A stretch of 64,000 nt of DNA. Origin: Variovorax sp. PBL-H6. GTDB taxonomy: Bacteria; Pseudomonadota; Gammaproteobacteria; Burkholderiales; Burkholderiaceae_C. Every line of letters begins with the position of its first letter. Position 1 is the stretch's first letter. The position numbers and the translations under genes are program-made. This document shows, piece after piece, positions 1-64,000 of the stretch. Under the pieces are notes generated by a model. It was not told where the DNA came from. It saw only the letters and a program-made list of their open reading frames with translations, and made no database searches. The DNA lies in NCBI RefSeq assembly GCF_901827155.1, contig NZ_LR594659.1, positions 1,116,001 through 1,180,000 on the forward strand. The letters run 5' to 3'.

Positions 1-845
1 TGGATGCGCTGAAGATCGGGGCGCACCATCCGCAGCTGGTGCATGTGAGCGTGCTGCCCTTCGGCGCTACCGGCCCCAAGGCGGACTGGAGCGCGGAGGA
101 GGTCAATCTGCTGCACGCCGGCGGCGAGGGTTTCCTGCTGCCCAACGGGCTGTCGAACGAGCTCTTTCCCGATCGTGCGCCGCTCAAGATTTACGGCCAC
201 TTCGGCGGCTACCAGGGCGGGTGCATGGCGGCGTTGAGCGCGCTCAGCGCCTGGTGGGTGCAGCCCACGGCCGGCGGCCAGTTCGTCGACGTCTCGGTGC
301 AGGACGCGGTGCTCTCGGTGGGCGCATTCGCGCTGCAGCGCCTGGGCGACGGCTCGCTCGAGCACCGCACGAGCCGGCGCTTTCGCTACGGCGGGGTGTT
401 CGAGGCGCAGGGCGGCTTCATCGAACTGCTGACGCTGGAAGATCGCCAGTGGAGCGCGCTGGTGGAACTTCTCGGCAGCCCGGCCTGGGCCACCGACGAG
501 GCGCTGCGCGACCCGCTCGAACGCAGCCGCCGCGGCGACGAGATCAACGGCCACATCCGCGCATGGATGGCGTGCCACGCGGTGGAAGACATCGTTCGGC
601 GCGCCCAGCAGCTCGGCGTGCCGGCGGCCAAGTACCGCACACCCGACGAGGTGATTCACGGCGAGCAGGAGCGCGCTCGGGGCCTGTTCGCCCCCGCGGT
701 GCTCGAAGGCGGGACGCCAGCCCAGGTGCTGGTGGCGCCGTTCCAGTTCCGGTGCACGCCGCTGGCCGGCGGCGGCCGGGTGCCCGCGCTCGGCGAGATG
801 TCGCAAGAGGCCGCGCACGAGACGGCGCAGGAGGCGCTGCCATGA
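1..845 (+). CDS. CaiB/BaiF family CoA-transferase, 5' end outside window
   Basis: Only the C-terminal 280 residues are visible; the frame is open from base 3 and the start lies outside the window. The product resembles family III CoA-transferases, which move CoA between carboxylic acids in the cytoplasm. Visible marks are a glycine-rich GYQGG segment (about residue 66 of the visible part) followed by GGQFVDVSVQDA, the typical central part of this family. The stop overlaps the next gene's start (ATGA), and that neighbour is a second CaiB/BaiF protein, so the two may form a heteromeric enzyme as in SmtAB-type succinyl-CoA:malate CoA-transferase. The substrate cannot be read from the sequence. 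The truncation is a window-edge effect, not a pseudogene. Confidence 0.85.
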   Translation, partial: DALKIGAHHPQLVHVSVLPFGATGPKADWSAEEVNLLHAGGEGFLLPNGLSNELFPDRAPLKIYGHFGGYQGGCMAALSALSAWWVQPTAGGQFVDVSVQDAVLSVGAFALQRLGDGSLEHRTSRRFRYGGVFEAQGGFIELLTLEDRQWSALVELLGSPAWATDEALRDPLERSRRGDEINGHIRAWMACHAVEDIVRRAQQLGVPAAKYRTPDEVIHGEQERARGLFAPAVLEGGTPAQVLVAPFQFRCTPLAGGGRVPALGEMSQEAAHETAQEALP

Positions 846-2041
846 ACCGAGGCGCGGCACCGCTTGCCGGCGTGCGCATCGCCGACTTCACGATCCATGC
901 CGCCGGTCCGTTCTGCACCCACCTGCTGTCGCAGCTCGGCGCGGAGTGCATCAAGATCGAGAGCCGAACCCGCCCTGACGCCTTCCGCAAGCCACATGCT
1001 GTCTATGGCCGGATGCAGGCGGCCACCTTCGACCAGGTTTCGGCCAACAAGCTTTCCGTGCGGCTCAACCTGAAGCAACCGGAGGCTTTGGCGCTGGCCA
1101 AGCGGCTCGTGGCCCGGTCCGACATCGCGGCGGAGAGCTTCCGGGCCGGCGTGATGAGGCGCCTCGGCCTCGACTTCGATGCGCTGCGGGAAGTCAAGCC
1201 GGACATCGTGATGCTCTCGCTGTCCTCCTGCGGCCAGACCGGGCCCGACTCGCACTTTGCCGGTTACGCGCCGCTGTTCGGCGCCTGGGGCGGCCTGGGG
1301 TGGATGAGCGGCTACAGCGACGGCCCGCCGATGGAGATGCGGCACGTGATGGACCATTCCGCGGGCTTGCATGCTGCGCTGGCGACGATGGCGGCCCTGC
1401 ACCAGCGGCGCCGCACCGGCGGGGCGCAGCATGTCGACCTGGCGGCGCGCGAAGTGGCCTCGGCCATGATCGGCGACGCGCTGGTGCAGGCGAGCGTGGG
1501 CGGCACGCCCGAACGTCCGGGCAATGGCGATCTTGCGATGGCGCCACATGGCGTATACGCGACGGCCGCGCCCGACCGCTGGCTCACGCTGGCTGTGCGC
1601 ACCGACCTGCAATGGCAGGCGCTCGTGCGCGTGCTGCGCCAATACAGGCCTGACGCGCGCTTCGCCACCGTACAGGGGCGGCTGCGCCATCGCGACGAGC
1701 TCGACCCGCTTGTCGCGCGCTGGCTCTCGGCCTGCGACGCCGACGACACTGCGGCGCGCCTGCAGCAGGCGGGCGTCAGCGCCCATGTTTCCTGGAACAT
1801 GCAGGACATCGCCGACGATGCGCACCTGCGTGAGCGCCAGGCGCTTGTCGAAGTGAGCGCGCCGGACATCCCGCCGCGCCTTGCCGTGGGCGCGCCCGCG
1901 CGCTTCGGGCGCACCGACGACGTCGGCATCCGCCGCCTGACACCTTCGCTGGGCCAGGACGAGGACTACGTGTTCGGCGAGTTGTTGGGCCTGAACTCCG
2001 CGCAGCGCGCGGACCTCGAGGCGCGGGAGGTGATCCTGTGA
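842..2041 (+). CDS. CaiB/BaiF family CoA-transferase
   Basis: This 399-residue family III CoA-transferase opens with APLAGVRIADFTIHAAGPF, the family's N-terminal signature (LxGxRVxDxT…AGP). GAECIKIESRTRPDAFR follows and is the usual CoA-binding segment. The length matches the family (about 390-430). The start is the ATG overlapping the upstream stop by 4 nt; the frame is open far upstream, but that part is out-of-frame sequence of the previous gene. Gene pairing with another CaiB/BaiF gene, and a CitE-like lyase downstream, suggest activation of a hydroxy acid to its CoA ester for cleavage, as in malyl- or citramalyl-CoA pathways. That role is inference. Confidence 0.88.
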   Translation: MNRGAAPLAGVRIADFTIHAAGPFCTHLLSQLGAECIKIESRTRPDAFRKPHAVYGRMQAATFDQVSANKLSVRLNLKQPEALALAKRLVARSDIAAESFRAGVMRRLGLDFDALREVKPDIVMLSLSSCGQTGPDSHFAGYAPLFGAWGGLGWMSGYSDGPPMEMRHVMDHSAGLHAALATMAALHQRRRTGGAQHVDLAAREVASAMIGDALVQASVGGTPERPGNGDLAMAPHGVYATAAPDRWLTLAVRTDLQWQALVRVLRQYRPDARFATVQGRLRHRDELDPLVARWLSACDADDTAARLQQAGVSAHVSWNMQDIADDAHLRERQALVEVSAPDIPPRLAVGAPARFGRTDDVGIRRLTPSLGQDEDYVFGELLGLNSAQRADLEAREVIL

Positions 2042-2093
2042 ATTCCTGGCCATCGCGCATCTGCATCCATTCAACGAACGAAAGGAGCCTCTC

Positions 2094-2675
2094 GTGAAAG
2101 ACGCCATCTACCTGGTGCTGGACATGGAGAACGACCTGGTCCACGCAGAAGGGCCGAACGGCAGGGCCGCCTACGGCGAACAGGTGCGCGGCCGCCGCGT
2201 CCTGGAGCACACGCGCACGGCGCTCGACAAGGCGCGCGCGGCCGGCATGCACATCGGGTTCGTGCGCGTCGGCTTCTCGCCCGACTACCGTGAGTGCCCG
2301 CCGGACTCGCCGATCTTCTCGGGTGCTCGCAAGAACGGCATCTTCAAGCTGGGCGAGTGGGGCACGCAAGTGCACCCCGACCTTGGCCAGCAGCCCGGCG
2401 ACTTCGACATCGTCAAGCATCGCGTAAGCCCGTTCTACGCCACGTCGCTCGAGGCGGTCCTGCGCGCGCACGCGATCCGGCGCATCTACTGCTCAGGCAT
2501 TTCCACCAATGCGGTGGTACAGGCCACCGTGCGCGAGGGCCACGATCGCGACTACGAGATGGTGGTGCTCGAGGACGCCTGCTGCGGCCTCTCGGCGGAG
2601 GAGCACGAGCAGGCCATCAACGGTCTGCGCCGCTTCTGCCGCATCACGAATTCGCACGATGTCGTCTTCGAGTGA
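2094..2675 (+). CDS. Isochorismatase-fold hydrolase lacking the canonical nucleophilic Cys
   Basis: The 193-residue product has the isochorismatase/cysteine hydrolase fold. D10 lies in LVLDMENDLV (the usual catalytic Asp) and K108 in DIVKHRVSPF (the usual catalytic Lys). The third motif normally reads GxxTNxCVxxT with the nucleophilic Cys. Here it is GISTNAVVQAT, with V141 where Cys is expected; the nearest Cys is C133, just before the motif. Members without this Cys are known (isochorismatase itself uses a different mechanism), so it need not be inactive, but an amidase mechanism is doubtful. The gene lies 52 nt after the CoA-transferase and overlaps the next gene by 17 nt, so it is part of the operon. 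Substrate unknown. Confidence 0.8.
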   Translation: MKDAIYLVLDMENDLVHAEGPNGRAAYGEQVRGRRVLEHTRTALDKARAAGMHIGFVRVGFSPDYRECPPDSPIFSGARKNGIFKLGEWGTQVHPDLGQQPGDFDIVKHRVSPFYATSLEAVLRAHAIRRIYCSGISTNAVVQATVREGHDRDYEMVVLEDACCGLSAEEHEQAINGLRRFCRITNSHDVVFE

Positions 2676-3498
2676 GGCGCAGGCAGGGCGCGTGGCGCGC
2701 AGCCTGCTCTTCGTTCCGGGCGACCGCCCGGAGCGCTTCGCCAAGGCCGCCATGAGCGGTGCGCACGCGGTGATCCTGGACCTGGAGGACGCGGTGGCAC
2801 CGGCGGGCAAGTCGGGCGCGCGGGATGCCGTGGCGCGCTGGCTCGAGGGCGGCCAAACCCGGGCCATCGTGCGCATCAATGCGGCCGACACCGCGTGGCA
2901 TGAGGACGACCTGGCGATGCTGGCATCGGTGCCGGGCGCGGGCGTGATGTTGCCCAAGGCCGAGGCGCACACGCTGGCCCGCACGGCCGGCGTTCTGCGC
3001 GGCCGGCCGATCGTCGCGCTGGTCGAGACGGTGGCGGGCTATCTGGGGTTGCGGGCGCTCGCCGCCGTCGCGGGCGTGGCACGCCTCGCATTTGGTAGCG
3101 TGGACTTTGCCGTCGAGAGCGGCATCGTGGACGAGGGCGACGCGATGACCGCCATTCGTACCCAGATCGCGCTGGAGTCCTGCCACGCCGGCCTGCCGGC
3201 GCCCGTGGATGGCGTCAGCCTCGAATTGGGCGATGCCGAGGCCATGCGCGCCCATGCCCTGCGTTCGAGGCAACTGGGCTTCGGCGGCAAGTTGTGCATC
3301 CACCCGCGCCAGGTGGCGGTGGTCAACGCCGCGTTCGAGCCGACGCCGGCCGAACTGCAATGGGCGCTGCGCGTGCTCGATGCATTCCGCGCCAGCCGCG
3401 GCGCGGCGACAGTCGTCGACGGCAAGATGGTCGACAAGCCCGTCGTCGAGCGCGCGCGGCGCATCGTCGACGGGGTTCAGGCAGCGGGCGCCGCATAG
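2659..3498 (+). CDS. HpcH/HpaI family, CitE-like CoA-ester lyase
   Basis: The 279-residue protein starts at an ATG 17 nt inside the preceding gene. SLLFVPGDRPERFAKA is the classic CitE-like N-terminus, followed by AVILDLEDAVAP (metal- and substrate-binding acidic residues) and near the end GGKLCIHPRQV, the conserved C-terminal motif. The family includes citrate lyase beta, malyl-CoA, citramalyl-CoA and beta-methylmalyl-CoA lyases, which cleave C-C bonds of hydroxyacyl-CoA esters using Mg2+. Placement after two CaiB/BaiF subunits supports a two-step scheme: CoA transfer, then cleavage to acetyl-CoA plus an oxo acid. Which acyl-CoA is cleaved is not determined. Confidence 0.85.
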   Translation: MSSSSEAQAGRVARSLLFVPGDRPERFAKAAMSGAHAVILDLEDAVAPAGKSGARDAVARWLEGGQTRAIVRINAADTAWHEDDLAMLASVPGAGVMLPKAEAHTLARTAGVLRGRPIVALVETVAGYLGLRALAAVAGVARLAFGSVDFAVESGIVDEGDAMTAIRTQIALESCHAGLPAPVDGVSLELGDAEAMRAHALRSRQLGFGGKLCIHPRQVAVVNAAFEPTPAELQWALRVLDAFRASRGAATVVDGKMVDKPVVERARRIVDGVQAAGAA

Positions 3499-3595
3499 AA
3501 TAGAAAGGGACAGGTGGCACGCCGGGGCGTTGACCGCGGACGAGGCCCATGTCGCGGGGCAGCCGGGCGAAAACAATCGAATCAGGCTGCAGCAG

Positions 3596-4228
3596 ATGGA
3601 CTATCGAACAAAAGAAGAGCAGGTTGCCGACTACCTGCGCGAGCGGATCATCTCCGGGGTGTACCCGCGCGGTTCACGCCTGAAGCAGGCGGAGATCGCC
3701 GAACAACTTCACCTGAGTATCACGCCGGTACGCGAGGCACTCAAGTTGCTGGCGGCAGAAGGCTATGTCAACGGCGACTCTTACCGCGGTGCGCGCGTCG
3801 TGCCCTTCGATGCCGCGGCCTCCGGCGAAATCCTCCAGCTTCGGCTGCTTCTCGAAACGCAACTCGTGCGCGGCGCGGTGGAGAAGGTCACGTCACAGGA
3901 CATCACCGAACTGCGCGCGCTGGCCAAAGAGTTCGAGAAGGCTTTCGAGAGCGGCGACCGCGCCACGGCGCGCGGGATCAACTACCGTTTCCACCGCCGC
4001 TTGTCCGACATCGCGGAGATGCCGCAGACCCTGCATTTCGTGCAGATCCTCTGGGCGCGCTATCCCTTCGATCTGATCAACGCGGTCGAGGGCCGCGGCA
4101 AGGATGCGGTGCACGAGCACGAAGAGATCCTGCGCGCGCTCACCACCGGCGACGCCTCCGGCGCCATGCTCGCGATGCGCAAGCACATCGAATCGGGGTG
4201 GGCGGTCCTGAAAGCCGCCGCATCCTGA
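3596..4228 (+). CDS. GntR family (FadR subfamily) transcriptional regulator
   Basis: This 210-residue regulator has an N-terminal winged helix. QVADYLRERIISGVYPRGSRLKQAEIAEQLHLSITPVREALKLLAAEGYV (about residues 9-58) is the standard GntR signature with the recognition-helix stretch SITPVREALK. A C-terminal all-helical FCD domain follows, with an FHRRLSDIAEMP metal/ligand segment. Start is the ATG of MDYRTKEEQ. The frame runs open upstream through the lyase gene but that part is not GntR-like. It sits 97 nt after the lyase on the same strand and probably controls this operon. Ligand unknown. Confidence 0.88.
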   Translation: MDYRTKEEQVADYLRERIISGVYPRGSRLKQAEIAEQLHLSITPVREALKLLAAEGYVNGDSYRGARVVPFDAAASGEILQLRLLLETQLVRGAVEKVTSQDITELRALAKEFEKAFESGDRATARGINYRFHRRLSDIAEMPQTLHFVQILWARYPFDLINAVEGRGKDAVHEHEEILRALTTGDASGAMLAMRKHIESGWAVLKAAAS

Positions 4229-4274
4229 GCATCGAGCTCACTGGGCGGCGGTCTGTCCCGGCGCGTGGCGGTCC

Positions 4275-5150
4275 TCAGAAGTCCACCTTCTGGCCCGGCT
4301 CCGGCACCACCACGCGGGTGGCGGAAGCGGTGCCGAGCGCGGAAGCAAACTCCGTGGGCGTGCCGCGCAGCAGGGGGAAGGTGCCGTAGTGCATGGGGAT
4401 CGCGTACTTCGGCTTGATCATGTCGCGCACCGCCGTGGCGGCGTCCTGCGGGCCCATGGTGAAGTGCCCGCCGATCGGGATCAGCACCAGGTCGGGCTTG
4501 TAGGTCTCGCCGATCAGCCGCATGTCGCCGAACAGGGCGGTATCGCCCATGTGCCAGATCTTGAAGCCGTTCTCCAGTTCGATGATGTAGCCCACGGGCT
4601 CGCCGCCGTAGTGCGTCTCGTCCTTGTCGTTGGCCGGGTTCTTCCATACCAGCTCGGAGGCATGCTCGGCATGCACCGCGGTGATCTTCGGGCCTGTCGG
4701 GCCGAAGGGCGCGACCGTGCCGCCCTTGCCGAAGCGCTGCGAGAGCGCCGCTGGCACGATGCCCAGGGTGACGATGCTCTGGCCCAGCCCGCCCGCGCTG
4801 TAGATGGGCGCGTTGTGCATTTTGGCCAGCGCGGGGGCATCGGCGAAATGGTCTGAATGGGCATGCGTCACGAGGATCCGGTCGACCTTGCCGAGCGCGT
4901 TCAGCTGCTTGAAGCCGGCGGGCGTCTTCGGGTTGGTGATAAGCCAGGGGTCGATCACGATGACCTTGCCGCCGGGCGTGGTGATGCGCATGGCAGACTG
5001 ACCGAGCCAGAGCACTTCCGCCTTGCCCTTCGCAATGGCCCCCGGTGGGGTCGGCTGCAGCGCCGGCGGCGCCTGCGTGGCGATGCCGGCGCATCCGGCG
5101 AGGCCAGCTGCGAACGCAGTAGCCACCAGAAGGGAAACCAGACTTTTCAT
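4275..5150 (-). CDS. Metallo-beta-lactamase-fold hydrolase, predicted lipoprotein
   Basis: The 291-residue protein opens with a lipoprotein signal peptide ending in the lipobox LAGC (C20), so it is probably anchored in the envelope. The metal site HAHSDH (residues 96-101) is the HxHxDH signature of the MBL fold; further ligands are likely in HAEHASE, HMGDTAL and PMHYGTFP. The order of motifs matches the UPF0173/YtnP-like metal-dependent hydrolases, many with no known substrate. It is convergent with the GntR gene, with 46 nt between stops. No lactamase-specific features are seen and no role in resistance should be assumed. Confidence 0.8.
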   Translation of the reverse strand: MKSLVSLLVATAFAAGLAGCAGIATQAPPALQPTPPGAIAKGKAEVLWLGQSAMRITTPGGKVIVIDPWLITNPKTPAGFKQLNALGKVDRILVTHAHSDHFADAPALAKMHNAPIYSAGGLGQSIVTLGIVPAALSQRFGKGGTVAPFGPTGPKITAVHAEHASELVWKNPANDKDETHYGGEPVGYIIELENGFKIWHMGDTALFGDMRLIGETYKPDLVLIPIGGHFTMGPQDAATAVRDMIKPKYAIPMHYGTFPLLRGTPTEFASALGTASATRVVVPEPGQKVDF

Positions 5151-5273
5151 GTGCTTCTCTCTCTATCTCGTGCTGAAATCGAACTCCGGCCTTTGCGCGG
5201 GCTGCGTCGTGCGCTATGGGCGCGGGAGCCGGAGCGGAGGTCGCGCCCTTTCGCACACGCAAGGTATCGAGGG

Positions 5274-5357
5274 TTAGAAGATCAATTTGCCAACACCAAG
5301 CACAGTGAGCAGGCCGATGAGGAAAATAATTCCGATGATCCAAAGAATGATTTTCAT
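5274..5357 (-). CDS. 27-residue hydrophobic membrane peptide
   Basis: A 28-codon frame preceded by a clear AAGGAGA ribosome binding site encodes a peptide starting MKIILWIIGIIFLIGLL. Nearly all of it is one transmembrane helix, with a short Lys-containing tail. No stop interrupts the frame further upstream, but that extension is arginine- and cysteine-rich and lacks a ribosome binding site. It lies 123 nt upstream of the lipoprotein gene in the same direction. I do not recognise a named family. The good RBS and the coherent helix support translation. Confidence 0.55.
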   Translation of the reverse strand: MKIILWIIGIIFLIGLLTVLGVGKLIF

Positions 5358-5555
5358 GCTGAATCTCCTTTGCGCGACATTGGCCCGAACCAAGCAGGTC
5401 CTGGTGTAGGACCGGGTTGAGTCGGAGTGCCCGCCTTCTACCGCTGAATCCAAAACCGGTGGTGGGCAGCTCGACGTCATCGCGCAGGTCGCGGCCAACA
5501 AGATAGTCCGGACTGTTCGGCGGGCAAGCCGATCAGCTTGCATGGAAGCGAGAGC

Positions 5556-6233
5556 CTACCCCGGCAACCCGTGACCAGCGGCCTGCGTGTCGCGTTCATG
5601 CCGCTTTCGCACTTGCACGCAAAGATCGGTCAGTGCTTCAACGACGTCGCGCCCCTCCTGCATCGCCTTCTTCCTGGTCTGCACCCACAGGTCAAGATCT
5701 GCTTTTGCCTTTGCATCGTGGCGGTTCCAGTTCTTGTCCAGCGGTGTCGTGATCTCCATGCGAAGGCCGGCCGGGTCGGTGAAGTAGATGCTGAGGATCA
5801 AGCCCTTGTGGTCGGTGGGGCCCTGGACGTCCACGCCGTTGGACGTCAGCCACTCATGCCACCGCATCACCTCGTCTCGATCGGCAGCCTGCAGCGCCAC
5901 GTGCGTGAACACGTCGTAGGCGATGTGCGAGGACTTCGCCGGAGGCGGCACGCCAGGCGCTTCGAAGAACGCGAGGGTCGATCCGTCGCCCATCCGGAAG
6001 AAAAGGTGAAAGTAGGGGATCTTCAGGCCGGTAGACGGACTGGTGTCTTCGATCACCGTGCTGACCAGGTCCATCCCCATGATCCGGGTGTAGAACTCGG
6101 CCGTTGCCGCGGCGTCCGGGGTCACCCACGCCGCATGATTGAGCATCATCGGTGTCAGGCCGGGATTGGGCGGCCCGGACACACTCAGCGAGAGGTCGGG
6201 TCGCTTCGGGAGAGCGTCGATCGTGTCGGTCAT
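5556..6233 (-). CDS. VOC superfamily protein, possible ring-cleaving dioxygenase (copy 1)
   Basis: The 225-residue protein carries a vicinal-oxygen-chelate fold. Likely metal ligands H33 (LNHAAW), H111 (FTHVALQ) and E160 (LRMEITT) form the 2-His-1-Glu set used by extradiol dioxygenases and glyoxalase relatives. SIYFTDPAGLRMEITT is the typical end of the second beta-alpha-beta-beta-beta module. It is a close paralogue of the gene just upstream, sharing long identical stretches such as MMLNHAAWVTPDAAAT, so the pair arose by tandem duplication. It is the last gene of the ferredoxin unit. Its substrate, and whether it is a dioxygenase, isomerase or other VOC enzyme, is open. Confidence 0.8.
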   Translation of the reverse strand: MTDTIDALPKRPDLSLSVSGPPNPGLTPMMLNHAAWVTPDAAATAEFYTRIMGMDLVSTVIEDTSPSTGLKIPYFHLFFRMGDGSTLAFFEAPGVPPPAKSSHIAYDVFTHVALQAADRDEVMRWHEWLTSNGVDVQGPTDHKGLILSIYFTDPAGLRMEITTPLDKNWNRHDAKAKADLDLWVQTRKKAMQEGRDVVEALTDLCVQVRKRHERDTQAAGHGLPG

Positions 6234-6246
6234 GTCAGGTCAGGAG

Positions 6247-6885
6247 TCAGGCCTTCGCCTCGTAGCGCTTGCGCACGTCCTTGATCATCTCGACGAGGGC
6301 CTGGGGCACATCTTTGCCCTCCGCCTTGGCCCTGGCCTTGCAGTCTTCCCATAGCTTCAGGTCGGCGTAGCCCTTCTCGGTGTGGCGGTTCCACTCCACA
6401 TCGAGTGGTGTCGTGATTTCCATGCGGACGCCCGCAGGGTCGTGGAAGTAGATCGACAGGATCAGCCCCTTGTGGTCCGTCGGGCCGATGACCTTTACGC
6501 CTTGCGATGTCAGCCACTCATACCAGCGCAGTACCTCGGCACGGTCCTTCGCTTGCAGGGCGATGTGGTTGAAGAGGTCATACGCAGGATGGCTGGCCTT
6601 CGCCGGCGGCGGCACGCCGGGCGCTTCGAAGAAGGCCAGCGTCGAGCCGTCCTGCATGCGGAAGAAGATGTGGAAGTAGGGGATGTCGTCACCGGTGGAG
6701 GGGATGCTGTCGTCCAGGACCGTGCTCGCCAGCTCCATTCCCATGATGCGGGTGTAGAAGTCGGTCGTCGCGGCGGCATCGGGCGTCACCCAGGCGGCAT
6801 GATTCAGCATCATCGGCGTCAGGCCAGGATTGGGCGTCAGGGCCGCGGGCCTGACATTGGTCACTTCGGGCGCTGCAGTTTGCAT
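6247..6885 (-). CDS. VOC superfamily protein (copy 2, tandem paralogue)
   Basis: This 212-residue paralogue of the downstream VOC protein has the same predicted metal triad: His in LNHAAW, His in FNHIALQ and Glu in VRMEITT. The chosen start is MQTAAPEVTN, preceded by CCGGAGAATC; a longer frame exists upstream but would overlap the ferredoxin stop region. It ends 13 nt before copy 1. Keeping two copies beside each other suggests either different substrates in the same pathway or a hetero-oligomer. Neither has a recognisable second ligand-binding domain. Confidence 0.8.
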   Translation of the reverse strand: MQTAAPEVTNVRPAALTPNPGLTPMMLNHAAWVTPDAAATTDFYTRIMGMELASTVLDDSIPSTGDDIPYFHIFFRMQDGSTLAFFEAPGVPPPAKASHPAYDLFNHIALQAKDRAEVLRWYEWLTSQGVKVIGPTDHKGLILSIYFHDPAGVRMEITTPLDVEWNRHTEKGYADLKLWEDCKARAKAEGKDVPQALVEMIKDVRKRYEAKA

Positions 6886-6910
6886 GATGGATTCTCCGGT
6901 TGATTGCGGT

Positions 6911-7234
6911 TCAGACTTGAGTGTGGGCGATGCGGATGGCGATCCCGTCAAGGCTGTCGCTCATCATGATCTGACAAGACAGGCGGCTGTTCGCTTCACG
7001 CGGCGCTGCCGTGAAGTCCAGCATCTGGCTCTCGGTGTCGTCGGGCGCAGGCAGCAACGCGGCGAACGCCTCGTCCACGATGACATGACAGGTGGCGCAG
7101 CTCATGGCGCCGCCGCAGTCGCCGACGATGCCGTCGATGCCGTGGGCGGCGGCGCCCAGCATGAGGTTCTGGCCAACAGGCACTTCAACCTCTCTGCGCT
7201 CGCCGGTGGGATGGGTGTAAATGACGTGGGGCAT
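6911..7234 (-). CDS. [2Fe-2S] ferredoxin, putidaredoxin/adrenodoxin type
   Basis: The 107-residue ferredoxin has cluster ligands C40, C46 and C49 (CGGAMSCATC, C-x5-C-x2-C) and C87 (SRLSCQ), the pattern of vertebrate-type ferredoxins that feed class I cytochromes P450. The start is MPHVIYTHPTG. A GTG six codons upstream is possible but has no ribosome binding site, and GGAG sits only 2 nt from the ATG, too close to be a normal one. The natural partners are the P450 at 11516-12784 and the FAD reductase at 19035-20246, which carry the same promoter element. The predicted transcription start falls at or next to the ATG, so the message may be leaderless. Confidence 0.9.
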   Translation of the reverse strand: MPHVIYTHPTGERREVEVPVGQNLMLGAAAHGIDGIVGDCGGAMSCATCHVIVDEAFAALLPAPDDTESQMLDFTAAPREANSRLSCQIMMSDSLDGIAIRIAHTQV

Positions 7235-7240
7235 GGCTCC

Positions 7241-7285
7241 AATGTCTTCCACGTGTGCAGTGGTGTCAGTCCCCTCTGCGGGGAC
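7241..7285 (-). promoter_or_regulatory. Palindrome plus promoter elements, site A (ferredoxin unit)
   Basis: A perfect 6-bp-arm palindrome, GTCCCC-N5-GGGGAC on both strands, occupies 7269-7285. On the minus strand its proximal edge runs into CTGACA (5 of 6 with the -35 consensus). After 17 nt comes GACATT, a weak -10, at 7246-7241. The ferredoxin ATG begins exactly 34 nt after the palindrome. Equivalent sites are at 12823-12868, 15005-15049 and 20274-20318. An activator of the LuxR family would be centred near -43. Confidence 0.7.
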
Positions 7286-7336
7286 GTTACGGCTCGTGCC
7301 CGCCGCGCGAGTCGGCGTGAGGCCAGGAGCACAGCA

Positions 7337-7654
7337 CTAGCCAGGCTGCCGCGGCCCCAGTCCTTCGAAGATGTACAGGTGCGAGCGCGCCGAGTCGAGG
7401 CGGTAGCCGATGACGGCTTGGTAGTCGTCGGAGTGATAGAAAGCTTCCGCCCGCTGCAAGGACTCGAATTCCAGCAGCACGATGCGCTTGACGTTCCTGT
7501 CCCCCTCCTTGACGACGGGTGCGTCGCTCGCCGCCAGGAAAGCGGCACCATATTTCTCGAGGACCGGGCGCACGCGTGGCATGTACTCGTTGTAGAAATG
7601 CGCCGCGTCGACCACGTCCAGCTCCGCAAACAGGTAGCCTTTGCCTGCCGTCAT
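7337..7654 (-). CDS. DUF1330 domain-containing protein
   Basis: The 105-residue protein matches DUF1330, a small dimeric ferredoxin-like fold of unproven function. KGYLFAELDVVDAAHFYNEY is the family N-terminus, and RIVLLEFESLQRAEAFYHSDDYQ is the strongly conserved central stretch. It sits between the hydratase-like gene and the ferredoxin in a same-strand series, 28 nt downstream of the hydratase gene. The fold resembles dimeric alpha/beta-barrel monooxygenases and isomerases, so a role on an unstable pathway intermediate is possible, but nothing here proves it. Confidence 0.82.
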   Translation of the reverse strand: MTAGKGYLFAELDVVDAAHFYNEYMPRVRPVLEKYGAAFLAASDAPVVKEGDRNVKRIVLLEFESLQRAEAFYHSDDYQAVIGYRLDSARSHLYIFEGLGPRQPG

Positions 7655-7681
7655 CGAATCTCTCCTCGTGTCTTGGAAGGT

Positions 7682-8482
7682 TCAGTCGCTGAAGCTCGCG
7701 AAGACTGTCCCGCATGGCCCGAAACCGGCGACCACCGTGTCCCCTGGCAGAACTTCGAGGGGCACGGTGCATGCCCCCGTGGTCACCACCTGGCCCGAAT
7801 GCAATGTGATGCCCAGCGAGGACAACTCGTTGACGAGCCAGACGAGCGCGTCGAGGGGATTGCCGAGCACGGCCGCCCCGCTGCCTTCACGCAAATAGCT
7901 GCGTGCCGCGCCAGAGACTTGTCCCCGCACTTGGTGTTGCGAAAGATCCATGGTGCGCCAGTCGTTCGGCGCCGGGTCGCCCAGGATGAAGTCATGCGCG
8001 CATGCGTTGTCCGCAATGAGCTGTGCCTCACCCACGATGGTGAAGTCGACGAAGCGCGAGTCCGGGACCTCGATGGCAGGATGCAAGCTGGCGGTTGCCG
8101 CCAGCACCTCCTCCTTGGAGTAGGGCAGCCCCTTGGGCGGGAGGTCGCAACGCATCCGGAACGCGAACTCGGGCTCGGCGACCGCCATGCGGTTTCGTGC
8201 GAGCGACAGCCGTGACCCCGAGGCATGCACACGCTCGCGCAGCAGGCGGCCTGCGATCGGACCCTTCACGTTGATGTGGCGTTGACCTGCCGGACTTGTC
8301 GCCGCGATCTTCCACCCAAAGAGCGGGCCCGCCGAGCGCGCCTCGATCGCCGCCTGCACCTGGTACCCCTCGGCACGCGTGCTTGGGCGGCAATCACCAG
8401 ACAGTGAAGGGATCACCGTTCCGTGCTGCCATTCATTCCAGAGAATCTCACTCGCTTGCAGAAGCGCGTTCCCTCGATCCAT
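7682..8482 (-). CDS. 2-keto-4-pentenoate hydratase-like protein (MhpD/FAH family)
   Basis: The 266-residue product matches the MhpD/DmpE hydratase-decarboxylase group of the fumarylacetoacetate hydrolase superfamily. FGWKIAATSPAGQRHINVKGPIAGRLL is the family's active-site entrance, AEPEFAFRM carries the metal-binding acidic residues, and GNPLDALVWLVNEL is the conserved C-terminal helix. These enzymes act after meta ring cleavage, adding water to 2-hydroxydienoates. The neighbouring VOC proteins would fit as ring-cleavage enzymes. The start codon overlaps the upstream gene's stop by one base (TGATG), implying translational coupling. Confidence 0.82.
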   Translation of the reverse strand: MDRGNALLQASEILWNEWQHGTVIPSLSGDCRPSTRAEGYQVQAAIEARSAGPLFGWKIAATSPAGQRHINVKGPIAGRLLRERVHASGSRLSLARNRMAVAEPEFAFRMRCDLPPKGLPYSKEEVLAATASLHPAIEVPDSRFVDFTIVGEAQLIADNACAHDFILGDPAPNDWRTMDLSQHQVRGQVSGAARSYLREGSGAAVLGNPLDALVWLVNELSSLGITLHSGQVVTTGACTVPLEVLPGDTVVAGFGPCGTVFASFSD

Positions 8483-9432
8483 CAGAACTCCAGCACCAGC
8501 TTGCCGAAGTGCTCACTGCGTCGCATCGCCTCCAGAGCCTCCGCAGCCCGGTCGAACGCAAACCGACCCGCGATGGGGATGCGAGGCCCGCCATCCACCA
8601 GCATCTGACCAAGGTCGGCGAGCATGCGCGAATTGAGGCTCCGCACCTGTTCGACGGTGCGGGTGCGAAAGGTCACGCCGATGTACTCGAGCCGGCGAAG
8701 TGCGTGCAGGTTGAAGTCGAATGCTGCCGTGGCACCACCGAGTCGGCCCACGTTGACCAGACGGCCTTCGAGCGCGGCCGCCGCCATGCACTGGTTGAAC
8801 GCGGTTCCGGAGACGTTGTCCACGACGATGTCCGCTCCCTTGCCGTCGGTGGCATCCAGCACCTTGCGCGACCATCCTTCCTCGCTGCTGTCGATCGCTG
8901 CATCGCAGCCGAACGCCTCGAGTTTTCCGCGTCGTTCCGCGTTTCCGGAAGTTCCCAGGACGAGGCCAGCGCCAAGCGCCTTGGCGATCTGCATGCCGAT
9001 CAGTCCCATCACGGAAGCGGCGCCCTGCATGAGGACAGCGTGGCCGGGCCGGAGCCTTCCGCGCGTCACGAGGGCATCGTGCATCGTCTGCAGCCCGAGC
9101 ATGGCCGAGGCCGCTGCCGCCCAGTCGACCTCCGGCTTGGGGATGGGCGCCGCGCGGCCATGGTCCGTCACCACGTATTCCGCGTAGGCGGCGGACCCGG
9201 TGCCCATCACACGATCGCCGACGCTGAATGACTGGCACTCGGCGCCGACCTCGACCACCTCGCCGGACCATTCCATGCCGATGGTCTGGTCGGCGGGGTT
9301 CGCGAGCGAGTGAAGGTCGATGCGGTTGACGCCGACCGCACGCGTGCGCACGAGGATTTCGTTGGCTTTCGGGGTGGGCCGGGGTGTGTCCACGAGCCGA
9401 AGGCCGTTGGCGGTGGCGATGAAAGCTTTCAT
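8482..9432 (-). CDS. MDR family oxidoreductase, quinone oxidoreductase-like
   Basis: The 316-residue medium-chain dehydrogenase/reductase has GMEWSGEVVEVGAECQSFSVGDRVMG (catalytic-domain signature). Its nucleotide-binding region reads HAVLMQGAASVMGLIGMQIAKALGA, with an AASxxG variant of the Rossmann glycine motif. The cysteine and histidine ligands of zinc alcohol dehydrogenases are missing, so it is of the zinc-free NADPH:quinone oxidoreductase or enoyl reductase type. It is translationally coupled to the hydratase. A reductive step on an unsaturated ketone in the P450-initiated pathway is plausible but unproven. Confidence 0.82.
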   Translation of the reverse strand: MKAFIATANGLRLVDTPRPTPKANEILVRTRAVGVNRIDLHSLANPADQTIGMEWSGEVVEVGAECQSFSVGDRVMGTGSAAYAEYVVTDHGRAAPIPKPEVDWAAAASAMLGLQTMHDALVTRGRLRPGHAVLMQGAASVMGLIGMQIAKALGAGLVLGTSGNAERRGKLEAFGCDAAIDSSEEGWSRKVLDATDGKGADIVVDNVSGTAFNQCMAAAALEGRLVNVGRLGGATAAFDFNLHALRRLEYIGVTFRTRTVEQVRSLNSRMLADLGQMLVDGGPRIPIAGRFAFDRAAEALEAMRRSEHFGKLVLEF

Positions 9433-9453
9433 GAGCGTCCTGGTTGTCGGGTT

Positions 9454-10422
9454 TCAATCGAGGCGGATATTCAGTTCCTTGATCAACGGATGCCAGCGTG
9501 CGACTTCCTGCTTGATGAAGGTGCTGAATTGCTCCGGGGTGGTCGCAAACGGCTCCATCCCGAGGTCGGTGAATCGCTTCGAGATTTCGGGGCTCATGAC
9601 CACTTCGCGGATGTCGGAACTCAGGCGCGAGACGATGCCGGTGGGAGTGGATCGTGGAGCGGCCACGCCCACCCAAGGGTAGACCTCCACCCCTTCGATA
9701 CCCGATTCGGCCGCGGTCGGGACGTTGGGAAGTTGCGGAATGCGCTTCGGCGCCAGCACGGCCAGTGCCTTCAGCTTGCCCCCGAGGATCTGCTGGAGTG
9801 CGACGATCGAATCGATAGGCCCGATCGGCACCTGACCGCTGATGACATCCTGGATGGCGGCGCCTGCGCCCTTGTACTGGATGACCTGCGCCGGAAACCC
9901 GGCCTTGCGTCTGAGCAGTTCCATCGACAGCTGGTGGTATGTGCCGTTGCCAGGCGAGGCGTAGGGGATTCCGCCCGGCTCGCGCTTGGCATGCTCGATC
10001 AGGCCGCGCAAATCGTTGAACGGAGCCTGTGGGTGAGCCACGATCAGCATCGGCGCCCGGATCACCAGCGAGACCGGCGCGAAATCGGCGACAGGGTCGT
10101 AGGGCAGCTTCGAGAACAAGGCGCCGTTGAGGACGAGCGAGCCTCCCTCGCCCCCCAGCAATGTGTGACCGTCCGCGGCGGCCTTGGCGACCTGGCTCGC
10201 GGCAAGGATGCCGCTGGCGCCGGGCTTGTTGTCGATGATGACGGTCTGGCCGAGGCGCTGCGACAGGCCAGGCGCGATGTTTCGCATGACCACGTCGACG
10301 CCCCCGCCAGCCGCAAAGCCCACGACGACCGTGATGGGCTTGGTGGGATAGGTCTGGGCCCAGGCGGGCTGAATGGCCGCTGCCGCGGCCCCGATGGTGA
10401 ACTGCCGCCGAGTGATTTGCAT
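9454..10422 (-). CDS. Bug/TctC family periplasmic solute-binding receptor
   Basis: The 322-residue receptor has a Tat-like twin-arginine start (MQITRRQFTIGAAAAAIQPAWAQ). The mature start YPTKPITVVVGFAAGGGVD is the hallmark of Bug proteins. A strong AAAGGAGACAAC precedes the ATG. Bug receptors bind carboxylates, often aromatic, and may serve a TctAB permease encoded elsewhere; no TctA or TctB gene is in this window. A near copy just upstream is a pseudogene, so this is the only working receptor of the pair. Confidence 0.9.
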   Translation of the reverse strand: MQITRRQFTIGAAAAAIQPAWAQTYPTKPITVVVGFAAGGGVDVVMRNIAPGLSQRLGQTVIIDNKPGASGILAASQVAKAAADGHTLLGGEGGSLVLNGALFSKLPYDPVADFAPVSLVIRAPMLIVAHPQAPFNDLRGLIEHAKREPGGIPYASPGNGTYHQLSMELLRRKAGFPAQVIQYKGAGAAIQDVISGQVPIGPIDSIVALQQILGGKLKALAVLAPKRIPQLPNVPTAAESGIEGVEVYPWVGVAAPRSTPTGIVSRLSSDIREVVMSPEISKRFTDLGMEPFATTPEQFSTFIKQEVARWHPLIKELNIRLD

Positions 10423-10480
10423 GTTGTCTCCTTTGTGTGAACGGATGTCGACCAGCGCAGCGGTCTCGCGACGACCAGGC

Positions 10481-11412
10481 TCAATCGAGCCGGATGTTCA
10501 ATTCCTTGATGAGGGGATGCCAACGGGCGATCTCCTGCTTCACGAACGCGCCGAACTGCTCCGGTGTCGTTGCGAATGGCTCCATGCCCAGGCTGGTGAA
10601 TCGCTTGGAAATCTCCGGGCTGGTGACGACTTCGCGAATGTCGGAGCTGAGGCGCGAAACGATGTTCGCCGGCGTTCCGCGTGGAGCGGCAACGCCGACC
10701 CAAGGGGAGGCCTCCACGCCTTCGACACCGGCTTCTGCGGCCGTGGGGACGTTCGGCAGTTGCGCGATCCTCTTGGGAGCCAGCACCACGAGCGCTTTCA
10801 GCTTTCCGCCGAGAACCTGCTGCATCGCGACGATCGAATCGATGGCCCCGATCGACACCTGGCCGCTGACCACGTCCTGCACGGCAGGTCCGGCTCCCTT
10901 GTATTGGACCGCCCTGGCTTCGAACCCGGCGCGCCGCCTGAGCAACTCCATCGAGAGCTGGTGGTAGGTGCCGCTGCCTGGTGAGGCGTATGCGATACCG
11001 CCTTGCTCGCGCTTGGCATGGCTGATCAGTCCGCGCAAGTCGGAGAACGGAGCCTCTGGATGCGCGACGATGAGGATCGGCGCACGGATGACCATCGAGA
11101 CGAGCGCGAAATCCGCAGGGTCATACGGCAGCTTGGAGAACAGCGCACCGTTGAGGGCGAGGGCGCCCCCGTCGGTGCCGAACAAGGTGTGGCCTTCGGC
11201 AGCCGACTTGGCGACGTAGCTTGCGGCAAGGATGCCGCTTGCACCGGGCCGGTTTTCAACGATCACCGACTGGCCCAGCCGCTGTCCCAGGCCCGGCGCC
11301 AGATTTCGCATGACCACATCGACACCACCGCCAGCGCCGTAGCCGATGCCCAGGCCGGCGCGATGACGGATGCCGCGGTGCTGATAGCGAAATGACGTCG
11401 GGTGATATGCAT
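10481..11412 (-). pseudogene. Frameshifted Bug/TctC receptor, tandem paralogue
   Basis: Reading from the ATG at 11412, the signal peptide MHITRRHFAISTAASVIAP is intact, but directly after PAW the frame is lost. The true Bug reading resumes one frame over at GYGAGGGVDVVMRN and continues unbroken to the stop. Aligned with the intact neighbour, about 34 nt are missing at the signal-peptide junction, including the TYPTKPITVVV segment; 34 is not a multiple of 3. The ribosome binding site is also poor (CCGAAACAGATC) where the intact copy has AAGGAGA. An internal start at 11317 would give a cytoplasmic, truncated and presumably useless receptor. Confidence 0.82.
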
Positions 11413-11515
11413 GATCTGTTTCGGAGTGAATGGAAGGTGTCTCGGTGCCGAGCCTCGCGAGCAGTGTTGTCCTCGCGACACCGCCCCGGATGCATGGGCC
11501 CTGTGCCCGCAGGTG

Positions 11516-12784
11516 CTACCAAGTCACCAGGAGGCGCCGCAGCGCGCGAAATGAGGTATTGGGGGTGTACGGAAACGACTGATCCGGCACCAGCGCCAGA
11601 TCCGGCATGCGCGCAGCGACACGTCTCAGCATCACCTCCATCTCCAAGCGTGCGAGTGGCGCGCCGAGGCAGAAGTGGGTACCGGCGCCGAATGCCACTT
11701 GCTGCAGCACATTGCGACGGCCCGGCGTGAAAGCATCGGGTTCCGGGAATTGCTGGGGATCGTGATTGGCCGCTGCAAATTCCATCAGGATGCGGCTTCC
11801 GGCAGGGATCGCGACGCCATCGAGCACGACATCTTCCTTGGCCTGCCGGCGCCAGGCCTGCACGGGCGGATCGATCCGCAGTGATTCCTCCAGGACCGGC
11901 GCGATCGGCTGCTCACCCGCGCAGATTGCCTTCCAGAGCTTGCGGTCGGCCAGCACGGCCTTGAACATGTTGGCTGTGGCGCTGGAAGTCGTCTCGTGGC
12001 CTGCGAACAGCAGGTTGAAGGCAGTGGCGCCGATCTCGTGCATCGTCACCTCACTGCCGTCCTTGTGGGCACGCAGCAGGTCGCTGATGTAGTCGTCTTG
12101 AGGTGCCTCGGCCTTCTTGCGCACGAGGTCGAGGGCGTATCGATAGTAGGAGACAGTGCCGGTCGAAAGCTCTACCTGTTCGGCTTCCGTGGGCCGCCCC
12201 CACGTCATCACCACGCGGCTGGAAGCCCATTCCTTGACGCGTGCCACATCCTCGGCCGGCACCCCCAGCAACTGGAACAGGACCAGCGCGGGCACGTCCC
12301 ACGTGAGGCCGGCCACGAGGTCGGCGGGCTGTGAGCCGGCCAGCATGCGGTCGATGTAGGTGTCGACGGTGTTCTCCGTGAACGGCTTGAGCGACTGCAA
12401 GCGCTCGCGCGTGAGCGGCGCCCCAAAGAACGCTCGATACTTCGTGTGCGATGGCGGATCGTTGTTGACCAGCATCGGTGGCACGTCGAACCCTGACTCG
12501 GTGATGATGCTGCGTGCATGCGGACACAGCGGCGTCAGCGGATCGGATGCGATCAAGGCGGAGAACCGTTGCGTGTCGCGCAGGATGGCCTTCACGGTCT
12601 CGAAGCGCGTGACCACCCAGGAACCGATCTCGGGCGAGAAGAACACGGGCTCGCTCTCCCGCAGTTCCTTCAGAGTCGGGTAGGGATCGCGGACGTAGTC
12701 GGGGTCGAACGGGTTGAAGCGTTCGCTCGCCGGTGTGATCGGACCTTGCGCTTGCGAGGACGCGTCGGTGGATAGAAGCCGCAT
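11516..12784 (-). CDS. Cytochrome P450, bacterial class I
   Basis: The 422-residue P450 has the heme-binding loop FGAGTHFCLGAPLARLE with the thiolate ligand at C372, the I-helix oxygen-activation motif AGHETTSSA, and an ExxR in EESLR. It is soluble, with no membrane anchor, as in bacterial three-component systems. AAGGAGATTCC in front of the ATG of MRLLSTDAS fixes the start; an ATG eight codons upstream lacks such a site. Electron partners should be the ferredoxin at 6911-7234 and the reductase at 19035-20246. It probably starts the pathway by hydroxylating the growth substrate, which I cannot name. Confidence 0.92.
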   Translation of the reverse strand: MRLLSTDASSQAQGPITPASERFNPFDPDYVRDPYPTLKELRESEPVFFSPEIGSWVVTRFETVKAILRDTQRFSALIASDPLTPLCPHARSIITESGFDVPPMLVNNDPPSHTKYRAFFGAPLTRERLQSLKPFTENTVDTYIDRMLAGSQPADLVAGLTWDVPALVLFQLLGVPAEDVARVKEWASSRVVMTWGRPTEAEQVELSTGTVSYYRYALDLVRKKAEAPQDDYISDLLRAHKDGSEVTMHEIGATAFNLLFAGHETTSSATANMFKAVLADRKLWKAICAGEQPIAPVLEESLRIDPPVQAWRRQAKEDVVLDGVAIPAGSRILMEFAAANHDPQQFPEPDAFTPGRRNVLQQVAFGAGTHFCLGAPLARLEMEVMLRRVAARMPDLALVPDQSFPYTPNTSFRALRRLLVTW

Positions 12785-12822
12785 GGAATCTCCTTGGGCC
12801 GGCTTCATGCCGGTATGGGTGA

Positions 12823-12868
12823 AGCCTAGTGCCGGGCGGCGTTGCGGTCAGTCCCCCTCGAACGGGAC
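12823..12868 (-). promoter_or_regulatory. Palindrome plus promoter elements, site B (P450)
   Basis: An 18-bp dyad with GTCCC/GGGAC arms lies at 12851-12868. The minus strand then reads CTGACC across its edge (4 of 6 with the -35 consensus) and TAGGCT 23-28 nt on (12828-12823), the same place as TAGAGT in site C. The predicted start leaves a leader of about 32 nt with the strong AAGGAGA site. The spacer in the dyad is one base longer than in the other three sites. Confidence 0.6.
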
Positions 12869-12898
12869 GGTGGTCACGACGGTGAGCTCACATGAGCA

Positions 12899-12916
12899 AC
12901 GAGGCCAGCGCCTCGT
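12899..12916. terminator. Short hairpin downstream of the LuxR gene
   Basis: A 7-bp perfect stem, ACGAGGC-CAGC-GCCTCGT, lies about 80 nt after the stop of the LuxR-type gene and before the P450 promoter. It has no T tract, so intrinsic termination is uncertain. It could limit read-through from the regulator gene into the P450. Confidence 0.3.
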
Positions 12917-12995
12917 GGTCTTCCAGGAGGCGCTCGAGAGCGGGGCAACTGCATGGTTGGCCTTGCCAACGGCCAGTCCCCGGCGAGGGGTCAGG

Positions 12996-13844
12996 TCAGT
13001 GCAATGCGCCGGCAGGGGCGAGCTCGAAATGGTGCCCGCGCCACTCGCTCCAGTGCGCCAGGTACCACGTGAGCAGTTCGCGTTCGCTGCCGATCGCAAG
13101 TCGGTGATAGGCGCGCTTGCGATAGGTCTTCACCGTCTCTTCACTGACCGACAGGTCGAGCGCGATGCCCACAGAGGACATGCCATACAGGATGCGCGCG
13201 GCCACCTCGGCCTCTCGCCTGGGCAGCGCTTTCATCGCGTCGATGCAGTGCTCGATTTCATCGAGCGCCGTGAGAGCCTGTGCCACGTTGGGCCGCGTGC
13301 GCCGGATGTCTGCATGCTTGGCCAGCAGGGCCATGAGGAGCTGGGCAGAGTGGGCAACCTGCTCGATCGCCTCGTCGGCAAACGGGGCATTGGGGTCCGC
13401 GCGCACGATGCTCAGGCCGAAGTCGGCGTTCGTGGTGCGGCCACAAAGCAGCAAGCGGTCGCGGACGGTGGGAAACACGCTGGGTCGCAACGCGGCATAG
13501 CCGTCCGCGCTGAAATCCACGTGGATGATGCTGGGGCGAACTGCCTGCGCGCAGCGCTGCGCTTCAGCCATCGCCGGGTCGCGCTTCCACCAGCCCTGGT
13601 TGACATAGGTTTCCACACGGTCCCGCGCCGTCCGCGCGGGTTCGACGCAGCAGGCCGCGACTTCGTGCAGTTCGTCCTGCTGCAGCCGGAATGCGGCGAA
13701 GTGATCAGCACCGCAGAGTTCGTTCAAGAAGCGGGCAAGGGCCGGTCCGAATCCGTCTTCACCAATGGTGTCCACCAGAGTGGCGATGGCGCGGTCGTTT
13801 GTGGACATGGAGGCCATGCCCTGATGAATGGTCATGATCGTCAT
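12996..13844 (-). CDS. LuxR family transcriptional regulator
   Basis: The 282-residue protein ends in a LuxR-type helix-turn-helix (about residues 208-268): LPRREAEVAARILYGMSSVG followed by ALDLSVSEETVKTYRKRAYHRL. The recognition helix SEETVKTYRKRAYHRL is characteristic. The N-terminal 200 residues have no receiver Asp pocket and no autoinducer domain that I recognise, so it is probably a ligand-sensing regulator of catabolism. CAGGAGACAAGCG supports the start. Its position between the P450 and the IclR gene, and palindromes centred about 43 nt before predicted starts, make it the best candidate for the four-site regulon. Confidence 0.85.
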   Translation of the reverse strand: MTIMTIHQGMASMSTNDRAIATLVDTIGEDGFGPALARFLNELCGADHFAAFRLQQDELHEVAACCVEPARTARDRVETYVNQGWWKRDPAMAEAQRCAQAVRPSIIHVDFSADGYAALRPSVFPTVRDRLLLCGRTTNADFGLSIVRADPNAPFADEAIEQVAHSAQLLMALLAKHADIRRTRPNVAQALTALDEIEHCIDAMKALPRREAEVAARILYGMSSVGIALDLSVSEETVKTYRKRAYHRLAIGSERELLTWYLAHWSEWRGHHFELAPAGALH

Positions 13845-13923
13845 CGCTTGTCTCCTGAAGGGCCCACCGATGAGCTGCCAGCGCTCCGCGAAGTTCGCTG
13901 GCGTTTACCCACAGAGTAATCAT

Positions 13924-13940
13924 ATTACGCTTAACGTAAT
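13924..13940. promoter_or_regulatory. 17-bp inverted repeat upstream of the LuxR gene
   Basis: ATTACGCTTAACGTAAT has perfect 6-bp arms around a 5-bp spacer, the same 17-bp size as the GTCCC/GGGAC sites but different in sequence. It lies 80 nt before the LuxR start in an AT-richer stretch of a 248-nt gap, a likely operator or promoter region for that gene. Confidence 0.45.
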
Positions 13941-14092
13941 TGAAGCGATGAGGGAATACCCTTGACCGGAGGGCTCACTCGTTGGCTGTTTTGACCCGGG
14001 CCGGTGAGGCTCGGGCATGTACTTGCGTCTGCGCACGCCTTGGAGATTCGCCCCGACGCGCGTCACGTCGTGGCTGAGCTGCAGGTGTTTTT

Positions 14093-14914
14093 TCAGGAGG
14101 CGCCCATGCGCCTGGAGACCTGCTGTGCCTTCGTTCGCAATGCCCGTGCGATAGGCCCTTCCAGCTCGACGTCGATGACCCCGGCCGGCCCCATCACGGT
14201 GATCACCCCGGCAATGCCACCCGCATGGTCGAACACAGGCGCGGACAGGCCGTGCAGGCCAGGGTTGAGGTCTCCGCGCACCTGTGCCAAGCCATGCTCG
14301 CGCACATGCTGGAAGAGAGCTTCCATCTGTTGCTTCGTGAGTCGCGGAATCGTGGAAGGGCTGGCGCCCGGATGGCGCTCGCCGGCCAGCTCCCGGCGCA
14401 AGAAGGGCTCCGTGATGCTGCGCGGCATGTACGCTCCGAACACCCGGCCGGTCGATGACGACAGGAGCGGCATGACAGAGCCGGGACGGCCGCTGACGAT
14501 CAAGGCGTCGTTGGTCTCCTCGACGCGGACGAAGGTCGGGCCGCTGGCGCCCCAGATCGCAAGGCCGGCGGTGTAGCCCACCTCGTCGCGCAACTCGCCG
14601 AGCGCCTGCGCGGCCACGTTCACCACATGCAGGTGTCGGATTGCCGCGAGCCCCAGGCGCACCGCAAGCGGCCCGAGCCGGTAGCCGCCGGAAGCAGGGT
14701 CGCGCTCCGCCAGGCCGCCACGGCAGAAACTCACCAGATACCGATGTGCCTTCGGTGGCGGCATGTCGGCGCGCTCCGCCACCGTCTTGAGCATGAGCGG
14801 GGGGCCCATTTCCACCAGGGCGGTGAGCACTCGCAGTGCAGTATCGACCGCCTGCACTCCGCCGCTTTCGACATCGGCGTCGCTGTCGGCCACAGGTTCG
14901 TGCTCGCCTTTCAT
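14093..14914 (-). CDS. IclR family transcriptional regulator
   Basis: The 273-residue regulator has a winged helix near residues 28-95 (AVDTALRVLTALVEMGPPLMLKTVAERADMPPPKAHRYLVSF). An IclR effector domain follows, with GYTAGLAIWGASGPTFVRVEE, MPLLSSSTGRVFGAY and GLHGLSAPVFDHAGGIAGVITVMG. The start at MKGEHEPVADS is supported by CAGGAGCCCAGGGG. It is divergent from the hydrolase operon with 141 nt between starts, so it could also act on that promoter, which holds one of the four palindromes. Ligand unknown. Confidence 0.88.
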   Translation of the reverse strand: MKGEHEPVADSDADVESGGVQAVDTALRVLTALVEMGPPLMLKTVAERADMPPPKAHRYLVSFCRGGLAERDPASGGYRLGPLAVRLGLAAIRHLHVVNVAAQALGELRDEVGYTAGLAIWGASGPTFVRVEETNDALIVSGRPGSVMPLLSSSTGRVFGAYMPRSITEPFLRRELAGERHPGASPSTIPRLTKQQMEALFQHVREHGLAQVRGDLNPGLHGLSAPVFDHAGGIAGVITVMGPAGVIDVELEGPIARALRTKAQQVSRRMGAS

Positions 14915-15004
14915 CCCCTGGGCTCCTGTACTTCCATGCCTCGAAGGAAACGAGCCTAACACGCTGTTCATTGCTGACTGTCCGGCGGAGGCGGCGCGGT
15001 GTCT

Positions 15005-15049
15005 GTCCCCTCGTGGGGGACTGCGGGCTGGTCGGCTCGCCCCTAGAGT
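15005..15049 (+). promoter_or_regulatory. Palindrome plus promoter elements, site C (hydrolase operon)
   Basis: GTCCCCTCGTGGGGGAC (15005-15021) is a perfect 6-bp-arm palindrome. TAGAGT at 15044-15049 matches 4 of 6 bases of the -10 consensus and sits 23-28 nt after the palindrome, as in the other sites. The ATG follows exactly 34 nt after the palindrome, the same distance as at site A. No Shine-Dalgarno sequence precedes the ATG, consistent with a leaderless message. Confidence 0.7.
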
Positions 15050-15055
15050 GACCCC

Positions 15056-16237
15056 ATGACGCAAGCATTCGACATCCAGACCGAGTGGGTGCACCTCCAG
15101 TACGAGGAGCGCTCCACTTTCACCGAAACCTATGGTTTCGCCGGCAACCAGGGAGCGGTGAACCTGGAAGGCATCCGCTTCCGTCCCGAGGGACACGCCT
15201 CGGACACGCTCATGGTGTTCATGCATCCCGCATCCACGCTGCAGTTGTTGCCCGTCCCTCGTGCGATGGCCGCAACGGGTGCGCACGTGCTGTGTGCGGG
15301 CAGCCGCTATCAGCGCAACGACGCGGCACTCATCATGGAAAAGGTGCTGCTGGACCTGGGCGCCTACATACGGCATGCCAGGCAGGTGTGGGGCTACAAG
15401 TACGTGGTCCTCGTTGGCTGGAGCGGCGGTGGCGCGCTCGCCGTGAGCTACCAGGCGGAAGCGGAGAACCCCAGCTTGACGCACACGCCCGCGGGCGACC
15501 CTGTCACTGTGAAGGGTGCAGGCCTTATCCCGGCGGACGCCATCATCTACCAGGCCGCCCACCTGTCGCGCGCGCATCTGCTGGCCGAGGCGATCGATCC
15601 TTCCGTTCGCGACGAAGCAAATCCGGACGATCGCGACGTCGAACTCGACATCTATGATCCGCGCAACCCCAACCAGCCGCCGTACTCGCAGGCGTTCATG
15701 GCGCACTACCGCGCGGCGCAGCTTGCGCGCATGCGGCGCATCACGGCGTGGGCGAAGGCCAGGCTGCAGGAACTGAAGGAACGCAACACCGGCGAGATGG
15801 AGCGGCCGTTCATCGTCCATCGCACGTTGGCCGATCCGCGGTTTCTCGATCCTTCGCTCGACCCGAACGACCGCAGGCCGCGCTGGTGCTACATGGGCAA
15901 TCCGGAGACGGTGAACACGGGCCCTGTGGGGCTGGCGCGATTCACCACCTTGCGCTCCTGGCTCTCGCAATGGTCGCTCGACGACTCCTGCGGCAACGGA
16001 CTGGAGAATGCGAAGCGCATGCGAGCCCCGCTGCTGGTGATCGAGAACAGCGCGGACGACGCGGTACCGCAGACGCATCCCAAGATGCTGTTCGAAGCCG
16101 CGGCCTCCGCCGACAAGACTTTCCGCGTCGTCAATGGCGCGACACACTACTACGCAGGGCAGCCCGAGCTGCTGAAGGTCGCCACCGCCCTGATCCGGGG
16201 CTGGCTGATCGAGCGCAAGCTGCTTGAAGCAGCCTGA
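15056..16237 (+). CDS. Alpha/beta hydrolase
   Basis: The 393-residue protein has an alpha/beta hydrolase core with nucleophile elbow GWSGGG (S123). The likely catalytic acid is in ENSADDAVP, and the likely His is in NGATHYYAGQPELL near the C-terminus. An insertion of about 150 residues between strand and lid regions (LTHTPAGDP to LQELKERNTG) makes it longer than simple esterases. It is the first gene of the unit with the thiolase and CoA ligase and follows site C. It may open an ester, lactone or diketone formed after P450 attack. No ribosome binding site is visible before the ATG. Confidence 0.8.
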   Translation: MTQAFDIQTEWVHLQYEERSTFTETYGFAGNQGAVNLEGIRFRPEGHASDTLMVFMHPASTLQLLPVPRAMAATGAHVLCAGSRYQRNDAALIMEKVLLDLGAYIRHARQVWGYKYVVLVGWSGGGALAVSYQAEAENPSLTHTPAGDPVTVKGAGLIPADAIIYQAAHLSRAHLLAEAIDPSVRDEANPDDRDVELDIYDPRNPNQPPYSQAFMAHYRAAQLARMRRITAWAKARLQELKERNTGEMERPFIVHRTLADPRFLDPSLDPNDRRPRWCYMGNPETVNTGPVGLARFTTLRSWLSQWSLDDSCGNGLENAKRMRAPLLVIENSADDAVPQTHPKMLFEAAASADKTFRVVNGATHYYAGQPELLKVATALIRGWLIERKLLEAA

Positions 16238-16266
16238 TCTCTCCGCATTCGTCACAAAGGACCATC

Positions 16267-17433
16267 ATGAGCAACGCATACATCGTCGGCTGGGGCCACA
16301 CGCCCTTCGGCAAACTCGACAAGCTGGACCTGGAGCAGATGATCCGCGATGCGGTGCAGCCCGCGCTCGACAGCGCAGGACTCGAGGCCAAGGACATCGA
16401 CGGCATCTTCGTGGGCCACTTCAACGCCGGCTTCGTGGGCCAGGACTTCACGGCTTCCCTGCCGGCCGTGGCCATCCCCGAGTTCCGTCACACGCCCGCG
16501 GTGCGCGCCGAGAACGCCTGCGCCACCGGCTCCGCCGCGATCTGGGCAGCACTGGATGCAATGGCGGCCGGGCGCATGAAGCGCACGCTGGTGATCGGCA
16601 TGGAGAAGATGAACGAGCTCACCACCCCGCAAGTGGCGGCCACGTTGATCAAGTGCTCCTACGTGAAGGAAGAAGGCACTGATCCTGCCGGCTTCGCAGG
16701 GATCTTCGGCGGCATCGCCAGCAAGTATTTCGAGCGCTTCGGCGACCAGTCCGATGCGCTGGCGGCGATCTCGGCCAAGAACCACAGCAACGGGATGCAC
16801 AACCCGTACGCGCACATGCGGCGTGACTTCGGGTTCGACTTCTGCCGCACGCCGTCGGAGAAGAACCCGTTCGTGTCGGGCCCTCTCAAGCGCTCGGATT
16901 GTTCGCTCGTTTCCGATGGCGCCGCTGCGCTGGTGCTTTCGACCGAGCCGCTGCGTGGCGCAAAGGTCGCGCCGGTCCGCTGGCGTTCGCGCACGCACGT
17001 CAACGATTTCCTGCCGATGTCGCGGCGCGACCCGACGCGTTTCGAAGGCGCAGCGCTGGCGTGGCAAAGGGGACTCGCCGCTGCGCAAATGGACCTGGGA
17101 GATCTGTCTTTCGTCGAGACGCACGACTGCTTCACGATCGCCGAGATGCTGGAGTACGAGGCAATGGGCCTGGCACCGCACGGGCAAGGCGCACGTGTCA
17201 TCCTCGATGGCGTCACGCGCAAGGATGGCAGGCTGCCGGTCAACCCGTCGGGCGGCCTCAAGTCCAAGGGCCATCCCATCGGCGCTACCGGCGTCTCGCA
17301 GCACGTGATGGCGGCGATGCAGCTGTCGGGCACGGCTGGGGGCATGCAGGTGCCCAATGCCAGTGCGGGCGCCGTGTTCAACATGGGAGGCTCCGCGGTC
17401 GCCAGCTACCTGAGCCTCCTGGAGTCGGCGTGA
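16267..17433 (+). CDS. Thiolase family protein (SCP-x/acetyl-CoA acetyltransferase-like)
   Basis: The 388-residue protein has thiolase features: the acyl-accepting cysteine C85 in ENACATGSAA, VETHDCFTIAE with the catalytic His, and GGLKSKGHPIGATG near the C-terminus. It belongs to the SCP-x-like branch, which includes thiolytic enzymes and some lyases acting on branched or steroid side chains. AAAGGACCATC precedes the start. It ends overlapping the CoA ligase gene, so activation and thiolytic cleavage of a carboxylic intermediate are probably coupled. The substrate is unknown. Confidence 0.88.
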   Translation: MSNAYIVGWGHTPFGKLDKLDLEQMIRDAVQPALDSAGLEAKDIDGIFVGHFNAGFVGQDFTASLPAVAIPEFRHTPAVRAENACATGSAAIWAALDAMAAGRMKRTLVIGMEKMNELTTPQVAATLIKCSYVKEEGTDPAGFAGIFGGIASKYFERFGDQSDALAAISAKNHSNGMHNPYAHMRRDFGFDFCRTPSEKNPFVSGPLKRSDCSLVSDGAAALVLSTEPLRGAKVAPVRWRSRTHVNDFLPMSRRDPTRFEGAALAWQRGLAAAQMDLGDLSFVETHDCFTIAEMLEYEAMGLAPHGQGARVILDGVTRKDGRLPVNPSGGLKSKGHPIGATGVSQHVMAAMQLSGTAGGMQVPNASAGAVFNMGGSAVASYLSLLESA

Positions 17434-19010
17434 ACGCAGCGCAGGTCATGAACCTCGGGCAGCTGCTCACGCAGACCGCCCGCTTGTTTCCGGGCCGTCC
17501 CGCATTGATCCGGGGGGAACAGACCTGGACCTGGGCCGAAGTCGAGCAGCGCGTGGCCGCGATGACGGATGCTCTGCGTGGGCTGGGCCTTCGCAAGGGT
17601 GATCGCATCCTGGTCCAGTCGCGCAACAACGTGCAGCTGTTCGAGAGCTGCTGGGTGGCGTTCCGCCTCGGTTGCGTCTGGGTGCCCACGAATTTCCGGC
17701 TCACGCCGCCCGAGGTCGCCTACCTGGGCGCCTCCAGCGGCGCAAGCGCAATGATCGTGGAGGACGCGTTTGCCGGCCATGTCGACGCGGTGTGTGCCGA
17801 AGCGCCTGCGCTGCAGCACGTCATCACGATCGGCGAACCGCGTCCCGGCGAGCACAGCTATGAAGCGCTCGTTCGCAATCACCTGGGCGCGCAAGGCGCT
17901 CACGAAACGGTTGCGTATGACGACCCGCTCTGGTTCTTCTACACCTCGGGAACGACGGGCCGCCCGAAGGCCGGTGTGCTGACGCACGGCCAGATGGCGT
18001 TCGTGGTGACCAATCACCTCGCCGACCTCATTCCCGGGACGAGCGAGCGCGATTGCTCCATCGTGGTGGCGCCGCTATCGCATGGCGCGGGCATCCACGC
18101 CTTGCTGAACGTGGCTCGAGGGGCAGCTTCCGTGCTGCTGCCTGGCGAGAAGCTGGACGCCGAGATCTTCTGGCAAGCGGTCCAGAAGCATCGCGTGACC
18201 AACCTGTTCACGGTCCCGACGATCGTCAAGATGCTCGTGGAGCATCCCGCCGTCGATCGCTACGACCACTCCAGTCTGCGATACATGATCTACGCGGGAG
18301 CGCCCATGTATCGCGCCGACCAGAAGCTCGCGCTGCAGAAGCTGGGCAAGGTGCTGGTGCAGTATTTCGGGCTCGGCGAGGTCACGGGCAATATCACCGT
18401 TCTGTCGCCCGACATGCATTCGGCCGATGACGACGACCCGAACGCGAACATCGGCTCGTGCGGGCGCCCTCGCACCGGCATGGAAGTCGCCATCCTCGAC
18501 GCGGAGCTCGAGCCGGTGCCCGTGCGTGAAGTGGGTGAGATCTGCGTGCGCGGTCCTGCAGTTTTCTCCGGCTATCACGACAACCCCGATGCGACGGCAA
18601 AGGCGCTTCGCGGCGGCTGGTTCCACACGGGCGACCTCGGAAGGCTGGACGAACGTGGTCTGCTGTACATCACCGGCCGCGAGTCGGACATGTACATCTC
18701 AGGGGGCTCCAACGTCTATCCGCGTGAAGTGGAAGAGGTGTTGCTGACGCATCCTGCCGTGGCGGAGGTTGCGGTCCTTGGCGTGCCGGATCCGAAATGG
18801 GGCGAAGTCGGTGTTGCGGTCGTGGTCCCTCGTGGAGGCGCGCAGCTCGATGTCGACGCGCTCCTGGCGCATCTGGAAAACCGTTGTGCGCGCTATCGGT
18901 GGCCGCACCATGTGTTCTTCTGGGACGCCCTGCCGAAGTCGGGCTACGGGAAGATCGTCAAGAAGGACATTCGGCAACTGCTCTTCGAGCGCGGGGATCT
19001 GCAGGCGTGA
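17430..19010 (+). CDS. AMP-dependent acyl-CoA synthetase (ANL family)
   Basis: The 526-residue ligase has the AMP-binding P-loop FYTSGTTGRPKAG, the A5 segment VQYFGLGEVTGN, the hinge motif GWFHTGDLGRLDERGLLYITGRESDMYISGG and a C-terminal Lys in PKSGYGKIVKK. The start is a GTG that overlaps the thiolase stop (GTGA) and has GGAG 5 nt before it; an ATG six codons further in is the alternative. It forms a CoA ester from a carboxylic acid and ATP for the thiolase encoded just before it. It ends 24 nt before the convergent reductase gene. Confidence 0.9.
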   Translation: MNAAQVMNLGQLLTQTARLFPGRPALIRGEQTWTWAEVEQRVAAMTDALRGLGLRKGDRILVQSRNNVQLFESCWVAFRLGCVWVPTNFRLTPPEVAYLGASSGASAMIVEDAFAGHVDAVCAEAPALQHVITIGEPRPGEHSYEALVRNHLGAQGAHETVAYDDPLWFFYTSGTTGRPKAGVLTHGQMAFVVTNHLADLIPGTSERDCSIVVAPLSHGAGIHALLNVARGAASVLLPGEKLDAEIFWQAVQKHRVTNLFTVPTIVKMLVEHPAVDRYDHSSLRYMIYAGAPMYRADQKLALQKLGKVLVQYFGLGEVTGNITVLSPDMHSADDDDPNANIGSCGRPRTGMEVAILDAELEPVPVREVGEICVRGPAVFSGYHDNPDATAKALRGGWFHTGDLGRLDERGLLYITGRESDMYISGGSNVYPREVEEVLLTHPAVAEVAVLGVPDPKWGEVGVAVVVPRGGAQLDVDALLAHLENRCARYRWPHHVFFWDALPKSGYGKIVKKDIRQLLFERGDLQA

Positions 19011-19034
19011 ATGCGCGGCGGCGTACCAGCCGGA

Positions 19035-20246
19035 TCAAAGCATCTTCAGCGTGAATCCGGGCTCGCGCACGTTGTCCGGCGAAACACGGGTTTGCCTGGC
19101 GAGAAGCCTGCGTGCCAGCATATGGTCTGCTGGCCGGTTCACCGATTCCACGGCGCACAGCATGCCGTCTGAAATACACAGGACGGAAAAATTCCCGGCC
19201 GTCACATCGCCGGTCACCACGCATTCATCGGCGTCGCCGCGCAGCCCGGCGATCTGGAGCTTCAGCCTCCCTTGGTCGCTCCAGAACCATGGCACGGCCT
19301 CGTACGGGAGCGCGGCATGTCCGGCGATGCGGGCCGCCACCGCGCGCGCCTGATCGGTTGCGTTCTGGACTGACTCGAGCCGAACTCGCGGGCCACCATC
19401 GCGCCTCGGAAACGATGCGACGTCGCCGATGGCCGAGACTCGTGGATCGGCGGTGCGCAACATGGCGTCCACGACAATTCCGTTGTCGACGGCAAGGCCG
19501 GCTTCCATTGCGAGCTCGACCCGTGGAATCGCGCCAATCCCGACAAGGACGAGGTCCGCGGGAATCCGCTCTCCACGCGTGGTGACGACCGCCGCGACCT
19601 TTCCATCTTCTCCTTCGAGCCGTTCCACGCCGGTCTGCAGCAGCAGCTTCGTGCCAAGCGCGCGATGCGCGTTGGTAAACGCGACGGCGCATTCCGGAGA
19701 CAACACGCGCGCCATCGGACGATCGGCGATGTCCACGACGGTGACATCGTGGCCGAGCAGGCGCGCGGAAGCAGCAAATTCGAGGCCGATGAAGCCCGCG
19801 CCGATCACGGCGACTCTCGTGCAGCCCGCAAGTGCCGCGAGGAGCCGATCGGCGTCGTCCAGTGTTTGCAGGGGCAGCACCCCGGCAAGTCCTGCACCCG
19901 CGACCGGCAGCGCCCGAGGTCGCGAGCCGGTCGCGATGACCAGGTAGTCGTAGGCCAGCGACTCACCATTGCCGAGTGTGACCCGTTGTGCACCGCGGTC
20001 GATGTGCTCTGCGGCGTGAGAGATGAGCGTGATCCGGTGCTCGCTGAAGAAGGCCTCTGCACGAAAGGCCAGATCGGCGACGCAGGTCTTGCCGAGCAGG
20101 TACGCCTTTGAAAGAGGGGGGCGCTGATAGGGCAATCCGCGCTCCTCGGAGACAAGGGACACGTCGCCCGTGAAACCTTGCTGTCGCAAGGCGGCTGCGC
20201 ATTGGAAGCCGGCGTGCCCGGCTCCGAGTATCACGACGCTCTGCAT
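19035..20246 (-). CDS. FAD-dependent ferredoxin reductase (putidaredoxin reductase-like)
   Basis: The 403-residue flavoprotein has an FAD-binding GAGHAG (8-13), LPYQRPPLSKAYL as in rubredoxin and putidaredoxin reductases, an NADH-binding VIGAGFIGLEFAAS, and SAIGDVASFP for the FAD ribityl site. It should pass electrons from NAD(P)H to the [2Fe-2S] ferredoxin at 6911-7234 for the P450. It is separated from those partners by up to 12 kb and two regulators but carries the same promoter palindrome (site D). It is convergent with the CoA ligase operon. Confidence 0.9.
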   Translation of the reverse strand: MQSVVILGAGHAGFQCAAALRQQGFTGDVSLVSEERGLPYQRPPLSKAYLLGKTCVADLAFRAEAFFSEHRITLISHAAEHIDRGAQRVTLGNGESLAYDYLVIATGSRPRALPVAGAGLAGVLPLQTLDDADRLLAALAGCTRVAVIGAGFIGLEFAASARLLGHDVTVVDIADRPMARVLSPECAVAFTNAHRALGTKLLLQTGVERLEGEDGKVAAVVTTRGERIPADLVLVGIGAIPRVELAMEAGLAVDNGIVVDAMLRTADPRVSAIGDVASFPRRDGGPRVRLESVQNATDQARAVAARIAGHAALPYEAVPWFWSDQGRLKLQIAGLRGDADECVVTGDVTAGNFSVLCISDGMLCAVESVNRPADHMLARRLLARQTRVSPDNVREPGFTLKML

Positions 20247-20273
20247 GGCTCTCTACCTCGCTGTGAGAGGTCC

Positions 20274-20318
20274 ATGTTCTTCTGAACTTGCCCGGACGTA
20301 TGTCCCGCTGCGGGGGAC
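20274..20318 (-). promoter_or_regulatory. Palindrome plus weak promoter elements, site D (ferredoxin reductase)
   Basis: GTCCCGCTGCGGGGGAC (20302-20318) has perfect 5-bp arms and the same 17-bp size as sites A and C. On the minus strand GAACAT lies 23-28 nt beyond it (20279-20274); the A and final T are shared by all four sites. The -35 region is poor. The reductase ATG follows about 21 nt after the predicted start. Confidence 0.55.
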
Positions 20319-20354
20319 GCGGGCAGTGGCCCACGGCAGCCACGAAGCTCCTTT

Positions 20355-21281
20355 CTAGGTTCGGACAGCCTCGGCCGACGGTCCGAAAAGACGAACGACA
20401 GACTCACGCAGCCAACGGATGGCGGGATCCGCATTGAACCTGGGATGCCAGAACTGCTTGACTGCGTAGGGCTTGATGTGAATGGGTGGATCGATGATGC
20501 GGAGGTTCTCCAGCCGCGTGTAGTAGTCCGCGATCGAGCGAGGGACCGTCACGATCATGTCGGTCGTCGCAATGATCGCGGGCACCGTGAGGAAGTGAAC
20601 GGATGCGAGCTGCACTCGACGCTGGAGTCCCATTTCCTTGAGCCTGGTTTCGAACAACTCGCCGCTTCGGCCCATCGGCGTCACCACCGCATGCGACAGC
20701 TGGAGGAACCTTTTCATGCTGATGCGCGACGACTTGACTTGCGGATGGTCGGCGCGCACCAGGCAGACGAGTGTGTGCATGAACAGTGTTTGCGCATAGA
20801 GCGCCGGGCGGTGCAGATTCGGGAAAAAGCCGAGAGCGAGATCGCAGCGACCTTCCTCCAGGGCCGCTTCGATGTCTTGCCTCGCGAACGTTTCGCATCT
20901 CAGGTTGCAAAGAGGTGCCTCGCGCTCGAGGTAGGCCATCAGCGGCGGCGCAAAGTGCAATTCGCCCACGTCCGCCATGGTGACGACGAAGTCGCGCCTG
21001 GAACTGGCTGGATCGAAGGTCTTGCGGTGGAGAACCGTTTCGTCGATGCCGGAAAGCGCCTCGACTGCGCATTCAACCACCTCCGTGCACCTGGGCGTGG
21101 GCAGCATTCCAGAAGGTGATCGCACGAACAGAGGGTCTCCGAGACTCTTGCGAAGCCGGCCGAGGGCAAGGCTCGTTGCCGGTTGGCTGAGCCCCAGGTC
21201 CGCCGAAGCCTTCGACACGCTGCGCCAACGGTGAAGGGCAACCAGCACACGCAGCAGGTTGAGGTCGAAGCGCGATGACAT
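20355..21281 (-). CDS. LysR family transcriptional regulator
   Basis: The 308-residue regulator has an N-terminal winged helix: DLNLLRVLVALHRWRSVSKA, then GLSQPATSLALGRLRKSLGDPLF, in the NodD/NahR-like subgroup whose ligands are often aromatic. The rest is a periplasmic-binding-like effector domain. The start at MSSRFDLN is the usual LysR beginning; the frame stays open upstream but that part is not LysR-like. It is divergent from the long operon starting with the leader peptide and the oxidoreductase, and is the likely activator of that operon. Confidence 0.9.
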   Translation of the reverse strand: MSSRFDLNLLRVLVALHRWRSVSKASADLGLSQPATSLALGRLRKSLGDPLFVRSPSGMLPTPRCTEVVECAVEALSGIDETVLHRKTFDPASSRRDFVVTMADVGELHFAPPLMAYLEREAPLCNLRCETFARQDIEAALEEGRCDLALGFFPNLHRPALYAQTLFMHTLVCLVRADHPQVKSSRISMKRFLQLSHAVVTPMGRSGELFETRLKEMGLQRRVQLASVHFLTVPAIIATTDMIVTVPRSIADYYTRLENLRIIDPPIHIKPYAVKQFWHPRFNADPAIRWLRESVVRLFGPSAEAVRT

Positions 21282-21402
21282 TTGCGGCGTAAATATTGGA
21301 ATTAAGCCGGCGTTTATTGCCCAAATCTCGTTACTGGTCAATCCTCCCGACCCTTGACAGCAACAGCACGGGCACCAGCCGCCCGGCAGCCGGAGACAAC
21401 AC

Positions 21403-21474
21403 ATGCAGATCCTGGGGATTCCGGGCGGCAACGCCGACTCGTATGCGGGCTTCGCCAGCGGGGTGAATCGATGA
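21403..21474 (+). CDS. Putative 23-residue leader peptide overlapping the oxidoreductase start
   Basis: A 24-codon frame starts at an ATG with an excellent ribosome binding site (CCGGAGACAACAC, the same form used by real genes nearby). It begins MQILGIPGGNADSYAGF and ends in a stop overlapping the next gene's ATG (ATGA). The large downstream gene has only a weak GGGGTGA of its own, so translation may be coupled. It could instead be the remnant of a deleted first gene of the operon. I recognise no family. Confidence 0.4.
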   Translation: MQILGIPGGNADSYAGFASGVNR

Positions 21475-24400
21475 CCGGCAGCCTGGATGCTCGCTTCGAA
21501 CCGGATTCGCCGGTCGCATTCCTGAACGGGAATCACGCGCTCATCCGCATGATGACGGAGCAGATGCGCTCCGATGCTGCAGCCGGCTTGCGCACCAAGG
21601 CCTTCGTCACGGGTTATCCCGGCTCCCCTTTGGGAAGCATCGACATCGCATTGCGCCAGGCACGCAGAACACTCGATGCGCATGGCATCACGCACCGGGC
21701 CGCTCAGAACGAGGAGTTTGCGGTCTCGATGCTGAGCGGCACCCAGATGCTCGACGAGCACCCGCACCCGGAAGTGGACGGGGTGGTGGGCTATTGGTAT
21801 GGGAAGGGACCCGGCCTGGACCGTTCGGGCGACGTTCTCAAGCATGCGAACTTTGCGGGCACGAGCCGTCATGGGGCCGTCGTCATTCTGAGCGGCGAGG
21901 ACCATGAGGCAAAGAGCTCCACGGTGCCGTACCAGCAGGATTTCTCCTTCGAGCACCACGGCATGCCGGTGCTGTATCCGTCGTGCGTGCAGGAGTTTCT
22001 GGACTACGGCCTGCATGCTGCGGCGCTGTCGCGGTACTCCGGCTGCTGGGTGGCCCTGAAGCTCGTTGGCACGCTATGCGACGGGGGTGAGGTGGTGCAA
22101 CTGCACCCTGCAGGGATCACGACCCGAACCCCGGACCTGCAGATCGCGGGCAAGCCTTTCGCCAAGCTCGCCAATCACCGCTTCTTCCCGGTTACCAACG
22201 TGGAGACGGAGCGGCGCCTCTACGACGAGCGCCATGCCGCCGTCCTGGCTTACTCGCGGGCGAACGGGCTCAACCGGATCGTGCGATCGTCACCGGAGGA
22301 TCGGATCGGAATCCTCAGCGCTGGCAAGAGCTGGGCCGACACCATGCAGGCCCTCGAGGATCTTGGACTCGACGCGCGCGCGCTCGAGGCGAATGGCATC
22401 CGCCTGGCCAAGGTCGGCCTGCTTTGCCCCTCCGACAGCACGTTCTTCCGCGAATTCGCCGAGGGCCTCGAAAGCGTCATCGTGGTCGAAGAGAAACGCG
22501 ACTTTCTCGAAAGGCAGGTCGCTGCGGGCATCGTCGGAACCAGCGTGCGTGCACTGCTCGGCAAGCAAGACGTGGACGGAACCCGCCTCTTCCCTGTCGA
22601 AGGCGGCATGACCAGCGACATGGTGGCCGAACGCCTCGGCCGCGTGCTGGCGCGCAGCATCACCTTGCCAGTGCGCGGCCGGGAGCGCGTGCGATACCTG
22701 CAGCAGAAGACGGTGCAGCGCAACCCCGCACTGCCCGGTCGTGCACCGAACTATTGCTCGGGCTGTCCGCACAACGTTTCCACGCTGCTCGCGCCTGGCC
22801 AGATGGCATGGGGCGCCCCAGGCTGTCACCTGTTCGCAGCCCTCATGGACAAGCCGCAGAAGCGCGTCGAAGCCACGACGCCCTTGGGTGGCGAAGGGGT
22901 GCCCTGGCTGGGACTCGCCCCGTACACGAGCCGCCCTCACATCGTTCAGAACGTCGGTGACGGCGCCTTGTTCCACTCCAGCTATCAGAACATCCGCTTT
23001 GCGATCACCACCGGCGCGAACATGACGTTCAAGCTCCTGATCAACGGTGTTCTAGCGAATACCGGCGGGCAGGAAGCCGTGGGCGCAAGCGCGATCGCGG
23101 ACCTGGCCGGCCGCCTGTTGCAGGACGGCGCGTCCCGCGTGGTCCTGGTCTCGAAGGAGCTTGCCCAGTACGCAAAAGTACAGCTCCCCGCCGGTCTGGT
23201 GCGCCGTTCGCCCGACGAGCTCGAACAATCCATGAAGGAGCTCTCGGAGACCCAGGGCGTCACCATCCTGATCTACGACGGGGCCTGCGCGAACGAACGG
23301 CGCCGCCGCCAGAAGCGGGGGCTGCTGCCCGCGCCCTCGGTCTTCACGTTTGTGAACGAAGAGGTGTGCGAGAACTGCGGCGACTGCGGCGCCAAGGCGA
23401 ATTGCATGTCGCTGCAGAAGGTGCCGACGGAGTTCGGTGCCAAGACGCAGATCCACCAGTCGACGTGCAACCAGGATCAGGCCTGCATCCAGGGCGAATG
23501 CCCTTCTTTCGTGACAGTCGAAGTGGAGCCGGGCAAGGGGCTCCGCAAGCCGGCTCTGCCCTCCATCGACGCAGCGGGAATTCCGGAGATCGAGCCGCAA
23601 GCCTTGCAGGCGCCGTACCACGTGTACATCCCGGGCCTCGGCGGGTCCGGTGTCCTCACGGCCAGCGCCATCCTCGCGCAGGCGGCGGCCATGCAAGGCC
23701 TGCAGGTCAAGACCTATGACCAGACCGGAGCGTCCCAGAAGTGGGGCGCGGTGCTCTCCAGCCTCATCCTCGCTCCCGCGGACCGGCCGCCGCACACGAA
23801 CAAGGTCGGCATTGGCAAAGCGGATCTCTATCTCGCACTCGATCTCCTGGCGGCGGTGGACGTGAGCAATCTGAAGTGCTGCGATGCCGAACGCACGCGG
23901 TCTGTCATCAACGCTGGCGTGTTCCCGAACGGAGAGGTCATCAGGGACTCTCGCAAGGCTCTTCCGACCCAGGAGTTGTGCGAAACCGTCGCCGCCGCCG
24001 TTCGGGAAGACGGCGCCTTGACGCTGGATGCCCAGCGCATCGCCGAGGCGCTGTTCGGCGACTACATGATGACCAACATGGTTGCCATCGGTGCTGCCTA
24101 CCAGGCGGGCTGGTTGCCGATCCGCGCGGAATGGATCGAGGCCGCCATCGCCCTGAACGGCACTCAGGTGAACGCGAACACCACGGCCTTCCGGGCAGGC
24201 CGGCTGTGGGTGCACGCACCAGAGCGCATCCAGGCCTTGGGCACGCTCAGGCTGCAACCGCTCGCGGACCGCACGGAGCGCCTGCATGCCCTGCGCAGCG
24301 AGGGCCGGTTGGGCGAGCTGGTCGCCTTCGAGGCGCGATTGGCGAAGCTGCCAACGCAGCTTCGTGACCGTGTGCTGCTGCGTTCCGTGGACCTGGCGGA

Positions 24401-25022
24401 CTACCAGAACATGGCGTATGCGGTGCGCTATCTGGAGCGGGTGACGTCCTTCGTCGAAGCCGAGGCGGCTGCCCGCGGAGAGCGCCACGCCTATGAGGTG
24501 ACCGCGGCTGTTGCCGACGGCCTGCACAAGATGATGGCGTACAAGGACGAGTACGAGGTGGCCCGGCTGCTCACCAGTTCGGGCTTCGAGAAACGAGTGG
24601 CCGACATGTTCTCCGGGACCGTCCGCCTGAAATACAACCTGCAGCCGCCTCTTGCACGCACGCTGGGCCTGAAGGGGAAGGTACGCGTCGGCGGATGGAT
24701 GTACCCCATGCTGAAGGTCCTCGCTGCACTGAAGGTCCTTCGTGGGACGGCGTTGGATCCGTTCGGCGCGCTGCAATCCCGGCGGGAGGAGCGTGCCCTG
24801 CTTGCCTGGTACGAGAGTGTGTTGGCGCAAGGGCTGGAACTGCTGGACGGGCGCAACGCCGCCGGAGTCGCCGAGCTCATGCGGCTGCCCCAAGCCATAC
24901 GCGGCTACGAGTCGGTGAAGTCAGCGGCCGCGACGGAAGCGAAGGCAGAGGCGCAGCGCCTGCTGTCCGGCCTGAAGCGGCCTCGCAGCATCGAGATCGT
25001 GCCCGTCGCACTCGCGGCCTGA
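21471..25022 (+). CDS. Indolepyruvate ferredoxin oxidoreductase family protein (fused alpha-beta)
   Basis: The 1183-residue protein is a fused 2-oxoacid:acceptor oxidoreductase. The N-terminal pyrimidine-binding domain contains GYPGSPLGSID (49-58). A TPP-binding domain contains PNYCSGCPHN (C429, C432) and GAPGCHLFAALM. A cluster-type cysteine set follows (C633, C636, C639, C645, with more Cys to about 680). The C-terminal gamma-like domain starts near IPGLGGSGVLTASAILAQAA. Such enzymes decarboxylate arylpyruvates or arylglyoxylates to acyl-CoA, passing electrons to a ferredoxin or flavoprotein. Its position ahead of a TRAP transporter and a gentisate route suggests an aromatic 2-oxo acid as substrate; this is inference. 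Confidence 0.88.
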   Translation: MTGSLDARFEPDSPVAFLNGNHALIRMMTEQMRSDAAAGLRTKAFVTGYPGSPLGSIDIALRQARRTLDAHGITHRAAQNEEFAVSMLSGTQMLDEHPHPEVDGVVGYWYGKGPGLDRSGDVLKHANFAGTSRHGAVVILSGEDHEAKSSTVPYQQDFSFEHHGMPVLYPSCVQEFLDYGLHAAALSRYSGCWVALKLVGTLCDGGEVVQLHPAGITTRTPDLQIAGKPFAKLANHRFFPVTNVETERRLYDERHAAVLAYSRANGLNRIVRSSPEDRIGILSAGKSWADTMQALEDLGLDARALEANGIRLAKVGLLCPSDSTFFREFAEGLESVIVVEEKRDFLERQVAAGIVGTSVRALLGKQDVDGTRLFPVEGGMTSDMVAERLGRVLARSITLPVRGRERVRYLQQKTVQRNPALPGRAPNYCSGCPHNVSTLLAPGQMAWGAPGCHLFAALMDKPQKRVEATTPLGGEGVPWLGLAPYTSRPHIVQNVGDGALFHSSYQNIRFAITTGANMTFKLLINGVLANTGGQEAVGASAIADLAGRLLQDGASRVVLVSKELAQYAKVQLPAGLVRRSPDELEQSMKELSETQGVTILIYDGACANERRRRQKRGLLPAPSVFTFVNEEVCENCGDCGAKANCMSLQKVPTEFGAKTQIHQSTCNQDQACIQGECPSFVTVEVEPGKGLRKPALPSIDAAGIPEIEPQALQAPYHVYIPGLGGSGVLTASAILAQAAAMQGLQVKTYDQTGASQKWGAVLSSLILAPADRPPHTNKVGIGKADLYLALDLLAAVDVSNLKCCDAERTRSVINAGVFPNGEVIRDSRKALPTQELCETVAAAVREDGALTLDAQRIAEALFGDYMMTNMVAIGAAYQAGWLPIRAEWIEAAIALNGTQVNANTTAFRAGRLWVHAPERIQALGTLRLQPLADRTERLHALRSEGRLGELVAFEARLAKLPTQLRDRVLLRSVDLADYQNMAYAVRYLERVTSFVEAEAAARGERHAYEVTAAVADGLHKMMAYKDEYEVARLLTSSGFEKRVADMFSGTVRLKYNLQPPLARTLGLKGKVRVGGWMYPMLKVLAALKVLRGTALDPFGALQSRREERALLAWYESVLAQGLELLDGRNAAGVAELMRLPQAIRGYESVKSAAATEAKAEAQRLLSGLKRPRSIEIVPVALAA

Positions 25023-25057
25023 CGCCACGTTCCATCAATCACAAAAGGAGACAGATC

Positions 25058-26029
25058 ATGATCATTGCATTCAAGCGCCTGGCGGCCACGGTCGCCCTGG
25101 GGCTCCTGGCCTTCCCGGCGGCTGCACAGGAAATGCAGATACGGCTGGTCACGGCATTCCCTGAGAACACCGCCTGGTCGCAGGAACTCGTGAAGTGGAG
25201 CGAGCGGGTGAACGCGCAGGGCAAGGGGCTTGTCAAGATCAACTTCATCGGCGGCCCGCGGGCGGTCCCGACCTTCGAGATCGGCAATGCGGTGAAAAGC
25301 GGCGTCGTCGACATGGCCTTGAGCCCTGGCGCGTTCTACACGAATGTGTTCCCCGAGGCGGACATGCTCAAGATGGCGCAGATCCCGGTTTCCGAGCAGC
25401 GCAAGAACGGCGCTGTCGACTACATCAACGCGGTCTGGAACGAGAAGGGGAACATGCAGTACCTCGCGCGGATGGTCGAGGGCTACCCGTTCCACATCTT
25501 CCTGTCGAAGAAGATCGACAAGCTGGACCTCACCGGCAAGAAGATTCGCGTATCCCCCGCCATTCGGCCGGCGGTGCAGACGCTGAACGGCAACGTGATC
25601 AATATCCCGCCGGGCGAGATCTACACCGCGTTGGAACGCAGCGTGATCGACGGGTACGGGTGGTCGGTCGGCGGCATCTTCGATCTGAACCTCGCGAGCC
25701 ACACGAAATTCCGCGTCGACCCCGGGTTCTATGACGCTGACGTGTCGTTGATCATGAACCTCGACAAGTGGAGGGCCATGACACCGCAGCAGCGTGAGTT
25801 CATCCAGAAGATGGCCATGGAGGTGGAGGCCAACACTGCCTACTGGCGCAAGGAGGGAGAGGACGAGAAGAAGAAGCAGAATGCTTCGGGCATCCAGCCG
25901 CTGACCTTCAGCGCGACGGACACCGCGAAGTACCTCGACGCCGTGTACGAAGCGGGCTGGGCCGACCTCATCAAGACCAGCCCGGTGCATGGACCGAAGC
26001 TGCGCGCATTGCTGTCCAGGAAGCCGTGA
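25058..26029 (+). CDS. TRAP transporter periplasmic solute-binding subunit (DctP family)
   Basis: The 323-residue protein has a Sec signal peptide ending at AAAQ and a mature part typical of DctP receptors: RLVTAFPENTAWSQELVKW, then GNAVKSGVVDMALSP and TGKKIRVSP. It binds the ligand in the periplasm and hands it to the DctQM permease encoded next. AAAGGAGACAGATC marks the start. The stop overlaps the DctQ start. Operon context points to an aromatic acid or a related oxo acid as ligand. Confidence 0.9.
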   Translation: MIIAFKRLAATVALGLLAFPAAAQEMQIRLVTAFPENTAWSQELVKWSERVNAQGKGLVKINFIGGPRAVPTFEIGNAVKSGVVDMALSPGAFYTNVFPEADMLKMAQIPVSEQRKNGAVDYINAVWNEKGNMQYLARMVEGYPFHIFLSKKIDKLDLTGKKIRVSPAIRPAVQTLNGNVINIPPGEIYTALERSVIDGYGWSVGGIFDLNLASHTKFRVDPGFYDADVSLIMNLDKWRAMTPQQREFIQKMAMEVEANTAYWRKEGEDEKKKQNASGIQPLTFSATDTAKYLDAVYEAGWADLIKTSPVHGPKLRALLSRKP

Positions 26030-26607
26030 GCAGCATGGCCCACCAAGAAGCCTTGGCCGCGCCGGCCGCAGGCCACACCCTGGATACCCTGGCGGCGGCC
26101 TGCGGGCGCCTGTACGAGCTCATGATGTTGGCGGCCTGCCTGCTGCTGCTGGTCATGGTGAGCTCCATCACCCTCGACGTGCTCCTGCGGAACATCGAGA
26201 TACCGGGCCTGCCTCGCGGCTTTCCCGCTTCCAACGACATCTCCGAGTACGCCTTGTACTTCTGCACTCTGCTGGGTGCCCCTTGGCTGCTACGCGCAGG
26301 CCAGCACATTCGCGTCGACATCGTGCTGCGTGCCATTCCGCCCAGGCTTGCCTATGGCTGTGAGTGGCTGTCGGACGTCATGGCCCTCGGGGGCTGCTTC
26401 GTGCTGGCATGGATGGGCGTTGTCATGGCGTTCAAGAGCTATGCAAGCGGCGCGATCCAGATCAAGAGCATCGTCATTCCGGAATGGTGGGTGATGGCGC
26501 CGCTTCCAGTCGTGTTTGCGCTGCTTGCCATCGAGTTTGCATTTCGCATGCGGCGACTGGCGCAGGGTCCCAAGGAGCCGCGTTCCGACGCGGTGTCAGC
26601 AGCATGA
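26026..26607 (+). CDS. TRAP transporter small permease (DctQ family)
   Basis: The 193-residue protein has four hydrophobic segments (about residues 35-60, 75-100, 120-145 and 155-175), the layout of DctQ. YCTLLGAPWLLRAGQHIRVDIV-like sequence in the second segment is typical of the family. The start is a GTG overlapping the DctP stop; an ATG three codons later is an equally good choice. The stop overlaps the DctM start. Confidence 0.85.
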   Translation: MSSMAHQEALAAPAAGHTLDTLAAACGRLYELMMLAACLLLLVMVSSITLDVLLRNIEIPGLPRGFPASNDISEYALYFCTLLGAPWLLRAGQHIRVDIVLRAIPPRLAYGCEWLSDVMALGGCFVLAWMGVVMAFKSYASGAIQIKSIVIPEWWVMAPLPVVFALLAIEFAFRMRRLAQGPKEPRSDAVSAA

Positions 26608-27920
26608 GTGCCTGGATCCTTCCTGCGTGGCTGCTCCTCGGCGGGTCCACGTTGCTTCTCTTCGTCGGCCTGCCGGTGGCGTTCGCCTTCCTGGTCACCA
26701 ACCTGCTCGGCGCCTGGATCTATCTGGGCGGTGAGGCTGGACTGGGGCAGCTGGTGCGCAACAGCGTCGTTGCAGTGACCAGCTTCTCGTTGACGCCGAT
26801 TCCGCTGTTCATTCTCATGGGCGAGATCCTCTTCCACACCGGCTTGGCGGTGAAGGTGATCGAGGGCGTCGAGCGGCTGATCACGGGCGTGCCGGGCCGG
26901 CTGGCGGTCGTGGCGGTGGTTGCCGGAACCGTGTTCTCCGCAATCTCCGGGTCGACGATTGCCACCACGGCGATGTTGGGCTCCCTGATGGTGCCCGTCA
27001 TGTTGCAGCGGGGGTATCACCCGACCATGGCCACCGGCCCCATCATGGCAATTGGCGCGGTCGACATGCTGATCCCGCCGAGCGCGCTTTCGGTGCTTCT
27101 GGGAAGCCTCGCGAACATCTCGATCTCGGGGCTTCTGATTGGCGGGATCGTCCCCGGCGTCCTGCTTTCGATCGGCTTCGTCGCCTGGATCGTGCTGCGC
27201 TCCGCGATGAATCCATCCCTGGCACCGGCCACCGAATTCAAGCACTTCCACGGGTGGGAACGATTCGAGCCGTTCTTCCAGTACGTGCTGCCGCTGCTCT
27301 CGATTTTCGGAGTGGTCGTCGGTGCCATGGTGGCGGGCTGGTCCACGCCGACCGAGAGCGCAGCGCTGGGGGTGGTCGCGACCCTGGTCATCGCCCTGGC
27401 TTACCGAGCGCTGTCCATGGAAGCGCTGATGAAGTCGCTGCGTGGGACGATCGGAATCTCGGGAATGATCCTGCTGATCATCATGGGCGCGACCACCTTC
27501 GCGCAGATCCTCACCTTCTCCGGTGCGTCCAATGGCATCGTCGAGGCGATCACCGGCACCGGACTGGGACCGATGGCGATCATCGCGGGGATGATGCTGA
27601 TCCTGATCTTCCTGGGCATCTTCGTCGACCAGGTGAGCATGATGCTCATCACGATCCCCATCTTCATGCCGATCGTCCAGAAGCTCGGGGTCGATCCGAT
27701 CTGGTTCGGAATCATGTTTCTCATGTGCATGCAGATGGGCCTGCTGCTGCCCCCGCACGGCCTGCTTCTGATGACCATGAAGGGCGTCGCGCCGTCGAGT
27801 GTGAGCATGGCCCACATCTTCCGCGCAGTCGTGCCTTACGTTGCGATGAGCGTGTTGCTGCTCGCCGCCATGTTCTTCTTCCCACCCCTAGCCACCTGGC
27901 TGCCAGGAATCATCAAATGA
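26604..27920 (+). CDS. TRAP transporter large permease (DctM family)
   Basis: The 438-residue membrane protein has about twelve hydrophobic helices and DctM landmarks: LTPIPLFILMGEILFHTG, FSAISGSTIATTAMLGSLMVP and TPTESAALGVV. It uses the Na+ or H+ gradient to import the solute bound by DctP. The stop overlaps the next gene's start, so the transporter and the aryl-acid ligase are made together. Confidence 0.92.
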   Translation: MSAWILPAWLLLGGSTLLLFVGLPVAFAFLVTNLLGAWIYLGGEAGLGQLVRNSVVAVTSFSLTPIPLFILMGEILFHTGLAVKVIEGVERLITGVPGRLAVVAVVAGTVFSAISGSTIATTAMLGSLMVPVMLQRGYHPTMATGPIMAIGAVDMLIPPSALSVLLGSLANISISGLLIGGIVPGVLLSIGFVAWIVLRSAMNPSLAPATEFKHFHGWERFEPFFQYVLPLLSIFGVVVGAMVAGWSTPTESAALGVVATLVIALAYRALSMEALMKSLRGTIGISGMILLIIMGATTFAQILTFSGASNGIVEAITGTGLGPMAIIAGMMLILIFLGIFVDQVSMMLITIPIFMPIVQKLGVDPIWFGIMFLMCMQMGLLLPPHGLLLMTMKGVAPSSVSMAHIFRAVVPYVAMSVLLLAAMFFFPPLATWLPGIIK

Positions 27921-29581
27921 GCGGAATCGAAACCCGCCCCCGGCTTCCGCTGCCCGAGGTCGTCTACACGCCTGCGGCGCAGGCCGAGCGGTACCTTCGA
28001 GAAGGCGCTTGGCGGCCGATCACCATCGGGAACGCATTGCGGCAAGCCGCTCGTGAGTTTCCGCAGAGAACTGCCTACGTCTGCGATGACCGTCGCATCA
28101 GCTTCGCCGAGGTGGACGAGAAGAGCTCGCGGCTCGCGGCAGGTCTGCACGCCTTGGGGCTTCGGCCCGGAGATCGCGCGCTCTTCCAGATGGGAACCGA
28201 CATCAAGACGGCGCTGGCGCTCTTCGGCTGCTTCAAGGCCGGCGTGCTGCCGGTATGCACCATCCCGCAGTACCGCTCCGTGGAGATCTCTGCCTTGGCC
28301 CAGGTGACTCGACCCCGCGCATTCTTCGTGCAGGCCGACGTTTCGCCCAACTTCGACCAGGTGGGCTTCGCCGCCGAGATGGCCGAGGCGCACCACATCC
28401 CGCACTTGCTGGTGAGCGGCGGACATGCGAGCTCGCCCGGGTGCAGCATCGAATCGCTGATGGCGCAGCATCCGTCAGGGGCGCCGCCGGAGGAGTGGAA
28501 CCATTGCGATGTGGCGGCTTTGCAGCTGTCGGGTGGTTCTACGGGCGTGCCCAAGGTCATTCCCCGATACCACGGTGAATACCTCGCGCACACCAAGGCG
28601 TGGTGCGACCACTTCGGGTGCGGCGATGGGGATGTCGGGATCTGGGCGCTTCCCATGCTGCACAACGCCGGGATGATGTTCTCGCTGTTGCGCTCCGTGC
28701 TGTATGGCGCCACGACCGTGCTGATGCCGAAATGGGATGTCGCGCGCTTCTTTTCGCTGATGGAACGCGAGCGCGTGCAGCACGCGTTCACGATCGGGCC
28801 GCATGCGCCATCGATTGCCGGTTTTCCCGGCGCAGCGAATCATGACCTTTCCTCGCTGAAACTCACGCTGACGCTCATTGGCGCGGAGCCGATCGAGCGC
28901 GGCACGGCGCGCCCGGCGACGAACATGTACGGCATCACCGAGGGCCTTGTGCTGGCCAGCGCACCCCATTTCCCGCCCGCCGTCCGGCACGGCTCGATCG
29001 GGACGGCTTGCTGGGAGCACGACGAAGTTCGCATTCTTGAGCCTGGAACGGAGAAGGAGGTTCCTTTGGGCGAATCCGGGGAGCTGTGCTTCCGCGGTCC
29101 GTCGTCCCTGCGGGGCTACTACGCCGCCCCTGAAATCACGGCCGCATCCATGACTTCCGACGGATTTTTCCGGACTGCAGACATGGTCCGCGCCTGCCGT
29201 GAAGGCCAACTGACCGTCTACCAGTTCGAAGGGCGCATGCGCGACAACATCAATCGCGGCGGCGAGAAGTTCGGCACAGAGGACATCGAACTGCTGCTCG
29301 CGCGGCATCCGCAGATCGCGGACGGAAAAGTTGTTGCCATGCCAGACCCGATCTATGGCGAGAAGGCGTGCGCCTACCTGATCCCGCGGGAGGGTGCTGC
29401 CCTCCCGTCGGTGCCGGAGCTTGCGGCGTTTCTCGTTTCACGCGGGCTCGCCAAGTACAAGTGCCCCGAGCACATCGAGGCGGTCAGCACCTTCCCGATC
29501 ACGCGTGTGGGAAAACTCGACCGGCAGCAGATGCGCCAGGCGATTGCCGAGAAGCTCGCAGGCGAGACCCAGGGGGGCTAA
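27917..29581 (+). CDS. Aryl-acid AMP/CoA ligase, EntE/salicylate-activating-like
   Basis: The 554-residue ANL enzyme has the P-loop LQLSGGSTGVPKVIPRYH, closest in form to EntE/DhbE-type (2,3-dihydroxybenzoate or salicylate) ligases rather than fatty acyl ligases. NMYGITEG is the A5 motif, DGFFRTADMVRA and GRMRDNINRGGEKF form the hinge region, and FPITRVGKLDRQQMR carries the catalytic Lys. It should activate an aromatic carboxylate. The thioesterase, FAD hydroxylase and gentisate dioxygenase downstream suggest activation of salicylate or a close analogue, as in the known salicylyl-CoA route. Confidence 0.85.
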   Translation: MSGIETRPRLPLPEVVYTPAAQAERYLREGAWRPITIGNALRQAAREFPQRTAYVCDDRRISFAEVDEKSSRLAAGLHALGLRPGDRALFQMGTDIKTALALFGCFKAGVLPVCTIPQYRSVEISALAQVTRPRAFFVQADVSPNFDQVGFAAEMAEAHHIPHLLVSGGHASSPGCSIESLMAQHPSGAPPEEWNHCDVAALQLSGGSTGVPKVIPRYHGEYLAHTKAWCDHFGCGDGDVGIWALPMLHNAGMMFSLLRSVLYGATTVLMPKWDVARFFSLMERERVQHAFTIGPHAPSIAGFPGAANHDLSSLKLTLTLIGAEPIERGTARPATNMYGITEGLVLASAPHFPPAVRHGSIGTACWEHDEVRILEPGTEKEVPLGESGELCFRGPSSLRGYYAAPEITAASMTSDGFFRTADMVRACREGQLTVYQFEGRMRDNINRGGEKFGTEDIELLLARHPQIADGKVVAMPDPIYGEKACAYLIPREGAALPSVPELAAFLVSRGLAKYKCPEHIEAVSTFPITRVGKLDRQQMRQAIAEKLAGETQGG

Positions 29582-29589
29582 GCAGCGTC

Positions 29590-30057
29590 ATGCGCCACTA
29601 CACCTATGACCGCCGCTTGAACTGGAGCGAATGTGATCCGGGCGGGATCATTTTTTTCCCGCACTACGCGCGATGGATGGTCGACGGCCTGAACGAGATG
29701 TTCCTCAGCCTCGGGATCGATCCGAACGCGCCGACGGGCGGCAACGCCTTGGGCGGCCTGCCCGTACTCGGTCTTTCGATGAAGTTCTTGAGCGCGCCCG
29801 CTCTGCACGACACCGTGAGCCACCACATCACCGTGACAAAGGTCGGCGGCAAATCGATGGCATTCCAGCATCGATTCTTGCGCGGCGACGAGTTGCTGAT
29901 GGAGGCGGAAGAGACGCGTGTATGGGCGGAGCACCCGCTCGGCAACCCACGCGCCTTGCGCACCCTGCAAGTGCCGGAGCACGTGCGGGCCTTGCTGCAG
30001 CAAGGCGCCGGAGATGCTGGGCAGATTGACAACCGAACGAGCAAGGGAAACGAATGA
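29590..30057 (+). CDS. Hot-dog fold acyl-CoA thioesterase (4HBT family)
   Basis: The 155-residue protein has the 4-hydroxybenzoyl-CoA thioesterase signature WSECDPGGIIFFPHYARWMVDG, with the catalytic Asp in ECDPGG. In this operon it would release the hydroxylated aromatic acid from CoA, for example gentisyl-CoA to gentisate, before ring cleavage. It starts 8 nt after the ligase, and its stop overlaps the monooxygenase start. Confidence 0.88.
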   Translation: MRHYTYDRRLNWSECDPGGIIFFPHYARWMVDGLNEMFLSLGIDPNAPTGGNALGGLPVLGLSMKFLSAPALHDTVSHHITVTKVGGKSMAFQHRFLRGDELLMEAEETRVWAEHPLGNPRALRTLQVPEHVRALLQQGAGDAGQIDNRTSKGNE

Positions 30058-31190
30058 TGAAGGTCAAGATCCTCGGTGGAGGTCCGGCGGGCCTCTACGC
30101 CGCCTACCGCATCCGGTGCGAACTGCCCGATGCCGACGTGATGGTGTACGAGCAGAACGACTCGCAAACGACCTTTGGCTTCGGCGTGGTGTTTTCTGAC
30201 AAGGCGCTGGAGTTCCTCGGCGCGGAAGATTCGCAGACACTGGCTCTCATCACCGCGGGCCTCGAGAAGTGGAGTGATATCGAGCTGCGCGTGCACGGCG
30301 AACGTATCCGGATCGATGGCGTCGGGTTCACTGCCATCGCACGCTTGCGCCTGCTCGAGATCTTGCGCCAGCGCGCGCTATCCGTTGGGGCGAAGCTGAT
30401 CAACAGCCACTTGGTGCGCGACATGGCAGAACTGGAGGATGCCGACCTGGTGATCGGCGCCGACGGCGTCAACTCGTTGGTGCGCAAGTCACACGAGGCG
30501 GAGTTCGGCACGGAGGTCACGCTGTTGAACAACCGGTTCGCGTGGTTCGCTGCAACGCGCCCTTTTGATTTCCTGACGCAGACCTTCAAGGAGCTCGGAC
30601 AGGGCAGCATCAACGCGCACCACTACCGCTACACGCCTTCGATGAGCACCTTTCTGGTAGAGGTGAATGCCCGTACCTTCGAGCGCGTGGGCTTCGACCG
30701 CATGACCGAAGACGAGTCCCGTGCGTATTGTGAGGACGTCTTCTCCGAGGAGCTCGATGGTGCCAGGCTGGTGACCAACAAGTCGCTATGGCGACGCTTC
30801 CCGGTGATCAGCAACAAGCGCTGGTCCGTCGGCAATCGGGTGCTGGTCGGTGATGCGCTTCGTACCGCCCACTTCTCCATCGGCTCGGGAACGCGGCTGG
30901 CGCTCGAAGACGTCCAGGCACTCGCGCATGCGCTGGCCGACCATCCGCGCAACGTTCAGGATGCGCTCGCTGCGTTCGAGGCACAGCGGCGACCTATCGT
31001 GGACAAGCTCGCGGCAGCGGCCACGCGCAGCGCGACCTGGTACGACAGCTTCGCGGAGCACCTGAAGTTGCCGGCCTGGGAATTTGCCATGAACTACATC
31101 GGCCGGTCCGGGCGGATCGACACCGAACGTCTGAGGGCGATGTCACCGCGCTTCGTCGAGGGATACGAGGCTTGGCGGAAGGCGGCCTGA
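30054..31190 (+). CDS. FAD-dependent monooxygenase, salicylyl-CoA 5-hydroxylase-like
   Basis: The 378-residue flavoprotein begins MMKVKILGGGPAGLYAAY (FAD GxGxxG-type loop, 8-13), continues with TTFGFGVVFSD, and has NRVLVGDALRTAHFSIGSGTRLALED, the second FAD motif of group A hydroxylases. TFGFGVVFSDKAL is characteristic of enzymes acting on aromatic CoA thioesters (salicylyl-CoA 5-hydroxylase, 2-aminobenzoyl-CoA monooxygenase). Here the hydroxylase stands alone, without the reductase half found in bifunctional relatives. It probably adds the 5-hydroxyl to a 2-substituted benzoyl-CoA. Confidence 0.85.
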   Translation: MMKVKILGGGPAGLYAAYRIRCELPDADVMVYEQNDSQTTFGFGVVFSDKALEFLGAEDSQTLALITAGLEKWSDIELRVHGERIRIDGVGFTAIARLRLLEILRQRALSVGAKLINSHLVRDMAELEDADLVIGADGVNSLVRKSHEAEFGTEVTLLNNRFAWFAATRPFDFLTQTFKELGQGSINAHHYRYTPSMSTFLVEVNARTFERVGFDRMTEDESRAYCEDVFSEELDGARLVTNKSLWRRFPVISNKRWSVGNRVLVGDALRTAHFSIGSGTRLALEDVQALAHALADHPRNVQDALAAFEAQRRPIVDKLAAAATRSATWYDSFAEHLKLPAWEFAMNYIGRSGRIDTERLRAMSPRFVEGYEAWRKAA

Positions 31191-31217
31191 CCAGGGACAT
31201 CAACCGAGGAAATCAAC

Positions 31218-32264
31218 ATGAATGACAGTGGAACGTCGCAAGCCGACCACGCTGCGCGCGAGCGCTACTACGACGAAATCCGGCCGTTGAACCTCGCTCC
31301 GCTATGGAGCGTGCTGAAAGGCCTTGTCCCTGCCCAGCCGGTACCCGAGGCCGAGCCATGCAAGTGGGCTTGGGACGAGGTGTATCCGCAACTGCTGCGC
31401 GCAGGCGGGCTCATCTCTGCGGAGGAGGCCGAACGCAGGGTCCTGGTGCTGGAGAATCCTGGCTTGCCGGGCAAGTCGAAGATCACCGACACGCTCTACG
31501 GAGGGCTGCAACTGATCCTGCCGGGCGAGACGGCGCCGGCGCACCGGCATACCCAGTCGGCGCTGCGCTTTGTCCTCCACGGATCGGGCGCGTACACCGC
31601 GGTCGATGGTGAAAAGACTCCGATGGAGCGCGGCGATTTCATCATCACGCCGCATTGGACCTGGCATGACCACGGGCACGAAGGCAGCGAGCCCGTGGTG
31701 TGGCTTGACGGGCTGGACGTTCCACTCGTCTCGTTCCTGCGAACCGGCTTCCGTGAGGAATACACGCAGAAGGCGCAGACCACATTCCAGGCAGCAGGCG
31801 AGAGCGCGGCGCGCTTTAGCTCCGGCCTGCTTCCGCTGGACTATGTCCCTCGCGGACTCACCTCGCCGCTATTCAGCTACCCCTACGCGCGCTCGCGAGA
31901 AGCCATCGAGGTGCAGGCGCGTTCCGCGCCGCCCGATCCGCACCTGGGTGTATGCCTGCGCTATGTGAACCCGGTCACGGGAGGCTGGACGATGCCGACG
32001 ATTGGCACGGTGCTGCGCTACTACCCCCAAGGTTTCACGACGAGGCCTTACCGCTCGACCGACAGCACGGTCCTCGTCGGCCTCGAAGGCGAGGCCGAGA
32101 TCCGGGTGTCCGGGACCACCCTGAGGATCGGCCCGAATGACATCGCCGTCGTACCGGGCTGGAGCGAGTGGACCGTCGCGGCGCAGCAGGACGCAGTTGT
32201 CTTCAGCTACTCCGATCGCCCCGTGCACGAAAAGCTCGGGCTCTTGCGCGAACTCCGCGGCTGA
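31218..32264 (+). CDS. Gentisate 1,2-dioxygenase
   Basis: The 348-residue protein is a bicupin. The first cupin holds the iron ligands in APAHRHTQSALRFVLHG and the later His in PHWTWHDHGHEG. A second cupin-like module near the C-terminus (RSTDSTVLVGLEGEAEIRVSG) lacks the His set, as usual for this family. It cleaves gentisate between C1 and C2 to maleylpyruvate with Fe2+ and O2. Activity on a substituted gentisate or 1-hydroxy-2-naphthoate cannot be excluded. Confidence 0.9.
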   Translation: MNDSGTSQADHAARERYYDEIRPLNLAPLWSVLKGLVPAQPVPEAEPCKWAWDEVYPQLLRAGGLISAEEAERRVLVLENPGLPGKSKITDTLYGGLQLILPGETAPAHRHTQSALRFVLHGSGAYTAVDGEKTPMERGDFIITPHWTWHDHGHEGSEPVVWLDGLDVPLVSFLRTGFREEYTQKAQTTFQAAGESAARFSSGLLPLDYVPRGLTSPLFSYPYARSREAIEVQARSAPPDPHLGVCLRYVNPVTGGWTMPTIGTVLRYYPQGFTTRPYRSTDSTVLVGLEGEAEIRVSGTTLRIGPNDIAVVPGWSEWTVAAQQDAVVFSYSDRPVHEKLGLLRELRG

Positions 32265-32295
32265 GCAAGCCGCTTCAACCTGAAGAACCTGTTTC

Positions 32296-33150
32296 ATGAA
32301 ACTCTGCCTATTCAACGACTGCAGGATCGGCATCGCTGTTGAGGAAGACGTGGTCGACGTCACCGAAGCGTTTGCGGCTGTCCCGAAGCCAACCTGGCCG
32401 TACCCGCAGTCCGACTGGGTGATCCAGCATTTCGACGATGTGCGCGGCAAGGTCGAGGAGCTGTCCCGGACCAGCGCGCGCACGCCCTTGTCGGAGGTGA
32501 GCTTGCGCTCCCCGGTGGCGAACCCGGGCAAGATCATCGGCGCGCCGATCAATTACAAGGACCACATTGCGGAGGCCAACGCCGACGCACAGATCAACCA
32601 CGGCAAGACGTTCACCGAACTGGACCAATTCGGCCTGTTCTTGAAGGCGAACAGCTCGCTCATCGGGTGCAGCCAGGAAATCGAGATTCCTTTCGCTGAT
32701 CGCCGCACGGACCATGAGGTCGAACTCGCGGTCGTCATTGGCCGCAAGGCCAAACGCGTGTCTCGGGAAGAAGCATTGGACTACGTGTTCGGCTACACGA
32801 TCGGCCTCGACATGACCGTGCGTGGCCCGGAGTTCCCGACCTATCGCAAGTCCCCCGACACCTTTTGCGTGCTCGGCCCGTGGATTGTCACGAAGGACGA
32901 GATCGCCGACCCGAACGTGCTGGACTTGAGCATCCGTGTGAATCAGGAGGTGAAGCAGGCCTCGAACACGAAGTACCTGATCTTCGACGTGCAGCGCCTC
33001 ATCGAGTACGCCTCGGCCATCTATACGCTGAACCCGGGGGACGTGATCATGACCGGCACGCCTGCGGGGGTGGGGCCGGTCGTGCCCGGCGACGTTCTGG
33101 AGGCGTCGATTCCGGAAATCGGGGGCATGACCGTGCGCGTTGCGCACTGA
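32296..33150 (+). CDS. Fumarylacetoacetate hydrolase family, likely fumaryl/maleylpyruvate hydrolase
   Basis: The 284-residue protein has the FAH family core: GKIIGAPINYKDH, the metal-site acidic residues in DRRTDHEVELAVVIG, GYTIGLDMTVRG and DVIMTGTPAGVGPV. It would split the ring-opened product into pyruvate and fumarate or maleate. No maleylpyruvate isomerase gene lies nearby, so it may act directly on maleylpyruvate. It is the last gene of the operon, with no downstream hairpin seen. Confidence 0.88.
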   Translation: MKLCLFNDCRIGIAVEEDVVDVTEAFAAVPKPTWPYPQSDWVIQHFDDVRGKVEELSRTSARTPLSEVSLRSPVANPGKIIGAPINYKDHIAEANADAQINHGKTFTELDQFGLFLKANSSLIGCSQEIEIPFADRRTDHEVELAVVIGRKAKRVSREEALDYVFGYTIGLDMTVRGPEFPTYRKSPDTFCVLGPWIVTKDEIADPNVLDLSIRVNQEVKQASNTKYLIFDVQRLIEYASAIYTLNPGDVIMTGTPAGVGPVVPGDVLEASIPEIGGMTVRVAH

Positions 33151-33301
33151 GGAGATGCAGGAAGAGCACCAGGTGCATGCCCATCTGCGCAACGGCCAAG
33201 ACCGACAGCGCGATGGGAATGCCGGGCGTCCATACCAGCGTGATCCTTGCGAGATAGGAAAACACCGCCGTCAGCAGCCCCGGCGTTGCCTGGCCTCCCC
33301 A
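33143..33301 (-). pseudogene. Remnant of cytochrome o ubiquinol oxidase subunit IV (cyoD-like)
   Basis: On the minus strand a frame reads TPGLLTAVFSYLARITLVW followed by LAVAQMGMHLVLFLHL, closely resembling the second half of CyoD, the small membrane subunit of bo3-type oxidases. It has no start codon, no ribosome binding site and no oxidase neighbours, and the CyoD likeness stops where the convergent FAH gene begins. It is a gene fragment left by rearrangement. Confidence 0.5.
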
Positions 33302-33638
33302 CGACACCGAGCATGGCCCACTGCAAAGATTGCTGCAATTTCTACGGCTTGCCTGATGCCCAGCCGAGTCACACGCGGCCTGCACATTCACTGGTGAACC
33401 GAATGCCTGATCGCGTTGCCGTGGTCCGAATCGTCCCTCCCGAAGTGATGAAATTCCCCATCGGTTTGCGCGAGGGCAACAAGTTCTGTTTGCACGGTCG
33501 TGTGCGAAATTTCAAATCTCGCGAGAGTCCTCGCCAACCAGCTCCGGGAGCGGCGCACTGACGCCTTGTCAGGCACGCCATTTGCCGAACGCAGCGACTC
33601 ACACGATTCAGGTGATCTGAAGGTGAAAGGGCGCGTTC
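33302..33638. other. Gene-free stretch before the BCCT transporter
   Basis: About 340 nt hold no coding frame I can support and no clear repeat. It probably contains the promoter of the BCCT gene. TTGTCA at about 33568 is a candidate -35, but no convincing -10 follows. Confidence 0.4.
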
Positions 33639-35669
33639 ATGAAGGACAGCAATCAAGAGGAGCAGCGCCCCAAGACCACGTTTTCCGCGCCTGTCGTGCT
33701 TCCTGCACTCCTCGGCCTCGGCGCGTTGCTGGCCTTTTGTGCCCTTTACCCGGAGCAGGCGGGTCGGATCTTCCCGAGCGTCCAGGCCTGGGTGGTCCGG
33801 CAGTTCGACTGGTTCTATACCGTGGCGGTGTCCATCTTCCTGGTATTCCTGCTGCTGCTGGCTGTCAGCCGCTTCGGCCAAATCAGGCTGGGCCCGGAAG
33901 ATGCCGTTCCCGACTTCACCTTCCTGTCCTGGACCGCGATGCTGTTTGCGGCCGGGATGGGCATTGGCCTGATGTACTTTGGCGTCGCCGAGCCGCTGCA
34001 GCACTTCCTGAAGCCTCCCACCGCGCTCGGAGGCACGCCAGCGGCGGCGAAGGAGGCACTTCAGGTCACGTTCTTTCACTGGGGGTTTCATGCGTGGTCG
34101 GTCTACGGAACGATGGGCCTCGTGCTTGCCTATTTCGGGTTTCGCTACAACTTGCCTCTGACAATGCGCTCAGGCCTGTATCCAATACTCAGGGGTCGGA
34201 TCAACGGACCCATCGGGCATGGCGTCGACGCCTTCGCGCTGGTGGGAACCATCGCAGGCATCGCCACGACCTTAGGCTATGGCGCGCTGCAACTCGCTGC
34301 CGGATTGCACTTGCTGACAGGCTGGAACACCTCGACTGCCGCCTTTCGCCTGGGCATCATCGTCGTGGTGGTCGGCCTCGCGGGAGTTTCGGCGGTGTCC
34401 GGCCTCGACAAGGGCGTGCGCAGGCTGAGTGAACTGAACCTGTCGCTTGCGCTGCTATTGCTCGGATTCGTCGTCATCACGGGACCGACGGTCTTTCTCT
34501 TGCAAGCGTTGGCCGAGAACGTCGGCGGGTACCTCTCGAGTCTTGTCGACCTGTCGCTGCGGACCTTCGCCTATGAGCCGCCGCGCGAGCAGGGATGGTT
34601 CGCGGGGTGGACCATCCTCTATTGGGCCTGGTGGATCTCCTGGTCGCCATTCGTCGGCATGTTCATCGCGCGCATCTCGCGCGGACGCACGATCAGGGAG
34701 TTCATCATCGGCGTCTTGCTGGTGCCGACCGCATTCAACCTGCTCTGGATGACTGCGTTCGGAAATGGCGCCATCTGGATGGATTCGCACGTTGCAAATG
34801 GTGCTCTGGCCCAGACCGCGAGCAATGTCGATGCACTGCTGTTTCGCTTTTTCGAGTACCTGCCCGCAACGAGGGCAGCGTCATGGCTGGCCGTCGTGTT
34901 GATCGCCATCTTCTTCGTCACCTCTGCGGACTCGGGTGCTTTCGTTGTCGATGCGATCGGCTCGCGCGGTCATCCCCGGTCCCCGGTCTGGCAACGCCTG
35001 TTCTGGGCCATGGTGCTCGGCTTGACGGCCATGGTGTTGCTGCTGTCGGGCGGGTTGAAGGCGCTGCAGGCATTGACATTGGTTGCGGCACTGCCCGTCA
35101 CGCTGATTCTGTTGATGCTCTGCTATGGCCTGTGGCGGGGGCTGCTTGCCGATCAGGCACATTCGACGCAGGACCTGGCGCCCGCAACCAGTTTCTGGAG
35201 CGGACAGCACTGGCGCCGCCGCCTGGAGCAGATCGTTCATGATTCGACGCGCGAGGATGTCTTCCGATTCATGCAGGCGACCGTGCTGCCTGCAATGCAT
35301 CAGGTGTCCGACGAATTGCGCAGGCGTGGCGTCCTGGCCGATGTGCAGCATGACCTGGACGAAGGCGCCACGGTCCGCCTCACCATACCGGACCCGGAGT
35401 TGCGCGATTTCATCTACGGCGTTCGCATCGCTCATCGCCACCTTCCGGTCTTCACGGTTCAGGACGCGAGCGAGGATGGGCGGGCACAAGTGTTCGAGCC
35501 GACCACGTTCTTCGAGGACGGTCGGCAGGGCTATGACATCCAGTACTTGCGCATGGAGGAGGTCATTGCGGACATCTTGCGCCAGTACGAGCGCTACCGC
35601 TCGCTCAGCGCCAACCTTCGAACCCATCTTCTCAGCCGCGCGCCCGGCCACTCTGAGCCGATGTCATGA
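33639..35669 (+). CDS. BCCT family transporter (betaine/choline/carnitine type)
   Basis: The 676-residue protein has about twelve transmembrane helices and the BCCT signature WTILYWAWWISWSPFVGMFIARISRGRTIREF in TM8, with GMGIGLMYFGVAEP in TM3. A hydrophilic C-terminal tail of roughly 160 residues follows the last helix, as in BetT-type carriers where the tail affects osmotic control. It imports a quaternary ammonium compound or a similar zwitterion; which one is not visible. AAGGTGAAAGGG precedes the start. It lies just upstream of the TetR gene and may or may not be under its control. Confidence 0.9.
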   Translation: MKDSNQEEQRPKTTFSAPVVLPALLGLGALLAFCALYPEQAGRIFPSVQAWVVRQFDWFYTVAVSIFLVFLLLLAVSRFGQIRLGPEDAVPDFTFLSWTAMLFAAGMGIGLMYFGVAEPLQHFLKPPTALGGTPAAAKEALQVTFFHWGFHAWSVYGTMGLVLAYFGFRYNLPLTMRSGLYPILRGRINGPIGHGVDAFALVGTIAGIATTLGYGALQLAAGLHLLTGWNTSTAAFRLGIIVVVVGLAGVSAVSGLDKGVRRLSELNLSLALLLLGFVVITGPTVFLLQALAENVGGYLSSLVDLSLRTFAYEPPREQGWFAGWTILYWAWWISWSPFVGMFIARISRGRTIREFIIGVLLVPTAFNLLWMTAFGNGAIWMDSHVANGALAQTASNVDALLFRFFEYLPATRAASWLAVVLIAIFFVTSADSGAFVVDAIGSRGHPRSPVWQRLFWAMVLGLTAMVLLLSGGLKALQALTLVAALPVTLILLMLCYGLWRGLLADQAHSTQDLAPATSFWSGQHWRRRLEQIVHDSTREDVFRFMQATVLPAMHQVSDELRRRGVLADVQHDLDEGATVRLTIPDPELRDFIYGVRIAHRHLPVFTVQDASEDGRAQVFEPTTFFEDGRQGYDIQYLRMEEVIADILRQYERYRSLSANLRTHLLSRAPGHSEPMS

Positions 35670-35682
35670 AGAGAGGTCGCTG

Positions 35683-35708
35683 TGTGACCAAATGACAAAA
35701 GAGTCACA
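35683..35708. promoter_or_regulatory. TetR operator-like inverted repeat 1
   Basis: Arms TGTGAC and GTCACA are separated by 14 nt, and the whole lies 38 nt before the TetR start. A second repeat with the same GTGAC/GTCAC arms, the same 14-nt spacing and a shared GACCAAA (opposite orientation) lies after the TetR gene at 36376-36399. It probably serves autoregulation. Confidence 0.6.
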
Positions 35709-35746
35709 AGTTGCCCGATGATCGCGGCTCGCGTAAGCTGGAACCC

Positions 35747-36364
35747 ATGACGAAATCAAGTACTTACCCTGTTTCGGCGCGGGGCCCGGCCGACCATGAG
35801 GTGAGAGACCAGATCGTTGTCGCGGCCACCGAGCACTTCAGCCACTACGGCTACGAGAAAACGACCGTCTCCGACCTTGCCAAGGCCATCGGCTTTTCCA
35901 AGGCTTACATCTACAAGTTCTTCGAATCCAAGCAAGCCATCGGCGAGATGATCTGCGCGAACTGTCTGCGCAAGATCGAAACCGAGGTCGGTGCGGCGTT
36001 GGCAGAGACCGACCTGCCGCCAGAGAAGTTGCGGCGGCTCTTCAAGGCCACTACAGAGGCGAGCCTGCGCTTGTTTTTGCAAGACCCCAAGCTTTACGAG
36101 ATTGCGGCATCGGCCGCCATGGAGCGTTGGCAGTCGGTGCTTGCCTACGAGGAACGCATCCAGACGTTGCTTCGGGATGTCTTGCAGGCCGGTCGGCAGA
36201 CGGGGGACTTCGAGCGCAAGACGCCGCTGGACGAAACGGCGATGGCGATCTACCTGGTCCTGCGCCCCTACGTCCACCCTGTGTTGCTGAAGAACAGCGC
36301 TGACCATATCGAGGAGGCGCCGGCGCGCCTGTCCAACCTGGTGCTGCGCAGCCTCTCGCCGTGA
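35747..36364 (+). CDS. TetR family transcriptional regulator
   Basis: The 205-residue repressor has the TetR helix-turn-helix at about residues 20-65: AATEHFSHYGYEKTTVSDLA followed by GFSKAYIYKFFESKQAI. The C-terminal domain is helical and unassigned. The start at MTKSSTYPV, preceded by CTGGAACCC, is preferred over an upstream ATG with no ribosome binding site. It sits between two copies of an operator-like repeat and directly upstream of RND pump genes, the usual arrangement for a pump repressor that also represses itself. Confidence 0.88.
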   Translation: MTKSSTYPVSARGPADHEVRDQIVVAATEHFSHYGYEKTTVSDLAKAIGFSKAYIYKFFESKQAIGEMICANCLRKIETEVGAALAETDLPPEKLRRLFKATTEASLRLFLQDPKLYEIAASAAMERWQSVLAYEERIQTLLRDVLQAGRQTGDFERKTPLDETAMAIYLVLRPYVHPVLLKNSADHIEEAPARLSNLVLRSLSP

Positions 36365-36375
36365 TCGAAACTGTA

Positions 36376-36399
36376 GTGACTATTGACTAGTTTGGTCAC
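36376..36399. promoter_or_regulatory. TetR operator-like inverted repeat 2, before the RND pump
   Basis: GTGAC and GTCAC arms flank 14 nt. Within it TGACTAGTTTGGTCA is itself a 15-bp dyad with TGAC/GTCA arms. The element lies in the 80-nt gap between the TetR stop and the adaptor gene, where it would block pump transcription. Confidence 0.6.
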
Positions 36400-36444
36400 A
36401 AGAACCAAAATGAAGGTCCTGATCATCCATTCGATGGGACTCTC

Positions 36445-37560
36445 ATGCTTCGGCGCCGCCTCGTTAGCTCTACGGTCCTCTGTGCATTGCCCTTTGCGCT
36501 GGCCGCATGCGGCGAAAAGGCAAGACCGGATCCGCGCACCCAGGCGCAGCTGGTGCGGGCCGTCGCCATCCAGGGAGCGCACCCGGCCTCACGTTCGTTC
36601 ACGGGGACAGTAGCCGCCCGGGTCCAGAGCGACTTGGGGTTTCGCGTCGCCGGCAAGGTGCTCGAGCGGCTCGTGGATGGCGGGCAGAACGTCAAACGCG
36701 GCCAGCCGCTCATGCGCATGGACGCCGTCGATCTGAAACTTGCCGCGCATGCACAGCAAGAAACGGTGGCAGCAGCGCGAGCGCGGGCGCAGCAGACGGC
36801 AGAGGACGAAGCGCGCCACCGCGACCTGCGCGGCACCGGTGCCATATCGGCTTCTGCCTACGACCAGAGCAAGGCTTCCGCGGATGCCGCCAAGGCCCAG
36901 CTCCGTGCGGCTGAAGCCCAGGCCGAAGTCGCCCGCAATGCGAACCGCTATGCGGAGCTGGTGGCCGATGCCGATGGCGTCGTCATGGAAACCTTGGCCG
37001 AACCCGGCCAAGTCGTGAACGCGGGACAAGCCGTGGTGCGCCTGGCCCACGCCGGGCGACGCGAGGCCGTGATCCAGCTGCCGGAAACCCTGCGCCCCGT
37101 GGTCGGTTCGATCGGGCACGCCACGCTCTTCGGCAAGGAGGGCGTTGGCACTGCGGCCAGACTTCGACAGCTCTCGGATGTCGCGGACCGGCTGACCCGC
37201 ACTTTCGAGGCCCGTTATGTGCTCGAAGGAGAGCTGGCCAACGCGCCGTTGGGCACCACGGTCACCATCCAGATTGCCGATGGACTTGCTTCCTTGGAAG
37301 GTGGCCTGCAAGTGCCGATCGGAGCCCTCTTCGACGCTGGCAAGGGACCGGGCGTGTGGGTCATCGGCGGTGAGCCAGCGAAAGTCAACTGGCGGCCGGT
37401 CCTTGTCCAGCGCGTGGACGATGATGGCGCACGCATCGCCGGTCAGCTCAAGCAGGGCGACCGGATCGTCGCGCTGGGCGCACACCTTCTGCGCGAGGGC
37501 GAGGTGGTGCGAGTGGCCGACCCAGCCGCCGCCGCTGCGACCGGGGCAACACGTCCGTGA
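36445..37560 (+). CDS. RND efflux periplasmic adaptor, lipoprotein
   Basis: The 371-residue membrane fusion protein has a lipoprotein signal with lipobox LAAC (C22), a lipoyl-like half motif DLGFRVAGKVLERLVDGGQNVKRGQPLMRMD, a coiled-coil hairpin rich in Ala/Gln (about 85-150), and the second lipoyl half ADADGVVMETLAEPGQVVNAGQAVVRLA. It bridges the inner-membrane pump with an outer-membrane channel that is not encoded here. The stop overlaps the pump start. Confidence 0.9.
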   Translation: MLRRRLVSSTVLCALPFALAACGEKARPDPRTQAQLVRAVAIQGAHPASRSFTGTVAARVQSDLGFRVAGKVLERLVDGGQNVKRGQPLMRMDAVDLKLAAHAQQETVAAARARAQQTAEDEARHRDLRGTGAISASAYDQSKASADAAKAQLRAAEAQAEVARNANRYAELVADADGVVMETLAEPGQVVNAGQAVVRLAHAGRREAVIQLPETLRPVVGSIGHATLFGKEGVGTAARLRQLSDVADRLTRTFEARYVLEGELANAPLGTTVTIQIADGLASLEGGLQVPIGALFDAGKGPGVWVIGGEPAKVNWRPVLVQRVDDDGARIAGQLKQGDRIVALGAHLLREGEVVRVADPAAAAATGATRP

Positions 37561-40500
37561 GCGAAGGCGGTTTCAACCTGTCTGCGCTCGCCGTGCGCGA
37601 GCGCTCCATCATCTTGTTCCTGATCTGCCTGATCTCGTTGGCGGGACTCGTTTCATTCTGGAGACTGGGCCGTGCCGAAGACCCGGCCTTCACGATCAAG
37701 GTAATGACGATCGTCACTGCCTGGCCCGGCGCCACCGCGCAGGAAATGCAGGATCAGGTCGCCGAGAAGCTCGAAAAGCGCATGCAGGAACTGCGGTGGT
37801 ACGACCGCACCGAGACCTACACCCGCCCTGGCCTCGCATTCACCACGCTGACCTTGCTGGACAGCACTCCCCCGTCGGACGTGCAGGAAGAGTTCTACCA
37901 GGCTCGCAAGAAACTCGGAGACGAGGCGCGCAACCTGCCGACCGGCGTCATCGGGCCGTTTCTCAACGACGAGTACTCCGACGTGAGCTTCGCCTTGTTC
38001 GCGCTCAAGGCCCAGGGTGAACCACAGCGCTTGCTGGTACGCGACGCGGAGACGCTGCGCCAGCGGCTGTTGCACGTGCCGGGCGTGAAGAAGGTCAACA
38101 TCGTCGGCGAGCAGTCGGAGCGCATCTATGTCGAGTTCTCGCACGAGCGCTTGGCGACACTGGGTGTCGCTCCGCAGGAGGTGTTCGCCGGACTCAACAG
38201 CCAGAATGTCCTGACGCCGGCCGGCTCCGTGGAAACCAAGGGGCCGCAAGTGCTTGTTCGCCTCGACGGCGCCTTCGACGAGCTGCAGAAGATCCGCGAC
38301 ACGCCCGTGGTGGCGCAGGGGCGCACGCTGAAGCTGTCGGACATCGCCACGGTCAAGCGCGGCTATGAAGACCCGGCGACTTTCCTGGTCCGCAACGGCG
38401 GCGAGCCGGCCCTGCTGCTGGGCATTGTCATGCGCGAGGGCTGGAACGGACTCGACCTGGGCAAGGCCCTGGACAGCGAGGTCGGTGCCATCAACGCCGG
38501 GCTGCCGCTGGGCATGAGCCTGACGAAGGTGACGGACCAATCCGTCAACATCAGCGCTGCGGTCGATGAGTTCATGGTCAAGTTCTTCGCCGCACTGCTG
38601 GTGGTCATGCTGGTGAGCTTCGTGAGCATGGGCTGGCGCGTGGGCCTCGTGGTCGCCGCGGCCGTGCCGCTGACACTCGCAATGGTCTTCGTGGTGATGC
38701 TCGCGACCGGCAAGAATTTCGATCGCATCACCTTGGGATCCCTGATCCTCGCGCTCGGATTGCTGGTCGACGACGCCATCATCGCCATCGAGATGATGGT
38801 GGTGAAGATGGAAGAGGGCTACAGCCGCGCTGCCGCCTCCGCCTACGCCTGGAGCCATACGGCAGCGCCGATGCTCTCGGGCACGCTGGTGACCGCTGTT
38901 GGCTTCATGCCCAACGGCTTCGCCCGATCCACTGCGGGTGAGTACACCAGCAACATGTTCTGGATCGTCGGCATCGCGTTGATCGCTTCATGGGTGGTCG
39001 CAGTGATCTTCACACCCTACCTGGGCGTCAAGCTGCTGCCCGACTTCAAGAAGCTCGAAGGCGGCCACGACACGCTCTACGACACGCCTCGCTACAACCG
39101 CTTCCGTCAGCTGCTGGAGCGCGTCATCAACCGCAAGTGGTGGGTCGCGGCTTCGGTCATGGGCCTCTTCGTCTTGGCCGTACTCGGCATGGCGGTGGTC
39201 AAGAAACAGTTCTTCCCGATCTCCGACCGCCCCGAAGTGCTGATCGAGGTGCAGATGCCCCATGGCACGTCGATCGCCCAGACCAGCGCCGCCGCGGCGA
39301 AGGTGGAAGACTGGCTGGGCAAACAGGAGGAAGCCAGGATCGTCACGGCCTACGTCGGCCAGGGTGCGCCACGTTTCTATTTCTCCATGGAGCCGGAGCT
39401 GCCCGATCCGGCATTCGCCAAGATCGTGGTGCGCACGGACAGCCAGGACGAGCGCGAGGCATTGAAACACCGATTGCGACAGGCCATCGCCGACGGTCTC
39501 GCTCCTGAGGCCCGCTTGCGCGTCACCCAGCTCATATTCGGCCCGTATTCGCCGTTCCCGGTGGCCTACCGGGTCAGTGGCCCTGATCCGCACCGGCTGC
39601 GCAAGATTGCTGCTGACGTGCAGCAGGTCATGGACGCCAGCCCGATGATGCGCGCGGTCAACACCGACTGGGGCACGCGCACGCCCACGCTGCACTTCAC
39701 CTTGCAGCAGGACCGACTGCAGGCCGTGGGGCTGAGCTCCAGTTCGGTGGCGCAACAACTCCAGTTCCTGCTCAGCGGCGTACCTGTCACTGCAGTGCGC
39801 GAGGATATTCGAACGGTACAGGTCGTCGCACGCTCGGCCGGCGACATCAGGCTCGACCCGGGCAGGATCGGAGACTTCACGCTGGCCGGGGCAAACGGGG
39901 AGCGTATTCCGCTGTCACAGGTGGGAAACGCCGAGGTGCGCATGGAGGAACCGATCATGCGTCGGCGCGACCGAATGCCGACCATCACCGTTCGGGGCGA
40001 CATCGCAGATGGCTTGCAGCCGCCTGACGTGTCGGAGGCCATCACCCGGCAGCTCCAGACCGTCATGGAGAAACTGCCGAGCGGCTACCGCATCGAGGAG
40101 GCTGGTTCCATCGAGGAGTCAGGCAAGGCAACGGTCGCGATGTTGCCGCTCTTCCCCATCATGCTGGCAATCACACTCCTCATCATCATCCTGCAGGTGC
40201 GCTCGATCTCCGCGATGGTCATGGTCTTCCTGACCAGCCCGCTGGGACTGATCGGTGTAGTGCCAACCCTGATTCTGTTCCAGCAGCCATTCGGCATCAA
40301 CGCGCTGGTCGGCCTGATTGCGTTGTCGGGAATCCTGATGCGCAACACGCTGATATTGATTGGGCAGATCCACCACAACGAACAGGCGGGTCTGGACCCG
40401 TTCCGCGCGGTCGTCGAGGCAACCGTGCAGCGTGCTCGACCGGTGATCCTGACTGCCCTGGCCGCGATCCTGGCCTTCATTCCGCTCACCCACTCGGTCT

Positions 40501-40646
40501 TCTGGGGGGCGCTCGCTTACACGCTGATCGGCGGGACCTTTGCGGGAACGGTCTTGACCCTGGTGTTCTTGCCGGCCATGTACGCCATCTGGTTCAGGAT
40601 CAGGCCGGAAGACGCCAGCAGGTCCTTGGTGGAGAAGCCGGCATGA
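37557..40646 (+). CDS. RND efflux pump permease
   Basis: The 1029-residue protein starts at a GTG overlapping the adaptor stop. It has an N-terminal helix, two large periplasmic loops and twelve predicted helices. LILALGLLVDDAIIAIEMM in TM4 holds the paired Asp residues of the proton relay, and LVGLIALSGILMRNTLILI lies in TM10-11. It belongs to the AcrB/MexF-like superfamily. No outer-membrane factor follows, so it must share one. The substrate is unknown; an aromatic compound from the neighbouring pathways is possible. Confidence 0.92.
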   Translation: MSEGGFNLSALAVRERSIILFLICLISLAGLVSFWRLGRAEDPAFTIKVMTIVTAWPGATAQEMQDQVAEKLEKRMQELRWYDRTETYTRPGLAFTTLTLLDSTPPSDVQEEFYQARKKLGDEARNLPTGVIGPFLNDEYSDVSFALFALKAQGEPQRLLVRDAETLRQRLLHVPGVKKVNIVGEQSERIYVEFSHERLATLGVAPQEVFAGLNSQNVLTPAGSVETKGPQVLVRLDGAFDELQKIRDTPVVAQGRTLKLSDIATVKRGYEDPATFLVRNGGEPALLLGIVMREGWNGLDLGKALDSEVGAINAGLPLGMSLTKVTDQSVNISAAVDEFMVKFFAALLVVMLVSFVSMGWRVGLVVAAAVPLTLAMVFVVMLATGKNFDRITLGSLILALGLLVDDAIIAIEMMVVKMEEGYSRAAASAYAWSHTAAPMLSGTLVTAVGFMPNGFARSTAGEYTSNMFWIVGIALIASWVVAVIFTPYLGVKLLPDFKKLEGGHDTLYDTPRYNRFRQLLERVINRKWWVAASVMGLFVLAVLGMAVVKKQFFPISDRPEVLIEVQMPHGTSIAQTSAAAAKVEDWLGKQEEARIVTAYVGQGAPRFYFSMEPELPDPAFAKIVVRTDSQDEREALKHRLRQAIADGLAPEARLRVTQLIFGPYSPFPVAYRVSGPDPHRLRKIAADVQQVMDASPMMRAVNTDWGTRTPTLHFTLQQDRLQAVGLSSSSVAQQLQFLLSGVPVTAVREDIRTVQVVARSAGDIRLDPGRIGDFTLAGANGERIPLSQVGNAEVRMEEPIMRRRDRMPTITVRGDIADGLQPPDVSEAITRQLQTVMEKLPSGYRIEEAGSIEESGKATVAMLPLFPIMLAITLLIIILQVRSISAMVMVFLTSPLGLIGVVPTLILFQQPFGINALVGLIALSGILMRNTLILIGQIHHNEQAGLDPFRAVVEATVQRARPVILTALAAILAFIPLTHSVFWGALAYTLIGGTFAGTVLTLVFLPAMYAIWFRIRPEDASRSLVEKPA

Positions 40647-40705
40647 GTGGTCGCGCCGTTGATCCGCTTTTCATCTTCTTCCATGTGTGCTGAAAGGAAA
40701 TTCCC

Positions 40706-41512
40706 ATGTTGAATTCGACAGTTGTAGTCATTACTGGTGTGTCGTCAGGCATTGGACGTGCCGCCGCCGAGAAGTTTGCCAAGCGGGATTGCCGTGTTTT
40801 CGGCACCGTGCGCAGCATCGGCAAAACGGTCCCGTTGGCCGGCGTGGAACTTGTCGAGATGGATGTTCGTGACGAGGCTTCCGTCCAGCGTGGAATCACA
40901 CTTGTCATCGAGCAGACCGGCCATATCGACGTACTGGTCAACAACGCGGGAATGAACATGATCGGCGCGGTCGAGGAAACAACCCCCGGCGAGGCCGCAT
41001 CGCTGTTCGACATCAACGTGTTCGGCATGTTGCGCACAGCACGGGCAGTACTTCCGCACATGCGAGCGCAACGTCGGGGAAGGATTGTCAACGTCAGCTC
41101 CGTGCTGGGCTTTCTCCCGGCGCCGTACATGGGGCTCTACTCGGCGTCGAAGCATGCGGTGGAGGGTCTTTCCGAAACCCTGGATCACGAGGTGCGGCAG
41201 TTCGGCATCCGCGTCTCGCTGGTCGAGCCGACTTTCACCAGGACCAATCTGGAAGCCAATTCGCCTCAGGCAAAGTCAGGAATCGCGGACTACGAGCGCG
41301 AACGCGACATCGCATCGCGCTCTGTCGCTCGCAGCGTGAGCGATGCCCCTGAACCCGATGGCGTGGCAAACACGATCGTCGAAGCGGCGCTTGGCACTTG
41401 GCGCATGCGCCGCACGCCGGCAGGGCAGGCATCCCTCTTGAGCAAGTTGCGCCGCTTCATGCCTGCGGGACCTGTCGATGCAAGCCTGAGAAAGACGCTC
41501 GGCCTGGCTTGA
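40706..41512 (+). CDS. Short-chain dehydrogenase/reductase (SDR)
   Basis: The 268-residue classical SDR has the cofactor motif TGVSSGIG (10-17), NNAG (79-82), the catalytic Ser near 131, and YSASK with Y145 and K149. [11 protein letters not shown] is the usual PG-like turn after the active site. AAAGGAAATTCCC marks the start. It follows the RND pump by 59 nt and could be the last gene of the TetR-controlled unit. Substrate unknown. Confidence 0.88.
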
Positions 41513-41558
41513 GGACTGGCCAGAAGCATCTGCCCACGGGCGAGCCGATGTTCCAGGG

Positions 41559-41666
41559 GGACGCCAGGAAATCCTGCACCGCCTTCAATGTCGTGTCGGT
41601 CGTCTCTTGCATCAGCCAGTGGCCCGACCCCGGAACGACCAGCTCGGTCAAGTGGCGCGACCGGGC
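41559..41666 (-). pseudogene. C-terminal remnant of an alpha/beta hydrolase
   Basis: A minus-strand frame reads HLTELVVPGSGHWLMQETTD and then TLKAVQDFLAS, the standard end of alpha/beta hydrolases carrying the catalytic His in GSGHWL. Nothing of the rest of such a gene is present, because the LysR gene begins immediately upstream. It is a gene fragment. Confidence 0.5.
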
Positions 41667-41670
41667 GGCT

Positions 41671-42567
41671 TCAGCCGAGCTTGCGCGACCAGGCGATCAA
41701 CGCGTCGCTGAACTGCTTGGCTGCCGGCGACAGCGAGCGTCCGGTATGCAGCACCAGCACCACCTCGCGCTGGATGGTCGGACGGTGGATCGGCCGCAGT
41801 TGCAGGTGCAGCGCCTCCGCCAGCGGCTGCATCGAGCTCGTGAGGATGCCGATGCCCAGGCCACCTTCGACCATGCCGGCGATCGTGAGCGGCAGCGAAA
41901 CCTCGTGCCGCAGGGTCAGCACGAGGCCCTCGCTGGCCAGCGCGAAGTCCAGCAGCGTGCGCACCGGGTTGCCCTTGCGCGGGCCGATCAGCGGCTCGGC
42001 GAGCAGGTCGCGCCAGGCCAGGTCGCGCTTGGTCGCCAGCGAGTGGCCCTTCGGCAGCACCGCGAAGAAGTTCTCGTGCCACAGTGATCGCATGCCGAGT
42101 TCCTGGTGGCTGCCGAAGGCGGTGCCGAGCCCGAAATCGACCGCACCGCTGTGCACCATGCTCAGCACCTCGTCCTGCGACACATCGAACAGTTCGACCT
42201 TGATGCCGGGATGGCGCTCGGCAAACGCGCCCATCACGCGCGGCAGCACCATGGCGGCCTGGAGCGAGGACGCGGCGATCGACACCCGCCCGCGCCCCAG
42301 CGTCTTGAGCTCCGCCGAGCTGCCGACGACGGCATCGAGGTCGGCCAAGGTCTTGCGCGCGAGCGGCAGAATCTCGCCGCCAGCTTCCGTCAGCCGCAGC
42401 ATCCGGGTGTGTCGGTCGAACAGGCGCAGCCCCAGCACATCCTCCAACTCCCGCAACTGCGTGCTGACGCTGGACTGCGGCAGCCCGAGGGCGTCGCCCG
42501 CACGCGTGAAGCTCAGCGCCTCGGCGACCGCGACAAACACACGCAACTGACGCAGGCTGATATTCAT
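41671..42567 (-). CDS. LysR family transcriptional regulator
   Basis: The 298-residue regulator starts MNISLRQLRVFVAVAEALSF, the textbook LysR N-terminus, with recognition helix LPQSSVSTQLRELEDVLG and an effector domain from about residue 90. An upstream ATG 21 codons earlier is rejected because MNISLRQL is the family's normal start. A T-N11-A dyad covers the start codon. The likely targets are the UbiX-led operon 580 nt away, or itself. Ligand unknown. Confidence 0.9.
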   Translation of the reverse strand: MNISLRQLRVFVAVAEALSFTRAGDALGLPQSSVSTQLRELEDVLGLRLFDRHTRMLRLTEAGGEILPLARKTLADLDAVVGSSAELKTLGRGRVSIAASSLQAAMVLPRVMGAFAERHPGIKVELFDVSQDEVLSMVHSGAVDFGLGTAFGSHQELGMRSLWHENFFAVLPKGHSLATKRDLAWRDLLAEPLIGPRKGNPVRTLLDFALASEGLVLTLRHEVSLPLTIAGMVEGGLGIGILTSSMQPLAEALHLQLRPIHRPTIQREVVLVLHTGRSLSPAAKQFSDALIAWSRKLG

Positions 42568-42586
42568 AGTGAAAGACGATGAATAT
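42560..42586. promoter_or_regulatory. LysR-type T-N11-A dyad over the LysR start codon
   Basis: ATATTCAT, 11 nt, ATGAATAT: perfect 8-bp arms around an 11-nt spacer, the classic LysR box. It overlaps the ATG of the LysR gene (42565-42567), so occupancy should repress the regulator's own expression. The stretch beside it is AT-rich (ATATATAG). Confidence 0.55.
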
Positions 42587-42717
42587 ATAGCGATGCGAGT
42601 GTTTTTCAGATAGGGCAGTTCTGACAGCATGGGGCCATGCCCGTGGCGAAGCGGTTTTTCGCCGGGTCGGCTTCCAACGTTCCCAGGAGCCCAAGCGCTG
42701 CCATGACGAGCCCGATG

Positions 42718-43086
42718 TCATCGCGCCTGCAGCCACTCGCACAGCATTTGCACCTGTGCGCGCTCCGCTGCCAGCTCGGCCGCCTTCACCTTGTCGCGCA
42801 CCGCTTCGCGCGAGTCCAGGTCGGCGGGCATCGTCTTCATCGAGCGGCGCAGCGCGCGCAGCGGGGCGATGACCTCGGCGCGCCACGGGGCCACGAGCGC
42901 ATCGGCCTGCGCCAGTGCGTCGGCGTCGAGTGCATGGCCCTGCGTGGCCGCCCACTGCGCGAACAGGTGCAGCACCACGTCGAGCTGCTCCTCGTCCTGG
43001 CGGCGCAGCAGCGATTGCGCCAGCGCGGCATCGGCATAGAGCGCTGCGATGCCGTTCCAGGCAGTGTCGGGGTCGAGGGTGCGCAT
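42718..43086 (-). CDS. TIGR02444-like family protein of unknown function
   Basis: The 122-residue helical protein resembles the TIGR02444 family: WNGIAALYADAALAQSLLRR, then EEQLDVVLHLFAQWAATQGHAL, ending in the APWRAEVIAPLRALRRSMK stretch that defines the group. The function is unknown. The start is 62 nt from the UbiX start in divergent orientation, so the promoters overlap. It is not obviously related to the catabolic operon. Confidence 0.65.
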   Translation of the reverse strand: MRTLDPDTAWNGIAALYADAALAQSLLRRQDEEQLDVVLHLFAQWAATQGHALDADALAQADALVAPWRAEVIAPLRALRRSMKTMPADLDSREAVRDKVKAAELAAERAQVQMLCEWLQAR

Positions 43087-43098
43087 GCGGGTGGCGAG

Positions 43099-43111
43099 GT
43101 GGCGGCGCCAC
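43099..43111. promoter_or_regulatory. Palindrome between the divergent TIGR02444-like and ubiX genes
   Basis: GTGGCGGCGCCAC is a perfect 6-bp-arm palindrome with a one-base centre, preceded by a direct copy of GGTGGCG at 43090-43096. Its place in the 62-nt divergent gap suggests an operator, but short GC-rich palindromes arise easily by chance. Confidence 0.3.
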
Positions 43112-43148
43112 TATGCCCGAATGTGCGCGCAAGCGGGAGGGCTGGTGC

Positions 43149-43826
43149 ATGAGCCACATAGCTGCTCCGAAGGCGAATGGCACCGCAGCCCAAGGCGAAG
43201 GTACGCCACTGAACACCCCTTCGCGCCTGATCGTTGCCATCACCGGCGCCTCGGGCTTCGTCTACGGCCATCGCCTGCTCGAGCTGCTGCGTCCCACCGG
43301 CATCGAGGTCCACCTGATCGTGAGCCGTGCCGCCCAGCTCACCATGGCCTGCGAGACCACGCTTCACCTGTCCGACGTGACGGCCCTCGCCACGAAGCTC
43401 CACAAGAACGAGGACATCGGTGCCTGCATCGCCAGCGGCTCCTACCGGACCCTCGGCATGGTGGTCGCCCCGTGCTCGATGAAGACGCTGGCCGAGATCG
43501 CCCATGGCACCGGCGGCACGCTGGTGGCGCGCGCCGCCGACGTGATGCTCAAGGAGCGCCGCCGCCTGGTGCTGCTGGCGCGCGAGACGCCGCTGACGCT
43601 CACGCACATCCGCAACATGCTGGCCGTCACCGAGATGGGCGCGATCGTCGCGCCGCCGGTGCCGGCCTTCTACGCACGGCCGCAGGACCTGGACGAGATG
43701 GTGGACCACACCCTCGGGCGGGTGCTGGACCTGTTCGACATCGACGTCGGCGCAGTCAGGCGCTGGACGGGGCCCGCTTCGGGGCGTTCCTTCGACGAAG
43801 CCAAGGCAGGAAACAACGAACCATGA
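43149..43826 (+). CDS. ubiX: UbiX-like flavin prenyltransferase
   Basis: The 225-residue protein has UbiX motifs: ITGASGFVYGHRLLELL (FMN phosphate loop), VHLIVSRAA, GSYRTLGMVVAPCSMKTLAEIAHG (prenyl-phosphate site) and ERRRLVLLARETPLTLTHIRNML. It makes prenylated FMN, the cofactor of UbiD decarboxylases, and the UbiD gene lies in the same operon. GGGAGGGCTGGTGC supports the start at MSHIAAPK; an earlier ATG at 43113 has no such site. About 20 poorly conserved residues precede the core. The stop overlaps the next start. Confidence 0.92.
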   Translation: MSHIAAPKANGTAAQGEGTPLNTPSRLIVAITGASGFVYGHRLLELLRPTGIEVHLIVSRAAQLTMACETTLHLSDVTALATKLHKNEDIGACIASGSYRTLGMVVAPCSMKTLAEIAHGTGGTLVARAADVMLKERRRLVLLARETPLTLTHIRNMLAVTEMGAIVAPPVPAFYARPQDLDEMVDHTLGRVLDLFDIDVGAVRRWTGPASGRSFDEAKAGNNEP

Positions 43827-44692
43827 AGTACTTCGAGTACAGCGAGCCGGCCTCGCTGGACGAGGCGGTCGCGCTGCTGCGCGGCGGGCCCGCGCCGGCC
43901 AGCCTGATCGCGGGCGGCACCGATCTGATCGTGCAGATGAAGGAGCACGTGCGCCAGCCGGCCCACGTGATCAACATCAAGAAGATCCCGGGGATGGACG
44001 ATTTCGCGTTCGACCCGCGCGGCGGCCTGCTGCTCGGCGCGCTGGTCACCACGCGGCAGGTCGAGACCTCGCCCGTCACGCTGCGCCACTACGCGAGCCT
44101 GGCACGCGCGGCCACCGATTTCGCCTCCATCCAGGTGCGCCATCGCGCCACCGTGGTCGGCAACGTGTGCCGCGCCTCGCCCTCGGCCGACACGCTGCCG
44201 CCCCTGATCGCGGACGGCGCGGTGCTGCGCATCCACGGCCCCGCCGGCCCGCGACGCTGCGCGGTCGAGGACTACTGCACCGGCCCGGGACGCACCGTGC
44301 TGTCGCCGGACGAGATCGTCACCCACATCGAGATCCCCGCGCCGCCGCCGCGCACCGGCAAGGCCTACCTCAAGCACGGGCGGCGCTCGCAGATGGAGCT
44401 GGCCACCGTCGGCGTGGCGGTGCGGGTCACGCTCGACGAGCGCGGCGCCGTGGACGACCTGGCCATCGTGCTGGCCGCGGTGGCGCCCACGCCGCTGCGC
44501 GCCGCAGGGGCCGAAGCGGTGCTGCGCGGACGCAGGCCCACGGCCGAACGGCTGGCCGAGGCCGCGCTGGCGGCGAGCGGGGAAGCCCGCCCCATCGGCG
44601 ACGTGCGCGGCAGCGCCGCCTACCGGCGCGACATGGTGCGCGTGCTCACGCGCCGCGCACTCGAGCAGGCTCTAGAGGAGATCCAGGCATGA
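43823..44692 (+). CDS. Xanthine dehydrogenase family, FAD-binding (M) subunit
   Basis: The 289-residue subunit has the FAD-binding segments SLIAGGTDLIVQMK (about 28-41) and RHRATVVGNVCRASPSADTLPPL. A C-terminal CO-dehydrogenase-flavoprotein domain holds LKHGRRSQMELATVGVAVRV. It passes electrons from the iron-sulfur subunit to the acceptor. The order M, S, L with ATGA overlaps is typical for molybdenum hydroxylases. Confidence 0.92.
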   Translation: MKYFEYSEPASLDEAVALLRGGPAPASLIAGGTDLIVQMKEHVRQPAHVINIKKIPGMDDFAFDPRGGLLLGALVTTRQVETSPVTLRHYASLARAATDFASIQVRHRATVVGNVCRASPSADTLPPLIADGAVLRIHGPAGPRRCAVEDYCTGPGRTVLSPDEIVTHIEIPAPPPRTGKAYLKHGRRSQMELATVGVAVRVTLDERGAVDDLAIVLAAVAPTPLRAAGAEAVLRGRRPTAERLAEAALAASGEARPIGDVRGSAAYRRDMVRVLTRRALEQALEEIQA

Positions 44693-45201
44693 AGCAGAGA
44701 GCCGTTTCCTTCACCGTCAACGGCGAGGCACGCGAGATCGCTGTGGCACCCAACCGAAGCCTGCTCGACGCGCTGCGCAACGAGGCCGGACTCACCGGCA
44801 CCAAGAAGGGCTGCGACGTCGGCGAGTGCGGCTCTTGCACCGTCCTCATGGACGGACGCCCCGTGAACGCGTGCCTGGTGCTCGCGATGGAGGCCGAGGG
44901 CAGCGAGATCACGACGGTGGAGGGGCTGCAGGCAAGCGACGGCACCCCCCACGCGCTGCAGGAGTGCTTCATGCAGTGCGGCGCGGCGCAGTGCGGCTTC
45001 TGCACGCCCGGCATCCTGGTCGCCGCCAAGGCACTGCTCGACGAGAACCCCGAACCCAGCGTGGACGAGATCCGTTTCGCCATCGCCGGCAACATCTGCC
45101 GCTGCACGGGCTACACCAAGATCATCGACGCCATCTCGCTGGCCGCGCGAAGCGGGGGCCGGGCGGAACGCCGGGACAGCCATGAAGAGGTGGCGCCATG
45201 A
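44689..45201 (+). CDS. Xanthine dehydrogenase family, [2Fe-2S] (S) subunit
   Basis: The 170-residue subunit has two [2Fe-2S] sites: a plant-type cluster in KKGCDVGECGSCTVLMDG with the fourth ligand in VNAC, and an alpha-helical cluster in QCGFCTPG and CRCTGYTKI. It moves electrons from the molybdenum centre to FAD. Both ends overlap the neighbouring genes by 4 nt. Confidence 0.93.
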   Translation: MKQRAVSFTVNGEAREIAVAPNRSLLDALRNEAGLTGTKKGCDVGECGSCTVLMDGRPVNACLVLAMEAEGSEITTVEGLQASDGTPHALQECFMQCGAAQCGFCTPGILVAAKALLDENPEPSVDEIRFAIAGNICRCTGYTKIIDAISLAARSGGRAERRDSHEEVAP

Positions 45202-47510
45202 AGAAGCCCGGCCAGGCGATCGTCGGCACCAGCGTCAAGCGCGCCGACCTGCTCGCCAAAGTCACGGGCGATGCCAAGTACGTCGCCGACATGGCGCTGC
45301 CGGGACTGCTCTATGCCCTAAGCAAGCGCAGCAACGTCGCGCATGCGCGCATCCGCCGCATCGACACCCGCCGCGCGCTGGCGCTGCCGGGCGTCAAGGC
45401 GGTGCTGACGCACGAGAACGTGCCGCGCGTGCTGCATGCGGGCTCGCCGCATCCGCGCTCCGCCTCGGTGACCTGCGACCAGTACATCCTCGACGACAAG
45501 GTGCGCTACTGGGGCGAGACCGTCGCCGTGGTGGCGGCCACGAGCGAGGAGATCGCCGAAGCGGCACTGGACCTGATCGAGGTGGAGTACGAGCCCCTGC
45601 CCGCGGTCTTCACCCTCGAGGACGCCGCGCGTCCGGACGCGCCGCAGATCCACGACCGCGAGCCCGGTGGCAACCTGGTGCTGCCGCCGGTGGTGGTGAG
45701 CCGCGGCGACATCGCGCAAGGGTTCGCGCAGGCCGACCTCATCATCGAGGGCGAGTACGAGGGCGGCCGCCCCACGCCCGCCTACATGGAGCCCAACGCC
45801 TGCATGTGCCAGTGGGACGGCAACGGCAACCTCACGGTGTGGATCTCCACGCAGACCGCGTTCATGGTGCGCGGCATCATGGCCGAGGTGCTGGGACTGC
45901 CGCTGCACAAGGTGCGCGTGCTGGTCGACCACATGGGCGGCGGCTTCGGCGCGAAGCAGGACCTGTTCCAGAGCGAGTTCCTCTGCGCGCTGCTGGCCCG
46001 CCAGACGCGCCGGCCGGTGCGCATGGAGTTCACCCGCGAGGAAACCTTCCTGGGCGGGCGCACGCGGCACCCGGTCAAGATCTGGCTCAAGCAGGGGTTC
46101 CGCAAGGACGGCACCCTCACCGCGCGGCAGGCGCGCATCGTCTACAACTCCGGCGCCTATGGCTCGCACGGCCCGGGCGTGACCATCGTCGGCACCAACG
46201 CGATGACCTCGCTGTACCGCTGCGACAACGTCCAGCTCGAAGGCCGCTGCCTCTACACCAACAGCCCGATCGCAGGCGCGTTCCGCGGCTACGGCGTAGT
46301 GCAGACCTACTACGCGCTCGACATCCAGATGGACGAGGCTGCCGAAAAGCTCGGCATCGACCCGGCCGAGCTGAAGCTGAAGAACGCGGTGCGCGAGGGC
46401 GACCTCGCACCGTCGAACCATCCGCTGATCGGCCACGGGCTGGAAGACTGCATCCGTCGCGGCATGCAGGAGGTGGGCTGGGCCGCACTGCGCCGGCGTT
46501 CGCGTCATGAGGAGGGTGCCCAGCGCCGCGGCTGGGGCATGGGCTGCGAGATGCACGGCAGCAGCGCCTACCCCGGCATCAAGGAGCAGGGCAACGCCAT
46601 CGTGAAGATGAACGAGGACGGCACCGTGGTGCTGCTCACCGGCACGGCGGGCCTCGGCACCGGCGCGCACACCGCGCTCGCGCAGATCGTGGCCGAGGAA
46701 CTGGGCGTGCGCTTCGAGTCGGTCTCCGTCATGCATGGCGACACCGATGTGGTCCCCTGGGACATCGGCGCCTTCGCCAGCCACACCACCTACCTCGGCG
46801 GCAGGGCGGCGCAGCTCGCGGCCCAGGAGATCAAGCGCCAGCTCTTCGAGCGCGCCGCCGCACTGCTCGAGGCGATGCCCGGCGACCTCGAGTCCGCGGA
46901 CGGCATGATCCACGTGCGCGGCACGGACCGCAGCCTCAGCGTGCGGGACGCAGTGGCGCCGCGCAAGGGCATTCCGGCGGCGCAGTTCGTCGGCAGCGCG
47001 ACCTACCACCCGACCAAGTCGTACTCGTTCGCAGCCCACTTCGTCGAAGTGAACGTCGACATCGAGACCGGGCAGATCACCGTGCTGCAGGTGGTGCCGG
47101 TGCACGAGATCGGCAAGGTGATCCATCCGGTCGCCGCTGCAGGCCAGATCGAGGGCGGCATCCAGCAAGGCATCGGCCACACGCTGTACGAGGACTACCA
47201 GATCGACCTCAAGACCGGCCGCTCGCTCAACGCGAACTTCGTCGACTACAAGATGCCGCTGTCGATGGACATGCCGTCGATCCGCACCGTGATCCTGGAG
47301 ACCGCGCCCGACCCCGGCGGTCCCTTCGGTGCCAAGGGCGTGGGCGAAGACCCGATCGTCGCCATCGGCCCGGCGATCGCCAACGCCGTGTACGACGCCA
47401 TCGGCGTGCGCTTTCGCCATTACCCGATCAAACCCGAACAGGTGCTGCAGGCGCTCCGCGAGCAGCAGGCCGATCTGTATTCCCCGCACGAAGAAGGAGT
47501 TTCCGCATGA
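45198..47510 (+). CDS. Xanthine dehydrogenase family, molybdenum-binding (L) subunit
   Basis: The 770-residue catalytic subunit has [15 protein letters not shown] (molybdopterin contact), [15 protein letters not shown], and the active-site Glu E717 in GAKGVGEDP. It is of the aldehyde oxidase/xanthine dehydrogenase family, which hydroxylates carbons next to ring nitrogen using water. With deaminase, permease and UbiD genes in the same run, the substrate is probably an N-heterocycle. The family cannot separate purine, pyridine, pyrimidine or quinoline substrates from sequence alone. Confidence 0.92.
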
Positions 47511-48628
47511 ACGACAACGAAGCACGGCGCCCGGTCCCCGTCACCATCCTCACCGGCTTCCTGGGCGCCGGCAAGACGACGCTGCTCAACCACATCCTCA
47601 CCGAGCGCCACGGCCACCGCATCGCGGTGATCGAGAACGAGTTCGGCGAGGTGGACGTGGACTCCGACCTGGTGCTGGCCTCCGAAGAGGAGATCTTCCA
47701 GGTCGCCAATGGCTGCATCTGCTGCGTGGTCGACGTGCGCAACGACCTGGTGAAGATCCTGCAGAAGCTGCTCGAGCGGCAGGACCAGTTCGATCACATC
47801 CTGGTCGAGACCAGCGGACTGGCCGACCCGTCGCCGGTCGCAGCCACCTTCTTCATGGACAACGAGGTCGCGAAGAAGGTGGTGCTCGACGGCGTGGTCA
47901 CCCTGGTCGACGCACTGCACGTGCAGCCTCACCTGGACGATCCGGCCCTGGCCGAATACGACAACCAGGCCGTGACGCAGATCGTCGTGGCCGACCGCAT
48001 CCTGCTGAACAAGTCCGACCTGGTAGCGCCCGCGCAGCTGCAGGAGATCGAGCGCCGCATCCGGTCGTTGAACCAGAGCGCGCCCATCCTGCGCACGGTG
48101 CAGGCGCAAGTGGACCTGTCGCTCATCCTGGGACTGCAGTCCTTCGAATCGGACGCGCTGTCGATGACCGATCCGCACTTCCTGGAGGATGTGCAAGGGC
48201 GCGGCCACGACCACGACCACGTTTGCGACGCGCACTGCGGGCACGGTGCCGTGCCGCCCCTCGTCGCGGCACCCGGCCACACCCACGACCCCTCGGTCGC
48301 CTCGGTGTCCTTCACCTTCGACCGCCCCTTCGACGCGCAGCGCCTGCAGCGCTCGCTCGGGGAACTGCTGTCGATCCGAGGCGACGACATCTTCCGGGTG
48401 AAGGGCATCCTGCACGTGCAGGGCGACGATCGCCGGCACGTCCTGCAAGGCGTGCACCGCATCCTCGAGCTCAAGCCCTCCATGCCCTGGTGGGACGAAA
48501 CACCGGCCAGCAAGCTGGTCTTCATCGGCCGCCACCTGCAGGACCAGAAGCTGCGCGCCCGGCTGGAGGCCTGCCTGGCCGACCCCCGAACCCCGACCGC
48601 ATCCCACGAGGCCCTGGAAGCCGCCTGA
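47507..48628 (+). CDS. CobW/COG0523 family GTP-binding metallochaperone
   Basis: The 373-residue G3E GTPase has Walker [10 protein letters not shown] (17-25), the metal-binding CxCC motif C70-I-C72-C73, LVNKSDL-type specificity sequence (LLNKSDL), and a His-rich segment [17 protein letters not shown] around 227-243. A CobW C-terminal domain follows. Such proteins deliver zinc or other metals to client enzymes. Here it sits between the molybdenum hydroxylase and two amidohydrolases, so the amidohydrolases are the likely clients. Confidence 0.9.
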
Positions 48629-48663
48629 AGCGCTTCAACTTTTTCGACCAGGAGACACCAACC

Positions 48664-49599
48664 ATGATCATCGACATCAGCTGCTACCCCACCGACCAGG
48701 TCGACCTGGCCTGGTGGCATGACGGCGAGCCCTACACCGCCGAGCGCCTGCTGGAGACGATGGACGGCCCCTACTGGGTCAACGGCAAGCCGCGGCGCAT
48801 CGACAAGGCCTTCATCCAGCCGCCGCAGGGCAACACCATCTACACCTGGACCGACGGCGACAAGTCGGGCCGCCAGTCCATCGACGACTACATGGCCTAC
48901 ACGCTCAAGTGCGTGCAGGAACATCCCGACCGCTTCATCGGCTGCTTCGTCTACAACCCGCGCTGCGGCGTGAAGAACGGCGTCGATGCCATCGAGCGCT
49001 ACGTCAAGGAGCACGGCTTCAAGATGGTCCAGATGCAGGCCAACATGCATGCCTACCGGCCCGACCGCGCGCTGGACTGGGTGCGCCCGGCTTTCGAGAA
49101 GTGCGCCGAACTGGGGGTGCCCGTCAAGCTGCACACCGGCGACGGGCCCTACAGCATCCCCACCGAGTGGGTGCCCATGATCAAGGCCTTTCCGAGCGTC
49201 AACTTCATCATGGCGCACTTCGGCGTGCAGACCGGCGGCGTCTACTGCTTCGAGCCCTTCCAGTGGGCGCAGGAGCTGCCCAACGTGTTCTGCGAATCCG
49301 GCTGGTGCCTGCAGTCGCGCATCGTCGAGTTCGCCAAGGTGCTGCACCCGAGCAAGATCATCTTCGGTTCCGACACGCCGCCCAACGAGCCCGGCATGTG
49401 GCTGCGGCTGCTCGAGGTGCTGTGCACCAACCCGCCGCAAGGCCTGAACCTCAGCGAGGACACGCTGGAGGACTACCTGGGCAACAACATCGCTCGCATG
49501 GTGGGCCTGGAGACGTCTTCCGCCCCGCGCAGCTTCGACGAAGCCTGCAAGCGCCTGGGCCGCCAGCTCGATCCGCAGCCCGTGATCGACCTCTACTGA
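48664..49599 (+). CDS. PF04909-type amidohydrolase, HxH motif lost (copy 1)
   Basis: The 311-residue TIM-barrel amidohydrolase of the ACMSD-like group shares almost every motif with the next gene: MDGPYWVNGKPRRID, KLHTGDGPYSIPTEW, MAHFGVQTGG, FGSDTPPNEPGMW and DYLGNNIARM. The N-terminal metal motif is gone: it reads IDISCYPTD (residues 3-11) where the paralogue has IDTHLHPTN. Two metal ligands are therefore missing, so it may be inactive, use another metal arrangement, or act as a partner subunit. Group members catalyse decarboxylation or C-C or C-N hydrolysis. Confidence 0.85.
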   Translation: MIIDISCYPTDQVDLAWWHDGEPYTAERLLETMDGPYWVNGKPRRIDKAFIQPPQGNTIYTWTDGDKSGRQSIDDYMAYTLKCVQEHPDRFIGCFVYNPRCGVKNGVDAIERYVKEHGFKMVQMQANMHAYRPDRALDWVRPAFEKCAELGVPVKLHTGDGPYSIPTEWVPMIKAFPSVNFIMAHFGVQTGGVYCFEPFQWAQELPNVFCESGWCLQSRIVEFAKVLHPSKIIFGSDTPPNEPGMWLRLLEVLCTNPPQGLNLSEDTLEDYLGNNIARMVGLETSSAPRSFDEACKRLGRQLDPQPVIDLY

Positions 49600-49622
49600 C
49601 AAGACCTTCCGGAGACGAGAAC

Positions 49623-50537
49623 ATGATCATCGACACCCACCTGCACCCCACCAACCTGGTCGACGAGGCCTGGCGCCACACCGGCACGCCCTTCAACGGC
49701 GAACGAATGCTCAAGCTGATGGACGGGCCCTACATGATCAACGGCAAGCCGCGCCGCATCGACATGGGCTTCATCCAGCCGCCGCCCGGCAACACGGGCT
49801 ACCGCGACGGCAACCGGCGAGGCCGCGAGGGCATCCGCGACTACATGGCCTACATCGCCGAGCTGACGCAGAAGTACCCGGACCGCTTCATCGGCAACTT
49901 CAACTACAACCCGCGCTGGGGCCCCGAGAACGGCGCGGCGGAGCTTGAATTCCACATCAAGGAGTACGGCTTCAAGATGATCAAGCTGCACGCCAACATG
50001 CATGGCTACCGGCCCGATCGCGCGCTCGAATGGCTGCGCCCCGCGATGAAGGTCTGCGCCAAGTACAACACCGTGGTGCTGATCCACACCGGCGACGGGC
50101 CCTTCACCATCCCGACGATGTTCTACCCGATCATCCGAGAGTTCCCGATGGTGAACTTCGTCATCGCGCACTTCGGCATCCAGACCGGCGGCAACTACTC
50201 GTTCGAGACTTTCTGGATGGCGATGGACACACCCAACGTGTATGTGGAATCGGGCTGGTGCTTCCAGGCCCGCATCGCGGAGTTCGCCAAGGAGCTGCCG
50301 CGCCACAAGCTCGTGTTCGGAACGGACAGCCCGCCCAACGAGCCCGGCATGTGGCTGCGCGAGCTCGAGATGCTGTGCCGGCCCCCGCCGCACGGGATCG
50401 GCATCGACGAGGACCAGCTCGAGGACTACCTGGGCAACAACATCGCGCGCTTGTGCGGCATCGAGACCACGCGGCCGCCGCGCGACCAGGAAGAGGCGAA
50501 GGTGCGCCTGACCGGCACCTACGCCACGCTGAAGTAG
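49623..50537 (+). CDS. PF04909-type amidohydrolase with intact HxH (copy 2)
   Basis: The 304-residue protein keeps the metal set of amidohydrolase-related decarboxylases and hydrolases: H6 and H8 (DTHLHP), His in IHTGDGPF, His in IAHFGIQTGG, and Asp in GTDSPPNEPG. It is a tandem paralogue of the previous gene, 23 nt downstream, with a clear GGAGACGAGAAC ribosome site. It could hydrolyse the ring opened after hydroxylation, or decarboxylate a heterocyclic acid. It is followed by a strong hairpin before UbiD. Confidence 0.88.
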   Translation: MIIDTHLHPTNLVDEAWRHTGTPFNGERMLKLMDGPYMINGKPRRIDMGFIQPPPGNTGYRDGNRRGREGIRDYMAYIAELTQKYPDRFIGNFNYNPRWGPENGAAELEFHIKEYGFKMIKLHANMHGYRPDRALEWLRPAMKVCAKYNTVVLIHTGDGPFTIPTMFYPIIREFPMVNFVIAHFGIQTGGNYSFETFWMAMDTPNVYVESGWCFQARIAEFAKELPRHKLVFGTDSPPNEPGMWLRELEMLCRPPPHGIGIDEDQLEDYLGNNIARLCGIETTRPPRDQEEAKVRLTGTYATLK

Positions 50538-50540
50538 AGC

Positions 50541-50575
50541 GTCCGCCGCCGGCCCGCGAGGGCCGGCGCACGGAC
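50541..50575 (+). other. Strong intra-operon RNA hairpin before ubiD
   Basis: CGCCGGCCC-GCGA-GGGCCGGCG (stem 50547-50568) is a perfect 9-bp GC stem with a GCGA (GNRA) loop. It is extended after a small internal loop by GTCCG (50541-50545) pairing with CGGAC (50571-50575). No T tract follows, so it is more likely a partial terminator, processing site or stabiliser inside the operon than a full terminator. Confidence 0.6.
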
Positions 50576-50600
50576 CCCGGACCCGCCCAGGAGTTGCTTC

Positions 50601-51998
50601 ATGACATTGCAAGCCAAGCTGCTCGAGGACAACGGCCAGGACCTGCACCGGTTCATGGCCGCCTATCGCGAGCTCTTCCCGGACGACGTGCTGACCTTGC
50701 GCGAGCCCGTCGAGCCGGACCAGGACGTGACCGCGGCGGTCTGGTCGCTGGCGGCGCAGGGCCGCCATCCGGCGCTGGTGTTCGAAAAGGTCCGGGGGAT
50801 CGGCGCGCCGCTGGTCACCAACCTGTTCGCCTCCCGCGAGCGCGTGGGACGCATGCTCGGCGGGGTCTCGCCCGCGGGCATCCACGCCGAATACCAGGCG
50901 CGAAGCCGTCGCATGACGGCCCCGCGCGAAGTTGCATCCGGCGCGGTGACGCAGCGGGTGACGAGCGGGCCGGTGGACCTCTCCGAGCTCCCGACCATCC
51001 GCCACTTCGCGACCGACCGCGGTCCCTACATCACCAACGCCATCATTGCCGCGGAAGACCGGGAGGCCGGCATCGGCAACCTGAGCTATCACCGCTCGAT
51101 GGTGCATTCGCGCGACGAGATCGCCACCAGCCTGCACTCGCGCGGCCACCTGTGGCGCATGCTGCAGGCGGCCCAGGCCCGTGGCAAGCCACTCGCCGTG
51201 GCCATGGTGATCGGCGCGCATCCGCTTTTCATGCTGGCCGGCGCGGCGCGGCTGCCCTACGGCGTGGACGAGCGCCACGTGGCAGGCGGGTTGTTCGGCG
51301 CCCCGCTGGACGTGGTGCGCACCCCGAGGTACGGCATCGCCGTACCGGCGCACGCGGAGTTCGTGCTGGAAGGCGTGATCGACCCCGAGGGCCATGCCGA
51401 GGAAGGCCCCTTCGGCGAGTTCACCGGCTACTCGTCCGACCGCTCCACCAACAACCTGCTGCGGGTCGAAACGCTGATGCGCCGCGACGACGCCTGGCTG
51501 CTCGACGTGGTGGGCGGCAATTCGGCTGAGCACCTCAACCTGGGCCGCATCCCGCGCGAGTCGGAGATGGTGGAGAAGCTCAGGGAGCGCTTCCCCGGCG
51601 TGACCGCGGTGCACTACCCGAGCTCGGGCACGCACTTCCACGCCTACGTGGCGCTGAAGCAGTCGCGTCCCGGCGAGGCGCGCCAGGTGATGCTGGGGCT
51701 GCTGGGCTGGGACCCGTATCTCAAGACCGTGATCGCGGTGGACGAGGACGTGGACATCACGCGCGATGAAGAAGTGCTCTGGGCCATGGCCACGCACTTC
51801 CAGCCGCACCTCGACATCGTGATGGTCGAGGGCCTGCCGGGCAGCGCGCTCGACCCCTCGGCCTCCGGTGCGGGGACCACCTCGCGCATGGGGCTGGATG
51901 CGACGCGGGGCCCCGCCTTCGATGGCGTGCGCGCCCGCATCGACGATGCGGCCATGGCACGCGCCGCGGCCTTCCTCGCCCGCGCTGGCCGCCGCTGA
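50601..51998 (+). CDS. UbiD family decarboxylase
   Basis: The 465-residue protein has the prenyl-FMN decarboxylase signature EEGPFGEFTGY, with E268 and E273 in the places of the catalytic Glu pair, and NLSYHRSMVH with the conserved Arg. AGAARLPYGVDERHVAGGL and DEDVDITRDEEVLWAMATHFQP are typical of UbiD/Fdc-type enzymes. It should decarboxylate (or carboxylate) an aromatic, heteroaromatic or unsaturated acid using the cofactor made by the UbiX encoded in the same run. The exact substrate group is not evident. Confidence 0.92.
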   Translation: MTLQAKLLEDNGQDLHRFMAAYRELFPDDVLTLREPVEPDQDVTAAVWSLAAQGRHPALVFEKVRGIGAPLVTNLFASRERVGRMLGGVSPAGIHAEYQARSRRMTAPREVASGAVTQRVTSGPVDLSELPTIRHFATDRGPYITNAIIAAEDREAGIGNLSYHRSMVHSRDEIATSLHSRGHLWRMLQAAQARGKPLAVAMVIGAHPLFMLAGAARLPYGVDERHVAGGLFGAPLDVVRTPRYGIAVPAHAEFVLEGVIDPEGHAEEGPFGEFTGYSSDRSTNNLLRVETLMRRDDAWLLDVVGGNSAEHLNLGRIPRESEMVEKLRERFPGVTAVHYPSSGTHFHAYVALKQSRPGEARQVMLGLLGWDPYLKTVIAVDEDVDITRDEEVLWAMATHFQPHLDIVMVEGLPGSALDPSASGAGTTSRMGLDATRGPAFDGVRARIDDAAMARAAAFLARAGRR

Positions 51999-52032
51999 AT
52001 TGCAAGCACACAAAAACCAGGAGACAAGCACC

Positions 52033-53427
52033 ATGATTGAATCTGCCAACGCGCGGTCCGACACGTCCTCCGTGCATCCCGTCGACGAGATCCTGCCGCT
52101 GCCCAAGATGGGCACGCTGGCGCTGCAGCACGTGCTGGTGATGTACGCCGGCGCCATCGCGGTGCCGCTCATCATCGGCGGCGCGCTCAAGCTCCCCAAG
52201 GGGGACATTGCCTTCCTGATCTCGGCCGACCTGTTCTGCTGCGGCCTGGTGACCATCCTCCAGTGCGTGGGCATCGGCAAGGTGGGCATCCGCCTGCCGA
52301 TGATGATGGGCGTCACCTTCACGGCCATCGCGCCCATCATCACGGCCGGGTCCAATCCGGATCTCGGCTTGCGCGCGGTGTTCGGGGCGGTGATCGTTGC
52401 CGGCCTCTTCACGCTGATGGTCGCGGGACAGGTCGGCAAGATGGTGCGATGGTTCCCGCCCGTGGTCACGGGCACGGTGGTGCTCGTCATCGGCATCTCG
52501 CTGATGCGCGTGGGCATCAACTGGGCAGCCGGCGGCAGTCCGACCCTTTCGAGCCCGACCGGCCCGATTCCCAATCCGAACTACGGCGTGCCGATGCACC
52601 TGGCGATCTCCGGCGTGGTGCTGCTCACCATCCTGTTCATCATCGCCACCTGCAAGGGCTTCCTGTGCAACATCGCGGTGCTGCTGGGCATTGCAACCGG
52701 CTTCGTCATCGCGCTGGTGCTGGGCCAGGTGAGCTTCGCCGGGCTGGCCACTGCGTCGTGGGTCCAGGTCATCACGCCCTTCCACTTCGGGCTGCCGACC
52801 TTCGACCTGATGACTTCCGTCACGCTGTGCGTGGTGATGGTGGTCATCATGGTGGAGGGCGTCGGGCAGTTCCTCGCGCTCAGCGAAGTCGTGGGGCGTC
52901 CGCTGCAGAAGGACGACGTGGCGCGCGGGCTGCGCGCCGACGGCGTGGGCGCGATCGTGGGCGGGGTGTTCAACACCTTCACCTACACCTCCTACGCGCA
53001 GAACATCGGCCTGGTGCAGGTCACCGGCGTGCGCAGCCGCTGGGTGTGCGCGGCGGCGGGCGTGCTGCTGATGGTGCTGGGCTGCCTGCCCAAGCTCGCC
53101 GTGCTGGCCGCCTCGATCCCGCAGTACGCGCTCGGCGGGGCGGCGCTGGTGATGTTCGGCATGGTGGCGGCCACCGGCATCCGCATCCTCGGACACGTGG
53201 ACTTCGTGGGCAACAAGAAGAATCCGTACATCGTGGCGGTCAGCCTGGCGCTGGGCATGATCCCGCTGGTGGCCGACCGCTTCTTCGTGCAGCTGCCGGA
53301 CCTGCTGGCCCGTTTCTGCCAGAACGGCATCCTGCTGGGCACGCTCGCGGCCGTGCTGCTGAACCTGCTGTTCAATACCCGCGAGTCGACCCATCCGTCG
53401 ACCAGCGTCGCGCGCGGAGTCGCCTGA
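52033..53427 (+). CDS. NCS2 family nucleobase permease
   Basis: The 464-residue carrier has twelve or more helices and the NCS2 hallmarks ALQHVLVMYAGAIAVPLI (QH motif in TM1) and NTFTYTSYAQNIGLVQVTGVRSR in TM10. In TM8 the usual ESxGD-type motif is EGVGQFLALSEVVGRPL, with Gln in place of Asp, so specificity may differ from classic xanthine carriers. It would import a purine-, pyrimidine- or related N-heterocycle by proton symport. It follows ubiD by 34 nt with GGAGACAAGCACC before the start. Confidence 0.9.
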   Translation: MIESANARSDTSSVHPVDEILPLPKMGTLALQHVLVMYAGAIAVPLIIGGALKLPKGDIAFLISADLFCCGLVTILQCVGIGKVGIRLPMMMGVTFTAIAPIITAGSNPDLGLRAVFGAVIVAGLFTLMVAGQVGKMVRWFPPVVTGTVVLVIGISLMRVGINWAAGGSPTLSSPTGPIPNPNYGVPMHLAISGVVLLTILFIIATCKGFLCNIAVLLGIATGFVIALVLGQVSFAGLATASWVQVITPFHFGLPTFDLMTSVTLCVVMVVIMVEGVGQFLALSEVVGRPLQKDDVARGLRADGVGAIVGGVFNTFTYTSYAQNIGLVQVTGVRSRWVCAAAGVLLMVLGCLPKLAVLAASIPQYALGGAALVMFGMVAATGIRILGHVDFVGNKKNPYIVAVSLALGMIPLVADRFFVQLPDLLARFCQNGILLGTLAAVLLNLLFNTRESTHPSTSVARGVA

Positions 53428-53428
53428 G

Positions 53429-55048
53429 GTGGGCGCGCATCTGCGCAGCGCGGCCGGTGCACTCGCCGGGCCGCAGCTGGAGCTCGCCGGTATCCGCAAG
53501 GTCTACGCCTCGGTGGTCGCCAACGACGGCATCGACCTGGTGGTGCAGCCCGGCGAGATCCACGCGATCCTCGGGGAGAACGGCGCGGGCAAGTCCACGC
53601 TGATGAAGATCATCTACGGCGTGACCGCGCCGACCGCGGGCGAGATCCGCTGGCGCGGCGAGCGCGTGGCGATCGGCAGTCCGAGCCGCGCGCGCAGCCT
53701 GGGCATCGGCATGGTGTTCCAGCACTTCGTGCTGTTCGAGACGCTGACGGTCGTGCAGAACGTGGCGCTCGCGCTGCCCGGCCGGCCCGACCTGGACGAC
53801 CTGGCGCAGCGCATCGACGCCGTCGGCCGCCGCTACGGGTTGCCGGTGGACCCGCGCCGCTGGGTGCATTCGCTGTCGGTCGGCGAGCGCCAGCGCGTGG
53901 AGATCATCCGCTGCCTGCTTCAGAACCCGCGCCTGCTCATCATGGACGAGCCCACCTCGGTGCTCACGCCTCAGGCGGTGCGCAAGCTGTTCGAGACGCT
54001 GCGCCAGTTGGCCGACGAGGGCTGCAGCATCCTCTACATCAGCCACAAGCTCGACGAGGTGCGCGAGCTCTGCCACAACGCCACCGTGCTGCGCGGCGGG
54101 CGGGTCACGGGCCACTGCGTGCCCGCATGCGAGACGCCGGCCTCCATGGCCCGGATGATGATCGGCAAGGAACTGACGGCCTGCAGGCGCGGCGTGCCAG
54201 CCGAGCCCGGCGAGGTGCGGCTCGCGCTGCACGCGCTCACCCAGCGCGCGCAGCATCCCTTCGGCGTCGCGTTGCGGGACGTGGGGCTGGAGGTGCGCGC
54301 GGGCGAGATCGTCGGCATCGCCGGCGTGTCGGGCAACGGCCAGCAGGAACTGCTGCAGGCCCTGTCCGGCGAGGCGCCGTTGCCGCGCGCGGCGGCCGCT
54401 TCCGTGTCGCTGGACGGCCGGCCGGTGGGCCACCTGGGCAGCGGTGCTCGCCGTGCGCGTGGCCTGGGCTTCGTGCCGGAGGAGCGGCTGGGCCGCGGCG
54501 CCGTGCCGGCGATGAGCCTGGCCGACAACGCGTTGCTGACCGCGCACCGGCAAGGCCTGGTCAGGCGCGGCCTGGTCAGGCGCGGCGCGGTGCGGGCCTT
54601 CGCGCAGCGCTGCATCGCCGACTTCTCGGTCAAGTGTGCAGGTCCGCAGGCACACGCCGAGGCCCTGTCGGGCGGCAACCTGCAGAAGTTCATCGTGGGG
54701 CGCGAGCTGCTGCAACGCCCGCGCGTGCTCGTCGCCGCGCAGCCTACGTGGGGCGTGGACGTGGGGGCGGCGGCCTTCATTCGCCAGTCGTTGATCGCCC
54801 TGCGCGACGCGGGCGCCGCACTGCTGGTGGTGTCGGAAGAACTCGACGAGCTGTTCGAGGTCTGCGACCGCATCGCGGTCATGGCCAACGGACGGCTGTC
54901 GCCCGCCGTGCCCACGCAGCAGACCGACGTGGAGACGATCGGCTTGTGGATGAGCGGCATGTGGCCCGAGGCCGGCGCCGCGACCGCGACCGTGTCGCCG
55001 CGCACGCCTGCAACCGATGCGGAGGTGCGCCATGTGGCCCAGGCTTGA
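53429..55048 (+). CDS. ABC transporter ATPase, fused double domain (nucleoside/BMP type)
   Basis: The 539-residue protein holds two ABC ATPase domains. The first has Walker A GENGAGKST, signature SLSVGERQRVEI and Walker B LLIMDEPTS. The second has Walker A GVSGNGQQE (degenerate) and signature LSGGNLQKFIVGREL, with AAQPTWGVDVG at the Walker B position. This is the layout of sugar and BMP-type nucleoside importers. The start is a GTG one base after the permease stop; GGAG lies about 11 nt before. It contains a 15-bp tandem repeat in the second domain. Confidence 0.9.
   Translation: MGAHLRSAAGALAGPQLELAGIRKVYASVVANDGIDLVVQPGEIHAILGENGAGKSTLMKIIYGVTAPTAGEIRWRGERVAIGSPSRARSLGIGMVFQHFVLFETLTVVQNVALALPGRPDLDDLAQRIDAVGRRYGLPVDPRRWVHSLSVGERQRVEIIRCLLQNPRLLIMDEPTSVLTPQAVRKLFETLRQLADEGCSILYISHKLDEVRELCHNATVLRGGRVTGHCVPACETPASMARMMIGKELTACRRGVPAEPGEVRLALHALTQRAQHPFGVALRDVGLEVRAGEIVGIAGVSGNGQQELLQALSGEAPLPRAAAASVSLDGRPVGHLGSGARRARGLGFVPEERLGRGAVPAMSLADNALLTAHRQGLVRRGLVRRGAVRAFAQRCIADFSVKCAGPQAHAEALSGGNLQKFIVGRELLQRPRVLVAAQPTWGVDVGAAAFIRQSLIALRDAGAALLVVSEELDELFEVCDRIAVMANGRLSPAVPTQQTDVETIGLWMSGMWPEAGAATATVSPRTPATDAEVRHVAQA
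54556..54585 (+). repeat. 15-bp tandem duplication within the ABC ATPase
   Basis: CCTGGTCAGGCGCGG occurs twice in direct succession, adding LVRRG twice in a row (LVRRGLVRRG) between the domain-2 Walker A and signature motifs. It keeps the frame and looks like a recent slippage event. Confidence 0.85.
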
Positions 55049-56123
55049 GGCGCGTCCCGAGGCTTCGCGCCGCATGCGCTGGCTCTCGCCGCTGCTGGCG
55101 ATGGGGCTGACGATGGCAGGCGGGCTGGCATTGTTCGCCGCGCTCGGTCAGAACCCCCTGGTGGGTTTCAGGGTGTACTTCCTGCAGCCGCTGGGCGACC
55201 TGTATGGCCTGAGCGAGCTGCTCTTGAAGGCCACGCCGCTGATGCTGATCGGCATCGGGCTGGCAGCCGGCTTTCGCGCGGGCGTGTGGAACATCGGCGC
55301 GGAGGGCCAGTTCATCCTCGGAGCACTGTGCGCGAGCGCCGTCGCACTGCGCGTCGGCGATGCGGCGGCCCCGTGGGCAATGCCTGCCATGGTGCTCGCC
55401 GGTGCGCTCGGCGGCGCCCTGTGGGCGGCCATACCGGCATGGCTTCGCACCCGCTGGGGCACCAACGAGATCCTGGTGTCGCTGATGCTGGTCTACGTGG
55501 CGCAGCTGCTGGCGTCCTGGCTCATCTACGGCCCCTGGAAGGACCCGGGCGGCTACAACTTCCCGCAGACCCGCAGCTTCGGCGACAGCGCGCTGCTGCC
55601 GATCCTGGTGGAGGGCACGCGCCTGCACGCGGGCTTCCTGCTGGCGCTCGCGGCGCTGCTGGGGGGCTACGTGTTCCTGCAGCTGAGCTTCCAGGGCTTC
55701 CAGCTCCAGGTGGCGGGCCAGGCCGGGCAGGCCGGGCGCTATGCCGGCTTTTCCGCTCGGCGCGCAGTCTGGGTCGGGCTGCTGGGCGGCGGCCTGCTGG
55801 CCGGCATCGCGGGCATGACCGAAGTGGCCGGGCCGATGGGGCAGCTCACCGCCCAGGTGTCCGCCGGCTATGGCTTCGCGGCCATCATCGTCGCCTTCGT
55901 CGGCCGGCTGCATCCGGCCGGCATCTTCGGTGCCAGCCTGCTGATGGCGCTGCTCTTCCTGGGCGGCGAGCAGGCGCAGCAGCACCTGAACCTGCCCTCG
56001 TCGATCTCGAAGGTGTTCCAGGGGATGCTGTTGTTCTTCCTCCTGGCTTCCGATCTTTTCATCGGCTATCGGCTGCGCTGGGAGCGCATCGCCTGGAGGA
56101 GGTTCGCATGGACTCGTCGCTGA
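55032..56123 (+). CDS. ABC transporter permease 1 (BMP/nucleoside type)
   Basis: The 363-residue membrane protein has about nine hydrophobic helices. IGLAAGFRAGVWNIGAEGQFILGAL is the conserved permease motif, and TNEILVSLMLVYVAQLL lies further on. GGAGGTGCGCC gives an excellent ribosome site for the ATG inside the end of the ATPase gene; a slightly earlier start is possible. It forms a heteromeric channel with the next gene's product. Confidence 0.9.
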   Translation: MWPRLEARPEASRRMRWLSPLLAMGLTMAGGLALFAALGQNPLVGFRVYFLQPLGDLYGLSELLLKATPLMLIGIGLAAGFRAGVWNIGAEGQFILGALCASAVALRVGDAAAPWAMPAMVLAGALGGALWAAIPAWLRTRWGTNEILVSLMLVYVAQLLASWLIYGPWKDPGGYNFPQTRSFGDSALLPILVEGTRLHAGFLLALAALLGGYVFLQLSFQGFQLQVAGQAGQAGRYAGFSARRAVWVGLLGGGLLAGIAGMTEVAGPMGQLTAQVSAGYGFAAIIVAFVGRLHPAGIFGASLLMALLFLGGEQAQQHLNLPSSISKVFQGMLLFFLLASDLFIGYRLRWERIAWRRFAWTRR

Positions 56124-57040
56124 TCGCCTCCGTCATCGCCGCCACGCTGGTGGCCGGCACGCCGCTGATCATCGTGGCCCTCGGCGAGCTGGTCACCGAA
56201 CGCGCCGGGGTGCTCAACCTGGGCGCCGAGGGGATGATGGCCGTCGGCGCCGTCGCCGGCTTCGCTGCGGCCCATGCGGGGGCCTATCCATGGCTGGCCG
56301 CGGCCATGGGCATGGCTGCAGGCGCCGCGATGGCGCTGCTGTTCGGCTATCTGGCGCTGACGATGCAGGCCAACCAGGTGGCCTCGGGGCTGGCGCTGGC
56401 GATCTTCGGCGTCGGCCTCGCGGCCTTCTTCGGCAAGTCCTACGAGTCGGCACCGCTGCCCGCGGTGCCCCCGCTGCGCATCCCCGGGCTGGCAGACCTG
56501 CCGCTGATCGGGCCGGCGCTGTTCAACCAGCAGGTGCTGGTGTACGTGTCGTGGCTGCTGGTCGCGGGCACGGCCTGGTTCCTCGAGCGCAGCCGCGCCG
56601 GGCTGGTGCTGCGTGCGGTGGGCGAGTCGCCCTCCGCGGCGCATGCGGTCGGCTATCCGGTGATCGCCATCCGCTATGCGGCGGTGGCCTTCGGCGGCGC
56701 GATGGCGGGGCTGGGCGGGGCGTTCCTCTCGGTGTTCTACACGCCGCTGTGGTCCGAAGGCATGGTGGCCGGGCGGGGCTGGATCGCGCTGGCGCTGGTG
56801 GTCTTCGCGACCTGGCGGCCGCTGCGCGTGATGCTGGGCGCTTACCTGTTCGGTGGCGTGCTGGTGTCGCAGCTGTTCGTGCAGGGTGCCGGGCTGCGCA
56901 TCGAGGTCCCGGCGCAACTGCTGTCCGCGCTGCCGTACCTGGCCACCATCGGCGTGCTGGTGCTGATCTCGCGCAACCCCGCCGCGATCCGGCTGAACTC
57001 GCCGGCGTCTCTCGGGCGGGCCTTCCGGCCCGACCGCTGA
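56108..57040 (+). CDS. ABC transporter permease 2 (BMP/nucleoside type)
   Basis: The 310-residue partner permease has ALGELVTERAGVLNLGAEGMM, the typical motif of this family, and VGESPSAAHAVGYPV near the ATPase contact. It overlaps permease 1 by 16 nt and has GGAGGAGGTTCGC before its ATG. Together with the ATPase and the BMP receptor it completes an importer. Confidence 0.9.
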   Translation: MDSSLIASVIAATLVAGTPLIIVALGELVTERAGVLNLGAEGMMAVGAVAGFAAAHAGAYPWLAAAMGMAAGAAMALLFGYLALTMQANQVASGLALAIFGVGLAAFFGKSYESAPLPAVPPLRIPGLADLPLIGPALFNQQVLVYVSWLLVAGTAWFLERSRAGLVLRAVGESPSAAHAVGYPVIAIRYAAVAFGGAMAGLGGAFLSVFYTPLWSEGMVAGRGWIALALVVFATWRPLRVMLGAYLFGGVLVSQLFVQGAGLRIEVPAQLLSALPYLATIGVLVLISRNPAAIRLNSPASLGRAFRPDR

Positions 57041-57076
57041 TTTCTCGCTCGTTCCATCACACACGGAGACAACCCG

Positions 57077-58177
57077 ATGACACCAGGACTATTGCTCGCG
57101 CGCCGCAAGGCCCGCCGATTCTTCTTGACAGCCGGCCTGCTGGCGTCGCTGGGTGCGACCGCATCCGCAAGCGAGCCGCTGCAGACCTGCTTCCTCTATT
57201 CGAATCCGATCGGCGAGAGCGGCTGGACCTACCAGCACGAGCTGGCCCGCAAGGAACTGGTCGCCGCCATGGGCGATCGCATCACCACCAAGTATGTCGA
57301 GAACATCGCCGAGGGGCCGGATGCCGAGCGCGTGATCCGCAACTTCGTGCAGGAGGGCTGCAAGCTGATCTTCACGCCGTCCTTCGGCTTTATGGAGCCG
57401 ACCCTCAAGGTGGCACGCCAGGCGCCGAAGGTGATCTTCATGAACGGCACCGGCTACAAGACCACGGCGAACGTCGGCGTGTACAACGCGCGCTACTACG
57501 AGGGCCGCTACCTGGAAGGCGTCATCGCCGGTTCCATGAGCAAGAGCGGCGTGGTCGGCTACGTGGGTGCCTTCCCGATCCCGGAGGTGCTGCAGGGCGT
57601 GAACGCGTTCGCGCAAGGCATGCGCAGCGTGAACCCGAAGGCGCAGCTCCGGCTCATCTGGGTCAACGCCTGGTACGACCCGGGGCGCGAGCGCGATGCG
57701 GCCAATGCGCTGGTGAAGCTCGGCGCGGACACGCTGGCCTACGCGACTTCGGGCGTGTCGATCGTCGCCACCGGCGAGGAGAAGGGCGTCTACACGCTCG
57801 GCTACTACTCCGACATGTCGCGCTTCGGCCCGAAGACGAACCTCACCTCCGTGGTGCAGAACTGGGGTGGCTACTACATCAAGGTGGTGGAGGACGTGCT
57901 GGCGGGGCGCTGGAAGTCCGACAACGTGATGGGCGGGCTGCGCGAAGGAATGATCAGGATGGCGCCGCTCAACCCCGCGCTGCCGGCCGACCTGCGCGAG
58001 AAGGTGGGCCGCCTCGAGAAGGACATCGCCGAAGGGCGGCTGCATCCCTTCGCCGGGCCGGTGCTCGACCAGGAAGGCAAGGTGCGCGTACCGGCCGGTC
58101 AAACCATCTCGGCGGCCGACCTGGCCGGCATGAACTACCTGGTGCAGGGCGTCGAAGGCCTGTTGCCCAAGCCATGA
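57077..58177 (+). CDS. BMP family ABC transporter substrate-binding protein
   Basis: The 366-residue receptor has a signal peptide ending near ASAS and the BMP/PnrA fold: YSNPIGESGWTYQHELARK, IRNFVQEGCKLIFTPSFGF, RYYEGRYLEGVIAGSMSK and NVMGGLREGMIRMAP. BMP receptors bind purine nucleosides or related bases. In this cluster the ligand may be the same heterocycle as for the NCS2 permease or a nucleoside form of it. Confidence 0.9.
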   Translation: MTPGLLLARRKARRFFLTAGLLASLGATASASEPLQTCFLYSNPIGESGWTYQHELARKELVAAMGDRITTKYVENIAEGPDAERVIRNFVQEGCKLIFTPSFGFMEPTLKVARQAPKVIFMNGTGYKTTANVGVYNARYYEGRYLEGVIAGSMSKSGVVGYVGAFPIPEVLQGVNAFAQGMRSVNPKAQLRLIWVNAWYDPGRERDAANALVKLGADTLAYATSGVSIVATGEEKGVYTLGYYSDMSRFGPKTNLTSVVQNWGGYYIKVVEDVLAGRWKSDNVMGGLREGMIRMAPLNPALPADLREKVGRLEKDIAEGRLHPFAGPVLDQEGKVRVPAGQTISAADLAGMNYLVQGVEGLLPKP

Positions 58178-59592
58178 CCCAGCGCTTGCTGATCACGAAT
58201 GCCCACAGCCTGTTCACCGGGCTGCGCGGCGCCCCGGCGCGCAGCGGCGCCACCGACCTGCGCATCGCCGACGGCCTCATCACCGAAATGGGCCGCGGCC
58301 TTCGCGCGGACGTTGGCGAGCGCGTGCTGGACGCGAGCGACTGCGTGATCTACCCGGGCTGGGTCAACACCCACCATCACCTCTTCCAGTCGCTGCTCAA
58401 GGGCGTGCCGGCGGGCATCGACGCCACGCTCAGCCCTTGGCTGCAGGCCGTGCCCTTCGCCTTCCGTCGCGCTTTCGACGAACAGCGCCTGCGCATCGCC
58501 GCGCGCATCGGCCTGGTGGAACTGCTGCGCTCGGGCTGCACCACCGTGGCCGACCACCACTACCTGTTCCAGCCTGGCGCCGACCACGACGCGGCGGCGC
58601 TGCTGTTCGAGGAGGCAGAGGCGCTCGGCATGCGTTTCATGCTGCTGCGCGGCGGTGCCACCGTCACGCGACAGCTCGAGGACAGCGAACGCCTGCACCA
58701 GGCGCCCGAGACGCTCGACCAGATGCTCGCCGCCGTCGAGCAGACCGCGGCGCGTTTCCACCAGCACGGCCCCTTCGCGCACCGCCGCGTCGCGATGGCG
58801 CCCACCTCGGTGCACGTGTCGCTCCCGCGCGAGCACCTCAAGGTGGTGGCACGCGCCGCACGGGCCCTCGGCGTGCCGCTGCACAGCCACATGTCGGAGT
58901 CGGTCGCGTACATCGAGTACTGCCGCGAGGTGCACCGCTGCCTGCCGATCGAGTACCTCGCGGACAACGAATGGCTCGGGCCGGACGTGTGGCTCGCGCA
59001 CCTGGTCCACCTGGCGCCCGCCGAGATGAAGATGCTGGGCGACAGCGGCACCGGCATCGCGCACTGCCCGCAGAGCAATGCGCGCCTGGCCGACGGGATC
59101 GCACCTGCGCCGGCGCTGGATCGCCTGGGTGCGCGGGTGTCGATCGGGGTCGATGGCGCGGCTTCGAACGAGGCCGCCGACATGATCAGCGAGCTGCATT
59201 TCGCCTGGCTGGTGCATCGCGCCCAGGCCGGTGCGCTGTCACGGCCGCGCCCGGAAGGCGAGGGCGAAACCGGCGCCGATGCGGTGACGGTGGAGCAGAT
59301 CGTGCACTGGGCCACGGCCGGCGGCGCCGGCGTGCTCGGCTTCGAGGGGGTCGGCACGCTGCAGGTGGGCCAGGCGGCCGACCTCGCCGTCTTCGACCTG
59401 GACGACCCGCGCTACTTCGGCCTGCATGATCCGGCGATCGGCCCGATCGTGAGCGGGGGCCGGCCGCGCCTGCGCTGGCTGCTGTGCGCCGGCGACGTGG
59501 CCGTGGAGGACGATGGCATCCCCGGGTTGGACCTGGCGCGGCTGCGCGCGCAGGCCGGGGAGGCGGTGCGCACGCTGGTGCGGGCCGGCTGA
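58174..59592 (+). CDS. Amidohydrolase, 8-oxoguanine deaminase/AtzA-like
   Basis: The 472-residue protein belongs to the cytosine/guanine/chlorohydrolase group of amidohydrolases. Metal ligands are H67 and H69 (NTHHHLFQS), His in HSHMSES, His in LAHLVHLAP, and Asp in IGVDGAASNE. These match 8-oxoguanine deaminase and hydroxyatrazine hydrolases, which remove amino or alkylamino groups from N-heterocycles with Zn2+ or Fe2+. The start overlaps the receptor stop. It supports a nitrogen-heterocycle as the substrate of this region. Confidence 0.88.
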   Translation: MTQRLLITNAHSLFTGLRGAPARSGATDLRIADGLITEMGRGLRADVGERVLDASDCVIYPGWVNTHHHLFQSLLKGVPAGIDATLSPWLQAVPFAFRRAFDEQRLRIAARIGLVELLRSGCTTVADHHYLFQPGADHDAAALLFEEAEALGMRFMLLRGGATVTRQLEDSERLHQAPETLDQMLAAVEQTAARFHQHGPFAHRRVAMAPTSVHVSLPREHLKVVARAARALGVPLHSHMSESVAYIEYCREVHRCLPIEYLADNEWLGPDVWLAHLVHLAPAEMKMLGDSGTGIAHCPQSNARLADGIAPAPALDRLGARVSIGVDGAASNEAADMISELHFAWLVHRAQAGALSRPRPEGEGETGADAVTVEQIVHWATAGGAGVLGFEGVGTLQVGQAADLAVFDLDDPRYFGLHDPAIGPIVSGGRPRLRWLLCAGDVAVEDDGIPGLDLARLRAQAGEAVRTLVRAG

Positions 59593-59615
59593 GCGCTCGG
59601 AAGCACTGGCATGCA

Positions 59616-59641
59616 GGTGATCTGCTTCTCGTCAGATCACC
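59616..59641. terminator. Hairpin between convergent genes
   Basis: GGTGATCTG and CAGATCACC form a 9-bp perfect stem with an 8-nt loop, lying between the deaminase stop and the end of the convergent CoA-transferase gene, whose stop codon is inside the stem. No T tract is present, so it is a possible bidirectional terminator only. Confidence 0.45.
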
Positions 59642-60840
59642 CGTCGCAGGCCCAGGCGCTCCAGTTCCTCCGGGCCGACGCCAAGCGTGCCGTACACCGC
59701 CGCGTTGTCCTGTCCCGTGCGCGGCCCCACGGCCGGGACGCCGGGCGTGCGACCGACGAAGCGTGGAACCACCGCCGGTGCCGGTATTGCGCCGAGTTCC
59801 GGGTCCTGGAGCTCGATGAGTGCGTTCCGGGCGCGCAGATGCGGGTCTTCCAGCACGTCCGCAATGGAATACACCTTGCTGAACGGCACCTCGTGGCGCT
59901 CGAGCCTGGCAGACAGCGCCTGCAGCGGCAGGCTCGAACACCAAGCGGCGACGATGTCGTCGATCTCCACGTGGTGCCTCGTGCGGTTCACGTTGGTGCT
60001 GAATCGCGGGTCGATCGCCAGGGAGGGCTGCTCCATGGCCGAGCAGAGACGCACGAAGATCGGATCGGACGAGCCGACCAGCGTCACCCAGGCGCCATCC
60101 GCGGTCCGGTACACATTGGAGGGCGCGGTGTACCCGGCGCGGGAGCCGGTGCGATCGCGCGCAGCCCCGGAAAACCGGTACTCCGCCGCGAGCGGGTCGA
60201 GCAGGCGGAGCAAGGCTTCGGTCGCCGAGAGGTCGATCTCCGAGCCGCGCTGTTCCTCGCGCGGCATGGCGTTGCGCTCGGCCAGCGCGGTGGCGATGGC
60301 GAATGCGCCGAACAGGCCCGCGATGGCATCCCCGAGCGGATAGTTCATGTGCTGCGGCGGCCCGGCGGCCTCGCCGCTGAGGTGCGTGAACCCGCTCATG
60401 GCCTCGAAGATGCGCGCGAAGCCGGGCTTGCGCGCGTAGGGCCCGGTCTGACCGAAGCCGGTCAGCCGCAGGACGATGAGCCGCGGATTGCGGGTGTGCA
60501 GCGTTGCCAGGTCGAGGCCCCAGTTGTCCAGCGTGCCGGTGCGGAAGTTCTCCACCAGCACGTCGAAGCCCTCGATCAGCCGAAGGAACAGGTCGCGCCC
60601 CTCGGCTTGCCGCACGTCGAGCGAGATACCTTTCTTGCCGCGGTTGGCGGTCTTCCAGAACAGCGCGTGACCTTCGTGCACGGGCGCCAGGCCTCGCAGC
60701 GCGTCGTTGCCCTGCGGCAGCTCGAGCTTGACGACCTCGGCGCCCATGTCGCCGCAGAGCGTGGACGAAAACGGCGCCGCCAGGACGGTCGCCATGTCCA
60801 GGATGCGGATGCCGCGAAGCGGATATTCGCTCTGCTGCAT
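59632..60840 (-). CDS. CaiB/BaiF family CoA-transferase
   Basis: The 402-residue family III CoA-transferase has YPLRGIRILDMATVLAAPFS at the N-terminus, GAEVVKLELPQGND and LVENFRTGTLDNWGLD in the CoA-binding region. It starts one base into the stop of the upstream Bug gene (TGATG). With two acyl-CoA dehydrogenases and a Bug receptor in one run, it probably activates an imported carboxylate. It is not close to the CaiB pair at the left end of the window. Confidence 0.9.
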   Translation of the reverse strand: MQQSEYPLRGIRILDMATVLAAPFSSTLCGDMGAEVVKLELPQGNDALRGLAPVHEGHALFWKTANRGKKGISLDVRQAEGRDLFLRLIEGFDVLVENFRTGTLDNWGLDLATLHTRNPRLIVLRLTGFGQTGPYARKPGFARIFEAMSGFTHLSGEAAGPPQHMNYPLGDAIAGLFGAFAIATALAERNAMPREEQRGSEIDLSATEALLRLLDPLAAEYRFSGAARDRTGSRAGYTAPSNVYRTADGAWVTLVGSSDPIFVRLCSAMEQPSLAIDPRFSTNVNRTRHHVEIDDIVAAWCSSLPLQALSARLERHEVPFSKVYSIADVLEDPHLRARNALIELQDPELGAIPAPAVVPRFVGRTPGVPAVGPRTGQDNAAVYGTLGVGPEELERLGLRRVI

Positions 60841-61808
60841 CAGTTCGTCTTCAGTTCAACCGCCTTGAGCACCGGGTCCCATGCTGCTTTGTCGGCCTTC
60901 AGGCGTTCCTTGAAGGCGGCTGCACTCGGGTTGAGCGGGGTGGCGCCGAGCTTCGCCAGCTTCTCCTTCATGGTGGGCGTCGCCAGGACCTTCGTCAGCG
61001 CCCGGTTGAGCGTGTCCACCACGTCCCTCGGCGTGCCCTTGGGTGCGACGAGCCCCATCCACAAGCCCGCATCGAGGCCCGGCAGGCCCAGCTCGGCGAA
61101 TGTGGGGACGTCGGGCACCGAGGCCGAACGCGTCTTGCCGGTCTGAGCCAGGATGCGGATCTGCCCGCCTTGCATGTACGGAAGAGTGCCGCCGAGGTTG
61201 TTGCACATCACCGGGATATGGCCGGCCATCAGGTCGTTGACGGCCGGGGCGTTGCCCTTGTAGGGCACGTGCTGCAGCTGGGACTTCGTCTGGTGGTTCA
61301 CCATCTCGCACACCAGGTGCGACGGAGTGGCTACGCCGGCGGAGCCGAACGACAGCGAGCGGGGGTTGGCCTTGTCCGCCGCGATCAGGTCAGAGAGCTT
61401 CCGGTACGGCGTCCTGGTGTTGACAGCGATCACGTTGGGCAGGTCGGCCACGAGCCCGATGCCCACGAAGTCGTCGACCGGACTCCACTTGAGATCCTTG
61501 TGCACGTAGGGAAGGAACACGTTGGTGAGCCCGGCCATCAGGATGGTGTAGCCGTCGGGCTGCGCCTTGGCCACGAACTCCGAGCCGATGAGGCTCCCGG
61601 CACCCGCCTTGTTCTCGACCACGATCGGCTGCCCGAGTGCGGCGCCGAGGTCGACCGCGAGCGTGCGCGCCACGAGGTCCGTGCTGCCCGCGGCAGGGAA
61701 TGGGACGATCAGCTTGATCGGCTGCTCGGGATAGGCGGCCAGGGCGGCGGTGGCAACGAGCGTGGCGGACAGCGCCACGACGGCGCGGCGGATTCGGTGG
61801 GGGTTCAT
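60840..61808 (-). CDS. Bug/TctC family periplasmic solute-binding receptor
   Basis: The 322-residue receptor has a Sec-like signal peptide ([25 protein letters not shown]) and the mature start [24 protein letters not shown], the Bug signature. It starts within the stop of the acyl-CoA dehydrogenase gene (ATGA) and ends overlapping the CoA-transferase start. No TctAB permease is encoded nearby. It probably captures the carboxylate that the neighbouring enzymes degrade. Confidence 0.9.
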
Positions 61809-62986
61809 CGGATGTCTCCTTGTCTGGATGAGAGAAACCGGCGCCCGAGCGTGGCCCTGTGCAGCTCGGAGGCGCCGTCGTAGATGCGAAAGGGCCGCAG
61901 CTCCCGCAGAATCAGCGAGACGGGAGCGTCCTCGGACATGCCGAGCGCTCCCATCAGCTGCGCGGACCGGTCGGCGACGCGGTACAGCGCCTCCGACACG
62001 AACACCTTGGCCATCGCGGACTCGGTCTTGACGGGCAGGCCCGCGTCCATGCGCGCGGCGCAATCGAGCGTCATCAACCGGCTGGCGTGCAGGTCCATGT
62101 GGCAGTCGGCCACCATCGCCTGCACCTGCTGCAGATCGGCCAGGCGCTCGCCGAACGAGCGCCGCTCATTGACGTAGTCCTGGGCGAGTTCGAGAGCGCG
62201 GCGCGCGCGTCCCAGCAGGCGCATGCAGTGCGAGAGCCGCGCAGGCTCGAGCCGTTGCTGCGCATAGGCGAATCCCTCGCCGGCTTCACCGAGCACGGCC
62301 TCGTCGGTCACGAAGCAATCCGCCAGCTCGATGTCGCCATGGCCGCCGATCGCATAGGGATCGATGGCGGGGATGGCACGCAGGAGCCGGAAACCCGGGT
62401 TCGAGGTCTCGACGATGAACTGCGTGGGCCCGGCGTCCGTCGTCGCGAGCACGATGGCGAAACTCGCCCCGACCGCGCCGGTGATGAACCACTTGCGCCC
62501 GTTGATGACCCATCCACCCGGCCGGCGCTCGGCACGCGTGGCCAGCATCGACGGATCGGACCCTGCGCCGGGCGCCGGCTCCGTCATGGCGAAGCACGAA
62601 CGGATCTCCCCGGCAGCGAGCGGGCCGAGATAGGCACGCCGTTGGCCCGCGCTGCCCTGGCGCAGCAGGCTGATCATGTTCGGCTGGTCCGGCGCGGCGC
62701 AGTTGAGTGCGCCGGGGCCCAGGTAGCTGCGGCCGGCCTCCTCCAGGACCACGCTGCGCTCGACCCAGCCGAGACCGAGCCCGCCGTGCTCGCGCGGCAG
62801 CTGGGGAAGATAGAGGCCCAGGCTGCGTGCGATGGGCCGCAGCTGCGCCAGCGCGGTGTCCAGGGCACGTGGGTCGTGCACATGGGCCCGGGTTTCGAGC
62901 GGTATGGCGTGCTGCGCCACGAAGTCGCGCACTCGCCGGCGCAACTCGGCCAATGCGGGATCGCGCTGTACGTCCATGAGGTTCAT
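61805..62986 (-). CDS. Acyl-CoA dehydrogenase family protein, ACAD10/11-like base
   Basis: The 393-residue flavoprotein has [17 protein letters not shown] (FAD-binding) and [11 protein letters not shown]. The C-terminal position that holds the catalytic Glu in most members (YEGT) reads IYDGASELH, with Asp in its place, as in the ACAD10/11-like branch. The start is the ATG overlapping the upstream gene's stop. It is paired with a second, conventional dehydrogenase. Confidence 0.88.
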
Positions 62987-64000
62987 CGCCGGCTCGCCTC
63001 GTGCTCGCGCAGCGTCAGCTTGGCGATGTTCAGCTGGTGGATCTGGCTCGTGCCTTCGTACAGCCGGAACAGGCGCACGTCGCGGTAGTAGCGCTCGATG
63101 GGGCTGAAGTCCGCGATGTAGCCGGACCCGCCGAACATCTGCACGCACCGGTCGGCCACGCGCCCGCACATCTCGGAAGCGAAGTATTTGCACATCGAGG
63201 CGGCAAGCGCGACGTCCTCGCCGCGGTCGCGCGCGCGCGCAGCCTCCAGGATCATCGATCGGGCGGCAAAGATCTCGGTGCGGCAGTCGGCGATCATGGC
63301 CTGCACCAGCTGGAAACCGGCAACGGATTGGCCGAACTGCTCTCGCCTCGACGTATGCGCCACCGCCAGGTCCAGCATGCGGATGGCCGGTCCGGTGCAC
63401 AGCGCGGCCAGGTGCAGCCGCTGCTTGTTGAGCACCTTCATCACCGTCTGGAACCCGACGCCTTCCTTCTCGCCGATGACTTGGCCCGCCGGCACGCGGC
63501 AGTCCTCGAAGACCACGTCGGACACGGGCGAGCCGGCCTGGCCCATCTTGCGGTACGGCTCGCCGGTGCGCAGGCCGGGGCCACGTTCCACCAGGAACGC
63601 GGTCAGCCCTGCGTGACCGCGCGTGTCTTCCGCGGTTCGAGCGACCACGGTGAAGACGTCGGCGACGGGCGCGTTGGTGATGAAACGCTTGGTGCCGTTC
63701 AGGACGTAGTGGTCTCCTTCCCTGCGTGCAGTGGTCTGGATGTTGGTGGCGTCCGAGCCTGCATCCGGCTCGGTCAGGGCGAGGCAGCCGGTGAGCTCGC
63801 CATGCGCCATGCGCGGCAGCCATTGGGCCTTCTGCGCCTCGGTGCCGTCGGCAGCAAGTGCCTCGGAGCCGATGCCGGTGTTGGTGCCGACGCGCGCACG
63901 CAAGGCCACCGAGGACTGCGAGAGCTCCATCGCGCACAGGACCAGCTCTTCCGCGGTGAGGCCCAGTCCCCCGTACGCCTCGGGAATGCTCCAGCCGAAG
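62983..64000 (-). CDS. Acyl-CoA dehydrogenase, 5' end outside window
   Basis: About 338 residues are visible; the frame runs out of the window through FGWSIPEAYGGLGLTAEELV, so the start lies beyond it. CLALTEPDAGSDATNIQT (FAD site), LNGTKRFITNA, QMFGGSGYIADFSPIERYYRD and the catalytic Glu in LYEGTSQIH are those of standard short/medium-chain acyl-CoA dehydrogenases. It overlaps the next gene's start by 4 nt. Confidence 0.9.
   Translation of the reverse strand, partial: FGWSIPEAYGGLGLTAEELVLCAMELSQSSVALRARVGTNTGIGSEALAADGTEAQKAQWLPRMAHGELTGCLALTEPDAGSDATNIQTTARREGDHYVLNGTKRFITNAPVADVFTVVARTAEDTRGHAGLTAFLVERGPGLRTGEPYRKMGQAGSPVSDVVFEDCRVPAGQVIGEKEGVGFQTVMKVLNKQRLHLAALCTGPAIRMLDLAVAHTSRREQFGQSVAGFQLVQAMIADCRTEIFAARSMILEAARARDRGEDVALAASMCKYFASEMCGRVADRCVQMFGGSGYIADFSPIERYYRDVRLFRLYEGTSQIHQLNIAKLTLREHEASRR

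Follow-up and report, generated by a model that had tools for sequence, protein, structure and literature searches.

A GTCCCC/GGGGAC palindrome as the probable operator of a LuxR solo for scattered P450 and catabolic genes in Variovorax

Here, we ask which protein acts on the palindromes that precede four scattered catabolic units of Variovorax sp. PBL-H6, and by what mechanism. In the window (the whole stretch of 64,000 nucleotides analysed, contig NZ_LR594659.1), the initial annotation had placed palindromes of 17-18 bp before the ferredoxin, P450, alpha/beta hydrolase and ferredoxin reductase units, proposed a P450 regulon with the palindromes centred near −43 as for a LuxR-type activator, and named a LuxR-type and an IclR-type protein as candidate regulators. 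By computation, we obtained the sites, their spacing, the co-occurrence of gene and site and a modelled fold. With high confidence, we suggest as the best explanation that GTCCCC-N5/6-GGGGAC is the operator of the LuxR solo encoded at 12996-13844, which would activate from a class II position.

All four palindromes are exact matches to GTCCC-N7/N8-GGGAC (Table 1). The −10-like hexamer, which had been described at a fixed distance, is separated from the proximal edge by exactly 22 nt at all four sites, occupying nt 23-28, and A in position 2 and T in position 6 are present each time; the regularity is thus stronger than first stated. Also as first noted, −35-like hexamers cross the proximal edge at site 1 (CTGACA) and site 2 (CTGACC); the equivalents are CATACG at site 4 and CTGCGG and CAGACA on the plus and minus sides of site 3. 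If the hexamer spans −12 to −7, the centre of the palindrome follows as −43, and by position the sites have class II geometry (centre near −42, over the −35, fixed relative to the −10). On sequence, the site at 15005 is bidirectional and also faces iclR: its model score is higher on the minus side (34.6) than on the plus side named in the initial annotation (15.8, which alone is inside the range of resampled windows), and the same two-sided arrangement is found at 17879-17895 of locus L027 of genome G044. The iclR gene is itself a likely target.

Table 1. Sites, promoter elements and genes in the analysed part of the window
Feature	Position	Strand	Remarks
Two glyoxalase/dioxygenase-superfamily genes	5556-6233, 6247-6885	-	downstream of ferredoxin, same strand
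Putidaredoxin-like [2Fe-2S] ferredoxin	6911-7234	-	predicted leaderless; GGAG in its 6-nt gap
−10-like GACATT, site 1	7241-7246	-	22 nt from edge; 6 nt before ATG at 7234
Site 1 palindrome GTCCCCGCAGAGGGGAC	7269-7285	-	upstream of ferredoxin unit
Rest of presumed P450 unit	7337-11311	-	joint transcription presumed
DUF1330 protein	7337-7654	-	presumed P450 unit
Hydratase-like protein	7682-8482	-	presumed P450 unit; under NCBIfam cut-offs
Zinc dehydrogenase	8482-9432	-	presumed P450 unit
Two TctC-type receptors	10481-11311, 9454-10422	-	presumed P450 unit
Cytochrome P450	11516-12784	-	AAGGAG before ATG; ATG 38 nt past hexamer
−10-like TAGGCT, site 2	12823-12828	-	
Site 2 palindrome GTCCCGTTCGAGGGGGAC	12851-12868	-	18 bp; upstream of P450 unit
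Possible remnant of hemerythrin gene start (ALERLLEDHEALASLL)	12894-12941	-	tblastn E 0.005 from a 500-base subject, weak by itself
Degenerate fifth copy GACCCCTCGCCGGGGAC	12976-12992	-	TGCAGT in place of hexamer
LuxR-type regulator, proposed activator	12996-13844	-	autoinducer-binding-like fold and GerE HTH
Second, unlike inverted repeat TTACG-N5-CGTAA	13925-13939	.	upstream of luxR
IclR-type regulator	14093-14914	-	probable target of site 3 minus-side promoter
−10-like GACAGT, site 3 toward iclR	14977-14982	-	with CAGACA at 15000-15005
Site 3 palindrome GTCCCCTCGTGGGGGAC	15005-15021	.	−10 at 22 nt on both sides
−10-like TAGAGT, site 3 toward hydrolase	15044-15049	+	6 nt before ATG at 15056
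Alpha/beta hydrolase	15056-16237	+	predicted leaderless
Thiolase	16267-17433	+	after alpha/beta hydrolase
AMP-binding ligase	17430-19010	+	after thiolase
FAD-dependent ferredoxin reductase	19035-20246	-	ATG 27 nt past hexamer; GAGG present
−10-like GAACAT, site 4	20274-20279	-	
Site 4 palindrome GTCCCCCGCAGCGGGAC	20302-20318	-	upstream of ferredoxin reductase

Within 6.87 Mb, the pattern GTCCC-N5-N8-GGGAC has 18 matches, against 43 for a backward control, and is therefore not common as such. Six of the 18 have the N7/N8 spacing, and four of these six lie within these 13 kb; extending the pattern by [AT][GT]AC leaves four matches in the genome, all of them the four sites. The two other N7/N8 palindromes, C2:206714 and C2:594124, were set aside because A2 and T6 do not occur together at the 22-nt position on any side; the latter sits among long overlapping reading frames. 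With a scoring model built from 67 sites found elsewhere, the genome's own sites being left out, we found that the four palindromes have the top scores in the window (23.3-35.4; best of 20 Markov-1 resampled windows, 18.5). The scan found no further members in the window beyond these and a degenerate copy, and the initial annotation had noticed none at other gene starts there; the next-best score (11.3 at 18718, minus strand) is inside the resampled range. The four palindromes are very probably operators of one control protein for scattered catabolic genes. The possible hemerythrin remnant next to site 2 lies at a place where relatives have a hemerythrin gene.

The geometry is conserved in other genomes. 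When palindromes were oriented by their next four bases, 71 of 87 could be oriented; the other 16 include all six of the Sphingobium plasmids. The hexamer lies at 22 nt in 57 of the 71 oriented sites, while any other offset from 12 to 35 accounts for at most five, and six palindromes hold the same spacing on both sides. In G018 and G300, the hexamer lacks A2 (TCAAAT), and the ATG of a porin gene is at least 259 nt downstream. As read, each palindrome could form a GC stem of 5-6 bp with a loop of 5-8 nt; however, no T run follows, the fixed place upstream of the −10 puts the palindromes outside the transcript that they start, and they co-occur with one LuxR clade, so that we give almost no credence to their acting as RNA hairpins or terminators rather than protein sites. 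The −10 elements are weak, with G or C as the first base in 48 of the 71 sites and a mean of 3.14 of 6 matches to the consensus. This is as expected for dependence on an activator and bears on a further reading, in which LuxR binds the sites as a repressor released by inducer. The proximal arm does overlap the −35 position, and a protein bound there could obstruct the polymerase; in Rhodococcus, the LuxR-family protein NarL is reported to repress a P450 gene, cyp108j1 (PMC7037279). Nevertheless, repression would not call for the single-base precision of spacing seen in the 57 sites, six palindromes have equal spacing on both sides, and we consider repression improbable.

Which of the two regulators binds the sites? 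Among 101 genomes of the genus, this LuxR is present in 11, of which 10 have 2-9 oriented sites; none of the 90 without it carries two or more. Three distant relatives (G129, G018, and G300) have kept LuxR and site without a nearby IclR; there, the distance from the LuxR gene to a palindrome is at most ~9 kb, whereas any IclR relative (E≤1e-10) is at least ~130 kb away. Likewise, the PLSDB annotation tables of the Sphingobium clusters, which are incomplete, list no IclR within 20 kb. Binding by the IclR-type protein, whether to repress or to activate these units, would fit the fact that site 3 faces iclR and the adjacency of iclR and luxR, which is seen in the window, G044 (two copies, one match split over two frames) and V. 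paradoxus VAI-C. However, the unlike repeat TTACG-N5-CGTAA upstream of luxR, which also precedes the two luxR copies of G044 at the equivalent position, is more plausible as an IclR site, and on co-occurrence we reject IclR as the palindrome-binding protein, leaving this alternative a small chance. Thus, of the two regulators first proposed, only LuxR occurs in step with the sites, and for this reason the LuxR-type product of 12996-13844 is most likely the cognate protein. In a tree, a fully supported branch divides the LuxRs such that all those with sites lie together, on a side that also includes five entries without a counted site; the site label needs four changes, and several branches are long. 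The pairing fails to hold through the whole clade, as judged from LuxR relatives of 32-34% identity in C. metallidurans CH34, B. plantarii and B. arboris, with no exact palindrome within 12 kb, and from G845 (LuxR 45% identical; genome 69% complete), with no orientable palindrome. G129 (33-34% identity) has a single oriented site. Among 399 genomes order-wide, a LuxR search at E≤1e-20 returned our genome alone. For ten weaker LuxR relatives from the family sample, at 28-31% identity, the [AT]GAC pattern gave no hits, and these proteins fall on the opposite side of the tree. Of 24 [AT]GAC palindromes in family genomes that lack this LuxR, six, in mixed contexts, also have NANNNT at 22 nt; this rate is above our expectation, and we found no explanation for it.

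The LuxR-type protein belongs to the LuxR/GerE HTH family (PF00196, residues 207-259, 38.9 bits against a curated cut-off of 23.5). Its N-domain is modelled as an autoinducer-binding fold in a VIA-align structure comparison; by sequence, only GerE and Sigma70_r4_2 were listed at E≤0.001, with no match to the Pfam autoinducer-binding family. The invariant ligand-pocket residues are, in TraR, W57, Y61, D70, P71, and W85. Y80, D89, and P90 (present in 78, 79, and 74 of 79) share the spacing of Y61/D70/P71; counted by spacing alone, the places of W57 and W85 are taken by R76 and P104 in this protein. From the model, the protein is probably a LuxR solo that senses a pathway compound. Searches turned up no description of this LuxR-solo clade (438 proteins at E≤1e-8, some of them outside this clade), and a literature search of mostly titles, abstracts and passages, with subscription papers outside its scope, found neither motif nor regulator described.

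Altogether, co-occurrence, conserved spacing and the tree support the proposed P450 regulon under a LuxR-type activator centred near −43, with binding, activation, inducer, transcription starts and leaderless translation as the parts that we infer. We suggest that a LuxR dimer would bind GTCCCC-N5/6-GGGGAC so that the proximal half-site ends near −35, touch RNA polymerase from the class II position and drive promoters whose own −35 and −10 are weak. The separate units for a P450 chain (ferredoxin, P450, and reductase) and for CoA-linked catabolism (hydrolase, thiolase, and ligase), and probably iclR, would be co-induced. The probable inducer is a substrate or intermediate of the pathway, which would be bound by the autoinducer-binding-like N-domain. 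The top PDB matches of the P450, which include P450 RhF, are scattered over many enzymes and point to no single pathway substrate. The pairing of this clade with an exact operator and a target set, which in relatives extends well past P450 genes, makes the ligand and the degraded compound testable.

Together with the exact geometry, iclR as a likely target and targets beyond P450 genes, the position of the start codons adds to the earlier reading. In 36 of 84 promoter sides, an ATG lies 6-7 nt past the hexamer, and in 33 of these 36 the gap has no GGAG, GAGG or AGGA; the ferredoxin gap in the window does hold GGAG. The ferredoxin start is the ATG at 7234, because residues 1-106 align with residues 1-106 of PDB 4ltu, and ferredoxin genes of relatives are also preceded by a site similar to site 1. 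The closeness of ATG and hexamer predicts leaderless mRNAs, with many messages that seem to begin exactly at the first codon; the rigid geometry would put many target ATGs on +1. We give an even chance to a broader idea, that site, −10 and start codon are locked into a single rigid module, which spans 51-52 nt between the distal edge and the ATG and in which the position of the activator sets +1 on the A of the ATG. The regulon would then link transcriptional activation with leaderless translation, in a bacterial class in which mRNAs of this kind seem rare, and the module would lie before unrelated families, sometimes leaving decayed ferredoxin-like starts, and act bidirectionally from one palindrome. 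The families behind it include ferredoxin, hydrolase, SDR, ABC permease, P450, reductase, zinc dehydrogenase and Asp/Glu-racemase-like proteins. On a map of transcription starts in B. cenocepacia, 72 genes begin precisely at their start codon and a further 42 do so within 10 nt of it; tRNAs account for 24 of these transcripts (PMC4603805). The regulon supplies dozens of promoters for the study of leaderless translation in Betaproteobacteria; if the prediction is true, they would be a compact natural case of a translation start set by activator position.

The arrangement resembles that of LuxR, LasR, TraR and LuxR solos at class II promoters, with a palindrome over the −35, a GerE HTH and a ligand-domain fold. 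The lux palindrome is centred near −42. LuxR solos are described as binding 20-bp palindromes in the promoters of genes under their control, a typical lux box being 20 bp with CT(N12)AG (PMC4338825); in contrast, our sites are of 17-18 bp, with outer GT...AC and without CT(N12)AG, and the N-domain, unlike that of quorum-sensing receptors, has no match to the Pfam autoinducer-binding family. DevR and OsdR are response regulators. Their boxes are likewise GGG-containing palindromes of related regulators, as in one predicted OsdR site, GGGGACGATCGTCCCC; however, the arms are in reverse order (GGGGAC...GTCCCC) and the spacer is shorter (PMC5069765). NarL of Rhodococcus sp. P14 is also a LuxR-family protein with a palindrome at a P450 gene of aromatic breakdown, but its motif, GAAAGTTG-CAACTTTC, has arms at −96 to −88 and −30 to −22, and NarL represses (PMC7037279). 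CrbR of Pseudomonas is a LuxR-family activator whose inverted repeat, the ACTU motif, came from promoter comparison; it differs as a two-component regulator of acetate genes, with matches such as TACTACCATCGTCGAAT that are unrelated in sequence (PMC5715377). Finally, RamA of Corynebacterium glutamicum, a member of a different phylum with ~33% leaderless mRNAs, also belongs to the LuxR type; it regulates carbon metabolism, binds GGGG/CCCC motifs and has a leaderless target, bca (PMC4847777); while it shares the G/C runs and the leaderless target (predicted here), its motifs are short single runs rather than one palindrome at a fixed place, and it represses bca.

The four GTCCC/GGGAC palindromes described in the initial annotation are exact GTCCC-N7/N8-GGGAC sequences, and the fixed -10 spacing claimed for them is borne out: on the gene-facing strand of every palindrome, exactly 22 nt precede a -10-like hexamer. 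In a genome-wide motif scan, N7/N8 palindromes occur six times, four of them in the window; relaxing the spacer to N5-N8 gives 18 places in the 6.87-Mb genome, and 43 for the backward control. When the palindrome is followed by [AT][GT]AC, all four genome-wide matches lie inside the window. Using a site-scoring model trained on 67 sites from other genomes, the four palindromes score 23.3-35.4 at best, while resampled windows reach 18.5 at most (n=20).

Coordinates of sites, genes and related features in the window and in stretches (L) from other genomes
Feature	Stretch	Position	Detail
Site 1	window	7269-7285	ferredoxin; GACATT
Site 2	window	12851-12868	P450; TAGGCT
Degenerate copy	window	12976-12992	directly downstream of luxR
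luxR (-)	window	12996-13844	282 aa, GerE HTH
TTACG-N5-CGTAA	window	13925-13939	upstream of luxR; another GTAAT immediately before
iclR (-)	window	14093-14914
Longer iclR start	window	14914-14976	IclR +19 residues
Site 3	window	15005-15021	hydrolase; TAGAGT (plus side)
Site 4	window	20302-20318	ferredoxin reductase; GAACAT
Two-sided site, G044	L027	17879-17895	same hexamer pair as site 3
TTACG-N5-CGTAA, G044	L026; L027	5844; 16124	ahead of each luxR copy
Second IclR copy, G044	L026	5901-6728	match divided between two frames
Ferredoxin-like starts, G044	L026	8806; 12911	17-20 aa
HTH-only LuxR	L030; L031	9952-10359; 9534-9950	135-138 aa
Frames near hemerythrin-like start	L080; L084; L092; L095; L103	17508; 18177; 14084; 12945; 5221	13-17 aa

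The stretches examined, from 17 genomes or plasmids, yielded 87 exact palindromes, of which a few lie far from luxR. Orientation by the four bases past the edge ([AT][GT]AC), a rule picked after inspecting the sites and without using the hexamer, was possible for 71 (13 genomes) and not for 16. A hexamer with A2 and T6 (NANNNT) is found at 22 nt in 57 of the 71 oriented sites (53 of 67 when the own genome is left out) and in at most five sites at any other offset between 12 and 35; 69 sites have T6, 57 have A2 and 55 have A4. The 17-bp (33) and 18-bp (38) palindromes have an equal hexamer distance from the proximal edge, which argues that the proximal half-site is locked to the polymerase and the distal half-site shifts by one base. 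If the hexamer occupies -12 to -7, the palindrome covers -51 (or -52) to -35. All six sites of the Sphingobium plasmids pMI1 and pTK2 lack the orienting bases, but each has one gene-facing side on which TA starts the hexamer.

Co-occurrence supports pairing the palindromes, as candidate operators, with the clade of the LuxR-type protein encoded in the window. This protein has relatives at 79% and 76% in Comamonadaceae bacterium 2FH (G044), which has 15 exact N7/N8 palindromes, 11 of them on the luxR contig. LuxR matches at E<=1e-20 were found in 12 of 101 Variovorax genomes; one (G817; 26% identity, a general LuxR) was excluded, leaving 11 carriers and 90 others. Oriented sites number two to nine in 10 of the 11 carriers, whereas among the 90 others seven have one and 83 none (Fisher 5.7e-13 for LuxR versus at least two oriented sites; 10 of 12 carriers if G817 is counted). 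In the family sample, an [AT]GAC match is present in all five genomes with a LuxR at E<=1e-25 versus 21 of 394 others. In a tree of 32 LuxRs labelled as site-bearing or site-less, all 17 site-bearing proteins fall on one side of a 100/100 branch, in a group of 22 that also includes G845, G879, CH34, B. plantarii and B. arboris. The site-less label of G879 reflects its short luxR contig; six oriented sites lie elsewhere in that genome, on other contigs. Inside the group of 22 the label must change several times (four changes overall, as low as in none of 500 shuffles), and the inner order is unsure because some branches are long. In two genomes (G018 and G300), a palindrome followed by TGAC and, at 22 nt, by TCAAAT persists although the regulator is cut down to 135-138 aa, essentially the HTH. 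Stretches L030 and L031 have an HTH-only LuxR adjoining a catabolic cluster, which retains a palindrome between a porin gene and an AMP-binding ligase gene.

Several observations count against this pairing. No exact palindrome occurs within 12 kb of the LuxR relatives at 32-34% in C. metallidurans CH34, B. plantarii and B. arboris, and the Variovorax carrier G845 has no orientable palindrome. G845 has TFRKLAY, while 12 of the 17 site-bearing LuxRs have TYRKRAY; this fits the proposed LuxR-site pairing, although it is a single case. NANNNT at 22 nt also occurs in six of 24 [AT]GAC palindromes of family genomes without the LuxR. AGAC palindromes with this hexamer placement in genomes without the LuxR (L042, L046, L049, L051, L057 and L059) are possibly operators of another NarL-type protein. 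By eye, frames adjoining those of L051 and L059 resemble response regulators.

IclR was rejected as the partner of the sites: its nearest relative (E<=1e-10) lies ~130 kb away or farther in G129, G018 and G300. TTACG-N5-CGTAA is a candidate IclR operator; it lies in the equivalent position ahead of both G044 luxR copies and is absent, by the same pattern, from seven other luxR-bearing loci. Site 3 is bidirectional, and its iclR-facing minus side (CAGACA, 22 nt, GACAGT) is closer to the general pattern than its plus side (score 34.6 versus 15.8). The plus side, which the initial annotation named, has a score of its own not above some resampled windows; its support is conservation in G044 and G857. 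Of the 78 palindromes that carry such a -10 on one side or the other, six carry it on both. An in-frame ATG lies 5 nt past the iclR-facing hexamer, and this longer start would be leaderless too; the shorter iclR start has AGGAG ahead of it.

Counting a -10 at 22 nt as T6 with A2, or T6 with at least 3/6 matches, identifies 84 of 174 palindrome sides. In 36 of these, an ATG lies 6 nt (30) or 7 nt (6) past the hexamer; the average is 1.3 for ATGs at other offsets, and the mean for resampled sequence is 2.8 (maximum 7). Given that the hexamer-to-transcription-start distance is usually 6-7 nt, the A of the ATG is predicted to be +1, yielding leaderless mRNAs. GGAG, GAGG or AGGA is present in the hexamer-ATG gap in three of 36, including our ferredoxin, whose start is secure because its residue 1 aligns to residue 1 of PDB 4ltu. 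Frames of 85 aa or more start at 28 of the 36 ATGs. Ten of these frames were scanned, with matches to the zinc dehydrogenase, ABC permease, P450 (two), ferredoxin reductase (two), SDR, hydrolase, Asp/Glu-racemase and SnoaL families (the SnoaL-family gene may start later); most of the remainder are 107-aa ferredoxins. Within the window, leaderless mRNAs are predicted for the ferredoxin and hydrolase, while the P450 and reductase ATGs lie 38 and 27 nt from the hexamer, each with a ribosome site. In G044, two intact sites with a -10 have a short ferredoxin-like start and now precede a glyoxalase-superfamily gene and a [2Fe-2S] small-subunit-type gene; these look like reuse of a promoter copied along with the ferredoxin start.

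Among the other ATGs, three resemble decayed starts and five open a 13-17 aa frame from the predicted +1, which precedes or overlaps a hemerythrin-like start that is in a different frame (five of six genomes examined; G876 lacks the ATG). A hemerythrin gene comes after luxR in G044 and V. paradoxus VAI-C, with a site between the two genes in VAI-C. The degenerate fifth copy resembles the decayed remains of a lost gene's promoter, because the window retains just a short stretch similar to the hemerythrin start (a match that is weak alone).

In the literature searched, we found no description of the GTCCC operator, its pairing with the LuxR clade or the start-codon geometry. LuxR-type class II activation and LuxR solos are already known. 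A GGGG-binding LuxR-type protein, RamA, is also known (PMC4847777).
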